Both the position numbers and the translations under genes were made by a program. The notes under the pieces were generated by a model that made no database searches, was not told the origin of the DNA, and saw nothing but the letters and a program-made list of their open reading frames with translations. A stretch of DNA of 64,000 nucleotides from Thermosediminibacter oceani DSM 16646 (GTDB taxonomy: Bacteria; Bacillota; Thermosediminibacteria; Thermosediminibacterales; Thermosediminibacteraceae), in NCBI RefSeq assembly GCF_000144645.1, contig NC_014377.1, positions 930,001-994,000 of the forward strand, written 5' to 3'. Of the stretch, positions 1 through 64,000 are shown one piece after another. Within the stretch, counting starts at the first letter, position 1. Every line of letters starts with the position of its first letter.

Positions 1-1
1 A

Positions 2-1099
2 AACCCGTATGCGGCCGTTTTAGCCCACAATCTTTCAATGATAGCACCGGAAGGCCTGAAACACAGCTTCTTCTGTAACAGCGGTACTGAAGCGGTGGAA
101 GGAGCGTTAAAAACAGCCAGGGCTGCCACAGGAAAACAAAAAATAATATCCTGCGATGGGTCGTTTCACGGAAAGACTTTCGGCGCTCTATCAGCTACCG
201 GCAGGGACAAATACAAGGGTCCGTTCTTGCCGCTGGTTCCGGGTTTTGAGAGGGTACCTTACGGAGACCTGGAGGCTCTCGAGGCAAAATTGAAGGAAGG
301 TAATGTTGCTGCCTTCATCGTGGAGCCGATCCAGGGAGAAGGTGGAATAGTAATACCGCCGAAAGGTTTTCTGAAAGGCGCCCGGGAACTATGTGATAGG
401 TACGGGGCACTATTGATAGTGGACGAAATTCAGACGGGGTTCGGCAGGACCGGCAGGATGTTTGCCTGTGAAGAGGAGGGTGTAAGGCCCGATATAATGT
501 GCGTGGCCAAATCCTTAGGAGGCGGTGTAATGCCCATAGGTGCCTTCATCACAACCGAAGAAGTATGGAACAAGGCCTATTCTGGGATGGATAAATGCCT
601 GCTGCATACCTCGACTTTCGGCGGAAATACTTTTGCCTGCGCCGCAGGCATTGCAGCAATAAACGCCATTGTAGAGAAAAAACTGACCGAGAGGGCCGCT
701 GAACTGGGCAATTACTTCCTTTCCAGGCTGAAAAATCTACAGGAGAAGTTCGGAATTATTAAAGAGGTCCGGGGAAGGGGCCTGATGATAGGCATCGAAT
801 TTGAGCCGCCGGTAAAAGGGTTTATGAGCAAAATAACCGGAGGGATTATCAACAAATTATACGAAGAATTCACCGGGGCGCTTGTGGCCGGTGAGCTGCT
901 GAACAAACACCGGGTGATCACCGCTTACACCCTCAACAACCCGAACGTTATAAGGTTGGAGCCGCCTCTGGTTGTTTCAAAAGAGGATATCGATGAGGTG
1001 TTAAGCGCTCTCGAAGACATATTCAGCCGTTACAGAGGATTTATGGGAATAACTTTGAATGCGGTGAAAACCGCCGCCAGTTCATTGCTGTCAAGGTAA
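2..1099 (+). CDS. Class-III PLP aminotransferase, acetylornithine/putrescine type (5' truncated)
   Basis: The reading frame is open from the left edge, so the N-terminus lies outside the window. The protein is a fold-type I, class-III aminotransferase: it has the SGTEAVEGALK cofactor-binding stretch, the VDEIQTGFGRTG aspartate motif and the lysine of AKSLGGG that forms the PLP Schiff base. The tail (TLNNPNVIRLEPPLVVSKEDID) resembles putrescine and acetylornithine aminotransferases of Clostridia. The exact amine substrate cannot be told from sequence alone. A strong terminator follows, so it is the last gene of its operon. Confidence 0.85.
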   Translation, partial: NPYAAVLAHNLSMIAPEGLKHSFFCNSGTEAVEGALKTARAATGKQKIISCDGSFHGKTFGALSATGRDKYKGPFLPLVPGFERVPYGDLEALEAKLKEGNVAAFIVEPIQGEGGIVIPPKGFLKGARELCDRYGALLIVDEIQTGFGRTGRMFACEEEGVRPDIMCVAKSLGGGVMPIGAFITTEEVWNKAYSGMDKCLLHTSTFGGNTFACAAGIAAINAIVEKKLTERAAELGNYFLSRLKNLQEKFGIIKEVRGRGLMIGIEFEPPVKGFMSKITGGIINKLYEEFTGALVAGELLNKHRVITAYTLNNPNVIRLEPPLVVSKEDIDEVLSALEDIFSRYRGFMGITLNAVKTAASSLLSR

Positions 1100-1120
1100 A
1101 ACCTAATGATTCATAAAAAT

Positions 1121-1158
1121 AAGGTAAGCACCAGACGTGCTTACCTTTTGTTTTTTTA
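1121..1158 (+). terminator. Rho-independent terminator after the aminotransferase
   Basis: An 11-bp perfect stem (AAGGTAAGCAC with GTGCTTACCTT, 5-nt loop) is followed by a T-rich run. It closes the aminotransferase transcript. Confidence 0.9.
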
Positions 1159-1275
1159 CTTTTAGGGCTATAGTACGGATGACGTAAATAAACCTTTAAA
1201 TAATAATAGGGTTAACATTGAGCGAGATTGTAGTAACTAAAAAATCCCTGATAGATGCACAACTTGGTAAGTATG

Positions 1276-1318
1276 AAAAAAGAGGATATATGCTCTTATA
1301 TTGAACATAATATCCTCC
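1276..1318 (-). terminator. Terminator for the minus-strand tRNA-Pro
   Basis: Read on the minus strand, GAGGATAT and ATATCCTC pair across a 20-nt loop and are followed by six T residues. It lies about 50 bp past the tRNA 3' end. A 28-codon plus-strand frame across it has no support. Nothing else is visible between 1159 and 1275. Confidence 0.6.
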
Positions 1319-1367
1319 GATCATTATGTATGTATATCCAAAATCCTTTTTTCTAAAAAAATAAAAA

Positions 1368-1444
1368 TGGTCGGGACGGCGGGACTTGAACCCACGGCCT
1401 TTCGGACCCGAACCGAACGCGCTACCAAACTGCGCTACGTCCCG
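1368..1444 (-). tRNA. tRNA-Pro(CGG)
   Basis: The minus strand folds into a complete cloverleaf: 7-bp acceptor stem (CGGGACG with CGTCCCG), GCGC D-stem, TTCGG anticodon stem with loop TTCGGGT, and a GTGGG T-stem with TTCAAGT loop. The anticodon is CGG, reading CCG (Pro). The CCA end is encoded (TGG on the plus strand at 1368-1370). It stands alone, convergent with the aminotransferase and divergent from yfmF. Confidence 0.95.
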
Positions 1445-1453
1445 ACGACAAAT

Positions 1454-1482
1454 ATTATACTACAAACCGAGATTTTTTTCAA
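1454..1482 (-). promoter_or_regulatory. SigA-type promoter of tRNA-Pro(CGG)
   Basis: On the minus strand TTGAAA (1482-1477) is separated by 17 bp from a perfect TATAAT (1459-1454). Transcription would start a few bases before the tRNA 5' end at 1444. Confidence 0.8.
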
Positions 1483-1620
1483 ACATTTTTTTTCGAAATC
1501 ACTAACTTGCAAAATTACAGCATAAACTAAAAGTAGCGCACTATTTAAATGTTCGGGAGGAATTTTTCAACAAAAAGAGAAAATAAAATGATGCGAAGCT
1601 ATATAGAGGAGGTAGGCAGT

Positions 1621-2889
1621 TTGAATAATCTTTTTACCCGTAAAACATTAGATAACGGGATCAACCTCTATACCTGTTCCACCGACAAATTTAAAACGAT
1701 TACGATCTGTGCCTTCATTCATCAGAGTCTGGAAAAAGTTACAGCTACTAAGACGGCCCTTTTGCCCTTTGTCCTGAAGCGAGGTAGCCACGATTTTCCG
1801 AGTTCGAGGGTCATCAACCGTTACCTGGAAGAGCTCTACGGTGCAGATTTTGGTGGCGATATCTTAAAAAAAGGCGAAAGGCAGATAATTCAGTTTTTTA
1901 TAGAGATGGTAAATCCCATGCACGTGGGTGCGGAGGATAGAATTCTGGATGAGGGTTTGAAACTCTTCAAAGACGTCCTCCTGAATCCGGCAACGGAAGG
2001 TTCCGGTTTCAAAAAAGTCTATGTCGAACAGGAAAAGGATGTGCTTAAGAGGAATATCGAGTCCCTTTTTAACGATAAATTTAGTTACGCCATAGAGCGC
2101 TGCTTTCAGGAAATGTGCAAGGATGAGCCCTTCAGCATTTATAAATACGGAAGCATCTCTGATTTGCAGGAAATAAATAGCGAAAACCTGTACGGATATT
2201 ATAAAACGGTAATGAGTAGCAGCCCGATAGATATTTTCGTGTTGGGCGAAGTGGATGAAGAGCAAATTTATGAAAAGTTCAACCGCATCTTTTCTTTTGA
2301 GCGGCAGGAGAAAAAGATTCCTAAAACTATCGTAAAAAAGAATGTTGATCGGGAAAAATTTGTGGAAGAAAAACAGGACGTAAACCAGGGAAAGCTTTCC
2401 ATAGGCTTCAGGACGGGCACCTGTTACGGTGATGAAGATTTTTACGCTCTAATTATGTTTAACAGCATCCTGGGAGGAGGTCCCCATTCCAAACTGTTCC
2501 AGAATGTCAGGGAGAAGGAAAGTCTTGCGTATTACGCCTTTTCCCGCCTGGAAAAAACTAAGGGTTTGATGCTGGTAAGCTGCGGTATAGATTTTGATAA
2601 CCTGGAAAAAACGATAGATATAATAAAAAAGCAGATAAAGGATATAAAGGAAGGGCAGATTTCCGATTACGAATTCGAAAGCTCCAGGAGATCCCTGATC
2701 AATTCTTACCGTGAAGCCGCCGACAGCCCGCCCATGATTATTAGCCTCTACCTCGACGGTATAATAAACGGCGTCGAAGAGTCCATAGAAGAAATTATTG
2801 CTAAAATCCAGCGCGTAACGAAAGAAGACGTGGTGAGGGTAGCCGGGAAGGTAACGCTGGATACCATATACTTTCTTAACAAAAAATAA
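1621..2889 (+). CDS. yfmF: M16-family peptidase-like protein YfmF (inactive partner)
   Basis: This is an insulinase/M16-fold protein without the HxxEH zinc motif, as in the inactive half of M16 pairs; YfmF/YfmH pairs are linked in Firmicutes to EF-P 5-aminopentanol modification. The frame is open from ATG 1549, but I choose TTG 1621: AGAGGAGGT lies 8 bp before it and the resulting 422 residues match the family. The C-terminal M16 domain contains the GGGPHSKLFQNVREKESLAY stretch. The gene is followed 17 bp later by its catalytic partner yfmH. Confidence 0.85.
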   Translation: MNNLFTRKTLDNGINLYTCSTDKFKTITICAFIHQSLEKVTATKTALLPFVLKRGSHDFPSSRVINRYLEELYGADFGGDILKKGERQIIQFFIEMVNPMHVGAEDRILDEGLKLFKDVLLNPATEGSGFKKVYVEQEKDVLKRNIESLFNDKFSYAIERCFQEMCKDEPFSIYKYGSISDLQEINSENLYGYYKTVMSSSPIDIFVLGEVDEEQIYEKFNRIFSFERQEKKIPKTIVKKNVDREKFVEEKQDVNQGKLSIGFRTGTCYGDEDFYALIMFNSILGGGPHSKLFQNVREKESLAYYAFSRLEKTKGLMLVSCGIDFDNLEKTIDIIKKQIKDIKEGQISDYEFESSRRSLINSYREAADSPPMIISLYLDGIINGVEESIEEIIAKIQRVTKEDVVRVAGKVTLDTIYFLNKK

Positions 2890-2906
2890 TCGGAAGGTGA
2901 ATGCAG

Positions 2907-4178
2907 ATGGATTTAATCGGTGAAACTTTATTCTACCGGCAGTTCGACAACGGTCTCAAGGCATACGTGCTGCCCAAAAAAAATTACAACAAAGTATACG
3001 CCGTCTATTCAACCCGGTACGGGTCCATAGACAGCGAGTTCGTTGTGCCGGGCACGGGGGAGCGACTGAAAGTCCCGGAAGGTATAGCCCATTTCCTTGA
3101 ACATAAAATGTTCGAAATGTCTTACGGCAACGTGTTCGATAAATTTGCTGAACTTGGAACTTCATCTAACGCGTATACCAACTACACCAATACGACTTAC
3201 CTTTTTTCCACTACGACTGCTTTCGAAGAGAGCCTGCGGCTGTTACTGGAGTTTGTAGAGACCCCCTATTTTACCGAGGATAGCGTAGAAAAGGAAAAAG
3301 GCATTATCACCCAGGAGCTCAGGATGTACGAGGATGACCCCGAATGGCAGGTTCTCCTCAACCTACTAAAAGCTCTTTATCACCGCCATCCTGTGAGGGA
3401 GGATATAGGCGGGACCGTAGAATCGATTCAAAAAATCGACGTCGATACTCTGTACAAGTGCTACAACACCTTTTATCACCCCAGTAACATGGTGCTTTTC
3501 GTTACCGGAGCCGTAGAGCCCGAAAAAGTTTTCGATCTCATAATGGAACATGAAAAGAATAAAGAACTGGCTCCTCAGGATGAAATCATGAGGATTTATC
3601 CGGAAGAGCCGGACACTATATACAAGCACCAGGTCGAAACAAAGCTTTCCGTAAGCCAGCCTATCTTCCTCATGGGTTTTAAAGATACGGAAGTGGGTTA
3701 CGACGGGGAAGAGCTTTTGAAAAAAGAAATCACTACAAGCCTTTTGCTCGAGGTCCTTTTTGGTAGGAGCTCGGTTGTCTACGAGAGACTTTATGAGGAG
3801 GGCCTGATTGACGACCGCTTCAGTTTCAGTTACGAAGGTCAAAAGGATTACGGTTTTTGTACAATCGGGGGAGAGACTAAAGATCCGGTGAAGCTCCGGG
3901 ATGAGCTCGTAAAAAGCATCAGCGAGGTAAAGGAGAAAGGCTTGAGCAGAGAGGATTTTGAGAGGGTTAAAAAGAAGTACCTGGGAGACTTTATTCAGGG
4001 ATTTAATTCCCTTGAGTTCATAGCCAATTCTTTTGTATCCTATTACCACAGGAATATAAACATATTCGATTATCCCAGATTTTTGAAACAGGTTACCTTT
4101 GAAGAGGCTAGCCGGAGGCTATATAGCTTTTTCGATTTTAACAGAATGGCTGTTTCGACAGTTTATCCAAAAAATTGA
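2907..4178 (+). CDS. yfmH: M16-family zinc peptidase YfmH
   Basis: The catalytic M16 partner of YfmF carries the inverted zinc motif HFLEH at about residues 62-66 and a downstream glutamate in the EKGIITQELRMYEDDP region. Length (423 aa) is typical. ATG 2901 is also in frame but too close to the GGAAGGTG ribosome site, so ATG 2907 is preferred. The pair probably acts as a heterodimer in the cytoplasm; its substrate is not evident from sequence. A terminator follows directly. Confidence 0.88.
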   Translation: MDLIGETLFYRQFDNGLKAYVLPKKNYNKVYAVYSTRYGSIDSEFVVPGTGERLKVPEGIAHFLEHKMFEMSYGNVFDKFAELGTSSNAYTNYTNTTYLFSTTTAFEESLRLLLEFVETPYFTEDSVEKEKGIITQELRMYEDDPEWQVLLNLLKALYHRHPVREDIGGTVESIQKIDVDTLYKCYNTFYHPSNMVLFVTGAVEPEKVFDLIMEHEKNKELAPQDEIMRIYPEEPDTIYKHQVETKLSVSQPIFLMGFKDTEVGYDGEELLKKEITTSLLLEVLFGRSSVVYERLYEEGLIDDRFSFSYEGQKDYGFCTIGGETKDPVKLRDELVKSISEVKEKGLSREDFERVKKKYLGDFIQGFNSLEFIANSFVSYYHRNINIFDYPRFLKQVTFEEASRRLYSFFDFNRMAVSTVYPKN

Positions 4179-4201
4179 ATAAAAAATAGCACTTTTTGAC
4201 G

Positions 4202-4234
4202 AAAAAGGTAGGGCAAAAGGCCCACCTTTTTTTG
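4202..4234 (+). terminator. Terminator after yfmH
   Basis: A stem formed by AAAAGGT-A-GGGC and GCCC-ACCTTTT with one bulged A runs into TTTTTTT, separating the yfmFH operon from the dcw cluster. Confidence 0.85.
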
Positions 4235-4285
4235 TTAATTTTTTGGGGGTGAGGAAGGATTTTAGTTGTCCTCCGTAGAATAGTA

Positions 4286-4312
4286 AAAGTGGTATAAAGT
4301 GGAGGGAAGTGG
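4286..4312 (+). promoter_or_regulatory. MraZ operator: three AAAGTGG boxes at 10-bp period
   Basis: AAAGTGG occurs at 4286-4292 and 4296-4302, and GAAGTGG at 4306-4312, each exactly 10 bp apart, about 30 bp before the mraZ start. Direct repeats with this core and period are the known target of the MraZ ring in other bacteria, so autoregulation of the whole cluster is likely. A TAGAAT at 4276-4281 could be the -10 element of the promoter; no convincing -35 was found. Confidence 0.8.
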
Positions 4313-4343
4313 AGGAAAAGCCCCCGAAGGGGAGTGCATAAAA

Positions 4344-4775
4344 ATGTTCATGGGTCAGTTCCAGCATTCGCTGGACGCGAAGGGAAGACTGATCATTCCT
4401 TCAAAGTTCAGGGAACTCCTGGGGGACAGTTTCATTCTCACCAAGGGTTTAGATCGCTGTTTGTTTGTTTACCCTAAAGATGAGTGGTGTTTGCTGGAGC
4501 AGAAATTAAAAACACTCCCGCTTACTAAAAAGGACGCAAGGGCTTTCATCAGGTTTTTCTTTTCGGGGGCTGTAGAAGTCGAGATAGACAAACAGGGAAG
4601 AATTTTGATCCCACCGATGCTTAGAGAATACGCAGGCATAGAAAAAGACGTGGTAATAATAGGGGTTTCAAATAGAGCCGAAATCTGGAGTCAGAAAGAA
4701 TGGGAAGCTTACTGCAAAGAAGCCGAAAGTTCTTACGAAGAAATAGCCGAAAACATGGTGGATTTAGGGATATAG
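4344..4775 (+). CDS. mraZ: Transcriptional regulator MraZ
   Basis: MraZ is a ring-forming DNA-binding protein that represses the division and cell-wall cluster it heads. Two AbrB-like half domains are visible, each with its D-K/A-x-G-R core: DAKGRLIIP (11-19) and DKQGRILIP (82-90). The start ATG 4344 follows GGGGAG with good spacing and gives 143 aa, the usual size; the frame is open further upstream only through the operator DNA. Three MraZ boxes lie immediately upstream. Confidence 0.95.
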
Positions 4776-4785
4776 GTGATGCAGG

Positions 4786-5727
4786 ATGGAGTTCTATCAT
4801 AAGCCAGTGTTGCTCGAAGAGACTATAAACTTACTCGATCCAAAACCCGGCGGTGTTTACGTCGATGCCACCCTCGGAGGTGGAGGTCATTTTTCTGAAA
4901 TCCTGAAAAGGGTGGGCGAAAACGGCACCGTCATAGGAATAGATAGGGATGAAGATGCGGTAGTAAACGCACGAGAGAGGTTCTCCCAATCTCCGGCTGC
5001 AACCATAGTCCACGATAATTTTAAAAATATAAAGCGCATAGTCTACAGCTTGGGTTTGGAAGGTGTGGACGGGGTAATATTCGACCTGGGTGTATCCTCA
5101 TATCAGCTCGATGAGGAATCCCGGGGATTTTCGTATATAAAGGACGCTCCTCTTGACATGAGGATGGACAGGAACCAGGACCTTACTGCAAAAGATGTGG
5201 TAAATAAAATGACTAAATCGGAGCTTGCGAAAATAATCAAGGAATACGGAGAAGAGAGGTGGGCTGATAGAATAGCGGAATTTATATGCGAAAAAAGGAA
5301 GAAAAAGCCCATTGAAACCACCGGTGAACTTGTTGAAATAATAAAGGCCGCCATTCCCGCAAGAGCCCGCAGAGGAGGCCCTCATCCCGCAAAGAGAACG
5401 TTTCAGGCATTGAGGATTTACGTGAATGGTGAACTAGAGATACTTTCCGCCAGCCTGAAGGATGCTGTAGACATTTTGAATCCCGGAGGCAGGATATGCG
5501 TTATTACCTTCCATTCGCTGGAAGACAGGATCGTAAAACATACCTTCAGAGAACTGGCAAAGGGCTGTACATGCCCTAAAGATAGCCCCCTGTGCACGTG
5601 CAAGAGCGAAAGGGCTCTGAAGATACTCACACCTAAACCCGTATGTCCCACACAGGATGAAATCGATGCCAATCCCCGAGCCCGGAGCGCTAAATTGAGA
5701 GCCTGCGAGAAGCTGAGTTCTAAATAA
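4786..5727 (+). CDS. rsmH: 16S rRNA (cytosine-1402-N4)-methyltransferase RsmH
   Basis: RsmH (MraW) is an SAM-dependent enzyme that methylates N4 of C1402 in the 16S rRNA decoding centre. The N-terminal HKPVLLEE and the SAM loop DATLGGGGH (27-35) are diagnostic, as is the C-terminal [13 protein letters not shown]. It begins 10 bp after mraZ, its standard position in the dcw cluster, and is 313 aa, the normal length. Confidence 0.96.
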
Positions 5728-5744
5728 AAAGGAGAGTGAATAAA

Positions 5745-6104
5745 GTGGTAGTAGCTCCTAAAACCGCCTTTCAAAGGGTGAACGAGCAGTACCTACCGAG
5801 ACCTTCCTTACGCACCAGAACGGGGACGAAGGCACAACCCAGGAAAAAAGGCCGCTACATTCTGAACGTATTAATAGTGACATTTGCGGTTATTGTGCTG
5901 CTTTCCCGGTTTGCCTTTATAATTGAAAGTCAATACAGGGTTGAAAAGTTGAAGGCGGAGGTAACAAAAATCGCCGGGGAAAACGAGAGATTAAAGGTCA
6001 AGGTCGCCAACCTGAAGTCGACGGAAAGAATAGAAAGGATAGCCAAGGTTGATTTAAAAATGCAGGAACCCGGCGAGGATCAAGTGATATATCTAGATAA
6101 ATAA
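5745..6104 (+). CDS. ftsL: Cell division protein FtsL-like
   Basis: A small bitopic division protein: a basic N-terminal cytoplasmic tail, one membrane segment (LNVLIVTFAVIVLLSRFAFI) and an extracytoplasmic coiled coil rich in E, K and L, as in FtsL, which pairs with FtsB/DivIC and FtsQ. GTG 5745 fits the GGAG at 5731-5734 better than the GTG at 5736. Position between rsmH and the class B PBP supports the assignment. FtsL proteins diverge strongly, so the call rests on context and topology. Confidence 0.8.
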   Translation: MVVAPKTAFQRVNEQYLPRPSLRTRTGTKAQPRKKGRYILNVLIVTFAVIVLLSRFAFIIESQYRVEKLKAEVTKIAGENERLKVKVANLKSTERIERIAKVDLKMQEPGEDQVIYLDK

Positions 6105-6130
6105 GCAGAATTTTTTCAGGGGGATTTTGC

Positions 6131-8215
6131 ATGACCTACAACGGGTCACTAATAAAGAGAAGACTTGTATTTCTGCTGTTGCTGTGCCTAGTATTAAACA
6201 TCGCACTTATAGGAAGGGTCTTCTGGATTCAGTTTGTCCGCGGTGATGAGTTGAGGCAGAAAGCCAGAGAACAATGGACAAGGGATGCGCCGGTAGAACC
6301 GAAAAGGGGTACGATATACGACAGAAACATGAATCCTCTCGCCATAAGCGCCAGCGTAAACTCCGTGATGGCAAGTCCCCCGGATATTAAGGATATCGAA
6401 AAAACCGCCTCGCTTCTATCTCCGGTCTTGAATATAGACAAAGACGCGCTGGTAAAAACCCTTGAAGATGCCAAAGCGAAAAAAAGGGGTTCTATATTTA
6501 TCAAAAGAAAAATCACGGATGAAGAAGCCGAGGCTGTGAGGAAGCTGAACTTAAAGGGCATTTATTTTACTGAGGAGAGCAAAAGATTTTACCCCGAAAA
6601 AAATCTAGCGTCACACGTGTTGGGCTTTACCGGGATAGACAGTCAGGGGCTGGATGGAATTGAACTGGTATACGACAAATACCTCAGGGGTATCCCGGGT
6701 AGGATCATTTCCGAAAAGGATGCGTTGAGTCGGGAACTCCCCTTCGGATTGGAGAAGTATATACCCCCGGAGGAAGGTCTAAACCTGGTACTCACAATTG
6801 ACAAAGTAATCCAACACATTGCCGAAAGAGAACTTGAAAAAGCCCTTGCAGAACATAACGCAAAAAAGGGCACCATCATAATAATGGACCCGAAAACCGG
6901 GGAAATTCTTGCCATGGCCAATAAGCCCGATTACGATCCTAACGATTATAAAAACTATCCTTCCTCCCTATGGAGGAATTCCGCAGTGTCCGATGTTTAC
7001 GAGCCCGGTTCGACTTTTAAGATAATAACCGCGTCAGCAGGCTTAGAAGAAGGCGTGGTACGGCCCGGCGACAGTTTTTACGATCCGGGATACATAGTGG
7101 TTGCCGGTGTCAGGATAAAATGCTGGAGGTCGGGAGGACACGGAAGCCAGACTTTTGCCCAGGTGGTGCAAAATTCGTGCAACCCGGGTTTCGTGGAAGT
7201 GGGCTCAAGGTTGGGGAAGGAAAGATTTATAAAGTACATCAAAGGATTCGGTTTTGGTGAAACCACGGGTATAGACCTTCCAGGAGAGGCAAAGGGTATT
7301 TTTAACCCGGCAAAAATCGGTCCCGTTGAACTCGCTACCGTCTCTTTCGGGCAGGGAATCTCCGTAACCCCTATTCAGTTAGTAACGGCTGTAGCTACTG
7401 TAGCCAACGACGGAAAGATGCCGCAACCTCATATTGCAAAAGCTCTTGTAGATAAAGACGGTAGGGTTGTCTACGAGTTCAAACCAAGGGTTGTGAGACA
7501 GGTTATATCGGAAGAGACTGCCGCGGAAATGAAAAAGCTCCTGGAAAGCGTTGTCGAAAACGGAACGGGCGGCAGAGCGAAAATTGAAGGTTACAGGGTG
7601 GCTGGGAAAACCGGCACGGCGGAAAAATACGCGGACGGGAAATACGTGGCATCCTTCGTAGGTTTCGCACCGGCCGATGACCCGAAGTTTGTAGCTCTGG
7701 TCGTCATAGACGAACCTTCCACCGGCATTTATTACGGTGGACAGATAGCAGCTCCGGTGTTCCAGAAGGTTATGGCCGACGTATTGAAATATAAAGGGAT
7801 AAAGCCACAGTTGCAGGAAGAGCAAAAGGAGACGGTTAAAGTTCCGGATGTCAGAAACCTTTACGTGGAGGATGCCCGAAGGATACTCGTCCAGAGCAAG
7901 TTGGCGGTAAGGATTGAAGGAGAAGGGTATGTGGTCTACGACCAGGTGCCGGCTCCCGGTTCTGAGATAAAACCAGGATCTACCGTTATACTAAAAGTTT
8001 CCGACTCCAGAACAGACAAAAACCCTGTTACCGTGCCCGATTTAACGGGGAGGACTATAAGGGAGGCCAGCGAAATATTAAACGCCGTCGGTCTAAAAAT
8101 TGATATAGACGGCAGCGGTTTCGCGGCACGCCAGAATCCTCCGCCTGGCGCTGAAGTGGATATCGGGACGGTTGTCAAAGTATTTTTTGAACCACCTTCT
8201 CAGAAGAAAGAATAA
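6131..8215 (+). CDS. spoVD: Class B penicillin-binding protein SpoVD/FtsI with two PASTA domains
   Basis: This septal transpeptidase cross-links peptidoglycan at the division or spore septum. An N-terminal membrane anchor (about 11-33) is followed by the PBP dimerisation domain and a transpeptidase domain with STFK (S294-K297), SCN (349-351) and KTGT (493-496). Two PASTA domains fill about 575-690, the feature that separates SpoVD-type from plain FtsI proteins. It is the only class B PBP in this cluster and so may serve both vegetative division and sporulation. It would act with the SEDS protein SpoVE encoded downstream. Confidence 0.92.
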   Translation: MTYNGSLIKRRLVFLLLLCLVLNIALIGRVFWIQFVRGDELRQKAREQWTRDAPVEPKRGTIYDRNMNPLAISASVNSVMASPPDIKDIEKTASLLSPVLNIDKDALVKTLEDAKAKKRGSIFIKRKITDEEAEAVRKLNLKGIYFTEESKRFYPEKNLASHVLGFTGIDSQGLDGIELVYDKYLRGIPGRIISEKDALSRELPFGLEKYIPPEEGLNLVLTIDKVIQHIAERELEKALAEHNAKKGTIIIMDPKTGEILAMANKPDYDPNDYKNYPSSLWRNSAVSDVYEPGSTFKIITASAGLEEGVVRPGDSFYDPGYIVVAGVRIKCWRSGGHGSQTFAQVVQNSCNPGFVEVGSRLGKERFIKYIKGFGFGETTGIDLPGEAKGIFNPAKIGPVELATVSFGQGISVTPIQLVTAVATVANDGKMPQPHIAKALVDKDGRVVYEFKPRVVRQVISEETAAEMKKLLESVVENGTGGRAKIEGYRVAGKTGTAEKYADGKYVASFVGFAPADDPKFVALVVIDEPSTGIYYGGQIAAPVFQKVMADVLKYKGIKPQLQEEQKETVKVPDVRNLYVEDARRILVQSKLAVRIEGEGYVVYDQVPAPGSEIKPGSTVILKVSDSRTDKNPVTVPDLTGRTIREASEILNAVGLKIDIDGSGFAARQNPPPGAEVDIGTVVKVFFEPPSQKKE

Positions 8216-8249
8216 ATATAGCTCCTGAGGAGTACAATATTTATTCAGA

Positions 8250-8289
8250 AAAAAAGCGGCAGGTAGAGCCCAAAAAGGCTTTACCTGCC
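8250..8289 (-). terminator. Hairpin with U-tract only on the minus strand, between spoVD and murE
   Basis: GGCAGGTAGAGCC (8258-8270) pairs with GGCTTTACCTGCC (8277-8289) over 13 bp including one G-U. On the plus strand no T run follows, but on the minus strand the stem is followed by TTTTTTT. It therefore has the form of a terminator for antisense transcription, or a plus-strand RNA-stabilising stem. The 121-bp gap holds nothing else. Confidence 0.55.
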
Positions 8290-8336
8290 ATTAACGGGAT
8301 TTGCGGTGAAATTAAAATTAGGAAGGGAAATTATCA

Positions 8337-9794
8337 ATGAAGGTAGATCAGTTGTTGAAAAACCTCAGCGAAATTGTAGATGTGAAAGGTTCGACGGAAG
8401 TCGAGATCAGCAGCATCGCTTATGATTCTCGTAAGGTGAAAAAAGGAGGCCTTTTCGTGGCAATTAAAGGTTTTAAACTTGACGGTCACGATTTTATAGG
8501 CCAGGCGATTAACAACGGAGCCGTTGTGGTTATAGGGGAAAAAGAAATCAATTTGCCTGAAGACGTGCTTTACATAAAAGTCAAAAACAGCCGAAAAGCC
8601 CTTTCCGAGGCATCGTCGTTGTTTTTCGGAAAACCTGCCGAGAGGTTGAATGTGATCGGTGTTACCGGGACCAACGGCAAGACCACTACAACGTATCTGA
8701 TCAAAGCCATCCTCGACGAGGCGGGATATTCCACCGGAGTTGTAGGTACTATAGGCATAAGGATCAAGGAAAGGCTTTTACCGGCCGAACGCACCACGCC
8801 CGAATCTCTGGAATTGAACGAAATTTTTTCAGAAATGGTAAAAGAGGGAGTGGAATACGTAACTATGGAAGTTTCATCCCACTCCCTAAAGCTGCACAGG
8901 GTTGATCACGTAAAATTTGAAGTGGGGGTTTTCACCAACCTAACTCAGGATCACCTGGATTTCCATGTGAGCTTTGAAGATTACTACGCCTCCAAAAAGA
9001 AACTTTTCGATCTTTCGCGAAAAGCCGTGATCAACGTGGACGACGAGAGCGGCGAGCGCCTTTGTAGTGAATTGAATATCCCAGTAATAACCTATGCTAT
9101 CGAAAAAAACGCCGATGTGAGGGCTGAAAACGTCGTTATCGGTTCGGACGGAGTTTCTTACGAAGTATGTGCCGGTGGTGAAAGAAGGAAAATCACATAC
9201 AAAGTACCGGGTCGATTCAGCGTTTACAATTCCCTGGCCGCAATTTCCGCTTGTCTTTCTCTGGGGATTGACCTGGAAACCATGGCAAAAGCTCTGGAAA
9301 AGGTAAGAGGTGTTCCCGGAAGGTTTGAACCAGTAGATGAAGGTCAGGATTTTACAGTTATCGTCGACTACGCCCATACTCCCGACGGACTGGAAAATGT
9401 GTTGAATACGGTTAAGACTTTTGCCAGGGGTAGGATAATTACGGTTTTTGGAGCGGGAGGAGACCGGGATCGGGGGAAAAGGCCTCTGATGGGAAAAGTG
9501 GTTTCCGAACGCTCGGATTACTTTATAATTACCTCCGACAATCCAAGGACCGAAGACCCGCAGGCTATTATAGATGACATAGAGAAAGGGGTAACCGAAA
9601 GGAGTAATTACGAAAAGATAATCGATAGAAGGGAAGCTATCAGAAGAGCTATTGAGATGGCTTTACCCGGTGATGTGGTTCTGATTGCTGGGAAAGGCCA
9701 TGAAGATTATCAGATAATTGGGGATAAGGTCTTACACTTCGATGACAGAGAGGTAGCCAGAGAATTTTTAAGACAGAAGGGGAGAAAACGGTGA
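8337..9794 (+). CDS. murE: UDP-MurNAc-tripeptide synthetase MurE (meso-diaminopimelate-adding)
   Basis: MurE ligates the third amino acid to UDP-MurNAc-L-Ala-D-Glu using ATP. The Mur ligase ATP loop GTNGKT lies at 111-116, and the DNPR motif near residue 404 indicates meso-diaminopimelate rather than lysine as substrate, so the wall is A2pm-type. Length 485 aa is normal. Its stop overlaps the murF start by four bases, indicating translational coupling. Confidence 0.96.
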   Translation: MKVDQLLKNLSEIVDVKGSTEVEISSIAYDSRKVKKGGLFVAIKGFKLDGHDFIGQAINNGAVVVIGEKEINLPEDVLYIKVKNSRKALSEASSLFFGKPAERLNVIGVTGTNGKTTTTYLIKAILDEAGYSTGVVGTIGIRIKERLLPAERTTPESLELNEIFSEMVKEGVEYVTMEVSSHSLKLHRVDHVKFEVGVFTNLTQDHLDFHVSFEDYYASKKKLFDLSRKAVINVDDESGERLCSELNIPVITYAIEKNADVRAENVVIGSDGVSYEVCAGGERRKITYKVPGRFSVYNSLAAISACLSLGIDLETMAKALEKVRGVPGRFEPVDEGQDFTVIVDYAHTPDGLENVLNTVKTFARGRIITVFGAGGDRDRGKRPLMGKVVSERSDYFIITSDNPRTEDPQAIIDDIEKGVTERSNYEKIIDRREAIRRAIEMALPGDVVLIAGKGHEDYQIIGDKVLHFDDREVAREFLRQKGRKR

Positions 9795-11176
9795 AGCCTC
9801 TAACATACGAAGAAGTGGCTAAAGCTACCGGCGGCCGGGTGGAAAAGTCGTTTTCCGGGGAGGTTTTAGGTGTCTCGACCGATTCCAGGTCCTTAAAGCA
9901 TGGAGATCTTTTTGTGCCGCTGGTAGGTGCAAAATTCGACGGCCATGATTTTATAAAAAACGCATTCGAAGCCGGAGCTTCGGCTACCTTATGCGCTGAA
10001 GATAAAAGGGACAGGGTTCTGAACTTAACCCTTGAAAAACCGGTGATTTTTGTTGACGATACTCAAAATGCTTTACTCAGGCTGGCTGGATTTTACCGAT
10101 CTTTTTTTTCCATCCCCTTCGTTGCAATCACGGGTAGCGTTGGAAAGACGACCACGAAAGAGATGATAGCGGCGGTTTTAACGAGGCGCTACCGGGTATT
10201 GAAAAATGAAGGAAATTTTAACAACGAAATCGGTCTTCCTCTTACCCTCTTTCGTTTGGAAGACCACCAGGTCGGGGTTGTTGAAATGGGAATGAGTGGT
10301 TTCGGTGAGATAAGCCGTCTTTCTGCCATTGTAAAGCCGCATGTAGCTGTTATTACCAACATCGGGGTCTCACACATAGAAAAGCTGGGAAGCAGGGAGA
10401 ACATAGCCAGAGCGAAACTGGAGATCATCGAGCCCCTATCGAAAGATGACCTGGTGGTGCTCAACGCCGACAGTCCGGAGCTTTACGCGAAAAGAGGAAC
10501 GTTAACGCCGAGGACTGTGTATTTCGGTATTGAAAAGGGCGATATCAGGGCGACGGATATTGTATCGATGGGGCGTGATGGGGTAATCTTCAAAGTAACC
10601 GGTGACATCCCGGAGTTTTCGGTTGAAATACCACTGGCGGGGACTCATAATGTATATAACGCGCTCGCTGCCATTGCAGTGGGGTTGGAATTCGGTCTTA
10701 GCATTGACGAAATACGGCGGGGGCTTATGGAATTAAAACCCACCAAAATGAGGCTGGAGTTTAAAAAAACTCCTTTCGGAGCGGTAGTGATCGACGATTG
10801 CTACAACGCCAGTCCCGATTCCATGAAAGCGGCTCTGAATGTTTTGCGGGAATTGGGAGAAGGCAGAAGGAAAGTTGCAATACTTGGCGATATGCTTGAA
10901 CTGGGCGATTACGCCGTTAAAGCCCACGAGGAAATAGGAAGGTATGCTGCAGGCAAGACCGATATACTGATATGTATAGGAAACCACGCGGAGGACCTGG
11001 CAAAGGGTGCTACCGAGGCGGGCTTAGGCCCCCGTTTTATCCATACTTTCAGCACCAATAAAGAAGCAATTGACCGGCTCGGAGAACTCGTTGAAGATTG
11101 TGATATAATTTTAGTAAAAGCCTCGAGAGGTATGAAGTTGGAGGAAATAGTAGATTTTTTGGTTAGGGGGTCATAA
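9791..11176 (+). CDS. murF: UDP-MurNAc-tripeptide--D-alanyl-D-alanine ligase MurF
   Basis: MurF adds D-Ala-D-Ala to complete the muropeptide precursor. The ATP loop GSVGKTTTKE near residue 114, the EMGMSGFGEI motif and the DDCYNASPDSMKAAL motif are typical. It starts with GTG 9791 inside the murE stop region and ends two bases before mraY, within a tightly packed cell-wall operon. Confidence 0.96.
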   Translation: MKPLTYEEVAKATGGRVEKSFSGEVLGVSTDSRSLKHGDLFVPLVGAKFDGHDFIKNAFEAGASATLCAEDKRDRVLNLTLEKPVIFVDDTQNALLRLAGFYRSFFSIPFVAITGSVGKTTTKEMIAAVLTRRYRVLKNEGNFNNEIGLPLTLFRLEDHQVGVVEMGMSGFGEISRLSAIVKPHVAVITNIGVSHIEKLGSRENIARAKLEIIEPLSKDDLVVLNADSPELYAKRGTLTPRTVYFGIEKGDIRATDIVSMGRDGVIFKVTGDIPEFSVEIPLAGTHNVYNALAAIAVGLEFGLSIDEIRRGLMELKPTKMRLEFKKTPFGAVVIDDCYNASPDSMKAALNVLRELGEGRRKVAILGDMLELGDYAVKAHEEIGRYAAGKTDILICIGNHAEDLAKGATEAGLGPRFIHTFSTNKEAIDRLGELVEDCDIILVKASRGMKLEEIVDFLVRGS

Positions 11177-11178
11177 CA

Positions 11179-12147
11179 ATGAAGACCGCTTTTCTTGCAG
11201 CAGCAACCGCATTTACATTGGTGGCATTGTTTGGCATATTCGTAATTCCGATGCTGGCTGCGCTTAAATTCGGGCAAACGGTAAGGATCGACGGGCCCAA
11301 AAGGCATCTTAAAAAAACAGGAACCCCCACCATGGGGGGTATAATGATAATACCCGCCATTATACTCTCTACCATGTTTTTTTATAAAGGGACTTATTAC
11401 ACGTCGATGGTCCTTTTATCAACTACTGGTTTTGCCCTGATAGGATTCGCCGATGATTACATTAAAGTAGTAAAGAAAAGGTCATTGGGGCTCAGAGCCA
11501 GTCAAAAGCTGCTTTTTCAGGTAATACTTTCAATAATACTTGCCTTTTTTGCTCTCACCGTTTATCCCGGCACCACAAAAGTCTTTTTCCCCTTTATAAA
11601 AGGGGGAATTGATCTAGGGCTGCTCTACATACCGTTCACCGTATTTATAATACTGGGAACGGTAAACAGCGTTAATTTGACCGATGGCCTGGACGGTCTT
11701 GTTTCCGGAATCGTTGTAGTGGTGGGTTTTGCATATACGCTGATTTCTTTTTTTCTGGGCAAGGATGATTTGGCATTGTTCAGCGCCGCCGTCAGCGGTG
11801 CCTGCCTCGGATTTTTGCTTTACAACCGCTACCCCGCCAGGGTGTTTATGGGCGATACCGGTTCTCTGGGGCTGGGAGGAGCGATATCTGCTCTCACTGT
11901 GTTAAACGGAACTCATTTTTACCTGGCGTTTATAGGCCTTGTATTTATGCTCGAAACCCTTTCCGTAATACTGCAGGTGGTATTTTTCAGGACTACGGGA
12001 AAGAGAATTTTCAGAATGAGCCCACTTCACCATCATTTTGAACTCGGAGGTTGGAGCGAGGTAAAAGTAGTTACTGTGTTCTGGATTTTTGCCGCAGTTT
12101 CGGCTTTAATAGGCATCGCGCTCTTTTACTTGACCGTGGTCTACTAG
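11179..12147 (+). CDS. mraY: Phospho-MurNAc-pentapeptide transferase MraY
   Basis: An integral membrane enzyme of about ten segments that transfers phospho-MurNAc-pentapeptide to undecaprenyl phosphate, making lipid I. The GFADDYIK aspartate motif, NLTDGLDGL, the GDTGSL motif and the PLHHHFEL histidine box are all present. It is 322 aa, the usual size, and overlaps nothing; murD follows 17 bp later. Confidence 0.97.
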   Translation: MKTAFLAAATAFTLVALFGIFVIPMLAALKFGQTVRIDGPKRHLKKTGTPTMGGIMIIPAIILSTMFFYKGTYYTSMVLLSTTGFALIGFADDYIKVVKKRSLGLRASQKLLFQVILSIILAFFALTVYPGTTKVFFPFIKGGIDLGLLYIPFTVFIILGTVNSVNLTDGLDGLVSGIVVVVGFAYTLISFFLGKDDLALFSAAVSGACLGFLLYNRYPARVFMGDTGSLGLGGAISALTVLNGTHFYLAFIGLVFMLETLSVILQVVFFRTTGKRIFRMSPLHHHFELGGWSEVKVVTVFWIFAAVSALIGIALFYLTVVY

Positions 12148-12164
12148 ATAGGGAGGGTAAAACA

Positions 12165-13523
12165 ATGGAATTAAGGGGTAAGAAAGTTTTAATAGTAGGA
12201 CTTGCAAGAAGCGGCGTTGCTGCAGCTATTGAACTTTCGGGAATGGGGGCTAAAGTTACAGCAAACGATATAAAGACTAAAGAACAGATGGAAGAAACCG
12301 TGGAGAAGCTTAGTTCCAAGGGTATTGAACTTGTCCTTGGGGGACACCCTTTGAAGCTGCTAGATGATACTGATCTTATCGTGGTAAGCCCGGGGGTGCC
12401 CAGCGATATCCCACTCTTGAAAGAAGCGAGGGAAAGGAATATCCCCGTCGTTAGCGAGTTGGAAGTGGGATACTGGTTTACAAAGGCACCGATAATTGCG
12501 ATTACGGGAACCAACGGGAAAACGACGACGACCACCCTCATAGGCGAGATACTAAAAAACGACGGAAAAAACATTTCGGTGGCGGGAAACATTGGGACGC
12601 CGCTGATACAGGAAGCCGATAAAAACGGGAGCAAGGATTACATTGTTGTGGAAGTAAGCAGCTTCCAGCTTGAAAATATAGTACGCTTCAAGCCAAAAAT
12701 AAGCGTAATTTTAAACATAACCGAAGATCACCTGAACCGGCATAAGACTTTCGAAAATTACATAGAAGCCAAAGCCAGAATTCTGGAGAATCAGGACGAA
12801 GAAGATTTTACGGTTTTAAATTATGATGATCCGATTGTAGCATCACTGGAAAAGAGGGCCAGGAGTAAGATTGTGTTTTTTAGCCGAAAACAGGAACTTC
12901 AAGAAGGTGTTTATGTGAAAAACGACGTAATTGTCATAAGAGAAAACGGTAATATATACCCGATTTTAAAAGCAAAAGAACTGGGAATTAAGGGCTCACA
13001 TAACCTGGAAAACGCCCTTGCTGCCGTAGCGGTCGCATGGATAACAAAGGCGAATTTGAACAACCTTGCTGAGACCCTTAAGGATTTTCATGGGGTGGAG
13101 CATCGCCTGGAATATGTGGATACCATCGACGGCGTAAAGTTCATTAATGACTCAAAAGGAACAAATCCGGATGCGGCCCAAAAAGCCCTGGAAGCTGTGG
13201 ATGGTCCTATAATCCTTATAGCCGGAGGATATGACAAAAAAGTTGATTTCAGGCCCTTCGTCAGGTCGTTTTTTGGCAAAGTGAAGAAAGTTGTCCTAAT
13301 AGGGGCCACCGCCGATCAAATAGAAAGAACCGCCAGAGAGGAGGGTTTTTTCGAGGTAGAGAAGGCGGCATCAATGCGCGAAGCGGTTGAAATTGCCAAA
13401 AGGTCCGCCGAACCCGGTGATACGGTACTCCTTTCGCCGGCGTGTGCCAGCTGGGATATGTTTTCCAACTTTGAAGAGCGCGGGCGGGTTTTTAAAGAGG
13501 CGGTACGTTCTCTGAAAGCGTGA
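12165..13523 (+). CDS. murD: UDP-MurNAc-L-alanine--D-glutamate ligase MurD
   Basis: MurD adds D-Glu to UDP-MurNAc-L-Ala. An N-terminal Rossmann-like domain (GKKVLIVGLARSGVAA) precedes the ATP loop GTNGKTTTTT and the C-terminal domain with SPACASWDMF. The frame is open upstream into mraY, but ATG 12165 with the AGGGAGGG site at 12150-12157 gives the standard 452 aa. Confidence 0.95.
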   Translation: MELRGKKVLIVGLARSGVAAAIELSGMGAKVTANDIKTKEQMEETVEKLSSKGIELVLGGHPLKLLDDTDLIVVSPGVPSDIPLLKEARERNIPVVSELEVGYWFTKAPIIAITGTNGKTTTTTLIGEILKNDGKNISVAGNIGTPLIQEADKNGSKDYIVVEVSSFQLENIVRFKPKISVILNITEDHLNRHKTFENYIEAKARILENQDEEDFTVLNYDDPIVASLEKRARSKIVFFSRKQELQEGVYVKNDVIVIRENGNIYPILKAKELGIKGSHNLENALAAVAVAWITKANLNNLAETLKDFHGVEHRLEYVDTIDGVKFINDSKGTNPDAAQKALEAVDGPIILIAGGYDKKVDFRPFVRSFFGKVKKVVLIGATADQIERTAREEGFFEVEKAASMREAVEIAKRSAEPGDTVLLSPACASWDMFSNFEERGRVFKEAVRSLKA

Positions 13524-13538
13524 CAAGAGGTGAGGATC

Positions 13539-14639
13539 ATGAGATACCGCAAACCTCCTGATTTTGCCATACTGCTTGTCGTTCTTGTGCTCTTATGTTT
13601 TGGAATAGTGATGGTCTTCAGTTCTAGCAGCGTATGGGCTTATTATATGCACAAAGACAGCCTGTATTTTTTAAAGAGGCAGTTAGTATCTGCCCTGTTG
13701 GGACTTATTGCGATGGTATACTTTATGAACTACGATTACTGGAAGATAAAAAAATATGAAAAAATAATACTCCTCGTCATGTATTTGCTTCTCATACTGG
13801 TTTTGATCCCCGGAATCGGCATGAAAATCAATGAAGCGAGGCGCTGGATAGGTGTTGGTGCTTTCAGCGTCCAACCTTCCGAAATAGCTAAACTGGGCAT
13901 GGTGGTGTACCTTTCCTGTGCACTGGAACGCAAGCAGGAAGATCTAAAAAATTTTTTAAAGGGCTTATTACCCGTTTTGCTCGTGACCGGAATTACCTGC
14001 GGGCTCGTGCTCGTAGAGCCTCACCTCAGTGCGACTGTGCTCATAGGTATGATTTCAATGGTTATGATTTTTACGGCAGGAGCCAACATGTCACACCTGC
14101 TCTTACTGGGAGCAATAGGGATTATCGGTGTAGTGGTGCTGATTATTATAGAGCCATACCGAATGGTGAGGCTTCTGTCTTTCCTTAATCCCTGGGAAGA
14201 CATTCGGGGAAAGGGTTATAATATAGTGCAGTCGCTGTACGCTTTGGGAGCTGGAGGATTGATCGGAGTGGGACTTGGACAGAGCAGGCAGAAATTTTTT
14301 TATCTGCCTGAGCCCCAAACGGATTTTATTTTTGCTATAATAGGAGAGGAACTGGGGTTTTTGGGTTCAGTTTTTGTAATATTGATGTTCACCATTTTCA
14401 TCTGGCGGGGATATAAAACAGCCCTACATGCTCCCGATCTCTTCGGAAAGTTTATGGCTACGGGTATAACGAGCCTCATTGCTTTTCAGTTTTTGATACA
14501 TGTAGCGGTCGTAACCGCATCTATGCCAGTCACCGGAATGCCTCTGCCCTTTATAAGTTACGGAGGTTCTTCACTGACAATAACGCTGGCTGAGGTGGGC
14601 ATCTTGTTAAATATAACGAGGTATTCGGAGGCAAAATAA
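13539..14639 (+). CDS. spoVE: SEDS-family peptidoglycan polymerase SpoVE/FtsW
   Basis: A ten-segment SEDS glycosyltransferase that polymerises lipid II together with a class B PBP. Family markers include the basic loop MKINEARRWI, the PSEIAKLG motif and the C-terminal GMPLPFISYGGSSL. ATG 13539 with AGAGGTGA 6 bp before it is preferred to GTG 13530. SpoVE and FtsW cannot be told apart by motif; the pairing with SpoVD and position before murG favour SpoVE. It is the only SEDS gene in this cluster. Confidence 0.9.
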   Translation: MRYRKPPDFAILLVVLVLLCFGIVMVFSSSSVWAYYMHKDSLYFLKRQLVSALLGLIAMVYFMNYDYWKIKKYEKIILLVMYLLLILVLIPGIGMKINEARRWIGVGAFSVQPSEIAKLGMVVYLSCALERKQEDLKNFLKGLLPVLLVTGITCGLVLVEPHLSATVLIGMISMVMIFTAGANMSHLLLLGAIGIIGVVVLIIIEPYRMVRLLSFLNPWEDIRGKGYNIVQSLYALGAGGLIGVGLGQSRQKFFYLPEPQTDFIFAIIGEELGFLGSVFVILMFTIFIWRGYKTALHAPDLFGKFMATGITSLIAFQFLIHVAVVTASMPVTGMPLPFISYGGSSLTITLAEVGILLNITRYSEAK

Positions 14640-14640
14640 A

Positions 14641-15753
14641 ATGCTGAAAAAGGTAATAATTGCAGGAGGAGGAACAGGGGGTCATATATACCCGGCTATA
14701 GCGATAGGTCGAGGTTTGAAAAACAGGTTCCCCGATGCGGAAATACTCTTTGTTGGCACCGAAAGGGGTCTGGAAAACGATCTTGTGCCTAAGGCCGGTT
14801 TTACGCTGAAAAAGATCAGGGCTAAGGGGTTCAAAAGAAAATTAACGTTGGATAACCTGATAACAATAAAAGAAGTGATCATGGGTGGAATTGAATCCCT
14901 TATTCTTTTGAAAAAGGAAAAACCGGACCTGGTTATCGGCACCGGAGGTTACGTTGCAGGCCCCGTAGTTTTTTTTGCCGCCCTGTTTAATATTCCAACT
15001 TTTATCCATGAACAGAACGTTAAACCGGGAGTCACCAACAGGATTCTTTCCAGATTTGTAGACAAGATTGCCGTAAGTTTTTCAGATTCCATAAAATACT
15101 TTCCACAAGAAAAAGTGGTGGTAACCGGCAACCCGATAAGGCCGGAAATTGTTTCTGCTGACCGAATGAAAGCGCTGAAAGAGCTTGATTTAGATCCAGA
15201 AAAACCCGTCATACTTTCCTTCGGGGGAAGCCAGGGGGCACGAAGAATTAACGAGGCCATGATGGACCTTATAGAAAGAATAGGAGACGAAAGCTCTTTT
15301 CAGCTTTTCCATATAACCGGCCAAAAAAATTATGAAGAGTTTATCCAGAAGCTGGAAAATAAAGGAATAAATCCCCGGACCCTTGGAAATATTAAAATAA
15401 GGCCATACGTTTACGATATGCATAACGCCATAGCTGCAGCCGATTTGGTAATTTCAAGGGCAGGAGCCATAACTATCGCTGAATTAACTGCAGCCGGAAA
15501 ACCCGCCATCCTTGTGCCGTTGCCCACAGCGGCTGACAGGCATCAGGATTATAATGCCAACCTTATGAAAAAAAATGGCGCTGCGGTTGTTGTGAAGGAT
15601 TGGGATCTTAGCGGCGAAAAGCTTCACAGCATAATCCGTGATCTGGTATTCGACAGGGAACGTCTTCAAAAGATGTCGGCAGCCAGCAAAAGTTTAGGTA
15701 AGCCTGATGCATTGGATAGAATTTTAGATGAAATTATCCTGCTATTGAACTAA
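14641..15753 (+). CDS. murG: Lipid II synthase MurG (GlcNAc transferase)
   Basis: MurG transfers GlcNAc from UDP-GlcNAc to lipid I at the inner membrane face. The N-terminal GGGTGGHIYPA loop, the SFGGSQGARRIN loop and the C-terminal nucleotide-sugar site (SRAGAITIAELTA) identify it. It starts one base after the spoVE stop. The 370 aa length is normal. Confidence 0.96.
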   Translation: MLKKVIIAGGGTGGHIYPAIAIGRGLKNRFPDAEILFVGTERGLENDLVPKAGFTLKKIRAKGFKRKLTLDNLITIKEVIMGGIESLILLKKEKPDLVIGTGGYVAGPVVFFAALFNIPTFIHEQNVKPGVTNRILSRFVDKIAVSFSDSIKYFPQEKVVVTGNPIRPEIVSADRMKALKELDLDPEKPVILSFGGSQGARRINEAMMDLIERIGDESSFQLFHITGQKNYEEFIQKLENKGINPRTLGNIKIRPYVYDMHNAIAAADLVISRAGAITIAELTAAGKPAILVPLPTAADRHQDYNANLMKKNGAAVVVKDWDLSGEKLHSIIRDLVFDRERLQKMSAASKSLGKPDALDRILDEIILLLN

Positions 15754-15844
15754 AATTTCCGGATTGTAAGCCTATTTAAAGGGTTTCTTCCTTGTGGTAA
15801 TATAAAATTGTTACATTTTTTGTAAAAAGCCGGAGTGTAACACG

Positions 15845-15873
15845 TTGTAGAACTTCAGCATAGTATGTATTAT
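15845..15873 (+). promoter_or_regulatory. Putative SigA promoter before murC
   Basis: TTGTAG (15845-15850) and TATTAT (15868-15873) are 17 bp apart in the 169-bp gap between murG and murC, allowing murC-murA and downstream genes to be transcribed separately. An inverted repeat TGTTACA/TGTAACA around 15810-15842 lies just upstream. Confidence 0.5.
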
Positions 15874-15922
15874 GCTTATTTCGAACCTGATAGACAGGGT
15901 TTGTTGGAAGGAGAGAACAGCT

Positions 15923-17308
15923 TTGTTGAGAAATTGCAAACGCATTCATTTTATAGGTATTGGCGGTACTGGAATGAGCGGAATAGCCAAAATAGTTATG
16001 GAACTGGGATACGAAGTTTCCGGCTCTGACCTCAAGTTTTCCGAGGCGCTGAACCGCTTAAAAGAAGAAGGTGCGAGGGTTTTTATCGGACATGATGCTG
16101 CAAATATAAGAGGAGCAGATTTGGTGGTAGTATCTTCTGCTATTCCACCGACAAATCCGGAATATGTGGAAGCAATTAAGAACGATATACCGGTTATCCA
16201 CCGGGCGGACATGTTGAGCACGCTGATGGCTACCAGGAAAGGAATAGCCGTTTCGGGTGCCCACGGGAAGACCACCACGACGTCGATGATTTCCCTCGTC
16301 CTTGAGAAAGGCGGAATGAGTCCCACAGTAGTTATCGGAGGGGAACTCAACGACATAGGTGGAAACGCAACTCTCGGGAAAGGCGAGTATATGGTGGCTG
16401 AAGCCGACGAGAGCGACGGGTCTTTTTTAAAACTCACCCCTTATATAGCCGTTGTTACCAATATCGAAAACGACCACATGGATCATTACAAAGATATGGA
16501 AAGCATGAAGGAAGCCTATAGAAAATTTATAATGAACCTTAAAAAAGACGGCTTTGCCCTGCTGGGAACCGATAATGAACATGTAAGAGATGTGATGAAA
16601 CGCGTAGATGTCCCTTACTTTACCTACGGAATTAATTATCCAGCGGATTACATGCCGAAAAACATACATATAGAGGGAGTGGATTCAAGATTCGAAGTAT
16701 ATTATAGGAATGAGCGCTTGGGAGAGCTGGAACTCCACGTGCCCGGGATGCATAATATATATAATGCAACGGCCGCTGTTGCCGTAGGCCACAGGCTCGG
16801 ATTAAAGATGGAGGATATAGCCGGTGCTCTTCAAGCCTTTAGAGGAGTGCAGCGCCGGTTCCAGCTTATCGGTGAGGTGGGCGGAGTCAGGGTCGTAGAT
16901 GATTACGCTCACCATCCTACAGAAATTAAAGCTACCCTCAAAGCTGCAAAATTGCTTAATCCAAATAAACTGTACGCGGTTTTCCAGCCTCACCGGTACA
17001 CCAGGACCAAAATGCTGGCGGAAGAATTCGGCAATGCTTTTGAAGATGCCGACGAAGTAATAATCACGCGCCTTTACAGTGCCGGTGAAGCACCTATACC
17101 CGGGGTGTCATCTATGCTGATAGTCGAAGCTCTGAAACGCAGCGGTAAGAATGTCACCTACATTGACGATAAAGAAAAGATACCTGACTATCTAGCAGAA
17201 AGGGTTGTACCCGGTGATTTCGTATTAACCATCGGTGCGGGAGATATATACAAAGTAGCTTATGATACGGTAGGAAAGCTGGAGGTGCTGTGTGAGAGGA
17301 CCCGGTAA
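15923..17308 (+). CDS. murC: UDP-N-acetylmuramate--L-alanine ligase MurC
   Basis: MurC adds the first L-alanine to UDP-MurNAc. The N-terminal HFIGIGGTGMSGIA loop, the ATP loop GAHGKTTTT and the DDYAHHPTEI motif are typical. I choose TTG 15923 because AAGGAGAG precedes it by 9 bp and the product is 461 aa, as in the family; ATG 15872 would add 17 residues without a ribosome site. Confidence 0.94.
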   Translation: MLRNCKRIHFIGIGGTGMSGIAKIVMELGYEVSGSDLKFSEALNRLKEEGARVFIGHDAANIRGADLVVVSSAIPPTNPEYVEAIKNDIPVIHRADMLSTLMATRKGIAVSGAHGKTTTTSMISLVLEKGGMSPTVVIGGELNDIGGNATLGKGEYMVAEADESDGSFLKLTPYIAVVTNIENDHMDHYKDMESMKEAYRKFIMNLKKDGFALLGTDNEHVRDVMKRVDVPYFTYGINYPADYMPKNIHIEGVDSRFEVYYRNERLGELELHVPGMHNIYNATAAVAVGHRLGLKMEDIAGALQAFRGVQRRFQLIGEVGGVRVVDDYAHHPTEIKATLKAAKLLNPNKLYAVFQPHRYTRTKMLAEEFGNAFEDADEVIITRLYSAGEAPIPGVSSMLIVEALKRSGKNVTYIDDKEKIPDYLAERVVPGDFVLTIGAGDIYKVAYDTVGKLEVLCERTR

Positions 17309-17326
17309 ATACCGGAGGTGAATTAT

Positions 17327-18589
17327 GTGGGGGCTTATGTAATAACGGGGGGCCTCAAACTTACAGGAAGACTTAGGGTGCAGGGCTCTAAAAATGCCAG
17401 TCTTCCGATTCTCGCAGCCACACTTCTTAATTCTCAGAAGAGCTGCATAAAAAATGTACCGGAGATAAAAGACGTTCAGGTAATGTTAAGCATATTGACC
17501 ATGCTTGGGGCCAAGATCACTCAAAACGGCAATGAAGTGACAATAGATACGAGCACCGTGAATACTTGGGAAGTGCCCGAACAGTTGATGAGAAAGATGA
17601 GGTCTTCCATAGTTTTAATGGGCCCCTTACTCGGGCGGTTCGGCAGGGTTAAAGTATCGTATCCGGGAGGTTGCGAAATAGGTCCGAGGCCCATTGACCT
17701 GCATTTAAAAGGCTTTGCAGCGCTGGGCGTAAAGATGAGAGAGAGCTATGGTTTTATTTATGCCGAGGCGGAAAAATTAAAAGGTGCAAACATACACCTG
17801 GATTTTCCCAGCGTGGGTGCCACCGAAAATCTGATGTTGGCTGCGGTTCTGGCCGAAGGTAGAACCGTAATCAGGAATGCGGCAAAAGAACCCGAGATAG
17901 TTGACCTTCAAAACTTTTTAAACAAAATGGGATGCCGTGTTAAGGGTGCTGGTACAGATACCATTAAAATAGAAGGTTGTTCTATTGCTGATTTAAAACC
18001 CGTAGAAGAGTACACAGTTATCCCGGATAGGATTGCGGCGGGGACCTACCTGGTTGCGGCTGCCGCTACTAGAGGAAACATCGTGCTGGAAAACGTTATT
18101 CGTGAACATATCGAGCCTATTCTGGCCAAATTGAGGGAGATGGGCTGCAGGATAAGAAGTGAGGACGACAAGGTTGAATTGTGGGTGGAAGCGCCCTTAA
18201 GAGCCCTGGACAGTCTCAGAACCCTCCCATACCCGGGATTTCCTACCGATGTGCAAGCCCCTATGATGGCGCTGCTGACCACGGTGGATGGCACTTCAAT
18301 CATTACTGAAACAGTTTTTGAAAACAGATTTAAACATGCAGAAGAACTGAGGCGGATGGGGGCTAATATAAAGATAAACGGCAATACCGCCATAATAAAA
18401 GGTGTGAAAAAATTGACGGGGGCCATTGTTGAAGCAAAAGACCTACGAGCCGGTGCGGGTCTGGTCATTGCAGGCCTTGCGGCCGATGGAAAGACAATTG
18501 TGGAGGGTACCTCTTATATTGAGAGAGGATACGAGCGGTTTGACGATAACCTACGGGCACTCGGAGCCAAAATCGAAAAAATAGAATAA
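17327..18589 (+). CDS. murA: UDP-GlcNAc 1-carboxyvinyltransferase MurA
   Basis: MurA commits UDP-GlcNAc to wall synthesis by transferring enolpyruvate from PEP. Catalytic residues are visible: K22 in GSKNA and the PEP/fosfomycin-binding C116 in PGGCEIGPRP, so it is not of the naturally resistant Cys-to-Asp type. GTG 17327 follows GGAGGTG with 6-bp spacing. Its place between murC and divIB, where Bacillus has murB, is notable: no murB is present in this window. Confidence 0.95.
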   Translation: MGAYVITGGLKLTGRLRVQGSKNASLPILAATLLNSQKSCIKNVPEIKDVQVMLSILTMLGAKITQNGNEVTIDTSTVNTWEVPEQLMRKMRSSIVLMGPLLGRFGRVKVSYPGGCEIGPRPIDLHLKGFAALGVKMRESYGFIYAEAEKLKGANIHLDFPSVGATENLMLAAVLAEGRTVIRNAAKEPEIVDLQNFLNKMGCRVKGAGTDTIKIEGCSIADLKPVEEYTVIPDRIAAGTYLVAAAATRGNIVLENVIREHIEPILAKLREMGCRIRSEDDKVELWVEAPLRALDSLRTLPYPGFPTDVQAPMMALLTTVDGTSIITETVFENRFKHAEELRRMGANIKINGNTAIIKGVKKLTGAIVEAKDLRAGAGLVIAGLAADGKTIVEGTSYIERGYERFDDNLRALGAKIEKIE

Positions 18590-18640
18590 CTCTTCTTTTT
18601 TGTGAGGGAAGGGAGGACAAGTCGCCTTATTAAAATAAAA

Positions 18641-19438
18641 ATGTATCGTCCGGTTAAAAATGTTGGACGCTTTGGAGATAAAAGGAAACTTGACATTAAA
18701 AGACTATTGAGGGTACTGATCTTTTTATGTATAATTACAATAATGTTGACTGCCACCAGTTCTTTTTTCAAGCTGGAGAAGATAGAGATTAATGGTAACG
18801 TCAGCATACCGGATTCCGAAATATTGAATTCGGTCAATCATCATCTAGGTGAAAATATATTTATGATTAAACCGGCGTTGATAAGTGAAGAGATTAAACA
18901 GTCCGTCCCCATCAAAGAGGTGAAGGTAAAATTAAAACTTCCCCGAACACTGGTAATAAATGTAGAAGAAAGGGAAATCGCTGCTGCATTGTCCTATCTG
19001 GGCGGTTTTGCTTTGATTGATTCGAACGGTGTTGTGGTGAGGATTGAGCCGGAGCTCAAAGGGTTGATGATTCCGGTAATAACAGGCCTAGAAATATCCC
19101 GCGCTGAAAAGGCAAAACCTCTTGTTATTAGTGAAGATCAGAGCTTATTAGAGAGGTTAAAGGAAGTCATGAAATTATTTTCACCGATGAACGCGGAGTT
19201 GTCCGAGATCCATATAGAAAAGAATCGGGAAGGAGTAGCTTTTTTTATTTATACCCTGGATGGATATCAGGTTTACTTTGAAGAAACTGATATCGACGAA
19301 GGAAAATTTGCACTGCTCCGAGAGGTGCTGGAAGACCTCAGGAAAAACGGAAGAGGCAAGGGATTAATAGATTTAAGTCAGGATATGCCGGTATTCAGAC
19401 CTAATATAAGTGAGGAGAAAGGGGGAAGAGATAATTGA
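18641..19438 (+). CDS. divIB: Cell division protein FtsQ/DivIB
   Basis: A bitopic septal protein: short basic cytoplasmic part, one membrane segment (LLRVLIFLCIITIMLTA) and an extracytoplasmic POTRA domain beginning FKLEKIEINGNVSIPDSEIL, followed by the FtsQ beta domain. It scaffolds FtsL and FtsB/DivIC. The start is uncertain: the strong site GGGAGGA (18611-18617) lies 24 bp before ATG 18641, while the in-frame codon at the right distance is ATT 18629, and GTG 18602 lies upstream of the site. Confidence 0.85.
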   Translation: MYRPVKNVGRFGDKRKLDIKRLLRVLIFLCIITIMLTATSSFFKLEKIEINGNVSIPDSEILNSVNHHLGENIFMIKPALISEEIKQSVPIKEVKVKLKLPRTLVINVEEREIAAALSYLGGFALIDSNGVVVRIEPELKGLMIPVITGLEISRAEKAKPLVISEDQSLLERLKEVMKLFSPMNAELSEIHIEKNREGVAFFIYTLDGYQVYFEETDIDEGKFALLREVLEDLRKNGRGKGLIDLSQDMPVFRPNISEEKGGRDN

Positions 19439-20163
19439 ATAATAAAATTAAGGGGCAGATTCTAATAACGATCGTATGCTTCGTGTTGGGGTTTATGCTG
19501 GTGGCACAGTTCCGGAACACTCAAAAAAGCGGCAGTGCCATGACGTCCTTACAGAGGATTCAGGAACTCACTACACAATTGAAGACAGTAATAGATGAGA
19601 GGGAAAAGCTGAGAACCGAGATATCCGAGCTGAGAAAAAGGCTGGCCGAATATGAAAATTCGGCTGCGAATGTCAGCGAGGTTACAGAAGCTATGAAACA
19701 GGAGCTAGAGAAAGCCCGCATGGTGGCCGGCCTTGTGGAGGGGACAGGACCGGGTATAATAATCACCCTGGATGACAGCAATGTACCGAAACAGCCCGGG
19801 GAAGACCCCAACCTGTTTTTGATCCACGATGAGGATATTTTAAAGGTTGTAAACGAACTTTTCGCAGCAGGAGCCGAAGCTGTATCGGTGAATGGACAGA
19901 GGATCATAGCAACTACGGAGATAAGGTGCGTCGGCCCCACCATTATGATAAATTCCGTAAGAATGGCACCGCCTTTTGTTATACAAGCAATAGGAAATCC
20001 CGAAAATCTAGAAAGTTCTATGAAAATGAGGGGCGGAATAATAGAGTCCCTGGAGGTATTCGGTATACAGGTGGATATTAAAAAACACGATAATATAGTT
20101 ATGCCCGCTTATACCGGTTCGGTTAAATTCCAGTATTTCCAACCTGTAAAGGCAGGTGAATAA
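19435..20163 (+). CDS. DUF881 family membrane-anchored protein (YlxW/YlxX-like)
   Basis: An N-terminal membrane segment (ILITIVCFVLGFMLVAQF) and a coiled coil (about 40-95) precede the DUF881 domain with GTGPGIIITLDD and an NGQRI loop. Function is unknown, but the family is fixed between divIB and ftsA in Firmicutes. It begins with TTG 19435, overlapping the divIB stop by four bases behind GGGGGAAGAG. Bacillus has two paralogs here; this genome has one. Confidence 0.85.
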   Translation: MNNKIKGQILITIVCFVLGFMLVAQFRNTQKSGSAMTSLQRIQELTTQLKTVIDEREKLRTEISELRKRLAEYENSAANVSEVTEAMKQELEKARMVAGLVEGTGPGIIITLDDSNVPKQPGEDPNLFLIHDEDILKVVNELFAAGAEAVSVNGQRIIATTEIRCVGPTIMINSVRMAPPFVIQAIGNPENLESSMKMRGGIIESLEVFGIQVDIKKHDNIVMPAYTGSVKFQYFQPVKAGE

Positions 20164-20164
20164 A

Positions 20165-20509
20165 ATGTTGTTTCCGTTGATAGGACTTATTTTAGGCATC
20201 GTGGCGGGGATTATGTTACCGATAAATATACCTATAAGCTATGCGCCGTACATCTCGATAGCCGTTCTCGCTGCGCTTGATTCTGTGTTTGGGGGCCTCA
20301 GGGCGTTGGGAGAAGGTTACTTCAATGTGAACATTTTCATAACAGGTTTTTTTGCCAACGCACTACTGGCCGGCTTTCTGGCGTTTCTGGGAGATAAACT
20401 CGGAATACCTATTTATATGGCAGCGATATTCGCCTTCGGAGTAAGGATTTTCCAAAATCTTGCAATCATCCGCAGGGAGATGTTGGACCGAATATTTAAG
20501 AAGGGTTAG
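20165..20509 (+). CDS. sbp: Small basic family protein Sbp (DUF1290)
   Basis: A 114-aa membrane protein of three predicted segments with the conserved core APYISIAVLAALDSVFGGLR. Function is unknown; it is found between divIB and ftsA in spore-forming Firmicutes. ATG 20165 follows GGCAGGTGA; the GTG at 20156 is part of that site. It begins 1 bp after the DUF881 stop. Confidence 0.88.
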   Translation: MLFPLIGLILGIVAGIMLPINIPISYAPYISIAVLAALDSVFGGLRALGEGYFNVNIFITGFFANALLAGFLAFLGDKLGIPIYMAAIFAFGVRIFQNLAIIRREMLDRIFKKG

Positions 20510-20596
20510 TAAAAAATTCGTTGAAAAAAAAAGGAATATTACCTTGGATGTGGAATTTATTAAACATGACCTGCCCATGGGAGGGGAGGTGGAGTC

Positions 20597-21814
20597 TTGG
20601 GGAGAAACAACATCCTGGCCAGCCTGGACTTGGGCAGTTCCAAAGTATGCTGTATGATCGGTGAAATTTCCCGAAGTGGAGAAATAGATATAATAGGCTA
20701 CGGCATAGCTCCGACTACCGGCATAAAAAAGGGCATCATTGTTAATATCGAGGCTATGGTCCGCAGTATCGTCGAAGCCGTTGAGCAGGCGGAACAGATG
20801 TCCAACGCTAAAGTAACTAGCGTTCTGGTCGGGATTTCGGGAAATAACGTAACGGTTATCAATAACCGTGGGGTCGTGGCTATACCGCGGAGCGACAGAG
20901 AAATTACCCTTCATGATGTAGAAAGAGTGATCCAAGTAGCAAGAATAGTTGCGATACCGCCAGACCGGGAAATCATCGAAGTATTACCCAAACAGTTTAT
21001 AGTTGACGGATGTGACGGCATAAGAGACCCTGTGGGTATGGTGGGAACCAGGTTGGAGGTTGAAGCGAGCATTATAACAGGGCAGCTTACAGCAATTCAA
21101 AACGTTGTAAGATGTGTCCAGAAGGCTGGCCTGGAAGTCGAAGGAATCACGTTGAAATCGCTCGCTGCAAGGGAGATACTTTTAAGCGATGATGAGCTGG
21201 ATATGGGCGTCGCATTGGTCGACGTTGGAGCTGGAACCACTGAGATTACAGTGTTTCGCGGAAACAGCATCGCTCTATATAGCCTTATCCCGCTCGGAGG
21301 CGATTACATAACCAATGATATAGCGATTGGCCTTCGCTTGCCCTATTCACAGGCGGAAGCAATAAAGAGAAAATATGGCTGTGCAATGGTGAGTCAAGCA
21401 TCGGATAAACCCGATATCGAGATACAGAGCATTGGAGAATCAAACACAAGGAGAATATCCCAGAAAGAGCTGGCAGCCATAATAGAACCGAGGGTGCAGG
21501 AAATTATTTCTATGATCTACAAGGAGCTGAAGGACCTGGATTACAGGGCGGTACTGGCCGCCGGAGCCGTTTTGTCCGGTAGTGGACTTTTATATATGAG
21601 AGGTGCTCTGGAGATAGCGCAAAAAATGCTGGGCATTCCCGTAAGAGCCGCCAGAACCGACATGTACGGTTATGACCATACGTTTACCGTAGCACTGGGC
21701 CTGATTTATTACGGCTACAAACAGAGGTCCTTTACGGAAAGAAACGGAGCTAAAGAGAAAAACACGTTAAGTATTTTTGAAAAAGCAAAGCGTTTCTTGA
21801 AAGAGTATTTTTAG
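20597..21814 (+). CDS. ftsA: Cell division protein FtsA
   Basis: An actin-like ATPase that tethers FtsZ to the membrane. Present are the phosphate loops DLGSSKV near the N-terminus and VDVGAGTTEI, an SHS2/1C insertion, and a C-terminal basic amphipathic segment (IFEKAKRFLKEYF) that should bind the membrane. TTG 20597 is read as the start because GGAGGTGG lies just upstream. ftsZ follows 22 bp later. Confidence 0.94.
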   Translation: MGRNNILASLDLGSSKVCCMIGEISRSGEIDIIGYGIAPTTGIKKGIIVNIEAMVRSIVEAVEQAEQMSNAKVTSVLVGISGNNVTVINNRGVVAIPRSDREITLHDVERVIQVARIVAIPPDREIIEVLPKQFIVDGCDGIRDPVGMVGTRLEVEASIITGQLTAIQNVVRCVQKAGLEVEGITLKSLAAREILLSDDELDMGVALVDVGAGTTEITVFRGNSIALYSLIPLGGDYITNDIAIGLRLPYSQAEAIKRKYGCAMVSQASDKPDIEIQSIGESNTRRISQKELAAIIEPRVQEIISMIYKELKDLDYRAVLAAGAVLSGSGLLYMRGALEIAQKMLGIPVRAARTDMYGYDHTFTVALGLIYYGYKQRSFTERNGAKEKNTLSIFEKAKRFLKEYF

Positions 21815-21836
21815 GTTAATGTAAGGGGGAGGTAAA

Positions 21837-22889
21837 GTGCTAGACATTGACGTTGCTATGGAACAATTCGCCAATATAAAAGTTATCGGCATAGGCGGAG
21901 GCGGCAATAACGCCGTAAATCGCATGGTAGAAGCGGGATTGAAAGGTGTAGAGTTTATAGCCGTCAACACAGATGCCCAAGCCCTCTTTTTGTCGAAAGC
22001 CGATAAAAAAATACAGATAGGAGAGAAACTGACAAGAGGTCTGGGAGCCGGTGCAAACCCTGAAATCGGTAAGAAGGCCGCGGAAGAAAGCAGGACCGAG
22101 ATTGAAGAAGTGTTAAAGGGCGCTGACATGATATTCATAACCGCGGGTATGGGAGGCGGAACAGGTACTGGAGCTGCGCCGGTGGTAGCCGAAATATCAA
22201 AAAGTCTTGGAATACTCACAGTAGGAGTGGTTACAAAGCCTTTCAGCTTTGAAGGTAAAAAGCGAATGGCCCACGCAGAAATGGGCATTTCCAGCCTTAA
22301 AAACTGTGTGGATACCCTTATAACGATTCCTAACGACAGGCTGCTTTCTATTGCAGAAAAGAAAACTTCTATTATAGAAGCCTTCCGCATCGCTGACGAT
22401 ATTTTGAGGCAGGGAGTCCAGGGCATCTCGGACTTAATAGCGGTCCCCGGCTTGATTAATCTTGATTTCGCCGATGTCAGGACCATAATGATGGAAGCCG
22501 GCCTTGCTCATATGGGAATCGGCCGTGGCAGCGGAGAAAATAGGGCTATAGAAGCGGCTAAACAGGCTGTCTCAAGCCCGCTTCTTGAAACATCGATTGA
22601 AGGTGCAAAGGGCGTGCTTTTAAATATCACCGGCAGCTCGAATTTGGGCCTTTTGGAGGTAAACGAGGCCGCAGAGTACATATCCGCCGCTGCTGATCCT
22701 GACGCTAACATAATATTCGGCGCCGTAATCGACGAAAAGTTACAGGATGAGATAAGAATAACTGTGATTGCAACAGGTTTTGAACAAAAAGAAAAGCCGC
22801 CGGTAAAAGAAGAGGATTACGAAATCGAGCCCTTCGATGACGAAGACTTTGACATACCGGCATTCCTTAGAAAAAGCAAAAGGAGATAA
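21837..22889 (+). CDS. ftsZ: Cell division GTPase FtsZ
   Basis: A tubulin-like GTPase that forms the division ring. The tubulin signature [10 protein letters not shown] and the N-terminal loop [11 protein letters not shown] are intact, and the C-terminal peptide [15 protein letters not shown] binds FtsA and other partners. GTG 21837 is preceded by GGGGGAGGT. At 350 aa it has a rather short linker before the C-terminal peptide. A terminator ends the cluster directly after it. Confidence 0.97.
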
Positions 22890-22916
22890 AGAGCGCAATA
22901 TGGCGCTCTTTTTTTA
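22888..22916 (+). terminator. Terminator after ftsZ
   Basis: GAGCGC (22891-22896) and GCGCTC (22903-22908) form a stem with a 6-nt loop, followed by a run of T residues. It separates the dcw cluster from the spoIIG operon. Confidence 0.92.
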
Positions 22917-22933
22917 TTGCTTCGCATCACAAA

Positions 22934-22966
22934 TTGACATTTTTTTGTAACAAGCGGTGTTAAAAT
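22934..22966 (+). promoter_or_regulatory. spoIIG-type promoter with 21-bp spacing (Spo0A-dependent type)
   Basis: A perfect -35 TTGACA (22934-22939) is separated by 21 bp from TAAAAT (22961-22966); no -10 lies at the normal 17 bp. The overlong spacer is the mark of the Bacillus spoIIG promoter, where Spo0A~P repositions SigA polymerase. A degenerate 0A-like box (TGTCAAT on the minus strand) overlaps the -35. Spo0A control is inferred. Confidence 0.6.
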
Positions 22967-23032
22967 ATATCATAAAGGACAAAGGAGACGAATATAAATT
23001 TTTTAGACTGGGTGTTAGTCCGGTGGAAAGTT

Positions 23033-23926
23033 ATGGTAATATACTTTGACGTGGTCTTTATAATAAATTTTCTCATGAATTTTACAATACTCTGGCTGGT
23101 AAAATTAATACTGAAACTGGATGCTGCAAATCTCAGAATTGCAGCAGGGGCCCTCTTAGGGAATCTATTTCTCCTTGAGGTATTTTTTCCTTCAGGTGCA
23201 TTGTTACAAACGATTCCGGGCAAGATAATTGTATCAATAATGATGGCACTTATAGCCTTTTATCCTCTGAGTTTTTCCGAGTTTATCAAGGCCCTTGGCT
23301 TCTTTTATTTTGTTTCCTTTATGGTCGGGGGTGGCGCTTTTGCAATATTCTACTTAATTAACAGTGAAGGGGCGTTTACGCCTCTAGTAAATAATATTTC
23401 AGTGCCATGGTGGATATTACTCGTTTCTTCTCTGTTTTTATTTGTTTTTTTCAAATTTTTATGGCCTTTCATTTACAGGATACTGTCAAAAGAAACATTA
23501 GTTGTCCCGGTAACGATAATGTTCGGCCAAGATCAGCTCAAAATAAAGGCGCTGATTGACACTGGCAATGACCTGCGGGATCCGATTACCAATTATCCGG
23601 TGATAATAGTCGAATTTTCGGCAATAAAGGAACTGTTTCCTCAGGAGATAAGGTCTTTTATGGTGAGGGAACCGGAAGAAGGTCTTGAAGAGATAATTAA
23701 AGCAGTATCCAGTTCGTATTGGGCTGCGAGGCTTAGAATTATTCCGTTTAGCTCGATCGGCAAGAGCACTGGTTTGATGGTGGGCTTTAAGCCTGATAAA
23801 GTTATAGTCAATTTTGACAACAAAGTATATGAGGTAAGAAACACAGTGCTGGGGATTTACCACAAGGTCCTATCCCCGCAGGGTACTTACAGGGCTTTAT
23901 TGAATCCGGAACTTTTAATTGGATAA
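23033..23926 (+). CDS. spoIIGA: Sigma-E processing peptidase SpoIIGA
   Basis: A membrane-embedded aspartic protease that removes the pro-sequence of SigE in the mother cell after the SpoIIR signal. The N-terminal half has about five membrane segments; the C-terminal half is the protease with ALIDTGNDLRDP carrying the catalytic aspartate. ATG 23033 follows GGTGG and begins the usual MVIYFDVVF; GTG 23012 upstream has no good site. sigE, its substrate gene, follows 24 bp later. Confidence 0.93.
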   Translation: MVIYFDVVFIINFLMNFTILWLVKLILKLDAANLRIAAGALLGNLFLLEVFFPSGALLQTIPGKIIVSIMMALIAFYPLSFSEFIKALGFFYFVSFMVGGGAFAIFYLINSEGAFTPLVNNISVPWWILLVSSLFLFVFFKFLWPFIYRILSKETLVVPVTIMFGQDQLKIKALIDTGNDLRDPITNYPVIIVEFSAIKELFPQEIRSFMVREPEEGLEEIIKAVSSSYWAARLRIIPFSSIGKSTGLMVGFKPDKVIVNFDNKVYEVRNTVLGIYHKVLSPQGTYRALLNPELLIG

Positions 23927-23950
23927 AAATTTTAAACTGGGGGGGTCTCA

Positions 23951-24670
23951 ATGTTTAAAAACTTAAATTTAAATGTTTTAATTTTATATATCCGGCAAAA
24001 ACTGGGAAAATGGAAAAGAAGGGTTATATACTATATAGGTGGGAGCGAAACTTTACCGCCCCCACTTTCTAGTGAAGAAGAAGCCATGTTGTTGGATAAG
24101 TTGCAAATGGGAGATAACGGGGTAAGGAATGTCCTTATAGAGCGGAATTTGCGGCTTGTGGTTTACATCGCCCGCAAATTTGAAAACACGGGAGCGGGCA
24201 TTGAAGATCTTATATCTATCGGTACTATCGGACTTATAAAAGCTATTAATACTTTTGATCCTCATAAAAAGATTAAACTTGCCACTTATGCTTCAAGATG
24301 TATCGAAAATGAGATACTCATGTACCTAAGGAGGAACAACAGGAATCGCGCGGAAGTATCCTTTGACGAGCCCCTGAACATAGACTGGGATGGGAACGAA
24401 CTTCTACTTTCGGATATTCTGGGCACCGATAGTGACATGATTTATAAATGTATAGAAGAAGAGGTGGAAAAAGAACTTCTGGATACAGCGATGAAACGCT
24501 TATCAAAGAGAGAAAGGTGTATCATGGAGTTGAGATTCGGCCTGAACGATGGAAAAGAAAAAACTCAGAAGGAGGTAGCCGAACTTCTAGGGATATCTCA
24601 GTCTTACATTTCAAGACTAGAAAAGAGAATTATAAAAAGACTGAGAAAGGAAATAGTTAGAATGATGTAA
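23951..24670 (+). CDS. sigE: RNA polymerase sporulation sigma factor SigE
   Basis: The early mother-cell sigma factor, made as a precursor. The N-terminal pro-sequence of about 29 residues (basic, hydrophobic, ending before [15 protein letters not shown]) should be cleaved by SpoIIGA. Regions 2 ([38 protein letters not shown]) and 4 (helix-turn-helix [20 protein letters not shown]) are intact. The start follows GGGGGGG. Confidence 0.95.
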
Positions 24671-24682
24671 ATTTGAAAAAGC

Positions 24683-24712
24683 GAATAAAAACTTCCCCCT
24701 GTGGCAAAAATT
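24683..24712 (+). promoter_or_regulatory. SigF/SigG-type promoter of sigG
   Basis: GAATA (24683-24687) and GGCAAAAATT (24703-24712) are exactly 15 bp apart. The second element matches the SigF -10 consensus GGNRANANTW at every fixed position; the -35 matches GYWTA at 4 of 5. The 15-bp spacer is the left arm of the hairpin described next, so a transcript started near 24718-24720 would lack that arm. Confidence 0.7.
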
Positions 24713-24746
24713 TAAATGAGGTACTGGAAAGACAGGGGGAAGTTTT
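24688..24746 (+). promoter_or_regulatory. RBS-sequestering hairpin in the sigE-sigG intergenic leader
   Basis: AAAACTTCCCCCTGT (24688-24702) and ACAGGGGGAAGTTTT (24732-24746) form a perfect 15-bp inverted repeat with a 29-nt loop. The right arm contains the sigG Shine-Dalgarno AGGGGGAAG and ends one base before ATG 24747. RNA reading through from sigE would have a closed ribosome site, while RNA from the internal SigF-type promoter would be open. Confidence 0.8.
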
Positions 24747-25520
24747 ATGAATTTGAACAAAGTAGAGATCTGCGGTGTTAACACATCAAAACTTCCGGTG
24801 CTGTCGAACAGCAAAATGAAGGAACTTTTTCTAAGAGTTAAGCAGGGAGACAAGGAAGCAAGGGAGAAACTTATTCACGGAAATCTGAGATTGGTCCTTA
24901 GCGTAATACAGAGGTTTAACAACAGGGGCGAGTATGTCGACGATCTTTTTCAGGTAGGATGCATCGGCTTGATGAAGGCAATAGATAACTTTGACTTAAA
25001 TCAGAACGTCAAGTTTTCAACCTATGCGGTGCCGATGATTATAGGCGAGATCAGAAGATACCTAAGGGACAACAATCCCATAAGGGTCAGCAGATCTTTA
25101 CGGGATATAGCCTATAAAGCTTTGCAGGTCAGAGATTCTCTAGTAAATAAGAATTCGAGGGAGCCTTCGATTGAAGAAATAGCAAAGGAAATGAATATTC
25201 CCTCTGAAGAAATTGTAATGGCTTTGGATGCCATTCAGGAACCTATTTCGCTATTTGAGCCCATCTACCATGATGGCGGAGACCCGATCTTTGTTATGGA
25301 CCAGATCAGTGATGATAAAAATAATGACGAAAACTGGCTAAGGAGCATTTCGATAAAAGAAGCAATGCAGAAACTGAACGAAAGGGAGAAGCTAATACTG
25401 ACGCTGAGGTTTTTTGAAGGGAAGACACAAATGGAGGTTGCTCAGGAAATCGGAATTTCGCAGGCTCAGGTTTCCAGACTGGAAAAAGCCGCGTTAAAAC
25501 ACCTAAAAAAATATATGTAA
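24747..25520 (+). CDS. sigG: RNA polymerase sporulation sigma factor SigG
   Basis: The late forespore sigma factor. The N-terminal segment EICGVNTSKLPVLSN is the conserved SigG gate region bound by anti-sigma factors, followed by regions 2 (NLRLVLSVIQRF, GCIGLMKAIDNF), 3 and 4 (TQMEVAQEIGISQAQVSRLE). At 257 aa it has family length. Translation from sigE read-through RNA should be blocked by the leader hairpin. A small membrane protein gene follows after 16 bp. Confidence 0.95.
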   Translation: MNLNKVEICGVNTSKLPVLSNSKMKELFLRVKQGDKEAREKLIHGNLRLVLSVIQRFNNRGEYVDDLFQVGCIGLMKAIDNFDLNQNVKFSTYAVPMIIGEIRRYLRDNNPIRVSRSLRDIAYKALQVRDSLVNKNSREPSIEEIAKEMNIPSEEIVMALDAIQEPISLFEPIYHDGGDPIFVMDQISDDKNNDENWLRSISIKEAMQKLNEREKLILTLRFFEGKTQMEVAQEIGISQAQVSRLEKAALKHLKKYM

Positions 25521-25536
25521 ATCCGAGGTGAGCCTT

Positions 25537-25722
25537 ATGGATTTGATCAAAAAAATGCTGGTAGTTTTAGTGACTGTAGCATCTCTTTTCAGCTTTTATG
25601 CGGGATCGAGAGCTATAGTAGCTTACAATACAAGAAACCTAGTATATACAAGGCAGGAGGCGCCGCTAAAAATAGTTATGGAGGAGGCAAAAATCGAGAG
25701 GATGACAATGAAGGCAAACTGA
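25537..25722 (+). CDS. Small membrane protein downstream of sigG (unknown)
   Basis: A 61-aa protein with one N-terminal membrane segment (MLVVLVTVASLFSFYAGS) and a charged tail; I do not recognise a family. ATG 25537 follows GAGGTGA at 25525-25531, and the gene sits between sigG and a terminator, so forespore expression is likely but inferred. Confidence 0.7.
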   Translation: MDLIKKMLVVLVTVASLFSFYAGSRAIVAYNTRNLVYTRQEAPLKIVMEEAKIERMTMKAN

Positions 25723-25728
25723 TAATAA

Positions 25729-25758
25729 TGGCCTTTTGAAGGCCTTATTTTTTTTTAC
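25729..25758 (+). terminator. Terminator after the sigG operon
   Basis: GGCCTT and AAGGCC form a short stem closely followed by TTATTTTTTTTT. It ends the spoIIGA-sigE-sigG block. Confidence 0.75.
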
Positions 25759-25783
25759 ATTTTTTCTGGTGTATGAATATAAA
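25754..25783 (+). promoter_or_regulatory. Possible promoter before ylmC
   Basis: TTTACA (25754-25759) and TATAAA (25778-25783) are 18 bp apart, about 80 bp before the gene. The -35 overlaps the T-run of the preceding terminator; the call is tentative. Confidence 0.3.
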
Positions 25784-25861
25784 TTATAGTAGTAACAGCA
25801 TCATCGAACCCAAACTTTAACGCAGCATACCGGTAAATTTTAGGGAAAGGGGTGGATTCCC

Positions 25862-26122
25862 ATGCTCAAGGCCTCGGATTTAAGACAGAGAGAGGTAATA
25901 AATATAGCCGACGGGAAAAAACTTGGATTTATAAGTGACCTGGATATCGACGTGGAAGAGGGGCGAATTCGGGCTGTTATAGTTCCGGCGCCGACTAAAA
26001 TTTTGAGCGTGTTCGGCAAAGGTGGAGACTATGTGATCCCCTGGGAAAAAATAAAAAAAATAGGCAATGATGTGATACTGATAGAGCTTTCAGATTTTAC
26101 CGAACCGAAAAAAGGAATGTAA
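25862..26122 (+). CDS. YlmC/YmxH family PRC-barrel sporulation protein
   Basis: An 86-aa single-domain PRC-barrel protein: REVINIADGKKLGFISDLDID is the typical N-terminal half, and YVIPWEKIKKIGNDVILIE the second. The family is linked to sporulation in Firmicutes, with no defined biochemical role. ATG 25862 lies behind AAAGGGGTGG. It is monocistronic, framed by terminators on both sides. Confidence 0.85.
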   Translation: MLKASDLRQREVINIADGKKLGFISDLDIDVEEGRIRAVIVPAPTKILSVFGKGGDYVIPWEKIKKIGNDVILIELSDFTEPKKGM

Positions 26123-26133
26123 GAGTTTAAGAC

Positions 26134-26158
26134 GGGCTTTTTAAAAGCCTTTTTATTT
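26134..26158 (+). terminator. Terminator after ylmC
   Basis: GGGCTTTT and AAAAGCC pair and are followed by TTTTTATTTT. Confidence 0.75.
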
Positions 26159-26199
26159 TGCGTGAAAAACATTATAATATGAGGAGAGGGGGAGATTAG

Positions 26200-27900
26200 A
26201 TGCACTGGAAGATGCGGCAGAAGATCGAGAGACTTCGGGAAGAAGAAATCGCCCTCCTGCCTATTAAAAGCTTCGGTTCAGTACCGGTAAACGTGGCTTT
26301 AGTTTTCCCGAATATATATGAATTGGGGATGTCCAATCTTGGATTTCAGGCGATATACCGTGAAATCAATACAAGGCAGGATTCCCTCTGCCACAGGGCA
26401 TTTCTGTTTAAGGGCTTTCCTGCCCACACCATCGAAGCTATACAGCCGTTGGAAAGCTACGATATAGTTGCGTTTTCGGTTTCTTTCGAACTGGATTACA
26501 TTAATCTGTTGAAAATTCTACACGACGCCAATATACCTCTTTTTGCACAAGAAAGAGTTGGTCCGTTGGTAATGATGGGAGGGCCTGCAGCTACTTTTAA
26601 TCCCGAGCCTTTGTCTCCTTTTGTCGATTTTGTCGTGATTGGAGAAGGCGAGGAAGTGATCCACGAAATAATAGACGCGTATCGTGATAACAAGGGATCC
26701 CCAAAGGAAACCATCCTTGAAAAGCTGGCCCAAATCGAGGGAGTTTACGTACCCCGGCTATACGATATAGGGTATAATGAAAGGGGAGGCGTAGAAAAAT
26801 TCGAAGTCAAACCCCCCGCTCCCTCAAAGGTCAGGAGGCGATGGATAAAAAACCTGGACGCCCTCAATACCGAAACCGCCGTACTTACGCCGAACACGGA
26901 GTTTAAGGACATGTTTCTCATTGAGATTTCCAGGGGTTGCGGCAGGAACTGCAGGTTTTGTATGGCAGGTTACTGTTACCGCGTACCGAGGGTCAGGGCG
27001 CTTGAGAAGATTATCGATAGAGCGGAATTTGCGTCAAAATACGGAAAAAGGGTGGGATTGGTGGGGGCGGCCGTGTCCGATTACCCGAGAATAGATGAAT
27101 TATCGGAAGAGCTGACAAAAAGGGGGATAAAATTTTCCGTTTCATCACTGCGGGCCGATACTTTAAGAGAGCCGCTATTGCGAGGGCTTTCTTTGAGCGG
27201 GCACAAAACTCTCACCATAGCTCCCGAAGCAGGTTCTCAGAGGCTTCGAAATGTTATAAACAAAGGCCTAACCGAGGATCACGTCCTAGACTCAATAAAT
27301 ATGGCGCAGAAATTCGGTATAAAAAATATCAAACTCTATTATATCATAGGACTCCCCACGGAGACTTCCGATGATATCGAAGAAATGATCGATTTTTTAA
27401 CGAGAGTCAAAGAAAAGATGGTATCAAGCGGCAATAAGACCGGGCTGCTTACGGTGAGCATCAATCCATTTATTCCCAAGCCCTTTACTCCCTTTCAGTG
27501 GTTTGGCATGGAGCCCGTGCCGGTGCTTGAGGAAAAGTTAAGGAAGCTGAAAAGCAGCCTGAAGCCCAAAGGCATAAAGGTGTTGTATGAAAGTCCCCGA
27601 GTTTCTCAGATACAGGCTGCCCTGGCTAGGGGAGACCGTACCACCGCCATGATGCTTTATAAAGTACACCTCGAGGGGGGAGATTTATCCCGTTTCAGGC
27701 GGGTCTGGGTGGAGGGGAAAAACGTGGAATATTACGCCCACAGGGAATTCGACCTCGATGTCGTGCTGCCTTGGGAACATATAGATATAGGGCTGAAGAA
27801 GGAGTATTTTGTTGAAGAATACAAACGAGCGCTGAAGGGCGAGAGCACGCGAAGGTGTACGGAAGAAGTATGCAATGTATGTAAAATATGCAGGAAATAG
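26200..27900 (+). CDS. B12-binding radical SAM protein (TIGR03960 family)
   Basis: A cobalamin-binding-like N-terminal domain (about 20-180) is followed by a radical SAM domain with the 4Fe-4S motif CGRNCRFC and further Cys in MAGYCYR. The C-terminus is Cys-rich (CTEEVCNVCKICRK) and could hold another metal site. The reaction is unknown. The family often precedes a TIGR03936/ribonuclease G gene; here pgeF follows instead, 9 bp downstream. A TATAAT at 26171-26176 close upstream may be its -10. Confidence 0.85.
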   Translation: MHWKMRQKIERLREEEIALLPIKSFGSVPVNVALVFPNIYELGMSNLGFQAIYREINTRQDSLCHRAFLFKGFPAHTIEAIQPLESYDIVAFSVSFELDYINLLKILHDANIPLFAQERVGPLVMMGGPAATFNPEPLSPFVDFVVIGEGEEVIHEIIDAYRDNKGSPKETILEKLAQIEGVYVPRLYDIGYNERGGVEKFEVKPPAPSKVRRRWIKNLDALNTETAVLTPNTEFKDMFLIEISRGCGRNCRFCMAGYCYRVPRVRALEKIIDRAEFASKYGKRVGLVGAAVSDYPRIDELSEELTKRGIKFSVSSLRADTLREPLLRGLSLSGHKTLTIAPEAGSQRLRNVINKGLTEDHVLDSINMAQKFGIKNIKLYYIIGLPTETSDDIEEMIDFLTRVKEKMVSSGNKTGLLTVSINPFIPKPFTPFQWFGMEPVPVLEEKLRKLKSSLKPKGIKVLYESPRVSQIQAALARGDRTTAMMLYKVHLEGGDLSRFRRVWVEGKNVEYYAHREFDLDVVLPWEHIDIGLKKEYFVEEYKRALKGESTRRCTEEVCNVCKICRK

Positions 27901-27909
27901 GTGATGCAA

Positions 27910-28728
27910 ATGGGTTTCGAATTAAGGCAAAAAGGCAATGTCAAATTTCTAATAATTCCATCTTTCGAGGCTACAGGGCTGGTGAGGCACGCTTTTTCCA
28001 CGCGCATCGGAGGGTACAGCACGGGTCATTGTGAGGCTTTAAACCTGGGATTCAGCAAAGGAGACGATAAAGACACGGTGCTCAAAAATTACCGGACCTT
28101 CTGCGATGCCACCGGTATTAATGTGGAAAATTTAGTGGCTTCCCATCAGGTGCATGGGAATGATGTATACGTGGCCGGCGAAAAAGACAGGGGCAAGGGT
28201 ATTGTAAAGGAATCGGATATCCGGGAGAAAGATGCCCTGATAACAAAGGAAAGAAATGTAGCCCTGATAACCTATTATGCGGATTGCGTTCCCCTGTTTT
28301 TTCTCGATACTGCAACTCCGGCGGTGGGCCTTGCTCATGCGGGTTGGAGGGGTACGGTCAAAAAGATAGGAGCCAAAACAGTGGAGAAAATGAGAGAAGA
28401 ATTCGGCACTTCCGTGGAGAATCTTATTGTCGGCATAGGACCCTGTATTGCCGGCAGCTGTTACGAAGTGGACGAACCGGTTATCGAAAAATTTAAGGAG
28501 GCTTTCGAATATTGGGAGGAGCTCGTGGAATACAAGGGCAACGGGCGCTGGTTGCTGGACCTGGTGAAGGCTAACAAAAGACAGCTCATGGATGCAGGAG
28601 TTAAAGCCGAAAATATTACACTGAGCGGATATTGCACCCACTGCAGGCCCGATCTTTTTTACTCCTACAGGCGAGACAAAGGTAAGACCGGAAGCCTAGC
28701 GGCTGTGATCGAGTTAATAGAAACGTAA
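27910..28728 (+). CDS. pgeF: Peptidoglycan editing factor PgeF (YfiH/YlmD, multicopper-type fold)
   Basis: The laccase-fold family known as YfiH/YlmD, shown in other bacteria to correct muropeptides wrongly containing L-Ser and to act as a purine nucleoside phosphorylase-like enzyme. The metal-site residues are visible in HQVHGNDV, YADCVPLFF and HAGWRGT. ATG 27910 fits AGGTGA at 27899-27904. Length 272 aa is normal. It is likely co-transcribed with phoPR, 19 bp downstream. Confidence 0.88.
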   Translation: MGFELRQKGNVKFLIIPSFEATGLVRHAFSTRIGGYSTGHCEALNLGFSKGDDKDTVLKNYRTFCDATGINVENLVASHQVHGNDVYVAGEKDRGKGIVKESDIREKDALITKERNVALITYYADCVPLFFLDTATPAVGLAHAGWRGTVKKIGAKTVEKMREEFGTSVENLIVGIGPCIAGSCYEVDEPVIEKFKEAFEYWEELVEYKGNGRWLLDLVKANKRQLMDAGVKAENITLSGYCTHCRPDLFYSYRRDKGKTGSLAAVIELIET

Positions 28729-28747
28729 ACGAGATCGAGGTGTGCTT

Positions 28748-29446
28748 ATGGCGAAGGAAAAGATACTCGTCGTCGACGACGAGCCCAATATTGTGGAGCT
28801 GGTGAGGTTCAACCTTGAAAACAGCGGTTTTAAAGTAATAACCGCATCCGACGGTCAGCAGGCCTTGGATCTAGTTCAAAAAGAACAACCCGATCTTGTA
28901 ATACTGGATATAATGCTACCGGGCATAGACGGATTGGAAGTTTGCCGTATTTTTCGACGGCAGCGGGCTACCAGGGATATCCCCGTTATACTGTTGACGG
29001 CAAAGACGGAAGAAATCGATAAGGTGCTTGGGCTTGAAATGGGAGCCGATGATTACATCACAAAACCGTTCAGCCCCCGCGAGCTGGTAGCAAGGGTAAA
29101 AGCGGTATTAAGGAGGGCCGACAAGGTCGAAAGGTCTGATAAGATTATTAAAGCAGGCCCTATAACCATAGACGTAGAAAGGCACGAGGTGTTTGTAGAG
29201 GGGGAGAGAAAAGATTTTACACCGAAGGAGTTTGAACTTTTAAGGCTCCTGGCTTCCAATCCAGGCAAGGTTTTTTCGCGGGAATATCTCCTGGAAAATA
29301 TATGGGGCTATGATTATCTTGGAGATACCAGGACGGTGGATGTTCACATCAGGCATCTGAGGCAGAAAATCGAAAGGAATTCGGATACGCCCCAATTTAT
29401 CGAGACGGTAAGGGGTATCGGGTACAAGTTTAATGAGCCGGAGTGA
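28748..29446 (+). CDS. phoP: PhoP/PhoB-type response regulator
   Basis: An OmpR-family regulator. The receiver has the acidic pair D10-D11, phosphoacceptor D54, T85 and K107; the C-terminal winged helix ends in RTVDVHIRHLRQKIE and FIETVRGIGYKF. It controls the phosphate starvation response with the kinase encoded next. ATG 28748 has GAGGTG before it; GTG 28742 is part of that region. The PHO boxes before pstB are a likely target. Confidence 0.9.
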   Translation: MAKEKILVVDDEPNIVELVRFNLENSGFKVITASDGQQALDLVQKEQPDLVILDIMLPGIDGLEVCRIFRRQRATRDIPVILLTAKTEEIDKVLGLEMGADDYITKPFSPRELVARVKAVLRRADKVERSDKIIKAGPITIDVERHEVFVEGERKDFTPKEFELLRLLASNPGKVFSREYLLENIWGYDYLGDTRTVDVHIRHLRQKIERNSDTPQFIETVRGIGYKFNEPE

Positions 29447-29451
29447 TTTTT

Positions 29452-31182
29452 TTGCTAAAAGATCACTTCAGAAAAAGTAACTTTATGACCGTTACAATTT
29501 ATATTATTTTATTAATTCTGTTTACTTCCCTGCAAAACCTTTACTTAAAAAGCATACAACGCGATTTGGAAGCCGATGCAGTTTTTTTCGCTTCGGAAGT
29601 AAAAGCGCCTATGGCGGCCGGTAAGTATCAGGAAGTCGGGCGCGTAGTGCAGGACCTATCCCGGCAGTTTTACAAAAGTATCACCGTTATAAACACCTTC
29701 GGGAACAGAATAGCGGAGGTGGGGGAATTTCGCGAGCGAGATTTACCGCTCGAAGGCATCCTGAAGGGCAAAAATTACGTTGACAAAAACGCATTTCAAA
29801 TCTTGATTTCCCGCCAGTTTTCCGCAGCAGTTCCTATTTTGTTTGAAAATAAAATTCACGGAGCTGTTGTGGTAGGGCTGCCCCCGGATGAAGTAAATAA
29901 AATACTATGGATAAACCTGTTGTTTTTCTTTACGGTCTTTTTTGGTATTTTAAGATCCGTTTTACTGTTGAAAAAAGTCGATACCCATATAATTAAACCC
30001 ATATCCACCATGATTGAGGTGAGCAGAAATTTTGCGGCAGGTAACTTTACCAGGACAGTCCATGTTAATTCCCTGGATGAAATAGGGCAGCTCAGCAAGG
30101 AATTAAATCTACTGGCTAAAAAGTTGAGAATTACTCTTGAAGAATTAAACGAAAAGACGGCCGGAGTGGAGGACCTGCTGGCGGGCATAGTCGATGGCAT
30201 TATCGTGGTAGATGCCCAGCGAAGGGTAATGCTCATCAACCCAGCAGCCTGCAAACTTGTTGGAGCAGACTCCGAAAAGTCAGCCGGGAAAAAGCTGATC
30301 AGCATTATCCGCAATTACCAACTGGATGAAGCGGTGAAAAAGACTCTAAAAGAGGGTTCTCCTTATTTTAAAGAAATAGTTTTGCTGCCCCGGGAGCAGA
30401 TTTTAAAAGTTCATATAACCCCAATCAAAGATAGGGCGGGGAGGATTTCGGGCAGCGTCATTGTGATGAGAGACATTACGGAGTTAAAGCATCTCGAAAA
30501 GCTCCGTTCCGAATTTCTAGCTAATGTATCTCATGAATTGAGGACTCCCCTTACGTCCATAAAAGGCTTTGTGGAGACCCTGCTCGAGGGCGCGTACAAG
30601 GACCCCGGCCTTGCAAAAAGGTTTTTATCCATAATAGATGCAGAGGCGGGAAGGCTTTACAGACTGATAAACAATCTGATGGATCTTTCTAAGATAGAGA
30701 CAAACCAGCTGAAGCTGAGGATTGAAGACGTTTCTGCGGCGGAATTGATAAACGAAGTGATAATTATTTTTGAAAACCGGTTGAAAGAAAAGGGTTTAAA
30801 GTTTTCCACGGATATTCCCAAAGATCTCCCTAAAGTGAAAGCCGACCCGGACTGGCTCAGGCAGGTCTTTATCAACCTCCTGGACAATGCCATTAAATAT
30901 ACCCAGAGTGGTGGCAGGGTCTGGATTGAAGCTGAGCCAAAAGGGGATGTGGTAGAATTTAGAGTATGCGACACTGGCATAGGTATCCCGGAGGAAGACC
31001 TGCCTAGAGTCTTTGAGAGGTTTTACAGGGTTGACAAAGCCCGATCTCCGGAAATGGGCGGCAGCGGACTCGGTCTTGCCATAGTAAAACACATAGTCAG
31101 GGCTTTCGGCGGAGATATCAGGGTCGAAAGCAGAGTAAACCAAGGCAGTAAATTCATATTTACGCTTAAAAGGTCCAAGTAA
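29452..31182 (+). CDS. phoR: PhoR-type sensor histidine kinase
   Basis: Two membrane segments (about 15-32 and 154-173, counted from GTG 29443) flank an extracytoplasmic sensor; HAMP, PAS and HisKA domains follow with the phosphoacceptor in NVSHELRTPLTS (H364), then the ATPase boxes NLLDNAIKYT, DTGIGIP and GGSGLGLAIVKH. GTG 29443 overlaps the phoP stop, but TTG 29452 has better spacing from GGAG 29439-29442. In Bacillus this enzyme phosphorylates PhoP on phosphate limitation. Confidence 0.9.
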   Translation: MLKDHFRKSNFMTVTIYIILLILFTSLQNLYLKSIQRDLEADAVFFASEVKAPMAAGKYQEVGRVVQDLSRQFYKSITVINTFGNRIAEVGEFRERDLPLEGILKGKNYVDKNAFQILISRQFSAAVPILFENKIHGAVVVGLPPDEVNKILWINLLFFFTVFFGILRSVLLLKKVDTHIIKPISTMIEVSRNFAAGNFTRTVHVNSLDEIGQLSKELNLLAKKLRITLEELNEKTAGVEDLLAGIVDGIIVVDAQRRVMLINPAACKLVGADSEKSAGKKLISIIRNYQLDEAVKKTLKEGSPYFKEIVLLPREQILKVHITPIKDRAGRISGSVIVMRDITELKHLEKLRSEFLANVSHELRTPLTSIKGFVETLLEGAYKDPGLAKRFLSIIDAEAGRLYRLINNLMDLSKIETNQLKLRIEDVSAAELINEVIIIFENRLKEKGLKFSTDIPKDLPKVKADPDWLRQVFINLLDNAIKYTQSGGRVWIEAEPKGDVVEFRVCDTGIGIPEEDLPRVFERFYRVDKARSPEMGGSGLGLAIVKHIVRAFGGDIRVESRVNQGSKFIFTLKRSK

Positions 31183-31193
31183 AGTTACTTTAT

Positions 31194-31247
31194 TTTACAA
31201 TTACTTAACAGCACGACAAAATTTTTTTAACAAATGAAGGTTAAAAT
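31194..31247 (+). promoter_or_regulatory. PHO-box array and -10 element before pstB
   Basis: TTTACA (31194), TTAACA (31205), a degenerate ACAAAA (31216) and TTAACA (31227) lie on a strict 11-bp period, the arrangement bound by PhoP dimers in Bacillus. TAAAAT at 31242-31247 is a plausible -10, putting the transcription start near 31254. This gives pstB-phoU a PhoP-dependent promoter. Confidence 0.7.
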
Positions 31248-31279
31248 AAGTTTAAAGCTTGAGGGGGAGGCGACCTGCC

Positions 31280-32035
31280 ATAAAAAACAAAATTTATACC
31301 AGAAATCTTAATATCTACTACGGCGAATTTCGGGTGCTGAAAGACATTAATATTGAAATAAAAGAAAAAAAGGTGACCGCCCTGATAGGACCATCGGGAT
31401 GCGGCAAATCGACTTTTTTGAGGTCTTTAAACCGGATGAACGACCTTATTGAAAATACTCGTATAACCGGCAAGGTATATCTGGATGATAAGGACGTATA
31501 CGATTCGGATGTGAATGTGATAGAACTTCGCAAGAGGGTCGGCATGGTATTTCAGAAACCGAATCCGTTTCCTATGTCCATATACGACAATGTGGCTTAC
31601 GGCCCCAGGATTCACGGTATAAGGGACAAAAACCGGTTGGATGAAATAGTGGAGCGAAGCCTGCGGGGGGCGGCCCTTTGGGATGAAGTGAAAAATAGGC
31701 TTAAGGATTCAGCACTAGGGTTGTCCGGAGGACAGCAGCAGCGCCTTTGTATAGCCAGGGTGCTGGCGGTGGAACCCGAGGTAGTTTTGATGGATGAACC
31801 CTGTTCAGCATTAGATCCCATATCGACGATGAAGGTAGAGGAATTAATCGAGCAGCTAAAAGAGAATTATACCATAGTAATAGTGACCCACAATATGCAG
31901 CAGGCGGGAAGGATATCCGATTTCACAGCTTTCTTTTTAAGTGGTGAGCTGGTGGAATTCGGACTAACAAAAGAGCTTTTTTACAATCCAAAAAATAAAA
32001 AAACCGAAGAATATATTACAGGCCGTTTTGGTTAA
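31280..32035 (+). CDS. pstB: Phosphate ABC transporter ATP-binding protein PstB
   Basis: The ATPase of the Pst phosphate importer: Walker [11 protein letters not shown]-loop [13 protein letters not shown] (the phosphate-type signature), ABC signature LSGGQQQR, Walker B VVLMDEP and switch histidine VTHN. The frame is open from TTG 31259, but the ribosome site GGGGGAGG (31263-31270) lies downstream of that codon; the in-frame codon at the right 9-bp spacing is ATA 31280. Initiation at AUA is therefore suspected. pstS, pstC and pstA are absent from the window. Confidence 0.9.
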
Positions 32036-32049
32036 TAGGAGGAAAGAAA

Positions 32050-32712
32050 ATGACGACGATGAGACCTGCTTTCGACAGAGAACTAGAAGAACTCCAGCAG
32101 GATATTCTAAAAATGGGCAGCATGGTGGAACAACAGATTTACAACGCCGTAGAATCGCTGGTAAAAAAAGATGAAAAGCTAGCCAGAAAAGTGATCGAAG
32201 ATGACAATATAGTTGATAAAATGCAGCATCTGATAGAAGACAAGTGCGTTAAACTCATAGCCACGCAGCATCCTCTGGCAAAGGACCTTAGAGTGATCTT
32301 CACCGGAGTAAAGATAGCCACCGATTTGGAGAGAATGTCTGACAACGCCGTGGATATCGCTAAAACTACCATAAGATTACTGGACCAGCAGTATATAAAG
32401 CCGCTCATCGACATACCCAGGATGGCTCAGCTCACCCGTGAAATGGTTAGAAATGCACTGGATGCGTATATAAATCAGGATGTAAAGGCGGCCCAGAGGG
32501 TATGCGATACCGACGATGCGATTGACAAACTCTACTCTCAAATTTTTAGGGAGCTTCTGGTTATTATGATAGAGGACCCAAGGACGATCTCACAGGTCAC
32601 CCAGCTTTTATTCGTCTCTAGGTTTCTCGAGCGTATCGCCGATCACGCCACGAATCTGGGAGAATGGATAATATACGTTGTTACCGGAGAAAAGAAAGAG
32701 CTCAACAATTGA
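32050..32712 (+). CDS. phoU: Phosphate signalling complex protein PhoU
   Basis: Two PhoU three-helix repeats are visible, each with a conserved E/DxxxD metal-binding helix (DLERMSDNAVDIAK and FLERIADHATNLGE). PhoU restrains PhoR signalling and Pst transport. It starts 14 bp after pstB behind AGGAGGAAAG and is followed by a terminator. Confidence 0.95.
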   Translation: MTTMRPAFDRELEELQQDILKMGSMVEQQIYNAVESLVKKDEKLARKVIEDDNIVDKMQHLIEDKCVKLIATQHPLAKDLRVIFTGVKIATDLERMSDNAVDIAKTTIRLLDQQYIKPLIDIPRMAQLTREMVRNALDAYINQDVKAAQRVCDTDDAIDKLYSQIFRELLVIMIEDPRTISQVTQLLFVSRFLERIADHATNLGEWIIYVVTGEKKELNN

Positions 32713-32719
32713 TCCCAGT

Positions 32720-32744
32720 CAGCCCAAAAGGGGCTGCTTTTTTT
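32720..32744 (+). terminator. Terminator after phoU
   Basis: CAGCCC and GGGCTG form a 6-bp stem with a 5-nt loop, followed by CTTTTTTTG. Confidence 0.88.
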
Positions 32745-32812
32745 GTTTCGAATAAATTATAAAGCCTCGGGTAAAGATAAAAAAGAAAAATTTTCAATAC
32801 GGGGTGAATTTT

Positions 32813-33460
32813 ATGCCAGTGGGGGTAACTCTACTTCTTGTACTAGCTGTATTAATATACTTTGGGCTTTTGCAAAGAGTTGTGGATAGGATGCACATGT
32901 CGGACAAAACAGCCCTTATCTTCATAGGAGCAATGATAGTCGGTACTTTCCTGCCCAACATACCTCTCGGCAGGGGGTTATCTATAAATATCGGTGGGGG
33001 CCTTGTGCCAATTGCACTTGTTGTTTACCTCATCGTTACCGCTGATAGCGCGGAGGAAAAAGTTCGCTCCATAAGTGCCGCTGCATTAGCGGGGCTTGCT
33101 GTTTACGCCGGAGGTAGGCTTCTGCCCGCAGAACCGGAAACTACCTATTTAGATCCGCTTATAGTTTTTTCTCTACTTGCAGGCGTAATAGCTTATATTT
33201 TCGGGCGGTCAAGGCGCGGCGCTTTTATCGCGGGAGTGATGGGTATTTTAATTTCCGATATAATCTATGCCTTTGGTGCGGCTGGTAGGCCTATAGGTAC
33301 CACTATTGGGGGTGCGGGTGTATTCGACGCGGCGGTGATCGCGGGAGTTATAGGAGTAGCCCTTTGCGAATTTGTGGGTGAGACCAGAGAAAAGCTCCAG
33401 GGAGGTACAGCCAAAGCCGAAAAGAAACGGGAAGAAGGTGAAAAAAATGAGGACAGGTAG
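32813..33460 (+). CDS. DUF1614 membrane protein
   Basis: A 215-aa protein with about six predicted membrane segments and a charged, lysine/glutamate-rich C-terminal tail. The conserved core IGAMIVGTFLPNIPLGRGLSIN marks DUF1614, of unknown function, usually found next to spoIIP in Clostridia. ATG 32813 is preferred to GTG 32804 because GGGGTGA covers the latter. Its end overlaps the spoIIP start by 14 bp. Confidence 0.83.
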   Translation: MPVGVTLLLVLAVLIYFGLLQRVVDRMHMSDKTALIFIGAMIVGTFLPNIPLGRGLSINIGGGLVPIALVVYLIVTADSAEEKVRSISAAALAGLAVYAGGRLLPAEPETTYLDPLIVFSLLAGVIAYIFGRSRRGAFIAGVMGILISDIIYAFGAAGRPIGTTIGGAGVFDAAVIAGVIGVALCEFVGETREKLQGGTAKAEKKREEGEKNEDR

Positions 33461-34616
33461 GGTTCTGACAGCGCTTTTAATATTATATATGGTTTTTAGC
33501 ATCGCTTTTTCCGGGATTTCTTTTGCAGAAGAAGAAAAAAAGAATGGGTACTTCACTATTTATGAGGAAAAGACCAATAAAAAGATATTCTGTACCGCGA
33601 GAGTTGTGAACGTAGGGGATGAGTATTTGGACGAGGATAATAACCTTTACGAAATTATTAAGGTCGAAGGTGACAAAGCTTACGCTCGGTTTAAAGAAAA
33701 GGTGGATATTGAAAAATCTTTAAGCGCTTTGCAGAACGTCGGGGATGGAAGCGCTTTAAAAACATCGGTGCTTCAAGGGAGGCGATTAGTGGCAATATAC
33801 CATACCCACAGTGATGAGTCCTATTTACCCACAGACGGCAAATCCAGCATACCCTACAAGGGAGGAATTTTTAAAGTAGGTGAAGCCTTAAAAGAAGCCC
33901 TTGAACGAAGGGGCATAACCGTCATCCATTCCAATCAATCCCATGATCCGCACGATGCGGCGGCTTACCAGAGATCGCGCCGTACAGCCATGGAACTTTT
34001 AAAGAAAGGTCCAGATGCGCTCATAGACGTGCACAGAGATGCGGTACCGGCTGAGGAGTATGCCGCTCAAATAAACGGTAAGTCCATAGCTAAAGTTCAA
34101 CTTGTTGTAGGACGGCAGAATCCGCAGATAGAGTCTATCAATAATTTCGCCTGGCAGTTAAAGGCCCTAGCCGATAAAAAATATCCGGGGCTGGTCAAAG
34201 GTATTTTTTACGGTAAAGGCAATTACAATCAGGATCTTTTCCCGAGGACGATACTCGTTGAGGCGGGCACTTATACCAATTACAGGGACAAAGCCCAGGA
34301 AGGGGTGGAAATCCTTGCCGACGTCATAGCGACTACCCTTTACGGTTCCGATTACCAGAAAAAGGGCGCACCGGGAGCGGGTGGCACTACCCGGGTTCCC
34401 GGCGAGGGCGGCAGTGCGGTTAGGGCTATCTTCTGGATAATTGCACTCTGCGCAATAGGTTTTATAGCCTACATGCTGATTAGTACCGGTGGAAGGAAAG
34501 AACTTTCAAGCAAACTGAGGCGATTCATGGGCTCCGAGTTTGCCAATTTCCTGGGAAGCTTCAAGAGAAAAGGGAAAAACGGCAACCAAGGCGACCAGAC
34601 GGGTAGCGAGGGCTGA
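33447..34616 (+). CDS. spoIIP: Stage II sporulation protein P
   Basis: A peptidoglycan amidase/endopeptidase of the SpoIID-SpoIIM-SpoIIP engulfment machine. A signal anchor (VLTALLILYMVFSIAFSG) is followed by the zinc-amidase domain with IYHTHSDESYLPTDG, DVHRDAVP and the catalytic ILVEAGT glutamate. A second membrane segment (AIFWIIALCAIGFIAYMLIS) near the C-terminus precedes a basic tail, so both ends may be anchored. ATG 33447 with GAAGGTGA is the start. spoIID and spoIIM are not nearby. Confidence 0.92.
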   Translation: MRTGRVLTALLILYMVFSIAFSGISFAEEEKKNGYFTIYEEKTNKKIFCTARVVNVGDEYLDEDNNLYEIIKVEGDKAYARFKEKVDIEKSLSALQNVGDGSALKTSVLQGRRLVAIYHTHSDESYLPTDGKSSIPYKGGIFKVGEALKEALERRGITVIHSNQSHDPHDAAAYQRSRRTAMELLKKGPDALIDVHRDAVPAEEYAAQINGKSIAKVQLVVGRQNPQIESINNFAWQLKALADKKYPGLVKGIFYGKGNYNQDLFPRTILVEAGTYTNYRDKAQEGVEILADVIATTLYGSDYQKKGAPGAGGTTRVPGEGGSAVRAIFWIIALCAIGFIAYMLISTGGRKELSSKLRRFMGSEFANFLGSFKRKGKNGNQGDQTGSEG

Positions 34617-34619
34617 TGT

Positions 34620-35513
34620 ATGCAGGACTATCTTGCGGTGGTATCCGTAGGTCTTGCTATGGGGACCCTGGGCAGGCTGTACCTACTGCGCGTTGACTAC
34701 AGACAATATCCGAGTTATCCCCAGGGCTACATGGTCCACCTGGCCCTCGGGTTTATAGCAGCCTTTCTGGGGGCTGTGGCTATACCGGCTCTGGTCGCGA
34801 AGGAATATACGGCTGTTACTTTCCTCGCCTTGGCCGCCCAGCAGTTCAGAGAAATAAGGGACATGGAACGGGAGAGCCTTAAGAATATCGAAGATACGGA
34901 GCTGGTCCCCAGGGGGGCGGCTTACGTTGAAGATATAGCCAAAGCTTTCGAGTCCAGGAACTATCTGGCTATGCTCACGGCTCTTATAACCAGTGCGGTG
35001 GTGGAATATTTTAAAAACATAGTATTGGGTATTTTTATAGGTGTAGCGCTGATTTTATCATTGAGCTACTTTACCAGGAGGAAGCGAATCCAGGACATTG
35101 CAACGGTGAGGCCCGCAAAGATCCATTTTCAGGGTTCCATTTTGTGCATAGAAAACATCAAAGTTATGAACGTCGGTCATCCCGACTCCAGAAAAATTTT
35201 CATAGAAAAAGGCCTTGCTGTAATGATTGAGCCCAAAGACGACGACGCAAGGGCAACGCTGGCAAATATAGGACAAAGGCAAGCGATAGCCCACGATGTT
35301 GCGGCGCTCCTGGGCGTAAAAAGAGATGTAGACGAAGTAGACTTCATGCCGCTGGTGAGGATCGATCTGAAAACCGGGAGGGTGGGGCTTGTTATCGTGC
35401 CAATGGAAAAGGATATGGAGAGCCTGATAGAAGCCGTCAAATTGGTGCCCGTGCTGGAGAGCTCCAGGAGAAAACCATTGAAATCAAAGGCCGGGCGAAG
35501 CGCTTCGGATTGA
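34620..35513 (+). CDS. YIEGIA family protein
   Basis: A 297-aa protein whose N-terminal half has several membrane segments and whose C-terminal half is soluble. The conserved stretch GTLGRLYLLRVDYRQYPSYPQGYMVHL (positions about 17-43) marks the YIEGIA family of Clostridia, function unknown, adjacent to its small capping partner. It begins 3 bp after spoIIP, which suggests a spore-related role by context only. Confidence 0.8.
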   Translation: MQDYLAVVSVGLAMGTLGRLYLLRVDYRQYPSYPQGYMVHLALGFIAAFLGAVAIPALVAKEYTAVTFLALAAQQFREIRDMERESLKNIEDTELVPRGAAYVEDIAKAFESRNYLAMLTALITSAVVEYFKNIVLGIFIGVALILSLSYFTRRKRIQDIATVRPAKIHFQGSILCIENIKVMNVGHPDSRKIFIEKGLAVMIEPKDDDARATLANIGQRQAIAHDVAALLGVKRDVDEVDFMPLVRIDLKTGRVGLVIVPMEKDMESLIEAVKLVPVLESSRRKPLKSKAGRSASD

Positions 35514-35522
35514 GGTGATCGG

Positions 35523-35717
35523 GTGGAAAATATAGGAGTAAAAGAAGTTATACTTGCAGTAGTAACTTTAAACAAAGATCAGCCGGCTTCCGGCGTCCCT
35601 GTGTTCTACGCTAGGGATGAAGCAGAAAGGGACAGGATAGCCGCACTTCTTGCCAGGATCCTTTCAGGCGTGGTTCACGACCTGGAAAACGGGTCGTATA
35701 TTATTGTAAGGCACTGA
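35523..35717 (+). CDS. Capping complex subunit for YIEGIA
   Basis: A 64-aa protein beginning with GTG 35523 behind TGAGGTGA. The VPVFYARDEAERDRIAALLARI core matches the small partner always encoded after YIEGIA. Biochemical role is unknown. It is 9 bp from the previous gene and 13 bp from the next. Confidence 0.75.
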   Translation: MENIGVKEVILAVVTLNKDQPASGVPVFYARDEAERDRIAALLARILSGVVHDLENGSYIIVRH

Positions 35718-35730
35718 TGGGGGAATGGTA

Positions 35731-36177
35731 TTGAGAATAATATATTCCTGCTATTGGGGCAGCTATCTGGCGGTGGTGGCTGCTTCCTTACATCTCGGAC
35801 TCATAGAGGAATTCGATCTTAAAAGTATACTTCAATTGCCGTTTTTCGGAAAATTACCGGAATGCGAACTTGGCAGGATATACTATATGGGGACCGATAA
35901 CATAGGCCGCAGGGTTTACATAATGGGGTCGAAAAAAGCAGGAAGAGTTGTCGAAAGGGCCCTGAAAGGTATAGCCGGCATTTATGATATGAATAGTAAT
36001 TCGGTGGTTTTTGCCGACCTCTTACCTTACGGCAACGTCTTTTATTCCATCGGATGTTTTTTAGTCCACAGGCTTAAATTAAAAACACTTGGCAACGCTT
36101 TTTTAATCTTGGGACTTAAAAAAAGTTTTCGAAGTATAAAGCGTTTCGTTGAGGAGATAAAGGAAAAATCTGAGTGA
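35731..36177 (+). CDS. DUF3189 family protein (first copy)
   Basis: A 148-aa cytosolic protein with the family opening RIIYSCYWGSYLAVVAASLHLG, resembling a phosphate-loop or oxidoreductase-like N-terminus. I choose TTG 35731, six bases after GGGGGA, which aligns its start with the paralog downstream; ATG 35725 is also in frame. Function is unknown. It has diverged from the second copy, for example SCYWGSY against CCYGSAH. Confidence 0.8.
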   Translation: MRIIYSCYWGSYLAVVAASLHLGLIEEFDLKSILQLPFFGKLPECELGRIYYMGTDNIGRRVYIMGSKKAGRVVERALKGIAGIYDMNSNSVVFADLLPYGNVFYSIGCFLVHRLKLKTLGNAFLILGLKKSFRSIKRFVEEIKEKSE

Positions 36178-36189
36178 AAAGGTGGTAAA

Positions 36190-36660
36190 ATGAAGATTTT
36201 TTACTGCTGCTACGGGAGCGCACACTCATCGGTGGTGGCCGCCGCCATACACCTCGGCATGCTTCCCTCGGACAGGTTGCCGGATGCCGAAGAATTCGAG
36301 AGGCTGCCCCGTTACGATAAAACCAGTTCCTGCGAAATAGGATATCCTTTTTTTATGGGCAAGGATGAAAAGGAAAATGAGGTTTTTATAATAGGTATGA
36401 CAAGCCAGCGAGAACTGGTCAAAAGAGCAATCGCAAGTTTTCTCGAGCATAGCGGAGTCAACACGGAGAATCTGCTTTTTATAGATACCCTCCCCTTTGT
36501 AAACTTAAAGACAAAAATTGGGGGTATTCTTTCGCGACGCTTAGGGCTTGTTTCTCTGGGCAGGCCCCTCACGATAGAGGGAATTCGGGAGAAATACTTT
36601 GATTTTGTAAAATTGGTACAAGATGTCAAAAAAAGGGCAGACACCAAAACAAAAACTTGA
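36190..36660 (+). CDS. DUF3189 family protein (second copy)
   Basis: A 156-aa paralog of the preceding gene, closer to the family consensus (KIFYCCYGSAHSSVVAAAIHLG, then YDKTSSCEIGYPFFMG). The tandem pair is likely one transcript. Function unknown; the family is largely confined to spore-forming Clostridia. Confidence 0.82.
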   Translation: MKIFYCCYGSAHSSVVAAAIHLGMLPSDRLPDAEEFERLPRYDKTSSCEIGYPFFMGKDEKENEVFIIGMTSQRELVKRAIASFLEHSGVNTENLLFIDTLPFVNLKTKIGGILSRRLGLVSLGRPLTIEGIREKYFDFVKLVQDVKKRADTKTKT

Positions 36661-36697
36661 CTTACCCGCGCATTTGGGCAATAATATTAATTGATTG

Positions 36698-36730
36698 ATA
36701 GCTGGTAATAAAAGTAGCTATTATTTTTTT
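36698..36730 (+). terminator. Weak terminator after the DUF3189 pair
   Basis: ATAGCT and AGCTAT form a 6-bp stem with a 12-nt loop, followed by TATTTTTTT. The stem is short, so read-through is possible. Confidence 0.5.
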
Positions 36731-36746
36731 AAAGGGGCAGTCGACG

Positions 36747-38069
36747 TTGAAGAGAGCTTTAATAAAGAGGGTAAAACGGGGGAGCCTAGCAGAAGAAGCC
36801 GGCCTTAAAAAAGGCGATGAAATTCTGATGATAAACGGCGAAAACTTAAAGGATATACTCGATTATAAATTTCTTTCCACCGACGAAACATTGCGTTTAC
36901 ATGTAAGGTCAAAGGAAGGCAGGATAAGGATACTGACCGTCGAAAAGGATTTTGATGAAGACCTGGGAATCGAATTCGAAAATCCGTTGATAGACGGCAT
37001 TAGGCGCTGCAAAAACCGGTGCATCTTCTGCTTCGTAGACCAGATGCCAGAGGGCCTCAGGCCTTCTCTTTACGTAAAGGATGACGATTACCGCCTGTCC
37101 ATCCTGGAAGGCACTTTTATAACGCTTACCAACCTGACTACCGAAGACCTTAACAGGATCGTTTCAATGAAGTTAAGTCCGCTATATATATCCGTCCACG
37201 CCACATCCGGAGCCGTGAGGAAATTCATGCTCAAAAACCCGGCTGCAGCTAACATAATGGAGACGTTGAAATATTTAAAAGAAAACGGTATATTTTTTCA
37301 CTGCCAGATCGTGCTGTGCCCGGGAGTAAACGATAAAGAGGTGCTTGACCGCACTTTAAATGACCTGATTTCCCTACAGCCTTCCGTTCTATCGGTAGCC
37401 GTGGTTCCTGTGGGAGTGACGAAGTACCGCGATGGCCTATACCCTCTCAGGCGATTTACCCGCGAAGAGGCAGAAGAGATTATTGACCGTGTAGAATCCT
37501 TGCAGCGTGAAAACCTGAGACGTTTCGGTACCCGCCTGGTGTTTTTGGCCGACGAATTTTACGAAATTGCAAAGAGAGATTTCCCGCCTTTTGAATCCTA
37601 TGAAGATTTTCCCCAGTGGGAAAACGGCGTGGGTATGGTGGCCTTATTAAAAAAACAACTCGAAGAGTACATTGAAAGGGTTCCGACCGAACTGCCCAAA
37701 AGTAGGCGGGTGGTGATAGCCACCGGAGTATCGGCTTTCAGGTTCCTTCAGGAGGCCTTGTTGCCTTTGCGCAAAATTAAGAACCTGGATTTTGAAATAC
37801 GTCCTATAAAAAATAACTTTTTCGGAGAATCGGTCACCGTTGCTGGACTGATAACGGGAAGAGATTTGATAGATCAGTTAAAGGACCTGGGACAGAAAGA
37901 TGCGCTGCTTTTACCAGAAGTAATGCTAAAGGACAGAAAAGTATTTCTGGACGGTTTTACCGTTCGCGATGTAGAACGAAGTCTCGGCACCTGGGTGGTT
38001 GTCGTCGGTATAGACGGAAAAGACTTTCTCGAAAAACTTACGGGAATAAATTTGGGGGTAAAACTATGA
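36747..38069 (+). CDS. DUF512 radical SAM protein with N-terminal PDZ domain
   Basis: An N-terminal PDZ-like domain (GSLAEEAGLKKGDEILMING) is followed by a radical SAM-type domain with CKNRCIFCFVDQMPEGLR supplying the CxxxCxxC cluster motif, and a C-terminal DUF512 region (GVGMVALLKKQ). The reaction is unknown. TTG 36747 is the start, behind GGGGCAG. It overlaps der by four bases, the usual neighbour in Clostridia. Confidence 0.88.
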   Translation: MKRALIKRVKRGSLAEEAGLKKGDEILMINGENLKDILDYKFLSTDETLRLHVRSKEGRIRILTVEKDFDEDLGIEFENPLIDGIRRCKNRCIFCFVDQMPEGLRPSLYVKDDDYRLSILEGTFITLTNLTTEDLNRIVSMKLSPLYISVHATSGAVRKFMLKNPAAANIMETLKYLKENGIFFHCQIVLCPGVNDKEVLDRTLNDLISLQPSVLSVAVVPVGVTKYRDGLYPLRRFTREEAEEIIDRVESLQRENLRRFGTRLVFLADEFYEIAKRDFPPFESYEDFPQWENGVGMVALLKKQLEEYIERVPTELPKSRRVVIATGVSAFRFLQEALLPLRKIKNLDFEIRPIKNNFFGESVTVAGLITGRDLIDQLKDLGQKDALLLPEVMLKDRKVFLDGFTVRDVERSLGTWVVVVGIDGKDFLEKLTGINLGVKL

Positions 38070-39376
38070 GCTTTACTGTTGCCATAGTTGGAAGGCCGAA
38101 TGTAGGAAAATCCACGTTGTTTAATCGGATTATAGGTAAAAGAATTTCCATCGTTGACGATAAGCCCGGAGTAACCCGGGATAGAATTTACGGCCAGGTG
38201 GAATGGAGGGGAAAGAAATTCACCCTCGTTGACACCGGCGGTATCGACCCTGAGGGCTCCGATGTTATGACGAGCCACATAAGGCGCCAGGTGGAATTTG
38301 CCATCGATAGTTCCGATCTCATCCTTTTCCTGCTGGATTCAAAAGAGGGGCTTTTACCCACCGATAAGGAGGTGGCTGCGCTCCTTCGAAAAAGCGGAAA
38401 GCCAATAATTCCGGTAATAAACAAAGTTGACGATTACGCTGCAAAACCCGAGCTTTACGAGTTTTATCAACTGGGACTCGGAGAACCCGTTTTTATTTCG
38501 GCAATCCACGGTTCCAACGTGGGAGATTTGCTGGACCAAATAGTGGGCTTTATCGATGAAGACGAGGGGCCTGACTACGATGAAGGCGTAATAAAGGTAG
38601 CGGTAGTGGGTAAACCAAATGTGGGAAAATCCTCACTGGTCAATGCCATTCTGGGCGAAGAGAGAGTTATAGTCAGTGACATTCCCGGTACCACCCGTGA
38701 CGCCATTGATACGCCCTTTGAGTACGAGGGGCAGAAAATGGTGCTGATAGACACCGCAGGCATGAGGCGAAAGAGTAGGGTTAAGGAAGATATAGAATTT
38801 TACAGCAATATCAGGGCGCTCGGTGCGGTGGAAAGAGCGGATATAGTGCTGGTGGTTCTGGATGCCACCCAGGAGATATCGGAACAGGATAAGAAAATAG
38901 CCGGTATAGCCCACGAAGCCGGGAAGGCCGTTATCATAGTCGTCAATAAGTGGGACCTGGTGGAAAAAGACGACAAAACTATTTACAGGTACACTGAGAA
39001 CATAAGAAAGGAATTCGCTTTCATTCAGTATGCCCCCATAGTATTCGTGTCGGCGAAAACAAAAAAGAGGGTCAACAAAGTCCTGGAACTGATACGATTT
39101 GTCATGGACCAGTACACCTTCAGGATAGAAAAAGGCGTACTCAATGAACTGGTGGAAGATGCCACCGCTATGCTGGCACCGCCCACTATAAAAGGGCGGA
39201 GATTGAAAATTTATTCTGTAGCCCAGATCGGCGTAAAGCCCCCGACTTTTGTCCTTACTGTAAACGATACCGAACTGTTGCATTTCTCTTATGTAAGGTA
39301 TTTGGAAAATAAACTGAGAGAGCGATTTGGCCTGGAAGGCACCCCTGTGGTAATCAAAGGCCGAAATAAAAAATAA
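38066..39376 (+). CDS. der: Ribosome biogenesis GTPase Der (EngA)
   Basis: Two tandem GTPase domains, each with G1 (GRPNVGKST and GKPNVGKSS), G3 (DTGG and DTAG) and G4 (NKVD and NKWD), followed by a KH-like domain; the hallmark of Der, which matures the 50S subunit. It starts at ATG 38066, overlapping the DUF512 stop. The usual neighbour plsY is missing between it and gpsA. Confidence 0.97.
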   Translation: MSFTVAIVGRPNVGKSTLFNRIIGKRISIVDDKPGVTRDRIYGQVEWRGKKFTLVDTGGIDPEGSDVMTSHIRRQVEFAIDSSDLILFLLDSKEGLLPTDKEVAALLRKSGKPIIPVINKVDDYAAKPELYEFYQLGLGEPVFISAIHGSNVGDLLDQIVGFIDEDEGPDYDEGVIKVAVVGKPNVGKSSLVNAILGEERVIVSDIPGTTRDAIDTPFEYEGQKMVLIDTAGMRRKSRVKEDIEFYSNIRALGAVERADIVLVVLDATQEISEQDKKIAGIAHEAGKAVIIVVNKWDLVEKDDKTIYRYTENIRKEFAFIQYAPIVFVSAKTKKRVNKVLELIRFVMDQYTFRIEKGVLNELVEDATAMLAPPTIKGRRLKIYSVAQIGVKPPTFVLTVNDTELLHFSYVRYLENKLRERFGLEGTPVVIKGRNKK

Positions 39377-39401
39377 GGTAATAATGAGGGGGTCATCTCC
39401 G

Positions 39402-40448
39402 ATGAAATCAGCTGTCATCGGTGCCGGTAGCTGGGGCACCGCGATCGCCCAACTTCTAGCTGATAACGGGTCAAGAGTCACCTTATGGGCGAGAAGACCC
39501 CAGCTGTCCGAAGAAATAAGGCGATGGCGCGAAAACAGATCATACCTTCCGGGGATCAGAATATCCGATAAAATTTTGGTTACTTCAGACCTGCAAGAAG
39601 CCCTTTGTGATGCTGAATTTGTTGTCATGGCGGTCCCTTCACAGTCCATGCGCTCTATTATACGAGAAGTCGGGAAATACATAAAAAGCGATAGCATCAT
39701 CGTGAGCGCTGCAAAAGGCATTGAAATAGGAACTCTCCTCAGAATGTCTCAGGTGATGAAAGAGGAACTGCCGCCGGAGCGCAGGCCGAATATAGCGGTG
39801 CTCTCCGGACCAAGCCATGCCGAAGAAGTGGCGAGGCGCCTTCCTACGGCTGTGGTTGTTGCAGCGGAAAAAAAAGAAGTAGCCGAAGGGATCCAGGACC
39901 TTTTTATGAATTCCTACTTCAGGGTTTATACAAATCCGGACATAATAGGGGTTGAAATGGGAGGGGCTCTGAAAAACATAATCGCAATATGCGCGGGCAT
40001 AGCTGAAGGGCTGGGCTTCGGTGATAATACCAGGGCGGCCCTTATCACTAGGGGTATAATAGAGATAACCCGATTGGGAGTCAAAATGGGTGCCCATCCT
40101 GCAACTTTTTCGGGTCTGTCGGGCATCGGCGATGTTATAGTGACCTGCAACAGCCTATTTAGCCGCAACAGAAGGGCGGGTATCGAGATTGGCCGAGGGA
40201 AATCCGTCACCGAGGTGATGGCATCGACTAATATGGTCATAGAAGGCATACATACCACCAAAGCTGCCTATGACCTGGCGCGGCAGCACGGAGTTGAAAT
40301 GCCCATAACCGAACAGGCCTACGACGTCCTTTACCAAGGGAAAAATCCCCTGGACGCCGTCAATGCTCTCATGAAGAGAAAAGGCAAGCACGAAATGGAA
40401 GAAGTAGTTCAGAAAGAAATAGAATGGATTGATTTAGAAACGTGGTAA
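39402..40448 (+). CDS. gpsA: NAD(P)-dependent glycerol-3-phosphate dehydrogenase GpsA
   Basis: Reduces dihydroxyacetone phosphate to sn-glycerol 3-phosphate for phospholipid synthesis. The N-terminal loop GAGSWGTAIA binds the dinucleotide, and the catalytic lysine sits in GGALKNIIA. ATG 39402 is preferred because GAGGGGG lies 9 bp before it; the upstream ATG 39384 would include that site. Length 348 aa is typical. Confidence 0.96.
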   Translation: MKSAVIGAGSWGTAIAQLLADNGSRVTLWARRPQLSEEIRRWRENRSYLPGIRISDKILVTSDLQEALCDAEFVVMAVPSQSMRSIIREVGKYIKSDSIIVSAAKGIEIGTLLRMSQVMKEELPPERRPNIAVLSGPSHAEEVARRLPTAVVVAAEKKEVAEGIQDLFMNSYFRVYTNPDIIGVEMGGALKNIIAICAGIAEGLGFGDNTRAALITRGIIEITRLGVKMGAHPATFSGLSGIGDVIVTCNSLFSRNRRAGIEIGRGKSVTEVMASTNMVIEGIHTTKAAYDLARQHGVEMPITEQAYDVLYQGKNPLDAVNALMKRKGKHEMEEVVQKEIEWIDLETW

Positions 40449-40466
40449 GTCCACGTTTTTTTATTT
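40438..40466 (+). terminator. Terminator overlapping the gpsA stop codon
   Basis: AAACGTGG and CCACGTTT form an 8-bp stem with a 5-nt loop containing the TAA stop, followed by TTTTTATTTTTTT. Confidence 0.85.
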
Positions 40467-40473
40467 TTTTAAG

Positions 40474-40501
40474 TAATATTCGGGACACGGCATCATATAT
40501 A
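40474..40501 (+). promoter_or_regulatory. SigE-type promoter of spoIVA
   Basis: TAATATT (40474-40480) fits the SigE -35 element and CATATATA (40494-40501) resembles the CATACANT -10, with a 13-bp spacer. spoIVA is SigE-dependent in Bacillus. The resulting leader of about 100 nt contains inverted repeats (CCCTTCC at 40531 with GGAAGGG at 40570). Confidence 0.5.
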
Positions 40502-40606
40502 TATTATTGAACACAAAAGTGAACAAACTACCCTTCCTCGGGGAAGAGTTCGACATATAAGTTCGGACGGGAAGGGGGGAAGGTAAGTTTACAAGGGGGG
40601 AAAACG

Positions 40607-42085
40607 ATGGAGAAATTTGATTTATTTAAGGATATTGCAGAGAGAACCGGTGGAGACATCTACATAGGCGTTGTGGGCCCCGTTAGAGCAGGCAAATCCA
40701 CTTTTGTAAAAAAGTTCATGGAACTTCTTGTTATTCCCAATATTCAGGATCCCAACGCCAGAGTCAGGGCGAAAGACGAACTTCCCCAGAGCGGAGCGGG
40801 GAGGACAATAACCACGGCGGAGCCCAAATTTATTCCCAGTCAGGCCGTTGAAATAACTTTTAAAGACAACATCAAGTTCCGGGTGCGCCTCGTCGATAAT
40901 GTGGGATTTTCTGTGAAAGGGGCGCTCGGATATGAGGACGAAAACGGCCCGAGAATGGTATCAACGCCATGGTTCGATGAAGAAATTCCTTTCCAGGAAG
41001 CCGCCGAAATAGGGACCCGCAAGGTTATAGAGGAACACTCCACCATTGGCGTTGTGGTGACTACCGACGGAACCATAACTGACATTCCTAGGGAAAACTA
41101 TGTGGATGCTGAAGAGAGGGTAGTAAACGAATTAAAAGCCATAGGCAAACCCTTTGTAATAGTTCTGAATTCTATAAATCCCTCAAGTGAAAGTACCCTT
41201 GAACTTAAAGAAGAACTAGAGTCCAAGTACGATGTACCGGTACTCCCGCTGGACTGCCAGGCCATGACCCAAAAGGACATTTACGCCCTTTTAGAGCAAA
41301 TACTCTACGAATTCCCGCTCATGGAAATCAACATTCACATACCGAAATGGGTTGAAGTTCTGGAGAAGGAACACTGGCTGAGGCAGCAATTTGAAAAAAC
41401 TGTCAAAGAGACTGTAAAAGACATACATAGGGTAAGGGACATCGAAAGGATTGTTACAGATTTAGGGGCGAGCGATTTTTTGGAAAGAGTCGAGATAAAG
41501 GAGATGAACCTCGGCACCGGCACCGCAGATTTAAACCTGGAAGCAAAGAAGGATTTGTTCTACAAGGTGCTGAGCGAACTTTCCGGCCTCACTATTGAAG
41601 GTGACCACCACCTCATGTCACTGATGAAGGATTTGACGAAGGCCAAAAAGGAATACGACAAAGTGGCAAAGGCTCTCGATGATGTGAAGAAAGTGGGATA
41701 TGGAATAGTGCCGCCTCAGCTGGACGAACTGACCCTGGAAGAGCCCGAGATCATAAGACAGGGTTCGCGGTTCGGAGTGAGGATTAGGGCTATCGCTCCT
41801 TCGATTCATATGATAAGGGCGGACATTCAGACGGAGATTTCGCCCATCATCGGAACCGAAAAACAGAGCGAAGAACTCATAAGCTATCTAATGAGTGAAT
41901 TTGAAAACGACCCCGAGAAGATATGGCAGACCAACATTTTCGGTAAATCGCTGCAAGATTTGGTAAGGGAGGGTATACAAAATAAGCTTCTGCACATGCC
42001 CGAAGCAGCTCAGAGCAAATTGCAGGAAACTTTGCAGCGTATAGTAAACGAAGGCAGCGGAAGCCTGATATGTATAATACTATAG
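40607..42085 (+). CDS. spoIVA: Stage IV sporulation protein A (spore coat ATPase)
   Basis: SpoIVA forms the basement layer of the spore coat around the forespore using ATP hydrolysis. The TRAFAC-like P-loop GPVRAGKS is at 24-31, with a middle domain and a conserved C-terminal region ending LICIIL that contacts SpoVM and the membrane. At 492 aa it has the exact family length. It is monocistronic, with its own promoter and terminator. Confidence 0.97.
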   Translation: MEKFDLFKDIAERTGGDIYIGVVGPVRAGKSTFVKKFMELLVIPNIQDPNARVRAKDELPQSGAGRTITTAEPKFIPSQAVEITFKDNIKFRVRLVDNVGFSVKGALGYEDENGPRMVSTPWFDEEIPFQEAAEIGTRKVIEEHSTIGVVVTTDGTITDIPRENYVDAEERVVNELKAIGKPFVIVLNSINPSSESTLELKEELESKYDVPVLPLDCQAMTQKDIYALLEQILYEFPLMEINIHIPKWVEVLEKEHWLRQQFEKTVKETVKDIHRVRDIERIVTDLGASDFLERVEIKEMNLGTGTADLNLEAKKDLFYKVLSELSGLTIEGDHHLMSLMKDLTKAKKEYDKVAKALDDVKKVGYGIVPPQLDELTLEEPEIIRQGSRFGVRIRAIAPSIHMIRADIQTEISPIIGTEKQSEELISYLMSEFENDPEKIWQTNIFGKSLQDLVREGIQNKLLHMPEAAQSKLQETLQRIVNEGSGSLICIIL

Positions 42086-42103
42086 CCTCCATTAGATTAC
42101 AAT

Positions 42104-42130
42104 AAAAGGACCGGTACAGCCGGCCTTTTT
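42104..42130 (+). terminator. Terminator after spoIVA
   Basis: AAAAGG-A-CCGG and CCGG-CCTTTT pair with one bulged A, followed by TTTTT. Confidence 0.85.
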
Positions 42131-42146
42131 TATTTGTGCCACAAAT

Positions 42147-42175
42147 TTGGAAAATATCCGTTCAAAAGCTATAAT
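42147..42175 (+). promoter_or_regulatory. SigA promoter of the RlmA-like gene
   Basis: TTGGAA (42147-42152) lies 17 bp before a perfect TATAAT (42170-42175), about 90 bp upstream of the start codon. Confidence 0.65.
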
Positions 42176-42264
42176 TATTTTAGGGTAGCTAAATTCCGCT
42201 AAAGAAAAAAGCATGGGTTTTTTATTACCTAAAGTATGAAAAAATCGGGGTGCTTTTTATCAAA

Positions 42265-43128
42265 ATGAACAAAAAAATGATAAGTGCAAAACTCATAAAT
42301 GAATTTGAAGAGATTTTTCAATGCCCTCTCTGTACGTCCCCTATGCGAATTGTAGCCTTTAAAAGTTTAGTTTGCTCTAACAACCATACTTTTGATATCG
42401 CAAAATACGGATATGTAAATTTGATAACTCGTCCTCTCACGACTAGATACGATAAGGAACTATTTGAATCACGTAAGATTATTGCTGAAAATGGATTTTT
42501 TGAACCGTTACACAAGATGATTAGCGAATTGATAAAAAATGAAATGCATTTAGATGAGGAAACGCTGAAAATACTGGATGCAGGATGTGGAGAAGGTTCG
42601 CATTTGGCCAGTATCAAGCATAAAATCGTTAAAGTATTGGGAGTGGGGATTGATATAGCCAAAGAAGGTATTTTGGTAGCGGCGAAAAATCATCCAAACA
42701 TTATTTGGTGCGTCGCAGATCTTGCTCACAGTCCTTTTAAGAGCAATACATTTGATGTGATCCTTAATATCCTGTCGCCGGCAAATTATAGAGAATTCCG
42801 GAGACTATTGAACGACAAAGGTATCCTCATAAAAGTGATCCCTCGAAGTGATTATCTAAAAGAATTGAGGGAAATTTTCTTTGATGAACCGCAAAAGCAA
42901 AGCTATTCCAATCAAAAGATAATTCAAAGATTTAACACCGGTTTTGAGGCTGTAGATAAGTTTCGGTTGAGTCATAACATCTCCCTAAGTAAATCACTGA
43001 TTCCACCACTCATTCGCATGACTCCTTTATCATGGTCTGCTACTGAGGAAAAGGTTCAGGCATTTTTAGAAAAGATGAGTTCAGCAGAAATAACCGTTGA
43101 TCTAGATATTTTGGTCGGGAAAAAATAA
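42265..43128 (+). CDS. RlmA-like 23S rRNA (guanine-N1) methyltransferase
   Basis: An N-terminal zinc finger (CPLC, then CSNNH) precedes an SAM-dependent methyltransferase domain with the motif I loop DAGCGEGSHL. This layout is that of RlmA(I)/RlmA(II), which methylate G745 or G748 in 23S rRNA; RlmA(II)-type enzymes influence tylosin response. The specific guanine is not decided by sequence. ATG 42265 follows GGGGTG. Its base composition is AT-richer than the upstream genes, so it may be a recent arrival next to the tRNA integration site. Confidence 0.82.
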   Translation: MNKKMISAKLINEFEEIFQCPLCTSPMRIVAFKSLVCSNNHTFDIAKYGYVNLITRPLTTRYDKELFESRKIIAENGFFEPLHKMISELIKNEMHLDEETLKILDAGCGEGSHLASIKHKIVKVLGVGIDIAKEGILVAAKNHPNIIWCVADLAHSPFKSNTFDVILNILSPANYREFRRLLNDKGILIKVIPRSDYLKELREIFFDEPQKQSYSNQKIIQRFNTGFEAVDKFRLSHNISLSKSLIPPLIRMTPLSWSATEEKVQAFLEKMSSAEITVDLDILVGKK

Positions 43129-43148
43129 AAAAATTTATTTTACAGGGG

Positions 43149-43177
43149 TTGCAAATATCCGTATTATGTCTTATAAT
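43149..43177 (+). promoter_or_regulatory. SigA promoter of tRNA-Pro(GGG)
   Basis: TTGCAA (43149-43154) and TATAAT (43172-43177) with a 17-bp spacer, 23 bp before the tRNA 5' end. Confidence 0.82.
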
Positions 43178-43200
43178 AATTAATGTCAAATGAACAGCGT

Positions 43201-43277
43201 CTGGGTGTGGCGCAGCTTGGTAGCGCGCTAGAATGGGGTTCTAGAGGTCGGGGGTTCAAGTCCCCCCACTCAGACCA
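43201..43277 (+). tRNA. tRNA-Pro(GGG), intact at the left end of the integrated element
   Basis: A full cloverleaf: acceptor CTGGGTG with CACTCAG (one G-U), D-stem GCGC, anticodon stem CTAGA/TCTAG with loop ATGGGGT, T-stem GGGGG/CCCCC with TTCAAGT, encoded CCA. The anticodon is GGG, reading CCC and CCU. Its 3' 45 bases (43233-43277) are the attachment core; integration restored a complete tRNA, and a copy of the core lies at 60479. Confidence 0.97.
43233..43277 (+). repeat. attL core, 45-bp direct repeat
   Basis: From the anticodon loop (ATGGGG) to the CCA end, this 45-bp stretch is identical to 60479-60523. The bases on both sides differ (A against C before, AAAA against TTTG after), which fixes the repeat limits. 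Confidence 0.95.
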
Positions 43278-43363
43278 AAACCAATAAAATCAAGGCTTTG
43301 AAGGCAATAATAGGACAACGAAAATAAAGTAGGTTTTTAAAACCTATCAGGCAGAACGGTAAG

Positions 43364-43420
43364 CCACTTGCTTTCGGTTGTGTAAAAGACAATCGAAGGC
43401 AGGTGGTTTTTATTTTATTT
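43364..43420 (+). terminator. Long hairpin with T-run overlapping the integrase 5' end
   Basis: The 18-nt arms 43364-43381 and 43389-43406 pair with a few G-U wobbles across a 7-nt loop and are followed by TTTTTATTTTATTT. It has terminator form and covers the only candidate ribosome site (AGGTGG) and GTG of the integrase frame. The rest of 43278-43363 holds a short palindrome (43330-43346, TAGGTTTT/AAAACCTA) and no gene. Confidence 0.7.
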
Positions 43421-44335
43421 AAATTCGCTATTCAGGATTTTCTTGACGATCGCAAATTTAAAAACTTATCACCAGAGACTTTGAAAGGTTACGAAATTAC
43501 GCTAAAAGAATTCCACAATTACTGCACCGACAATAACCTAATAGACACTTCGGATATTACACCTAGAGTTATAAAAAATTACCTCATCCACTGCCAAAAT
43601 GAGCGAAGCAATAATCCAGTAACACTAAATCACAAAATACGCAATCTGAAAATTTTCTTTAACTACCTAGAAGAAATCGAAATATACGATGAAAAAAACA
43701 ATCCAGCGAAGCCAATTCCTTATTTAAAAGAGGATGTAAAAATTGAAGTATTTACCGACTATCAAATCAGGCAAATGCTTACCTATTACCGAAGGCTTAA
43801 AACCAGAGATAAAGCGTTTTGGGCTTATAGAGATTATACCATCATTGTAACACTATTAGGCACAGGCATAAGACTTGGCGAACTTGTAAACCTTCAATGG
43901 CGACACATAGATTTTGTAAATCAAGTAATGACAATTTTTGGGAAAAAACGTATCCAAAGAAGTATTCCGCTAACCGAAAAATTAGTGAAAGAATTAGCGG
44001 AGTTTAAGGTATTTTGTGAGCGATATTTTGGTAAATTGAACGATTATGTTTTTGTCAATAGCAAAAATGAACCAATGACTGCGGATGCAGTTAAGTGTAT
44101 GTTTAAGAGGTTAAAAGAGATAATGAATTTTCGAGACGTTCGGCTTTCCGCACATACATTTAGGCACACATTCGCTCACCGCTTCCTAATGAATGGCGGG
44201 GATGTGTTTTCGCTACAAAAAATTTTAGGGCACAGCAAGATAGAGATGACTATGCGTTACGTTGCTTTATGGGGGACGGCCTTAAAAGAGCAAAACGAGA
44301 AATATAATCCCCTCAGTAAATTGGATTTTGTGTAA
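43403..44335 (+). CDS. int: Tyrosine-family site-specific integrase
   Basis: Integrates and excises the element at tRNA-Pro. An N-terminal SAM-like core-binding domain (about 10-100) is followed by the catalytic domain with R157 (GTGIRLGEL), H251 and R254 (HTFRH), H277 (LGHSKI) and nucleophile Y286 (MRYVAL). All key residues are present. The start is unclear: GTG 43403 lies inside the right arm of a terminator-like hairpin with poor spacing, and the codon 5 bp past AGGTGG is ATT 43412. It overlaps the next frame's upstream extension only. Confidence 0.92.
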   Translation: MVFILFKFAIQDFLDDRKFKNLSPETLKGYEITLKEFHNYCTDNNLIDTSDITPRVIKNYLIHCQNERSNNPVTLNHKIRNLKIFFNYLEEIEIYDEKNNPAKPIPYLKEDVKIEVFTDYQIRQMLTYYRRLKTRDKAFWAYRDYTIIVTLLGTGIRLGELVNLQWRHIDFVNQVMTIFGKKRIQRSIPLTEKLVKELAEFKVFCERYFGKLNDYVFVNSKNEPMTADAVKCMFKRLKEIMNFRDVRLSAHTFRHTFAHRFLMNGGDVFSLQKILGHSKIEMTMRYVALWGTALKEQNEKYNPLSKLDFV

Positions 44336-44348
44336 GGGAGCAAGGAAA

Positions 44349-45194
44349 ATGCAGGAGGCTAATTTTTACAAGATAAATGAGATTGACAATATGCAATTTT
44401 TGATAATTCCAAAAACGCTTTTCACGAGCGAAAATTATCGTGATTTGCTTGACGGTGCTAAATTACTGTACGCCGTCTTGTTGGAAAGGATGCAATTATC
44501 CAAAAAGAATGGGTGGGCGGACGAAAACGGAAACGTGTATATAATCTACCCTAGAGAAGAAATTGCAAATTTTATGAAAATTAGTATAAAAACTGTTGTA
44601 AGATACATGAAAGCACTCAAGGAATATGGGCTAATTCTTGAAAAGCGACAAGGACTTTCCAGACCTAATATCATCTATGTACTTAAGCCATATTCCAGAG
44701 ATGAAGAATTTTTCACCTCCAGAGTGGACAGCGATGTCCATTCAAGAATGGACAATATGACAAAAACTGAATGGACAAATTTACCACCAAATCATACTAA
44801 TATGAATCATACTGAGATAAATAAAAAAAATAACACAAACACCCTTGTGGATAAGTTTCACGCTATCACTGGAAGAAGGAATTGGAAATTATTTGTTATT
44901 CTTTTAAAAAAATATTCTTATGATTACATCCTTGAAAAACTAAATTACATGGAAATGTTTGCCAAAAGCCACCTAATACGAAACTTCGAAGGATTTTTGG
45001 CGAGTGCTTTACGTGATAATTACATGACTGTTGCTCAAAAGATCGAAAAAACATCAAGGAAAGTCTTACTCGAAACTTACCAGAAATTGGAATATTATCG
45101 TAGTGTAAAACCTGCGTCAAAAGAAGTGGCTTTGGCATGGATTACTTTGATAAAAAACCAACTAACAGGAGGTATGGAGGTATGCCCATGTTAA
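44349..45194 (+). CDS. RepA_N-family replication initiator
   Basis: The N-terminal 100 residues have the RepA_N signature: FYKINEIDNMQFLIIPKTLF, a DGAKLLYAVLLERM helix and YPREEIANFMKISIKTVVRYM winged helix. A linker rich in N and T (about 130-165) is followed by a helical C-terminal domain. RepA_N proteins start theta replication of Firmicute plasmids and conjugative elements. ATG 44349 follows GGGAGCAAGGA. The linker DNA carries repeats and a DnaA box. With int, it suggests the element replicates after excision. Confidence 0.85.
   Translation: MQEANFYKINEIDNMQFLIIPKTLFTSENYRDLLDGAKLLYAVLLERMQLSKKNGWADENGNVYIIYPREEIANFMKISIKTVVRYMKALKEYGLILEKRQGLSRPNIIYVLKPYSRDEEFFTSRVDSDVHSRMDNMTKTEWTNLPPNHTNMNHTEINKKNNTNTLVDKFHAITGRRNWKLFVILLKKYSYDYILEKLNYMEMFAKSHLIRNFEGFLASALRDNYMTVAQKIEKTSRKVLLETYQKLEYYRSVKPASKEVALAWITLIKNQLTGGMEVCPC
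44725..44854 (+). other. Candidate replication origin inside the RepA_N gene
   Basis: TGGACA occurs at 44725, 44749 and 44772 and inverted (TGTCCA) at 44735; AATCATACT is repeated at 44790 and 44805 with 15-bp period; and a perfect DnaA box (TGTGGATAA, minus-strand TTATCCACA) lies at 44846-44854. In characterised RepA_N plasmids the origin lies within the rep coding region, as here. Function is inferred. Confidence 0.5.
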
Positions 45195-45412
45195 AGCTTG
45201 ACGAAAAGATAATATTTAGGGTGATCAGCGGCGAAACAAAAGTCCTCCAGTGGCTTGAAGAAAATTTCGATTTATCCCAATTTAAGGTTGAGGATTTTCC
45301 GCTATTTCCAGCAGGGAAAAGAATCATTGATAAAAACGGTGAGGAAATGGTTGTATTTTGGGATTTTTTATATGATAGGATTGAATACTTTTTCCAAAAA
45401 ATAAACCAATAG
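45188..45412 (+). CDS. Hypothetical small protein after RepA_N
   Basis: A 74-aa soluble protein (LKLDEKIIFRVISGETKVLQ) with an acidic, aromatic-rich C-terminal half. No family recognised. ATG 45188 lies 7 bp after GGAGG and overlaps the RepA_N end by 7 bp, so the two are translationally coupled. Confidence 0.6.
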   Translation: MLKLDEKIIFRVISGETKVLQWLEENFDLSQFKVEDFPLFPAGKRIIDKNGEEMVVFWDFLYDRIEYFFQKINQ

Positions 45413-45709
45413 GAGGTATAGGGTATGCTTATGCTGGAACTTGATGAAAGAAAAATTTTAGGAAGGCGGATCGAAGCACTAAAAGAAACATACCACAATG
45501 TATGTGGTAGGGAAGTGTCGGACAGGTTTTTGGAGTATTTAGAAACAATACCAATGTTTATTGCATAATTAAAATGGACAGAGTTGCAAAATAAAATCCC
45601 CACTTTTGCAACTCAAAAATCCCCAAATTTGCAAAGGTCATTGCAGGCACCCCTAAAAACCTTTACCCTTGTAGTTAGGGAAATCTTAACTGCAAGGGAG
45701 GATTGGAGG

Positions 45710-47233
45710 ATGCTCACAATGACCCATATTGATAATATCAGAAAAGCGTTCTTTATGAAAGGGCAAAATATCAGCGAGATAGCCCGGGAATTCCAAAAAG
45801 ACCGAAAAACTATACGCAAGTATATTTATCAAGAAGACTGGAACACCAGGGTTAAAGTTGAAGAAGTTAAACATACCTTCCCAAAACTCGACCCTTTCAA
45901 GGCGGATATAGATCAGTGGCTTGAAGAAGATAAAAAAGCTCGCAAAAAGCAGAGGCATACCGCCAAAAGGATTTATGACAGGCTCTGTGAAAAATACCAA
46001 GATAAGTTTAACTGTTCTTACCGCACCGTAGCAGGCTACGTAGCCATGAGAAAAAAAGAATTGTACCAGGACAACTCATGTCGTCTGCCGCTGGAACATA
46101 TCCCGGGTGAAGCGCAGGTGGATTTCGGTGAGGCAGACTTTTACGAAAACGGGACGCTGCATCACGGATTTTATCTGAACCTGTCGTTTCCCTACAGTAA
46201 CGTAGGATATACCCAGCTTTTCAAGGGAGAAAACCAGGAATGCCTGTTTCAGGGACTTAAGGACATATTTGAACACTTGGGGGGAGTACCCCGTAAGCTA
46301 TGGTTTGATAACGCCAGCACTATCGTGAAACTCTCGAAAAATGGAGAGCGCAAACTAACCGACGCCTTCCTGAGGTTCAAGCAGCACTATGGTTTTGAAG
46401 CGGTATTCTGTAACCCTGCTTCCGGCCATGAAAAGGGTAATGTGGAAAACAAGGTGGGATACCACCGGCGCAACTTCCTTGTCCCGGTCCCCAGGTTTGA
46501 AAAGCTGGAGGATTTTAACCGCGAACTTTTACGATTGTGCGACCGGGACATGCACCGCGAACACTACCGGAAGGAGGCATCCATAGCCGAACTTTTTAAT
46601 GAAGACCGTAAGGCTCTGCTTGAGCTGCCTACCGTTCCTTACGAGGTAGCCGGTTACATAACAGTCAAAACCAACGCCTACGCCAAATTCAGCTTGAACG
46701 GTGGAAAGCACCTATACTCTACCGCCCCCAAATACGCCAACAGCCGGGTGCTTGTAAAGATAACAGCCCATGAGGTCATACCGCTGGATGAGAGCCACCG
46801 GGAAATCGTGCGCCACCGGCGGCTTTACGGGGACAACAAGCAAGAAAGCATGGACTGGCTGCCATATCTTACCCAGCTTTCCCGCTGTCCGGGAGCCCTT
46901 AAGTATTCGGGAATATACAGCATGCTGCCGGACCCACTCCGGGAATACCTCGACGGCTTAAGCAAAAGTGAGCGCGGCAAAGCGCTCAAGGCTTTGGCTG
47001 TGCTTTGTACCAAAAGCAGTTTTGAACAGGCTGTGAACGCTGTAGCCGAGGCTCTCCTTTACGGAGTGCAGGATTTAGACAGCCTCGTAGCCATCCATAA
47101 CAGGATAACGGGTATAACCCCGCAGTTGGAGCCGGTAAAGATTCCGGAAGGGGTTCCTGAACTCACTGCATTCCGCTTCAATGCAGAAGACTATGACAAA
47201 GCCTTTCTGAAAGGCGGTGCCAATTTATGCTGA
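45710..47233 (+). CDS. istA: IS21-family transposase IstA
   Basis: A DDE transposase of 507 aa. N-terminal helix-turn-helix (MKGQNISEIAREFQKDRKTI) precedes the rve catalytic core with D138 (QVDFGEADF), D200 (WFDNAS) and E246 (GNVENK). ATG 45710 follows GGGAGG with 8-bp spacing; the frame extends upstream without a better start. It overlaps istB by 7 bp. Confidence 0.95.
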   Translation: MLTMTHIDNIRKAFFMKGQNISEIAREFQKDRKTIRKYIYQEDWNTRVKVEEVKHTFPKLDPFKADIDQWLEEDKKARKKQRHTAKRIYDRLCEKYQDKFNCSYRTVAGYVAMRKKELYQDNSCRLPLEHIPGEAQVDFGEADFYENGTLHHGFYLNLSFPYSNVGYTQLFKGENQECLFQGLKDIFEHLGGVPRKLWFDNASTIVKLSKNGERKLTDAFLRFKQHYGFEAVFCNPASGHEKGNVENKVGYHRRNFLVPVPRFEKLEDFNRELLRLCDRDMHREHYRKEASIAELFNEDRKALLELPTVPYEVAGYITVKTNAYAKFSLNGGKHLYSTAPKYANSRVLVKITAHEVIPLDESHREIVRHRRLYGDNKQESMDWLPYLTQLSRCPGALKYSGIYSMLPDPLREYLDGLSKSERGKALKALAVLCTKSSFEQAVNAVAEALLYGVQDLDSLVAIHNRITGITPQLEPVKIPEGVPELTAFRFNAEDYDKAFLKGGANLC

Positions 47234-47958
47234 AGGACGAAATCGCCGCCTGCTGTAAAGCATTAAAACTCAGCCGCAATCTAGTGGAAAACTGCGACAA
47301 GATCGAGGCTCAAAGCCATGAAGAATACCTGCTGAAGCTGCTAAGATTAGAACTGGAGCACAGAGACGCAAGCCGAAAGGACAGGCTTTTGAAAAATGCG
47401 GGCTTTTACACGATAAAGACCTTTGCCGGCTACATATTCGATGAAATCAAACTCCCGCAGGGGCTTACACCGCAGGACCTAAAAGATTGCAAATTTCTCG
47501 AAGAAAAGAAAAACCTGATCCTTTACGGCAACGTGGGAACCGGCAAAACCCATCTTGCCACCGCCATCGGTGTGGAGGCCTGTAAAAAAGGCTACAACGT
47601 AAAGTTTTTCCGCACTGCAGCGCTGGTAAACCGGCTGGTGGAAGCCCGGAAGGGAGGTGAACTTTCCGGGTTACTGAAACAGCTTTCCAAACCAGATCTT
47701 CTGATCTGCGACGAATGGGGCTATGTTCCTTTGGACCGCGAAGGAGCGCAGCTACTTTTTCAGGTGATTTCGGACTGCTATGAACGTCGCAGTGTAGTAA
47801 TTACCACTAACCTGGAATTCAGCCGCTGGGCGAGCATTTTCTACGATGAGCAGATGACAGCAGCAATGATTGACCGGCTAATACACCACAGTTACCTATT
47901 GATCTTTGATGGTCAAAGCTACCGGATGAGGCAATCACTCATGAGGCAATTAAGTTAA
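47227..47958 (+). CDS. istB: IS21-family helper ATPase IstB
   Basis: A DnaA/DnaC-like AAA+ ATPase that directs IstA to target DNA. Walker A is GNVGTGKTH (101-109), Walker B LLICDEWGY, and sensor region ITTNLEFSRW. At 243 aa it is complete. It starts inside the istA 3' end. Confidence 0.96.
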   Translation: MLKDEIAACCKALKLSRNLVENCDKIEAQSHEEYLLKLLRLELEHRDASRKDRLLKNAGFYTIKTFAGYIFDEIKLPQGLTPQDLKDCKFLEEKKNLILYGNVGTGKTHLATAIGVEACKKGYNVKFFRTAALVNRLVEARKGGELSGLLKQLSKPDLLICDEWGYVPLDREGAQLLFQVISDCYERRSVVITTNLEFSRWASIFYDEQMTAAMIDRLIHHSYLLIFDGQSYRMRQSLMRQLS

Positions 47959-48128
47959 CATAAAAATTCCCCACCGGTGCCTGGGGAAAAACCTTTGCAA
48001 AAATGGGGAATTTCCTCTTGCAAAAAACAATACCAACGACGAGAGAAAAGATTGAATTAGTAAATTTTTACATCAATGAAATAATGGAGATATACTATCA
48101 AGACAAATACTTAGAAGCAAGATTGGGT

Positions 48129-48156
48129 TAGAGGCTCTAAGCCTCTATTTTTTCGG
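48129..48156 (+). terminator. Terminator after the interrupted small gene
   Basis: TAGAGGC and GCCTCTA pair around TCTAA, followed by TTTTTT; the stem includes the stop codon of the interrupted gene. Confidence 0.8.
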
Positions 48157-48220
48157 ATAATTGCAGGAAAATCGAGGAAAAACGCTCAAAAAATTGCTAT
48201 TATATTAATGGAGGGGTATA

Positions 48221-48364
48221 ATCAAAGCACGTGGTAAGTATAAAACCTGTTCTAAATGTGGGAAAGTGTATCTGGCAACTAGAAAATATTTTAGTCCAGA
48301 CCGCAGAAACAAAGATGGATTACAAAGTATTTGTAAAAAATGTGATAATTACAGGAAAAAGTGA
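48221..48364 (+). CDS. Small four-cysteine zinc-ribbon protein, start codon unclear
   Basis: A frame of about 47 residues contains CSKCGKVYLATRKYF and DGLQSICKKCDNY: two CxxC pairs about 31 residues apart, the layout of small phage zinc-ribbon proteins related to HNH-associated domains. GGAGGGG (48210-48216) precedes it, but the in-frame codons nearby are ATA 48218 and ATC 48221; there is no ATG, GTG or TTG. Either a rare start or a decayed gene. Confidence 0.5.
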   Translation: MKARGKYKTCSKCGKVYLATRKYFSPDRRNKDGLQSICKKCDNYRKK

Positions 48365-48457
48365 TAATTTTTTCAAAAAAAATGTCTTTTAAATATATGA
48401 GGGAGAATTGCAGCCCACTCATTCACTAAAAACTTTTACAATCTTGGTGTTTTTATC

Positions 48458-48490
48458 AGGAGGTTTCATGCCTCTTTTTTTATTTTTTTT
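48458..48490 (+). terminator. Terminator-like hairpin, or short leader ORF, before the structural genes
   Basis: AGGAGG and CCTCTT pair around TTTCATG, followed by long T-runs. The same bases also make a ribosome site and ATG (48468) for a 16-codon frame (MPLFLFFLKFKNLNWRR) whose TGA (48516-48518) overlaps the next gene's GGAGGTGA, so a coupled leader peptide is an alternative reading. Confidence 0.55.
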
Positions 48491-48523
48491 AAAATTCAAA
48501 AATTTGAATTGGAGGTGATTTAC

Positions 48524-48877
48524 ATGGCTGAAATCAGACCAGAGGGTTATCAAAATATCAGGGACTATATGCAAGCAAACTGGCAATACATAGAATTGCG
48601 TGATGATGCAGGAAATCCTATTTTGAGGCTTTCTCCTGCTGATCCTAGAGTAACATGGACGCATAATGCAGGAGATCAAACCCTAAAATTACAAATCATA
48701 GTTAAAGGCAGTGATGCAGATATTACCCTACCCACAACCTTTGCTTCTAGTGCTATATACAATGTAGCCACAGGTGGAAATCCTTTTAGCGTGGAAACCT
48801 TCACGCCGTTTACGATGGAAAACGAGAACGACGAATTAACAGTTATCCATGAAATACAAGTGCCGCAGGTAGTTTAA
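48524..48877 (+). CDS. Phage-type structural protein of unknown role
   Basis: A 117-aa protein of mostly beta character (LRLSPADPRVTWTHNAGDQ, LKLQIIVKGSDADITLP). I recall similar proteins beside capsid or fibre genes of Firmicute phages but cannot assign a function. ATG 48524 follows GGAGGTGA. It heads a run of genes up to the scaffold and capsid, so a virion decoration or fibre base is possible. Confidence 0.55.
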   Translation: MAEIRPEGYQNIRDYMQANWQYIELRDDAGNPILRLSPADPRVTWTHNAGDQTLKLQIIVKGSDADITLPTTFASSAIYNVATGGNPFSVETFTPFTMENENDELTVIHEIQVPQVV

Positions 48878-48891
48878 GGCGGTGATTAAAC

Positions 48892-50136
48892 ATGCTTGGC
48901 AGCGGCACACAGACAGACCCTTATCGAATACAGACACCTGCCGATTTAAACGCAGTACGAAATAATTTAAGTGCATATTACGAATTGGCCAATGACCTTG
49001 ATATGGCTGGTTTCGGTAATTTTACGCCGATTGGCACTTCTTCAAGTCCTTTCACTGGACACTTCGACGGTAAAGGGTACAAAATTTTAAACCTAACAAT
49101 TAACGTTTCTGCCGCTAACGTTGGACTTTTTGGATATATCAATAATGGTGGTATAGTGCAAAACTTAGGGTTAGAAAATTGCAACATAACAGGCAACGCA
49201 GTAAACTATGTTGGTGGCATTGTAGGGTATTTATACAATGGTACAGTCCAAAATTGCTATACCAAAGGCAGTATAATAGGACAATATGGGATAGGCGGTA
49301 TTGTAGGTTGGTTTAATATTGGTATTATTCGCAATTGTTTTTCTCGCGCTAGTGTCACAGGGAAAGGCAGGGTAGGAGGACTTCTAGGACATGGTGTAAG
49401 TGCAAATGCAGTGGTAGAAAAGTGCTATTCTACCGGATTAGTGACAGTAACACCTGATCCGAACAATTATAATGGCGGTTTAGTAGGATCATACACCGTT
49501 ACGCCACCCGTCTTTGATTCATACTGGGACATCGAAACTAGCGGTCAGACCATTTCCGCTGGCGGTATAGGAAAAACAACCGCTGAAATGAAAAACCAAA
49601 GCACTTACGTGAATTGGGATTTTGCAAATGTATGGGGCATAAATGGCGATTACCCGTATCTGCGGATTTTTGGAGTGCCGGGGAAAAGTGGGAATATAAC
49701 TATTACAAGTTTTATCGAAACAATTTCAAGTGATACTTCGAAATTAATAAAAGGTAATAAAACAGGACAAAGTTTTATTAATAAATTTTACTCAAGTACT
49801 AGTAAAAGCACTAAAAAATATATATCAAGTTTCATAAAACCAATTTATTCCAGTGTAGAAAAGCAAGTAAGAACAGTAATTTCAAGGAAGGTTGATTTAA
49901 CTTCATACATTTTGCCTATTAATGGGAAGATAGAAAGAAAAATAAAATCAAATAAAGTAAATATTGCATATATAAAACATATATTTTCAAGTATTTTTGC
50001 AAAATTACCTTTGCTATTTTCGGGAGGAAAAGCAAGGGTATTTTATTTTGAAAATTTAAGTCATGCAGGTACGATTGAAAACCTTTCCAGAACAGGAAAA
50101 CTGGAAAACCTTTCGAAAGCGTGGTGGATAGAGTAA
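48892..50136 (+). CDS. GLUG-motif beta-helix protein, possible surface fibre
   Basis: The first 250 residues contain the repeats of GLUG-motif beta-helices (NVGLFGYINNGGIVQNLGLE, YVGGIVGYLYNGTVQNCYTK, GIGGIVGWFNIGIIRNC, RVGGLLGHGVSANAVVEKCY). The remaining 160 residues are Ser/Lys-rich with loose repeats (SFIETISS, SFINKFYSS, SFIKPIYSS) and end in three ENLS units. Such proteins are found as adhesins or as capsid fibres; no membrane anchor or signal is seen, which favours a virion role. It overlaps the next start by one base. Confidence 0.7.
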   Translation: MLGSGTQTDPYRIQTPADLNAVRNNLSAYYELANDLDMAGFGNFTPIGTSSSPFTGHFDGKGYKILNLTINVSAANVGLFGYINNGGIVQNLGLENCNITGNAVNYVGGIVGYLYNGTVQNCYTKGSIIGQYGIGGIVGWFNIGIIRNCFSRASVTGKGRVGGLLGHGVSANAVVEKCYSTGLVTVTPDPNNYNGGLVGSYTVTPPVFDSYWDIETSGQTISAGGIGKTTAEMKNQSTYVNWDFANVWGINGDYPYLRIFGVPGKSGNITITSFIETISSDTSKLIKGNKTGQSFINKFYSSTSKSTKKYISSFIKPIYSSVEKQVRTVISRKVDLTSYILPINGKIERKIKSNKVNIAYIKHIFSSIFAKLPLLFSGGKARVFYFENLSHAGTIENLSRTGKLENLSKAWWIE

Positions 50137-50411
50137 TGGCACTTGTAGGAGATACAATAAGGCTTTATGTGGAGTTTCGGAATTTCGAGAATGAAAAAAT
50201 TGATCCTTCTAATATAAACTTACAAATATTAGATGAACAAGGACAAGAGATAGAAAATATAACAATTGATTCTTCTAATAAATTAGACGTTGGTAAATAT
50301 TTCTATGACTATGTTGTCCCAGAAGGCACAGGGGATTTATATTTCGTGTTTTCTGGGATTTGTAATAATAAGCCAATCAAAGCAAAAGGTAAGTTTTCTA
50401 GAGAAGTTTAA
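50136..50411 (+). CDS. Small beta-sandwich-like phage protein
   Basis: A 91-aa protein resembling an Ig-like or BppU-type domain (GDTIRLYVEFRNFENEKIDP, then YFYDYVVPEGTGDLYFVFSG). ATG 50136 shares one base with the preceding stop (TAATG), a coupled start. It probably works with the GLUG protein on the particle surface; this is inference from context. Confidence 0.55.
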   Translation: MALVGDTIRLYVEFRNFENEKIDPSNINLQILDEQGQEIENITIDSSNKLDVGKYFYDYVVPEGTGDLYFVFSGICNNKPIKAKGKFSREV

Positions 50412-50414
50412 AAA

Positions 50415-50457
50415 TTTCTGCTTGCGGGAGCCAACCCGTAAAAAAGGTTAGCAGAAA
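50415..50457 (+). ncRNA. Structured RNA element before the scaffold gene
   Basis: TTTCTGCT (50415-50422) pairs with AGCAGAAA (50450-50457), and AACC (50433-50436) with GGTT (50446-50449) stacked on it, leaving an internal asymmetric loop with GCGGGAGCC. The right arm touches the scaffold ribosome site (GGAG at 50458). It lacks a T-run, so a cis-regulatory or processing role is more likely than termination. Confidence 0.45.
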
Positions 50458-50468
50458 GGAGAGGCATT

Positions 50469-50948
50469 ATGGAACTAAAAGAATTACTTGGCGAAGAATT
50501 ATTTAATCAGGTAATGGCAAAGGTAGGTGATCACAAAATTGATATAGTAAGCAATGGGCAATGGATACCGAAAAGCAAGTTTGATGAAGTAATTACTGAA
50601 AAAAATCAATATAAGGCACAAGTGGAAAAACTCTCGAAATATAAGCCAGTTGAAAAATCCGATGCAGAAAAGGCACTAGAGGAAAGAGAAAAGGCACTTT
50701 TCCAAAAAGAAGTGGAATTAATTTTAAAAGAACATGGGCTTGAAGATTTTAAGGATTTCTTTGTTGTTAATTCTATTGATGAATTAAAACCCAAAATAGA
50801 GGCATTTAAAAAGATTTTAGATAGCCAAAAACTGAATAATAGTTATAAACCTTCAGACCACAAAAATAATGACGCTTATTCCCGATATGCCAGCGAGAAA
50901 AACGCCGTTGGCATGATTGGGGCGAAACTTTCAAAATTATTTTCATAA
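50469..50948 (+). CDS. Phage capsid scaffolding protein (GP20/DUF4355-like)
   Basis: A 159-aa, strongly charged protein with a central coiled coil (EKNQYKAQVEKLSKYKPVEK, EKALEEREKALFQKEVELIL) and a short helical C-terminus, the layout of SPP1-type scaffolds. It lies 14 bp before the major capsid gene, as in other phages. Heads of this type need no protease, and none is encoded here. Confidence 0.78.
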   Translation: MELKELLGEELFNQVMAKVGDHKIDIVSNGQWIPKSKFDEVITEKNQYKAQVEKLSKYKPVEKSDAEKALEEREKALFQKEVELILKEHGLEDFKDFFVVNSIDELKPKIEAFKKILDSQKLNNSYKPSDHKNNDAYSRYASEKNAVGMIGAKLSKLFS

Positions 50949-50962
50949 GGAGGATGATTTAA

Positions 50963-51847
50963 ATGATAAAAACTGATTCTTTTACAAATCTAGAAAAAGT
51001 ATCTCTTGCCACAGAAATAGGGCTAGTAGCACCGACAGATACGCCGCTTTATTCTCTTATTCTCAATCTAGGACAGGTAGACCAGGCAACCTCACCTGTT
51101 GTGGTATGGCGTGAAAAAACACTGGATACCACAAATGACATTTCTGTCCCTGAAGGTGCTAATCCTGTTTTCTATCAGAGCAATAGAGCCGAAATATCGA
51201 ACTATTGTGAGATATTCCTGAAAGGCGTGGAAGTTTCTGGTAGTGCCAGTGCATCTTCCATAGCGGGAATACCTGACCTTATGGCTAGCGAAGTAGCAGA
51301 CAGGTTAGCAGAGATGAAGGTCAACATAGAAAAAGCGTTGATAAACGGTGTCAAGAATGATGGCAGCCAGACCCCCTACATACGGAGAATGGGAGGACTT
51401 ATTTCATTTGTACCTGAAGGCAACAAAGTAACTGGAGCAAACCTTGATGAAGCCAATTTTAAAGCCACAGTTAAGAAACTCTGGGAAAATGGACTGGGAA
51501 TTAACGAATATGTTGCTTTAGTAAATGCCGATCTCAAAGAAGCCATCGACGCTATATATGACGCTAAATACCAGTACATCGCACCCATGCAGGATAATTA
51601 TTTCGGACTTGTTGTAAGACGTGTTCAGACAAACTATGGTAATGTAAACATTATTCTTAATAGGCACATGCCTGTTGACAAGATGGTAGTTTTCGACCCT
51701 GCTTATCTCCGAATAGCGAATTTAAGAGAACCTGTTTTCGAACCTTTGGCGAAAACAGGCGATAGCGTCAAGGGACAGGTAGTTGCAGAGCTTACTTTGA
51801 AGGTATTGAGTCCAAAGGCTATCGCTATGTTTGAACTTACTGTGTAA
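50963..51847 (+). CDS. Major capsid protein, SU10-like (HK97 fold)
   Basis: A 294-aa protein of the SU10 major capsid family: N-terminal TDSFTNLEKVSLATEIGLVAPTDTPLYS, an E-loop-like region (VWREKTLDTTNDISVPEGAN) and a C-terminal domain (HMPVDKMVVFDPAYLRIANLREPVFEPLAKTGD, seen in parts). ATG 50963 follows AGGAGGATG. It is complete, with a strong terminator after it. It indicates that the element makes its own capsid. Confidence 0.85.
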   Translation: MIKTDSFTNLEKVSLATEIGLVAPTDTPLYSLILNLGQVDQATSPVVVWREKTLDTTNDISVPEGANPVFYQSNRAEISNYCEIFLKGVEVSGSASASSIAGIPDLMASEVADRLAEMKVNIEKALINGVKNDGSQTPYIRRMGGLISFVPEGNKVTGANLDEANFKATVKKLWENGLGINEYVALVNADLKEAIDAIYDAKYQYIAPMQDNYFGLVVRRVQTNYGNVNIILNRHMPVDKMVVFDPAYLRIANLREPVFEPLAKTGDSVKGQVVAELTLKVLSPKAIAMFELTV

Positions 51848-51899
51848 TAAAACTAACAGCAACATAAGCAATCCTGCACATTCCCTAGCACGCCAACAG

Positions 51900-51932
51900 G
51901 AGAGGGGATGATGCCGTCCCTTCTCTTTTTTT
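51900..51932 (+). terminator. Terminator after the major capsid gene
   Basis: GAGAGGGGA (51900-51908) pairs with TCCCTTCTC (51917-51925), 9 bp with one G-U, followed by TTTTTTT. Confidence 0.9.
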
Positions 51933-51971
51933 AAATTTCATTCAATTTTTTGCAAAAAGGAGGGGAGGAGG

Positions 51972-52160
51972 ATGGAAGAAAGGGAAATACTTATGCTGGA
52001 AAGAAGAAGAAAAAACATAAAACTTCGGGAAATAGCAAAAGCGATAGGATGTAGTATTTCGCTTTTGTCCAGGTGGGAGCGGGGAGAGTGTCACATAGCG
52101 CCGGAGAAATTGAGAAGATACAGAGAATTTTTGATAGGAGGTAATAACGATGGAAAATAG
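51972..52160 (+). CDS. Small XRE-type helix-turn-helix protein
   Basis: A 62-aa protein consisting almost entirely of one helix-turn-helix (KLREIAKAIGCSISLLSRWERG). It starts behind GGAGGAGG and overlaps the next gene by 11 bp. It is a candidate regulator of the element, comparable in size to excisionase or Cro-like proteins. It is transcribed with the late-gene strand rather than divergently, which is unusual for a repressor. Confidence 0.75.
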   Translation: MEEREILMLERRRKNIKLREIAKAIGCSISLLSRWERGECHIAPEKLRRYREFLIGGNNDGK

Positions 52161-52383
52161 AGACCTTTTCGGCGTTTCTTCGTTTTCGCTCGCTGCGTAT
52201 CTGAAAATTTTCGGCATAGAGCCAAAAGAAATTGTAAGAATAACTGACCGCCAAATAATATTTGTGTACGAGAGAGACAAAAAATTCGATGAAATACTTA
52301 CGCAATACAACAATGATGAATTTTTGAGGCAATATAAAAAGTATTATGCCGAATTACAAAACATAGCAAAATATGGAAATTAG
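52150..52383 (+). CDS. Small DUF5659-like protein (first copy)
   Basis: A 77-aa protein with the pattern FSVSS/FSLAAYLKIFG followed by a beta-strand pair (IVRITDRQIIFVYERD) and a helical tail. It resembles DUF5659 phage proteins and the one at 53150. Function unknown. It is coupled to the XRE gene. Confidence 0.5.
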   Translation: MENRDLFGVSSFSLAAYLKIFGIEPKEIVRITDRQIIFVYERDKKFDEILTQYNNDEFLRQYKKYYAELQNIAKYGN

Positions 52384-52488
52384 ATGAAGATGATTGATAC
52401 CGGAATGAATTCTTATTTCGTTATAAAAATTAACCAAATACAGACGCAGATTTGTGAAGTTTTTAAATACATTGAATTTTTACTGTAA
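52384..52488 (+). CDS. Possible 34-aa ORF
   Basis: ATG 52384 directly follows the preceding TAG. The product (MKMIDTGMNSYFVIKINQ...) has no recognised family and overlaps the end of a minus-strand gene by 9 bp; support is weak. Confidence 0.25.
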   Translation: MKMIDTGMNSYFVIKINQIQTQICEVFKYIEFLL

Positions 52489-52751
52489 TTGGTTTCTTTT
52501 TTTTGTATCGTATACGGATTTTATCCAGGTTATCAACCATCTAGTGGGTAAAACAATAAGGTAATAAATAATCCAACATATAGCCGACAGTACAAACCAG
52601 GCCCCAATAATTAAATTGATAATTCCCGAATAGGGTTCCAAGTCCAACCTGATAACGCATCCGTTATATCGATGTAGTAAGCGATAAAAATAAGACCTAA
52701 AAGTATGGATCCTATCAAGTATGCCTTTTGGCTAAGGCGTGATTTGTCCAT
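52480..52751 (-). pseudogene. Minus-strand small membrane protein with a frameshift
   Basis: From ATG 52751 behind AAAGGAG, the minus strand encodes KAYLIGSILLGLIFIAYYID and stops at 52611. In the next frame the protein continues (EPYSGIINLIIGAWFVLSA, WIIYYLIVLPTRWLITWI) to a stop at 52480. Together about 88 residues with two or three membrane segments. The ribosome site is strong, so this looks like a recently frameshifted gene; programmed frameshifting or sequence error are alternatives. Being opposite to all other genes, it may be a lysogenically expressed cargo gene such as an exclusion protein, which is speculative. Confidence 0.6.
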
Positions 52752-52849
52752 TAGTAATCTCCTTTCATTTATGGATTAACTTATTAATTTTGGGCAATTT
52801 GACTACTTAAAAACTAAAATTAATATAATATATCCAATTTTCTTAACAT

Positions 52850-52879
52850 ATTATAACATACTATATTGAGTTAAGTCCA
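52850..52879 (-). promoter_or_regulatory. Possible promoter of the minus-strand membrane gene
   Basis: On the minus strand TGGACT (52879-52874) and a perfect TATAAT (52855-52850) are 18 bp apart, about 100 bp before the start. The -35 is weak. Confidence 0.35.
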
Positions 52880-52932
52880 TATAATTGTGGTAAAAAGAGA
52901 GTTTTAAAAAATGGATGAGTTTACATTGAAGT

Positions 52933-52998
52933 GTGTTTATTAAACTGACCGACCATGAAAAACGCATTACTGCACTGGAAAAAACTGTTTATAAGTAA
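52933..52998 (+). other. 21-codon remnant and surrounding spacer (52880-53075)
   Basis: A GTG-started frame encodes FIKLTDHEKRITALEKTVYK, resembling the N-terminal part of XhlA-like phage lysis proteins, without a ribosome site. It may be all that remains of a lysis-region gene. Nothing else was found before the terminator at 53076. Confidence 0.3.
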
Positions 52999-53075
52999 AA
53001 TCGCCGCAAAAATTTAACAAAAAGTTATGTTTATAAATCCAAATCTCGAAGATATAATAATAATGGAAGGGGAAT

Positions 53076-53118
53076 TACCCAAAAAAGGAAATTTTTGGGT
53101 AGTTTTTCCTTTTTTGTT
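53076..53118 (+). terminator. Terminator before the small DUF5659-like gene
   Basis: TACCCAAAAA (53076-53085) pairs with TTTTTGGGTA (53092-53101), a 10-bp stem, followed by GTTTTTCCTTTTTTG. A TATAAT at 53053 lies upstream, so a short terminated RNA is conceivable. Confidence 0.7.
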
Positions 53119-53149
53119 TTTGTAAAAAAATCAAAAGGAGGTAATCCAA

Positions 53150-53347
53150 ATGCAAAAACAAAAGAAATGCAGAGTAATTTTAAGTCCACAATTGGCACGT
53201 ATGCTTTTAAGGCAGGGTTATAAGATTGTGGATATTGAACCTAACAAAAACCTCCCAGAACGAACAGTTTTTATTTTTGAAAATGCACCAGGTCTAGAAA
53301 AAATTATCGAGTATTACCGTAAAGAGAAAAGTTGTGTAAACGAATAA
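53150..53347 (+). CDS. Small DUF5659-like protein (second copy)
   Basis: A 65-aa protein with LSPQLARMLLRQGYKIVDIE, RTVFIFENAPGLEKIIEYY, the DUF5659 layout: helix, strand, strand, helix. Start behind AAAGGAGGT. It has diverged from the copy at 52150. Function unknown; it lies directly before the palindromic array. Confidence 0.6.
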   Translation: MQKQKKCRVILSPQLARMLLRQGYKIVDIEPNKNLPERTVFIFENAPGLEKIIEYYRKEKSCVNE

Positions 53348-53350
53348 AAG

Positions 53351-53479
53351 TTGACTTTACTTTTGATACGAATTTGTTACAAAAATAAAGTCAAGTTGAC
53401 TTTATTTTTGCTACAAAAATGTTACAAAAGTAAAGTCATCTCACTTTACTTTTGATACAAAAATGTGACAAAAGTAAAG
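53351..53479 (+). repeat. Three 45-bp palindromic units (iteron-like array)
   Basis: A direct half-site GACTTTAYTTTTGMTAC (53351, 53396, about 53441) alternates with its inverted form GTKACAAAARTAAAG (53376, 53421, 53465). Both series keep a 45-bp period, giving three imperfect palindromes. An AT-rich stretch (53480-53520) and an imperfect stem (53526-53556) follow up to the rep-like gene at 53601. This is the arrangement of a Rep-binding origin or a cooperative operator. Confidence 0.8.
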
Positions 53480-53600
53480 GGTATAAATAATAATTAATAC
53501 TACAAATATATACTAGTCTTATATAACCGATAAGGTTTCATTAAAAACCTATCGGACATTGTGTTTATGTAAAGCAAATTAAAAGCAAAGGAGTGTTTGT

Positions 53601-54413
53601 ATGAAAAAAATAAATATTCCTAACAAGTTAATTGAATCAAATAAAAGCAAAGAACTTGCATTATACTTTTTATTAGCCAGAAGAAGGACAATTGACTACA
53701 AAGTGTTTATTTCAATTAGTCAAATTCTTGTTGCTTTAGGTTGGCAAAGAAGAGACAAAAAATTTATATTGGAAACATTAGAATATTTTAAAAAAGATGG
53801 TCTTATACTTGAATACGTCTTTGATGATAACGAATTAGAAATAACTTTATCAGAAAATATAGGTGCGTATACAAGATTTTATATAGATGACTTTGAGTTG
53901 CTCAAAAGATTAGGATATAAAATATTTCATGTGTATTGTTTTATACAACGATTTGCAAACGATGGAGTGGCTTATTTTAGTTATGAATATTTAGAAAAAG
54001 CAACACAAATGAGTACTAAAACATTTTCCGAGACTATTAAAATTCTGGAGGCTTTAGGTATGCTTGAATCGTATTATCAAGGATGGGTATATTCGGAAAA
54101 GTACAAAAAAAATATCAGAAAAAATAATGAGTATGAAATTAATATTGATAAAAAACTGGAATTTATCAATAAGCCAATAGAAGAATCTATAAAAATATTA
54201 AACGAAATAAAAAGAAAAATCAATAACCCCCTAACCCCCCAAATTCCGGCGAACCCCCCTTCCCCCCAGGATAGCGAATATGGCGAAATACCAAAGGGAG
54301 CGTGGGAGTTAGAAAAGGAAATAGAAATTTTTAAATTTAGTTATCAGAAAAAACAAAAACCTAAACCTGAACCAGAACCTGAAACAATAGTAATTAATCT
54401 TAACAATATCTAG
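53601..54413 (+). CDS. Winged-helix replication-initiator-like protein
   Basis: A 270-aa protein with two tandem winged-helix-like regions (about 5-85 and 105-170: FISISQILVALGWQRRDKKF and FSYEYLEKATQMSTKTFSETI), a Pro-rich linker (NNPLTPQIPANPPSPQ) and a charged tail. It resembles plasmid Rep or phage replisome-organiser proteins, without a decisive signature. Position 120 bp after the palindromic array supports a Rep or array-binding role. A terminator overlaps its stop. Confidence 0.6.
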   Translation: MKKINIPNKLIESNKSKELALYFLLARRRTIDYKVFISISQILVALGWQRRDKKFILETLEYFKKDGLILEYVFDDNELEITLSENIGAYTRFYIDDFELLKRLGYKIFHVYCFIQRFANDGVAYFSYEYLEKATQMSTKTFSETIKILEALGMLESYYQGWVYSEKYKKNIRKNNEYEINIDKKLEFINKPIEESIKILNEIKRKINNPLTPQIPANPPSPQDSEYGEIPKGAWELEKEIEIFKFSYQKKQKPKPEPEPETIVINLNNI

Positions 54414-54443
54414 CAAGGGTAATTTCCACCCTTGCTTTATTTA
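54412..54443 (+). terminator. Terminator after the Rep-like gene
   Basis: AGCAAGGGT and ACCCTTGCT form a 9-bp stem with a 7-nt loop, followed by TTATTTATT. Confidence 0.85.
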
Positions 54444-54479
54444 TTGCCAAACAAAAAATAAACAAAGGAGAGAAGCAAA

Positions 54480-55259
54480 ATGAAAGCAGAATACCGAGAA
54501 AAATTTCCAGAATGGGTTAATGAAGATAAATATTACGATCTGTGTCTTTCCAATGATCTCGATAGTTTATTTAGTTGCAAATTACTAGAAAAGATTAAAG
54601 GTTATAAAATAAAGTGGTTTTACAATTTCCATTGTCTTTATAAGGCAGAAGATGCAATTAACGAAGCAATAGCAGTAGACATAGACTTAATACGTGGCAA
54701 GTGTTGGGGTAATCATGTTACCCCTTTTTATAATCCTGAAGCAGCGAACTTGAATATAATTGATAGTATTAGCCACGAAAATTACTTCGATAAGTATGCA
54801 GGAAGCACATTGCTTGAAATTTGGAGTTACTATGATATACCTTTACCCCAAAGCGAAGAAGCCAAAATGATTTTGTTGGCTATTGATAGTTTTTATCTCG
54901 GTTTTTATTCGAATTATTTGAATGATATTCTTGCTAATGCTCATTATATGCAAGTTTTAGAATTACGAGAGTTACAAAAAATTTTATACAAGTATAAATC
55001 CAAAGATTTTGAAGAAATAAAACGTAAATATAACCTATACGGAAAAATTTGGATAGATGAGAACAAAAAATTAGCAAGCGACATAAGGCTTGCCGAATTG
55101 AGTGAGATTTTCGATTTAGACCTAACGTTACCAAGTGAAGAATTTTCCTCCCATTATTATTTTACACCTCAAACCACCAAAATATCAACACCCGGTGGAA
55201 AAATTTTTTCGGCGGCTTTAGTGGGCAGAAACAAAATAAAATATTCGGTGGTGGCTTAA
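54480..55259 (+). CDS. DHH-like phosphoesterase-like protein (tentative)
   Basis: A 259-aa cytosolic protein. SNDLDSLFSCKLL near residue 29 and AVDIDLIRGKCWGNHVTPF near 65-85 recall the first metal-binding motifs of DHH phosphoesterases, with a following YAGSTLLEIWSYYDIPLP helix like the DHH domain. A DHHA1 domain is not obvious. It could be a nuclease or nucleotide phosphodiesterase. It opens the packaging-gene run (starts behind AAAGGAGAG) and is followed 1 bp later by a small ORF. Confidence 0.45.
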   Translation: MKAEYREKFPEWVNEDKYYDLCLSNDLDSLFSCKLLEKIKGYKIKWFYNFHCLYKAEDAINEAIAVDIDLIRGKCWGNHVTPFYNPEAANLNIIDSISHENYFDKYAGSTLLEIWSYYDIPLPQSEEAKMILLAIDSFYLGFYSNYLNDILANAHYMQVLELRELQKILYKYKSKDFEEIKRKYNLYGKIWIDENKKLASDIRLAELSEIFDLDLTLPSEEFSSHYYFTPQTTKISTPGGKIFSAALVGRNKIKYSVVA

Positions 55260-55260
55260 A

Positions 55261-55374
55261 TTGTCTAAAAAACCTGATTTTAAAGAATTACTCAAACAAT
55301 GGAAAAAACAGGCAGAGGAAAATTTGAAGGAATTAAATAAACGTAACCAAACAAAAAGGAGGAATAGAAAATGA
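55261..55374 (+). CDS. 37-aa charged protein before the small terminase
   Basis: TTG 55261 begins a very basic helical product (SKKPDFKELLKQWKKQAEEN, ending TKRRNRK). Its TGA overlaps the next ATG (ATGA), a coupled arrangement that argues for real translation. No family recognised. Confidence 0.5.
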   Translation: MSKKPDFKELLKQWKKQAEENLKELNKRNQTKRRNRK

Positions 55375-55802
55375 TTACGTTAGAACAGGCAATAAAAAAA
55401 CTTCCACCAGACCTACAAGCCTATATGAAATTCAAGTTTCCTAATGACATTGCAAACAAGGGTATAGTTTATGCAAGTGAAGAAGAATTTCTGAAGGCTA
55501 GAGGCAAAAAAACAATGCTACGTTACAAACAATTCGAACAAACACCACATTATCAAGCGATTGTGACAATGATATACCTAAACCGAGCCATGAAAGATTT
55601 ACAGGAGATATACGATAAAGTAATTGAACAAGCGAAAAATGGAGATGAGAAGGCTATAAAATTATTCCTGCTTTTGCAAAAAGAGATGAAACAAAGTATA
55701 AAAGGAGTGGACAAACTCTTTTCAAAACGGTGGCTGAAAAATCAGAACTATGAAGAACCCGAAGAAGTTACAGAAGAGGATGACGGCCTAGTGTTAGACT
55801 AG
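55371..55802 (+). CDS. Putative terminase small subunit
   Basis: A 143-aa helical protein with an acidic C-terminus (EEVTEEDDGLVLD). It has no decisive motif, but it lies immediately before the large terminase and has the expected size; the small subunit recognises pac/cos DNA. ATG 55371 follows AAAGGAGG. Confidence 0.6.
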   Translation: MITLEQAIKKLPPDLQAYMKFKFPNDIANKGIVYASEEEFLKARGKKTMLRYKQFEQTPHYQAIVTMIYLNRAMKDLQEIYDKVIEQAKNGDEKAIKLFLLLQKEMKQSIKGVDKLFSKRWLKNQNYEEPEEVTEEDDGLVLD

Positions 55803-55812
55803 GCTTTTTTCT
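55786..55812 (+). terminator. Hairpin and T-run at the end of the small terminase gene
   Basis: GCCTAG and CTAGGC pair around TGTTAGA, which holds the stop codon, followed by TTTTTTCTTTTT. It may attenuate terL transcription, 28 bp upstream of that start. Confidence 0.7.
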
Positions 55813-55839
55813 TTTTGGCTGCAAAGGAGGTGACAACAG

Positions 55840-57423
55840 TTGCCGAAGTTAACTAAAGAAAAGAAACTTGAAATTATCCGCAATGACTTCCGTCTTTGGT
55901 GCAAAAATTTTGTGAAAATGGTGGACAATAAAGGGCAGGAAGTCCCTTTTATCCTTAATGAGCAACAATTGAGGTTGCTTGAAGGGCTGGAAAAATATAA
56001 CATAGTGCTTAAGTCAAGGCAGTTAGGAATTACGACCTTCTCGATAGCGTATTGTTTGTGGCTTGTTTGTAACAAACCGAACATTACCACAATGATACTT
56101 TCATATAATCTCGAATCTACGCAGCACATTTTCGAGCGATTAAAGGCTATGTATTACTCAATACCAGACCAGTACAAACCAAAAATAAAAAGAGATAATA
56201 AAATGGAGTTATTTTTAGAGAATGGCTCAAGGGTAATAGTAAAAATCGCCGGTAACAAAGAACTTGGCCGATCCTTTACATGCGAGTATATCCATTGCTC
56301 AGAATTTGCTTTCTGGACTGATTACGCACAGGAAAAAGGGTTGTTAGGACTGGAGAACTCCCTGGCTAAAAACCCTGATTCGAAGATTATTCTAGAGAGT
56401 ACCGCCAACGGATTAAATGAATTCTATAACATTTACCGTAAAGCCAGCAAAGGTGAAAGTAAGTATAAAGCCTTTTTCTTTAACTGGTTTGAAAATAAGG
56501 AGTTATTCCGTGAAGAATACAAACTTGCCGAAGAATGGTGGAAGGCTCAAAATCATGGGCAGCGTTTTTCAAGAAAAGATTTAGAAAAGGACGAAATACC
56601 GCTTTTCGAGGCCGGAGCACAATTACAACAAATATGTTGGCGTCGGTGGAAGTTGCAGGATATGACACTAGAACAATTCCAGCAAGAATATCCTAGCACA
56701 CCAGAAGAGGCTTTCCTTTCTACCAATGTAGGTGTTTTTTCTATGCAAAAAATACTAGAACGCATGAATTATCTACCCCTCCCCCTACAGAAAGAAGAAT
56801 TACAGGGTATAGAATTGCCGAAATCACTAATCCCTTACTTAAACAAGGGATTATTTTTATATAAACTTCCGAAAGCAAAAGAGCGTTACTATGGCGGTGT
56901 GGACGTTGCATCAGGAACAGGAGGGGTAAACGACTATTCGGCGGTAAGCATATTTGATACGAGTGGTGAACAGGTGGCGGTATTTTACCGCAATGATATA
57001 CCAGTATATAAATTCGCCGAAATAGTTAATGATTTAGGGCATTTCTACAATTACGCTTACCTTGTGGTTGAACGCAATGGTTATGGCTTACCATTACTCC
57101 AAAAATTACGTGAAGACTACCAATACATGAACCTATACAAACAACGCATTTTTAACGAAGCAGGAAGGAAAAAACACCAGTTGGGCTTTGCTACAACGAC
57201 AGCGAATAAACAATTGATAGTGCAGCGTTTCAAAGAACAATTCGAGACCGGCATGATTTTAATAAACGACCGTGAAACATTGGAGGAAATGCAAATTTAT
57301 CAGGAAAACGAAAAAGGCAGTTTAGGGAATAAAAGAGGCGAAGGCAAGCACGATGATCTTGTAATGGCTTGTTGCTTTGCGGTAGAAGGCTTATCTAAAG
57401 GCATCTACTATGTGGACATCTAA
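55840..57423 (+). CDS. Terminase large subunit
   Basis: The packaging motor, 527 aa. The ATPase half has the Walker A-like SRQLGITT (59-66) and a Walker B region (YIHCSEFAFW); the nuclease half has GVDVASGTGGVNDYSAVS, VVERNGYG and GKHDDLVMA, the three acidic motifs of the RNase H-like domain. All appear intact. TTG 55840 follows AAAGGAGGTGA. Function: packages element DNA into preformed heads. Confidence 0.92.
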   Translation: MPKLTKEKKLEIIRNDFRLWCKNFVKMVDNKGQEVPFILNEQQLRLLEGLEKYNIVLKSRQLGITTFSIAYCLWLVCNKPNITTMILSYNLESTQHIFERLKAMYYSIPDQYKPKIKRDNKMELFLENGSRVIVKIAGNKELGRSFTCEYIHCSEFAFWTDYAQEKGLLGLENSLAKNPDSKIILESTANGLNEFYNIYRKASKGESKYKAFFFNWFENKELFREEYKLAEEWWKAQNHGQRFSRKDLEKDEIPLFEAGAQLQQICWRRWKLQDMTLEQFQQEYPSTPEEAFLSTNVGVFSMQKILERMNYLPLPLQKEELQGIELPKSLIPYLNKGLFLYKLPKAKERYYGGVDVASGTGGVNDYSAVSIFDTSGEQVAVFYRNDIPVYKFAEIVNDLGHFYNYAYLVVERNGYGLPLLQKLREDYQYMNLYKQRIFNEAGRKKHQLGFATTTANKQLIVQRFKEQFETGMILINDRETLEEMQIYQENEKGSLGNKRGEGKHDDLVMACCFAVEGLSKGIYYVDI

Positions 57424-57441
57424 ATAAACGCTTTCAAAATT

Positions 57442-57490
57442 GCCGTTTAAACGGCTTTTTTAATTTTTGGGGTATAATTATATACCCCTT
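57442..57490 (+). terminator. Terminator after terL and a second palindrome
   Basis: GCCGT and ACGGC flank TTAA and are followed by TTTTTT (57442-57461). A second stem, GGGGTATA with TATACCCC, followed by TTTT, ends near 57490; it also contains TATAAT and could belong to a promoter for the portal gene. Confidence 0.75.
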
Positions 57491-57534
57491 TTAAAAAAAG
57501 ACGCTTTAAAAGTAATTTTAAGGGGGATAAAAAT

Positions 57535-58845
57535 ATGGACATAAGGGAATACGTGGAAAAATACTATCCTAATAGCAAATTCTGGTTTACTGACGAGGTA
57601 AAACAATTATACCATCAAAGCAGGATTAAGGAAGTACTTGACATAAAGGAATATCTTTCAGGTAAACACAAAATTTTAAATAGGCAAGAGGAAGTGTGGA
57701 ATGGTAAAAAGTATTATCCGAGGATAATTATTCTCAATTACGCTAAAACTATCCTAAACTTTGCTACTTCTTATTTATTGAAGAATCCTGTAACACTAAC
57801 AGGCAATGAAAATGTAGTGAGTAAATTCCAGAAGATTTATAAGAAGGGCGATTATTACCGGCTTGATTTCGATATACTCGATAAAATGCAAAAGTATGGA
57901 ACGGTTTATGAATACGTTTATGTGGATGATGAAGGCACAATCCGCAGTAAAATAATAGATCCTGCCGATGGCTACCCAGTGATAGGGCCACAGAATGAAT
58001 ACCTTGCATTTGTAGAATATTACGTTGTTGATGGAGTGAGTTATTATACTGTTTTTTACGATGATAGGGTAGAAGAATACACAGATGAAGGCGGTACATT
58101 GCATTTAGTGAATAAAGCAGAGAATATTAGCGGATTGCCAATAATATATAAGAATCAAAATGAACTTGATCCGAATTTTGGAAGAAGTGATTTGCTTGAT
58201 TATGTGAACATTATAGACAATATGGAGGATTTGCTTTCTAAATTTAGCGATACAGTGTATAAGCATCACAATCCCATTCCTGTTGCTATAGGGCAGAAAC
58301 TTACCAGTGGTGGTATAGACGCTAATTTAGTAGGCAATGGGATTAACCTTGATACTGATAGTGATTTTAAACTTGTAAGTGGCAACCTTAATCACCAGGC
58401 GGTTAAAATGCTGTACGACACATTGAGGCAAGCATTATTAGACATATCCTGCACACCAGCGGTTTCATTGAATAGCGTGGATATTTCAAATTTAAGCGAA
58501 GTGTCTATAAAACTTTTATTCTCCCTTGCGGAAATTAAGGCAGGGCTTAACGCTAAATATATGAGTGAGGGTATACAGAAGCGATTAGAAGTATTTAGGA
58601 GGATATTGGCTTTGAATGGCGAAAATATTTCAGATGAGGAAATGGAAAGCGTGAATGTAGTATTTACGACGGCAAGACCAATGAATGAGAAGGATATTAT
58701 TGATAACCTCAAGACCCTTAGAGGTATAGGGGCTATTAGCCTTGAGACAATGATTGAGCAAAATCCTTACGTAAATGATACAATTCAAGAAATTGAACGT
58801 TTGAACAATGAAAAAATGAACGTTAATAGGAATGATTCTCAATAA
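57535..58845 (+). CDS. Phage portal protein (SPP1 gp6-like)
   Basis: A 436-aa portal of the SPP1/gp6 family: N-terminal IREYVEKYYPNSKFWFTDE, YYPRIIILNYAKTILNFATSYLL, and the crown region (SDTVYKHHNPIPVAIGQ, ISCTPAVSLNSVDISNLSEVS). It forms the dodecameric DNA gate where the motor and tail adaptor attach. Start behind AAGGGGGAT. No MuF-type head morphogenesis gene follows, unlike in SPP1. Confidence 0.88.
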   Translation: MDIREYVEKYYPNSKFWFTDEVKQLYHQSRIKEVLDIKEYLSGKHKILNRQEEVWNGKKYYPRIIILNYAKTILNFATSYLLKNPVTLTGNENVVSKFQKIYKKGDYYRLDFDILDKMQKYGTVYEYVYVDDEGTIRSKIIDPADGYPVIGPQNEYLAFVEYYVVDGVSYYTVFYDDRVEEYTDEGGTLHLVNKAENISGLPIIYKNQNELDPNFGRSDLLDYVNIIDNMEDLLSKFSDTVYKHHNPIPVAIGQKLTSGGIDANLVGNGINLDTDSDFKLVSGNLNHQAVKMLYDTLRQALLDISCTPAVSLNSVDISNLSEVSIKLLFSLAEIKAGLNAKYMSEGIQKRLEVFRRILALNGENISDEEMESVNVVFTTARPMNEKDIIDNLKTLRGIGAISLETMIEQNPYVNDTIQEIERLNNEKMNVNRNDSQ

Positions 58846-59436
58846 GGGTATTTTGAAGAAATCCTATAATTCCGATAGGTTTAGTAGGAATTGAATGTTT
58901 CCGCACTTTCGGCCCTGTTACTCTATGAAAAAATTTCAACATATATCCGTTCTCAGACAGATTTTTAACATCAATATTCAGACAATTCCACAAATGGCAA
59001 TATATGGCAAACATAATTATTCATAACCCAGCATAAAAATAAAAAGCAAATTTTAAATAAAATCAGCGTTTTATAAAGCAAATTTACCAGATTTTAGGAA
59101 AATATTAGGGAAAACAATAAACGTTTACCGATAAAATAATTATATAAAATAAACCTCAATTCCTGAAAGCCTTGATACGACTGGCTTTGAGGGGGATAGA
59201 AGTAGTTTACATAAGATAGATTATCGGACGTTGTTTTTTATTTTGTGTTGTTTTGGAAATTATTAACAAATGCATAAGTATGAAGTCGATACCCCCTTTT
59301 GGAAAAAATTGGGTGCAGCATACCCTATTTTTCACGTGCGAAATTTTTTCCAAAAATCCCAAACTGCAAAAATTGCAGTTCAAAAATCGACTGCAAAATA
59401 TTGCAGTTTTATTTTTTAAAAAAAGGAGGAATATAA
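58846..59436 (+). other. 590-bp spacer with hairpins before the connector genes
   Basis: No convincing gene on either strand; a 63-codon minus-strand frame (59014-58823) has no ribosome site. It contains ACCGATAA (59127) and TATCGGACGTTGT (59222), matching the pair before the Rep-like gene; a 13-bp inverted repeat of TTTGGAAAAAATT around 59299-59353; and two stem-loops, AACTGCAA/TTGCAGTT (59362-59380) and ACTGCAA/TTGCAGT (59390-59407), the latter followed by TTTATTTTTT as a terminator. Its role may be regulatory, or it may be the scar of a deleted segment. Confidence 0.5.
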
Positions 59437-59766
59437 ATGACTAACCTAGAGCGTCTTAAAATAGAACTCAAAGGCATAAATCTATCCGATGATGAATTAA
59501 TTTGTTACCTAATGGAAGCCGATCTTGATTTCAATTCCGAATACACCGCCGCTAACAAGCGTAAAATCTACCAGGCCGCTTTATCGGCACTAAATAGCAT
59601 TGCCAATGACCCTTCTGGAATGAAAAACTATAAAACAGACGATATAACTATTACTCAATTCGCCGATAATATACAAAATCGCATAGACCAATTAGAGCGA
59701 CAGATAAGGCAAATGGCAATTGATACTACCCAAAATAGCGATTATTTCATGTTGTTTGCTAATTAG
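59437..59766 (+). CDS. Head-tail connector-like protein (gp15 type)
   Basis: A 109-aa helical protein (LSDDELICYLMEADLDFN, KIYQAALSALNSIAND, then a C-terminal coiled helix) similar in size and layout to adaptor proteins that bind the portal. ATG 59437 follows AAAGGAGG. Assignment rests on position between portal and stopper-like gene. Confidence 0.6.
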   Translation: MTNLERLKIELKGINLSDDELICYLMEADLDFNSEYTAANKRKIYQAALSALNSIANDPSGMKNYKTDDITITQFADNIQNRIDQLERQIRQMAIDTTQNSDYFMLFAN

Positions 59767-59777
59767 GCGGTGATAAT

Positions 59778-60350
59778 ATGAGTATTTTTGAAATTTCTAT
59801 GGCAGATATAGACTATATTTTGGGATATCTAGGGAAGAATGTTTTAGTAAATGGAAATCCTGCCAGGGCTTTAATTAGTAATACTGCTTTAAACCTGGAA
59901 TATGACGATAAGAAAATAGCCACCATAGAGCCAATTCATGCAGGGGATATTGTGGAGTTTGATGGCTTTAAATTTATTATCCTCAGTGAAATAAATGGGC
60001 CACGTGGCAAAATGTATAAAGCACTTATGAGACGTTGTAACGCTATAATGCACATCAAAACAGGGGAAGAACAAATACTAAAAGGTTATACCGAATGGGG
60101 CGAGCCAGTATACGAAATTATACCTATATATAGTGATTTGCCTATATTTATGACCCAGAAAGCCATAGATATAGAAGGTAACACAATCATGCTTCCTACA
60201 GGGCGAATAAATGTAATCATGCAGGCGGTAGATTGTCCTGCTATTGCTATAAATGCCACTTTTGAAGCGGATGGAAAACAATGGAAAATAATTGATGTGG
60301 ATAAGACAAAAGCGGGGATTTACAGAATAACAGCGGAAAGAGATATTTAA
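59778..60350 (+). CDS. Head completion/stopper-like protein
   Basis: A 190-aa mostly beta protein; the C-terminal half (MLPTGRINVIMQAVDCPA, then FEADGKQWKIIDVDKTKAGIYRI seen in parts) resembles head-closure proteins that end the neck and give a docking surface for a tail. It is the last gene of the element. No tail genes follow. Confidence 0.55.
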   Translation: MSIFEISMADIDYILGYLGKNVLVNGNPARALISNTALNLEYDDKKIATIEPIHAGDIVEFDGFKFIILSEINGPRGKMYKALMRRCNAIMHIKTGEEQILKGYTEWGEPVYEIIPIYSDLPIFMTQKAIDIEGNTIMLPTGRINVIMQAVDCPAIAINATFEADGKQWKIIDVDKTKAGIYRITAERDI

Positions 60351-60478
60351 TCCCAATCCCACTTGCAAATTTTTAAAAACCATGATATTATAAAATTCAA
60401 GAAAACCGAAAGCAAGTGGGACTAGTTTTTGAGGCTAAATTTCTGGTAGCGACGCTAGCAATTACGCACGAAGTGCGC
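60351..60478 (+). other. Right-end region with integrase arm-type repeats
   Basis: CCACTTGC (60359-60366) and inverted AACCGAAAGCAAGTGG (60404-60419) repeat the sequence found in both arms of the left-end hairpin (43364-43406). Closer to attR are GGTAGCGACGCTAG, similar to tRNA GGTAGCGCGCTAG, and the small stem GCACGAAGTGC. These are likely integrase or excisionase sites. Confidence 0.55.
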
Positions 60479-60523
60479 ATGGGGTTCTAGAGGTCGGGGG
60501 TTCAAGTCCCCCCACTCAGACCA
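60479..60523 (+). repeat. attR core, 45-bp direct repeat of the tRNA-Pro 3' half
   Basis: Identical over 45 bp to 43233-43277, from the anticodon loop to CCA. It lacks the 5' half of a tRNA, so it is not a gene; it marks the right end of the element. Confidence 0.95.
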
Positions 60524-60699
60524 TTTGAAAACGAAACGTAGAGTAGGATTGAAAGCTCTACGTTATTTTTTTATATTTGTAGTTCTGAAGTACTATACAA
60601 ACATTTTGCAAACATCAGCTTTTTCCTTCAAGAATGTCATTAATTTTTTGGGGCCGGCCGGACCTACCACAGGGGCGTAGGTAGCCGTTTTTCTTGATA

Positions 60700-60815
60700 G
60701 GCTTTGTAGGCCAACTATAAGGTTTCTCTGTCGTCAACCTCATGCTGAATGGGCAAAAAGTGACTTCCCCCAAGTCCAGCAATAATAATTGATGGGACTA
60801 CCTATGTACCGCCGT
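60700..60815 (+). pseudogene. Remnant of a stalk-domain (copper amine oxidase N-terminal-like) protein
   Basis: NLMLNGQKVTSPKSSNNN, then after a frame change IDGTTYVPP, reproduce the pattern of the stalk domain (NGxxV ... INGxTYVPLR). Stops and the shift show decay. The rest of the gap (60524-60699 and 60816-61069) holds no gene that I can support. Confidence 0.45.
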
Positions 60816-61069
60816 AGATCCGGTGGTGTTTTTTATTGGCAAAGAAGGAATTCTATAGGATTGGTCGAATGATATAAAAATATGCTTACCTGCATCCTTA
60901 CTAGTCAAAACGGCGCTTTCGCATGAGAACCCCGACGATTGTAAGCAAAATTGCAAATATGATTAATCAATTTCAACAAAGTTGAGTTCCTTTTGAAATT
61001 AGAAAAGCCTTGAAGCCTTGATATTATGGCCTTTGCGGCAATCAATAAATTTGAGTACATAACGGGGGC

Positions 61070-62494
61070 GTGATCGTTTTGGGAGGGGGATTATCAGACT
61101 TAAAAGATGAGCGGGTTCGACGATTACGGCCGACCGTTTTTTTCCCGAACCTGGATGATGAAGTAAAAGAGGTACTGAGAAAAACATGGGTGCTGGCCTG
61201 GCCGGTTCTTATAGAACAAGCCCTGGCGATGATCAGTCAGGTCGCCGATATGGCCATGGTCGGAAGGCTCGGAGCCGAGGCGGTGGCGGCGATCGGGCTC
61301 AGCATGCAACCTTTTTTTCTTTTGAACGCTATTTTTATGGGAATTTCGGTTGGCACAACGGCGTTGTCGGCAAGGGCAGCTGGGTCCAAAGACCTGGAAA
61401 AAGCGGGGAAAGTCATCGGGCAGTCTATTATAGTCGCTTTTTTTGCCGGCCTCATAATCAGTTACCTGGGTTACGTTAATTCCTACAAAATAATGATATA
61501 CATGGGTGCGGAGCCATCGGTAAGACTCTTGGGGAGCAATTACCTTCGAGCGATGATGCCGGGCATGCTGTTTTTGTTTGTTTTCTCCGTAGCAGCGGGA
61601 GGGCTGAGAGGTTCAGGAGATACCCGAACTCCCATGGTGGTCAATGCGGTCATAAATATATTACATATCTTCACTAATTACGTGTTTATTTTTGGCAAGT
61701 TCGGATTTCCCAGGTTGGAAGTAGTAGGAGCCGGAATTTCGTCCTCGCTATCGCGTTTAGGGGCTGCAGCGGCGTTAATTTACGTTTTATCTAAGCAAGA
61801 CAACCGCCTTTTTGTAAACTGGAAGAAAGTAATTAAAGAATTTGATTGGCCGTTATTTTCAAGTATGCTCCGGATAGGGTTGCCGGCGGCTGTAGAGAGG
61901 ATTCTCATTTCTACCGGTCAGATAGTTTATACCAGACAGGTTGCCGGCCTTGGAACCGGGGCGTATGCGGCCCATTCCATAAGTCTTAATGTGGAATCCC
62001 TGTCGTATATGCCAGGCATCGGTTTTGCAACCGCAGCCACTGCTATGGTAGGGCAGCGTTTGGGCGCCGGTGATGCCAAGGGTGCGCAAAAAAGCGCCGG
62101 TATATCCTTACTTTTTGCCATGGCAATTATGGGTATAATGGGATTGATGTTTTTTTCATTTCCCGTTATGTTCTTAAGAATTTTCACCGATGATCCCGAG
62201 ATAATTGCCAGGGCGACCGTGCTTTTGCGCATTGTCGCTTTTACGCAGATACCCGAATGCGTGGGTATGGTTATACCGGGAGCCCTCAGAGGAGCCGGCG
62301 ATACAAGGATTACCGTTTATATTACTATTCTTGGAATGTGGATGATCAGGCTGGGATTTACTTTCATTTTTTTGAATTACTTCGATATGGGCCTTGTTGG
62401 CGCCTGGATTGCTATGTTCCTTGACTGGACTGTCAGGTCGTTGCTGTACTGGATCAGGTTTAAAAGCGGTAACTGGAAGAGTATTAAAATTTGA
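61070..62494 (+). CDS. MATE-family multidrug/toxin efflux transporter
   Basis: A twelve-segment antiporter with two homologous halves: WPVLIEQALAMISQVADMAMVGRLG near the N-terminus and GLPAAVERILISTGQIVYTRQVAGLG about 230 residues later, plus GLRGSGDTRTPM and ALRGAGDTRITV. It exports cationic compounds with Na+ or H+. The start may be GTG 61070 or TTG 61079; GGGGGCG at 61063-61069 fits the latter. It stands alone. Confidence 0.9.
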   Translation: MIVLGGGLSDLKDERVRRLRPTVFFPNLDDEVKEVLRKTWVLAWPVLIEQALAMISQVADMAMVGRLGAEAVAAIGLSMQPFFLLNAIFMGISVGTTALSARAAGSKDLEKAGKVIGQSIIVAFFAGLIISYLGYVNSYKIMIYMGAEPSVRLLGSNYLRAMMPGMLFLFVFSVAAGGLRGSGDTRTPMVVNAVINILHIFTNYVFIFGKFGFPRLEVVGAGISSSLSRLGAAAALIYVLSKQDNRLFVNWKKVIKEFDWPLFSSMLRIGLPAAVERILISTGQIVYTRQVAGLGTGAYAAHSISLNVESLSYMPGIGFATAATAMVGQRLGAGDAKGAQKSAGISLLFAMAIMGIMGLMFFSFPVMFLRIFTDDPEIIARATVLLRIVAFTQIPECVGMVIPGALRGAGDTRITVYITILGMWMIRLGFTFIFLNYFDMGLVGAWIAMFLDWTVRSLLYWIRFKSGNWKSIKI

Positions 62495-62578
62495 GGCCTA
62501 TTAAATGCTTTTATATTTTATTATCAATCCGGAAGGATTCTTCCTTTTTATGGAGAAGATATAAATAAGGTGAAGAGG

Positions 62579-63787
62579 ATGAGGAAGGGGACCGGTGCAA
62601 AGGTCGTAAATTTCAAACCGAAGAAAAAGAAACAAAAATCGCGCTTGATCCTCCCTTTATTATCGGGGCTTTTTCTCTTTTTAATTCTTTTTCTGCGAGG
62701 TTCCGCAAAAGACATATACATAGCTCGAGAAGAGAAAGTAGAAGAGTTTTTTACTTCGGGAGCACTGATAGTAAAAAACGAAAAGGTTATAAATTCCCCT
62801 GCCAGCGGCAGGCTTGAAGTTCTTGTTAAAGCCGGAGAAAGGGTAAGGGTAAATTCGCCGCTTTTTAAAGTTGTGACAGATGAGGAACGTAAAATGCTCC
62901 TGGAAAAAGACTTAGGCGAACTTCAAGAAAAATTGAATAAGTTGAAAGAGCAGAGCGAAAGTACGCTGACAATTCAGATATTGAACAAATCCATTCAAGA
63001 TGTACAAAAAAGGATCGGGGAAGCAAGGTCTAAAGGTCAGGCAGAAAAGGTAGCGGTGCTGGAAAAGGAATTATCGCGGTTGAAGGGCGAGAAACAGAAG
63101 GCCGTAGCGGAGAGCAACGAAGCCATTAAAGTTTTAGAAAAAAGCCTGGAAAATCAGAAAAAAAAACTTGAGGAAGTGGAACCGGTTGTTCTCTCTCCGG
63201 TGGCAGGAATAGTAAGTTTTAACATAGACGGTTACGAAGACCTTCTCCGGCCTGAGGGATTAAAGTGCTTGAAATCTGAGGAGATAAAGGGTGTCGTCTC
63301 AAGACAGGAAAGTGCTGCGCTTTCCCAAAACGTGAAGGTTAACCAAGCCGTGCTTAAGATCGTGGATAATTTTTCCCTATACGTTATTGCTCCAATACTG
63401 GAAGGTGATATTCAGCCCGGCAGGGTATACAAATTAAGATTTCCCCAACTCAACATAGAACTTAAAGCAGATCTGATTGAAACATGTGAGGACGAACAGA
63501 CGGGTGTATTCTTCATCAAAGAAGCCCCCATGGAGTTGCTGGACCTCAGAAAGGTCAATGTTGAAATCATCACGCGGGTACATCGCGGTATAGGAGTACC
63601 AAATTCAGCGATCGTAAAATCAAACGGCCAGGAAGGTGTATTCTTGTACAATAAAGGTAGGTCCGTTTTCAGACCCGTCCGCGTGGTAGCCCGGGACGAT
63701 AAGAAAACCATAGTAGAAGGCCTAACGGCCGGCGATAGGGTTTTAATAAAGAGGGGATTTCAATGGAAATTATTCAGCAAAACATAG
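62579..63787 (+). CDS. HlyD-like membrane-fusion/adaptor protein
   Basis: A basic N-terminus and one membrane segment (LILPLLSGLFLFLILFL) are followed by a lipoyl-like half motif, a long coiled-coil hairpin (about 110-205) and a second beta domain (SPVAGIVSFNIDGYEDLL). This is the HlyD adaptor layout found before yggS-sepF in Clostridia. Its transport partner is not present here. ATG 62579 is preferred over GTG 62570, which lies in AAGGTGAAG. It overlaps yggS by 25 bp. Confidence 0.78.
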   Translation: MRKGTGAKVVNFKPKKKKQKSRLILPLLSGLFLFLILFLRGSAKDIYIAREEKVEEFFTSGALIVKNEKVINSPASGRLEVLVKAGERVRVNSPLFKVVTDEERKMLLEKDLGELQEKLNKLKEQSESTLTIQILNKSIQDVQKRIGEARSKGQAEKVAVLEKELSRLKGEKQKAVAESNEAIKVLEKSLENQKKKLEEVEPVVLSPVAGIVSFNIDGYEDLLRPEGLKCLKSEEIKGVVSRQESAALSQNVKVNQAVLKIVDNFSLYVIAPILEGDIQPGRVYKLRFPQLNIELKADLIETCEDEQTGVFFIKEAPMELLDLRKVNVEIITRVHRGIGVPNSAIVKSNGQEGVFLYNKGRSVFRPVRVVARDDKKTIVEGLTAGDRVLIKRGFQWKLFSKT

Positions 63788-64000
63788 AAAAATTGAAACT
63801 AAAAATCAAACACGCGGCCGCAAAATCGGGCAGAAGTCCGGAAGATATACACATAGTGGCGGTAACCAAAACCATCCCACCTGAAACGATCCAGGCGGCC
63901 GTTGACCGCGGGATAAAGATCCTGGGAGAAAACCGGGTGCAGGAGGCTCAGCAAAAGGTAGGGCTGGTAAAAGGAGATATCAGCTGGCACATGATAGGTC
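63763..64000 (+). CDS. YggS-family PLP-binding protein (3' truncated)
   Basis: The first 79 codons are visible, cut by the window edge. SGRSPEDIHIVAVTKTIPPE carries the PLP lysine and GENRVQEAQQK is the second family motif. YggS/YlmE proteins maintain PLP balance. ATG 63763 follows GAGGGGA and overlaps the HlyD-like gene. Confidence 0.9.
   Translation, partial: MEIIQQNIEKLKLKIKHAAAKSGRSPEDIHIVAVTKTIPPETIQAAVDRGIKILGENRVQEAQQKVGLVKGDISWHMIG

Follow-up and report, generated by a model that had tools for sequence, protein, structure and literature searches.

The DNA at 44722-44819 of the window, the whole 64,000-nucleotide stretch of Thermosediminibacter oceani DSM 16646 that was analysed, is considered with moderate confidence to be a RepA_N-type replication origin, lying inside its own initiator gene and expected to act when the surrounding island is excised. 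Such an excised island is probably able to copy itself, because the linker layout of the gene matches start sites in related plasmid and phage genes. Sequence evidence establishes what the gene is and how it is laid out, its resemblance to other RepA_N genes, where the island begins and ends, and the empty integration site in relatives.

The RepA_N gene and its linker repeats

The initiator gene, repA, occupies 44349..45194 on the forward strand and encodes 281 aa from the ATG at 44349, with an upstream TTG at 44328 as a possible alternative start. Its product matches phrog_7882 and PF06970 (E 2.9e-24, 85.2 bits against a curated cut-off of 30). Judged by sequence alone, residues 5-129 resemble the solved RepA_N domains 4pt7 (E 5.7e-27) and 5kbj (E 7.1e-27), and the N-terminal winged helix of RepA_N initiators is recognisable. 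In the C-terminal half, where a RepA_N initiator would be expected to have a DnaD-like domain, Pfam gives no match at E 0.01, and residues 131-274 align with one host ORF at 28% identity. Single-sequence AlphaFold models are poor both for RepA (mean pLDDT 42.9) and for a second initiator-like protein of the same island (41.2). RepA_N is uncommon among neighbours, being present in 9 of the 101 genomes searched with the window's own counted, and the RepA protein query found no relatives in the genome contigs. When RepA, the second initiator-like protein, and the integrase were used as single queries against viral contigs, only the window's own record was recovered, bar one integrase match at 27%.

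A sequence-only reading of this DNA had pointed to TGGACA/TGTCCA repeats, two AATCATACT units, and a perfect DnaA-box word, all of which are present and span codons 126-169 of the 281-codon gene. Their placement in the linker-coding part of a RepA_N gene is upheld. TGGACA occurs three times (44725-44730, 44749-44754, and 44772-44777), spaced by 24 and then 23 bp, with TGTCCA at 44735-44740. The first TGGACA and the TGTCCA fall in candidate iteron 1 (44722..44743), a 22-bp imperfect palindrome with a 4-nt spacer and 9-bp arms complementary at eight of nine positions. Candidate iterons 2 (44746..44755) and 3 (44769..44778) are forward-strand half-sites of a 23-bp repeat, the third following 23 bp after the second. 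As just one of the three iterons is palindromic, this linker is among the weaker ones seen. The AATCATACT copies, at 44790-44798 and 44805-44813, belong to two 15-bp units (44790..44819, forward strand) which follow an N-x-T pattern with ACT as the Thr codon and form the candidate second part of the origin. Both copies encode N-H-T in frame, hence part of this repeat is protein-level. That RepA_N plasmids bear their origin at this place, as had also been proposed, agrees with pSK41, whose replication origin lies within rep and whose repeats are central in rep, in linker-coding DNA, according to excerpts of PMC5703833.

The DnaA-box word TGTGGATAA, the reverse complement of TTATCCACA, lies at 44846-44854 on the reverse strand and is probably a chance occurrence. 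Its suggested role as part of the origin is unsupported, since the box is absent from the 33 other RepA_N genes compared below and from all five usable held-out genes, and no held-out ORF that was recovered contains it. Somewhere in the gene, a perfect box also appears in 4.5% of shuffles of the window gene. The DnaA box was therefore dropped as an origin component. The sole other perfect DnaA-box word in the window is at 60296-60304, also in this element and close to its right end.

The host island

The gene is carried by a 17.2-kb insertion (43233-60523), which is well defined because three related genomes (G001, G003, and G004) show the empty site, with the same tRNA and the same right-hand gene and the element absent. 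The integration target is a tRNA-Pro(GGG) gene (43201..43277, forward strand), in which 43233-43277 forms the attL repeat. The attR site (60479..60523, forward strand) is an identical 45-bp copy of the tRNA-Pro 3' end. A tyrosine integrase gene (43403..44335, forward strand; PF00589 E 4.6e-34) precedes repA, and its homologue in the related island L035 also lies beside tRNA-Pro(GGG). An IS21-family insertion (istA/istB; 45555..48029, forward strand), with an apparent 7-bp target repeat and ends read by eye, apparently breaks a small ORF downstream of repA and leaves repA and int intact.

Further genes, all on the forward strand, encode a scaffold-like protein (50469-50948; below the Pfam cut-off), an SU10-type major capsid protein (50963-51847), a DUF5659 small ORF (53150..53347), a terminase large subunit (55840-57423), and an SPP1-type portal (57535-58845). 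PHROGs matches of the element ORFs include head, packaging, and connector families. No tail or lysis genes were found at E <= 0.01 among 18 element ORFs (>=60 aa, other than the IS21 genes), in a scan that very divergent genes could escape. Within these 18 ORFs the island has the gene content of a capsid-encoding satellite, namely capsid and packaging genes with tail and lysis genes absent, and it has its own integrase and att sites, as a satellite does. An IMG/VR record covers 43403-60350 as viral.

Other Firmicutes, among them Desulfocucumis, Fictibacillus, Bacillus, and Paenibacillus, have related islands, and together with the 17.2-kb island these may constitute a family of capsid-forming satellites. 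A search of 14 such capsid-island loci, several of which are incomplete, yielded no RepA_N, and from this absence RepA_N looks like a module special to the present island. The gene at 54480-55259 is 41-46% conserved in related islands and is without a Pfam or PHROG match. In L013, L035, and L036 its homologue is followed by differing genes, helicase-like or of unknown kind.

The proposal that the integrated element replicates as a plasmid holds in part. The linker position and two-part layout favour it; however, "plasmid" is overstated, as the element is a tRNA-located island with capsid, portal, and terminase genes. Replication as an episome once the island has excised would fit better than a stable plasmid life.

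An intergenic array and a second initiator-like gene

Another candidate lies within the same island. The working origin might instead be an intergenic array at 53348-53481, used by the second initiator-like protein or by the distant RepA_N, with the linker repeats a weak or decayed remnant, although this is considered unlikely. The array consists of three ~45-bp palindromic tandem units with six alternating 13-bp half-sites. With a TRF score of 187 it outranks every other tandem array in the element, and it is A+T-rich (26% G+C). A half-site search allowing <=2 mismatches returned the six in the array, none elsewhere in the element, and two others in the window outside the element. It ends ~120 bp upstream of the second initiator-like gene (53601..54413, forward strand), which encodes an HTH_36 protein (PF13730 E 3.7e-8; phrog_270 E 1.2e-6). 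The excerpts of PMC5703833 describe a pfam13730 (HTH_36) domain replacing the RepA_N winged helix in pPR9, and the RepA_N satellite PLE is reported to have its iterons in a non-coding region (PMC7145576). In two of the seven related loci scanned (L035 and L036) the top tandem array precedes a DUF5659-like ORF and occupies DNA for which no genes are listed. The L035 array (12761-12991) has 87-bp units and the L036 array (6085-6203) 58-bp units, with unit lengths and consensus unlike those in the window.

The window array could equally be an operator or a set of hairpins. The arrays of the related loci also differ in unit length, consensus, and place, with the top array of L037 located elsewhere, and they are weak (score <=66) in L106, L013, and L108 and absent in L109. 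Furthermore, the second initiator-like protein is nearly without relatives in the collections searched, showing no match in the plasmid and phage collections and, across the 101 genomes, only itself and one borderline match (E 9.7e-4).

Iterons in other RepA_N genes and chance expectation

The origin within repA can be compared with 33 other non-redundant RepA_N genes. These comprise a yardstick set of 12 usable genes from 14 plasmid and phage stretches, and IMG/VR loci. Two plasmid RepA_N loci, L020 and L021, whose gene is short or runs to the end of the record, were left out. Alignment A1 was too diverse for the IMG/VR scan, which used the narrower alignment A2 and gave 34 loci besides the window's own; six were dropped (ORF <200 aa or off the contig end) and seven near-duplicates of L027 were merged. 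The best internal repeat within codons 101-248 is significant against synonymous shuffles (p <= 0.05) in 28 of the 33 genes. In 24 of the 33, one of which is not significant, this repeat has a period of 22-24 bp or a multiple thereof (45-48 or 69), and in the five Lactobacillales plasmids the period is 54 or 63. A held-out set of chromosomal RepA_N genes gave the same period. Nine loci were taken, of which two were without an ORF, one was incomplete, and one had masked bases. In all five usable genes, of which two closely resemble each other, the period is 23 or 45 bp (p <= 0.01).

It is improbable, more so than use of the intergenic array, that the linker repeats of the window gene reflect nothing but protein coding, with chance recurrences of TGGACA in a low-complexity linker rich in N and T. 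A generic test, comparing the best ungapped direct repeat with synonymous-codon shuffles, favours this plain coding linker, being not significant in two runs (p 0.23 and 0.27). The in-frame N-H-T reading of both AATCATACT copies and the frequency of DnaA boxes in shuffles point the same way. A crude 130-bp measure, defined as a best 6-mer count >=4 plus a 9-mer pair, is passed by 0.48% of 5000 shuffles at the repeat site and by 3% of 500 anywhere in the gene. Across the window four regions reach this mark (33 of 6387 overlapping windows), and every one of these regions belongs to the element.

Against a chance linker stand the nulls specific to the layout of the family. An iteron layout test asks for three or more copies of an identical 6-mer, 21-25 bp apart, and for a reverse-complement partner at a distance of 2-9 nt. 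Of 5000 synonymous shuffles made from the window gene 6 satisfy it, and of 240 non-overlapping control segments none does; among 316 overlapping segments of the window, the only ones to pass are the four covering the linker repeats. Its settings are post hoc, picked after viewing the window gene and the first yardstick genes, and its figures are therefore only a guide; only 8 of the 33 other RepA_N genes pass. By this post hoc test the window gene does have semi-palindromic iterons at ~22-23-bp spacing in linker-coding DNA, weakly. Thus, the generic repeat test does not set the linker repeats apart from chance, but the family layout does, and their position and order agree with many other RepA_N linkers.

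It is very improbable that RepA_N here serves another replicon, as a regulator or helicase loader, and that its gene holds no origin. In favour of such a role, the best PHROG family (phrog_7882, E 2.6e-26) is labelled "DnaD-like helicase loader"; against it, many phage or provirus members of the RepA_N family likewise bear linker repeats.

A proposed second element of RepA_N origins

The comparison of RepA_N genes points to a second conserved part of their origins. N-x-T units every five residues stand beside the iterons in 22 of the 33 other genes and are absent from 11, under a loose rule (two or more units at five-residue intervals, each being N/S/D/K followed by any residue and then by T or N) and with the block of L018 doubtful. 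This 15-bp N-x-T/ACT pattern was derived in the present analysis and follows no published rule. In 21 of the 22 genes the start of the block falls no more than 6 codons ahead of, and no more than 19 codons past, the point where the best repeat ends, and in L027 block and best repeat are one and the same. Within the blocks Thr is encoded by ACT in 46 of 53 cases, compared with 71 of 300 outside them, with 20 genes higher and two lower. The corresponding Fisher p of 1.6e-18 is too small, because it ignores shared descent. The preference for ACT persists in L074 and L083, whose third codon positions are 67-76% G+C. A constraint at the level of DNA is suggested, because ACT is kept in these G+C-rich genes and synonymous sites are expected to be saturated at such protein divergence. 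Of the held-out genes, two of five have a block (ACT in 3/3 and 2/2 units) and three do not.

The window gene has a two-unit block, formed by the AATCATACT copies, with ACT in both units and a start five codons past the last TGGACA. Its order is that of other RepA_N linkers, with ~23-bp TGGACA sites whose first copy is palindromic, followed by two ACT units. It is tentatively proposed that a second DNA element is common to the origins of RepA_N replicons, namely an A+T-rich repeat of 15 bp with a consensus close to AATnATACTGAW, directly after the iterons. Such an element would be kept at the DNA level even in G+C-rich genes, so dictating the N-x-T repeats of the linker, and would be the common opening or loading site of plasmid, phage, and island RepA_N replicons, with the window element carrying a two-unit version. 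This idea is slightly less secure than the origin itself. No description of such an element was found in the portions of open-licence literature searched, a scope which did not extend to the main family review. A DnaA-trio reading of the units is not claimed, as their triplets do not fit the DnaA-trio consensus.

Proposed mechanism and implications

RepA binding, opening, excision, and replication are steps which we infer from these features. The 17.2-kb island would excise as a circle, and RepA_N, made from the int-repA pair, would bind the linker iterons of its own gene. In this process the N-terminal winged helix would contact the TGGACA sites, which are spaced by ~23 bp and begin with a palindromic copy. 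Next to them, the A+T-rich 15-bp units would then open, serving as the second part of the origin for opening or loading, and the C-terminal domain of RepA would bring in host replication proteins. The resulting circle would be replicated, and the head genes carried by the island might serve to package it.

If this is correct, a plasmid-type initiator with an in-gene origin forms a portable cassette next to an integrase, here serving a capsid-encoding island. From the comparison of RepA_N genes comes a practical rule for recognising origins of this kind, namely ~23-bp iterons followed by 15-bp ACT units in most but not all genes. The excerpts of PMC7145576 call the mode of replication initiation of the RepA_N family unknown.

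Comparison with known systems

Intragenic RepA_N origins (PMC5703833), RepA_N satellites (PMC7145576), and RepA_N in integrated conjugative elements (PMC4701971) are already known from the parts of these sources consulted. The pSK41-type replicon of Staphylococcus shares with the window gene the RepA_N N-terminal domain and the central repeats in linker DNA. It differs in that the repeats of the window gene are weak and its setting is an integrated capsid-encoding island. A leader through which antisense RNA controls copy number is also reported for staphylococcal RepA_N plasmids (PMC5703833, PMC8129170). The window gene has no room for such a 5' leader, because only 13 nt separate the int stop from the repA ATG, and Rfam at gathering score identifies only tRNA in 43200-60600.

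In TnGBS/Tn5252-type ICEs, which are likewise integrated, RepA_N presumably maintains the element after excision (PMC4701971); unlike in these, no conjugation gene was found among the element ORFs scanned with Pfam. The PLE of Vibrio cholerae, a phage satellite, resembles the island in being integrated and having a RepA_N initiator with iterons, but its iterons are in non-coding DNA and its integrase is described as a serine recombinase (PMC7145576). In addition, PLE reportedly remodels hijacked ICP1 coat proteins (PMC10945586), whereas the window island has its own capsid gene. The cfPICIs are satellites with their own capsids (PMC11389934), a trait in which the window island is similar, but its initiator is RepA_N.
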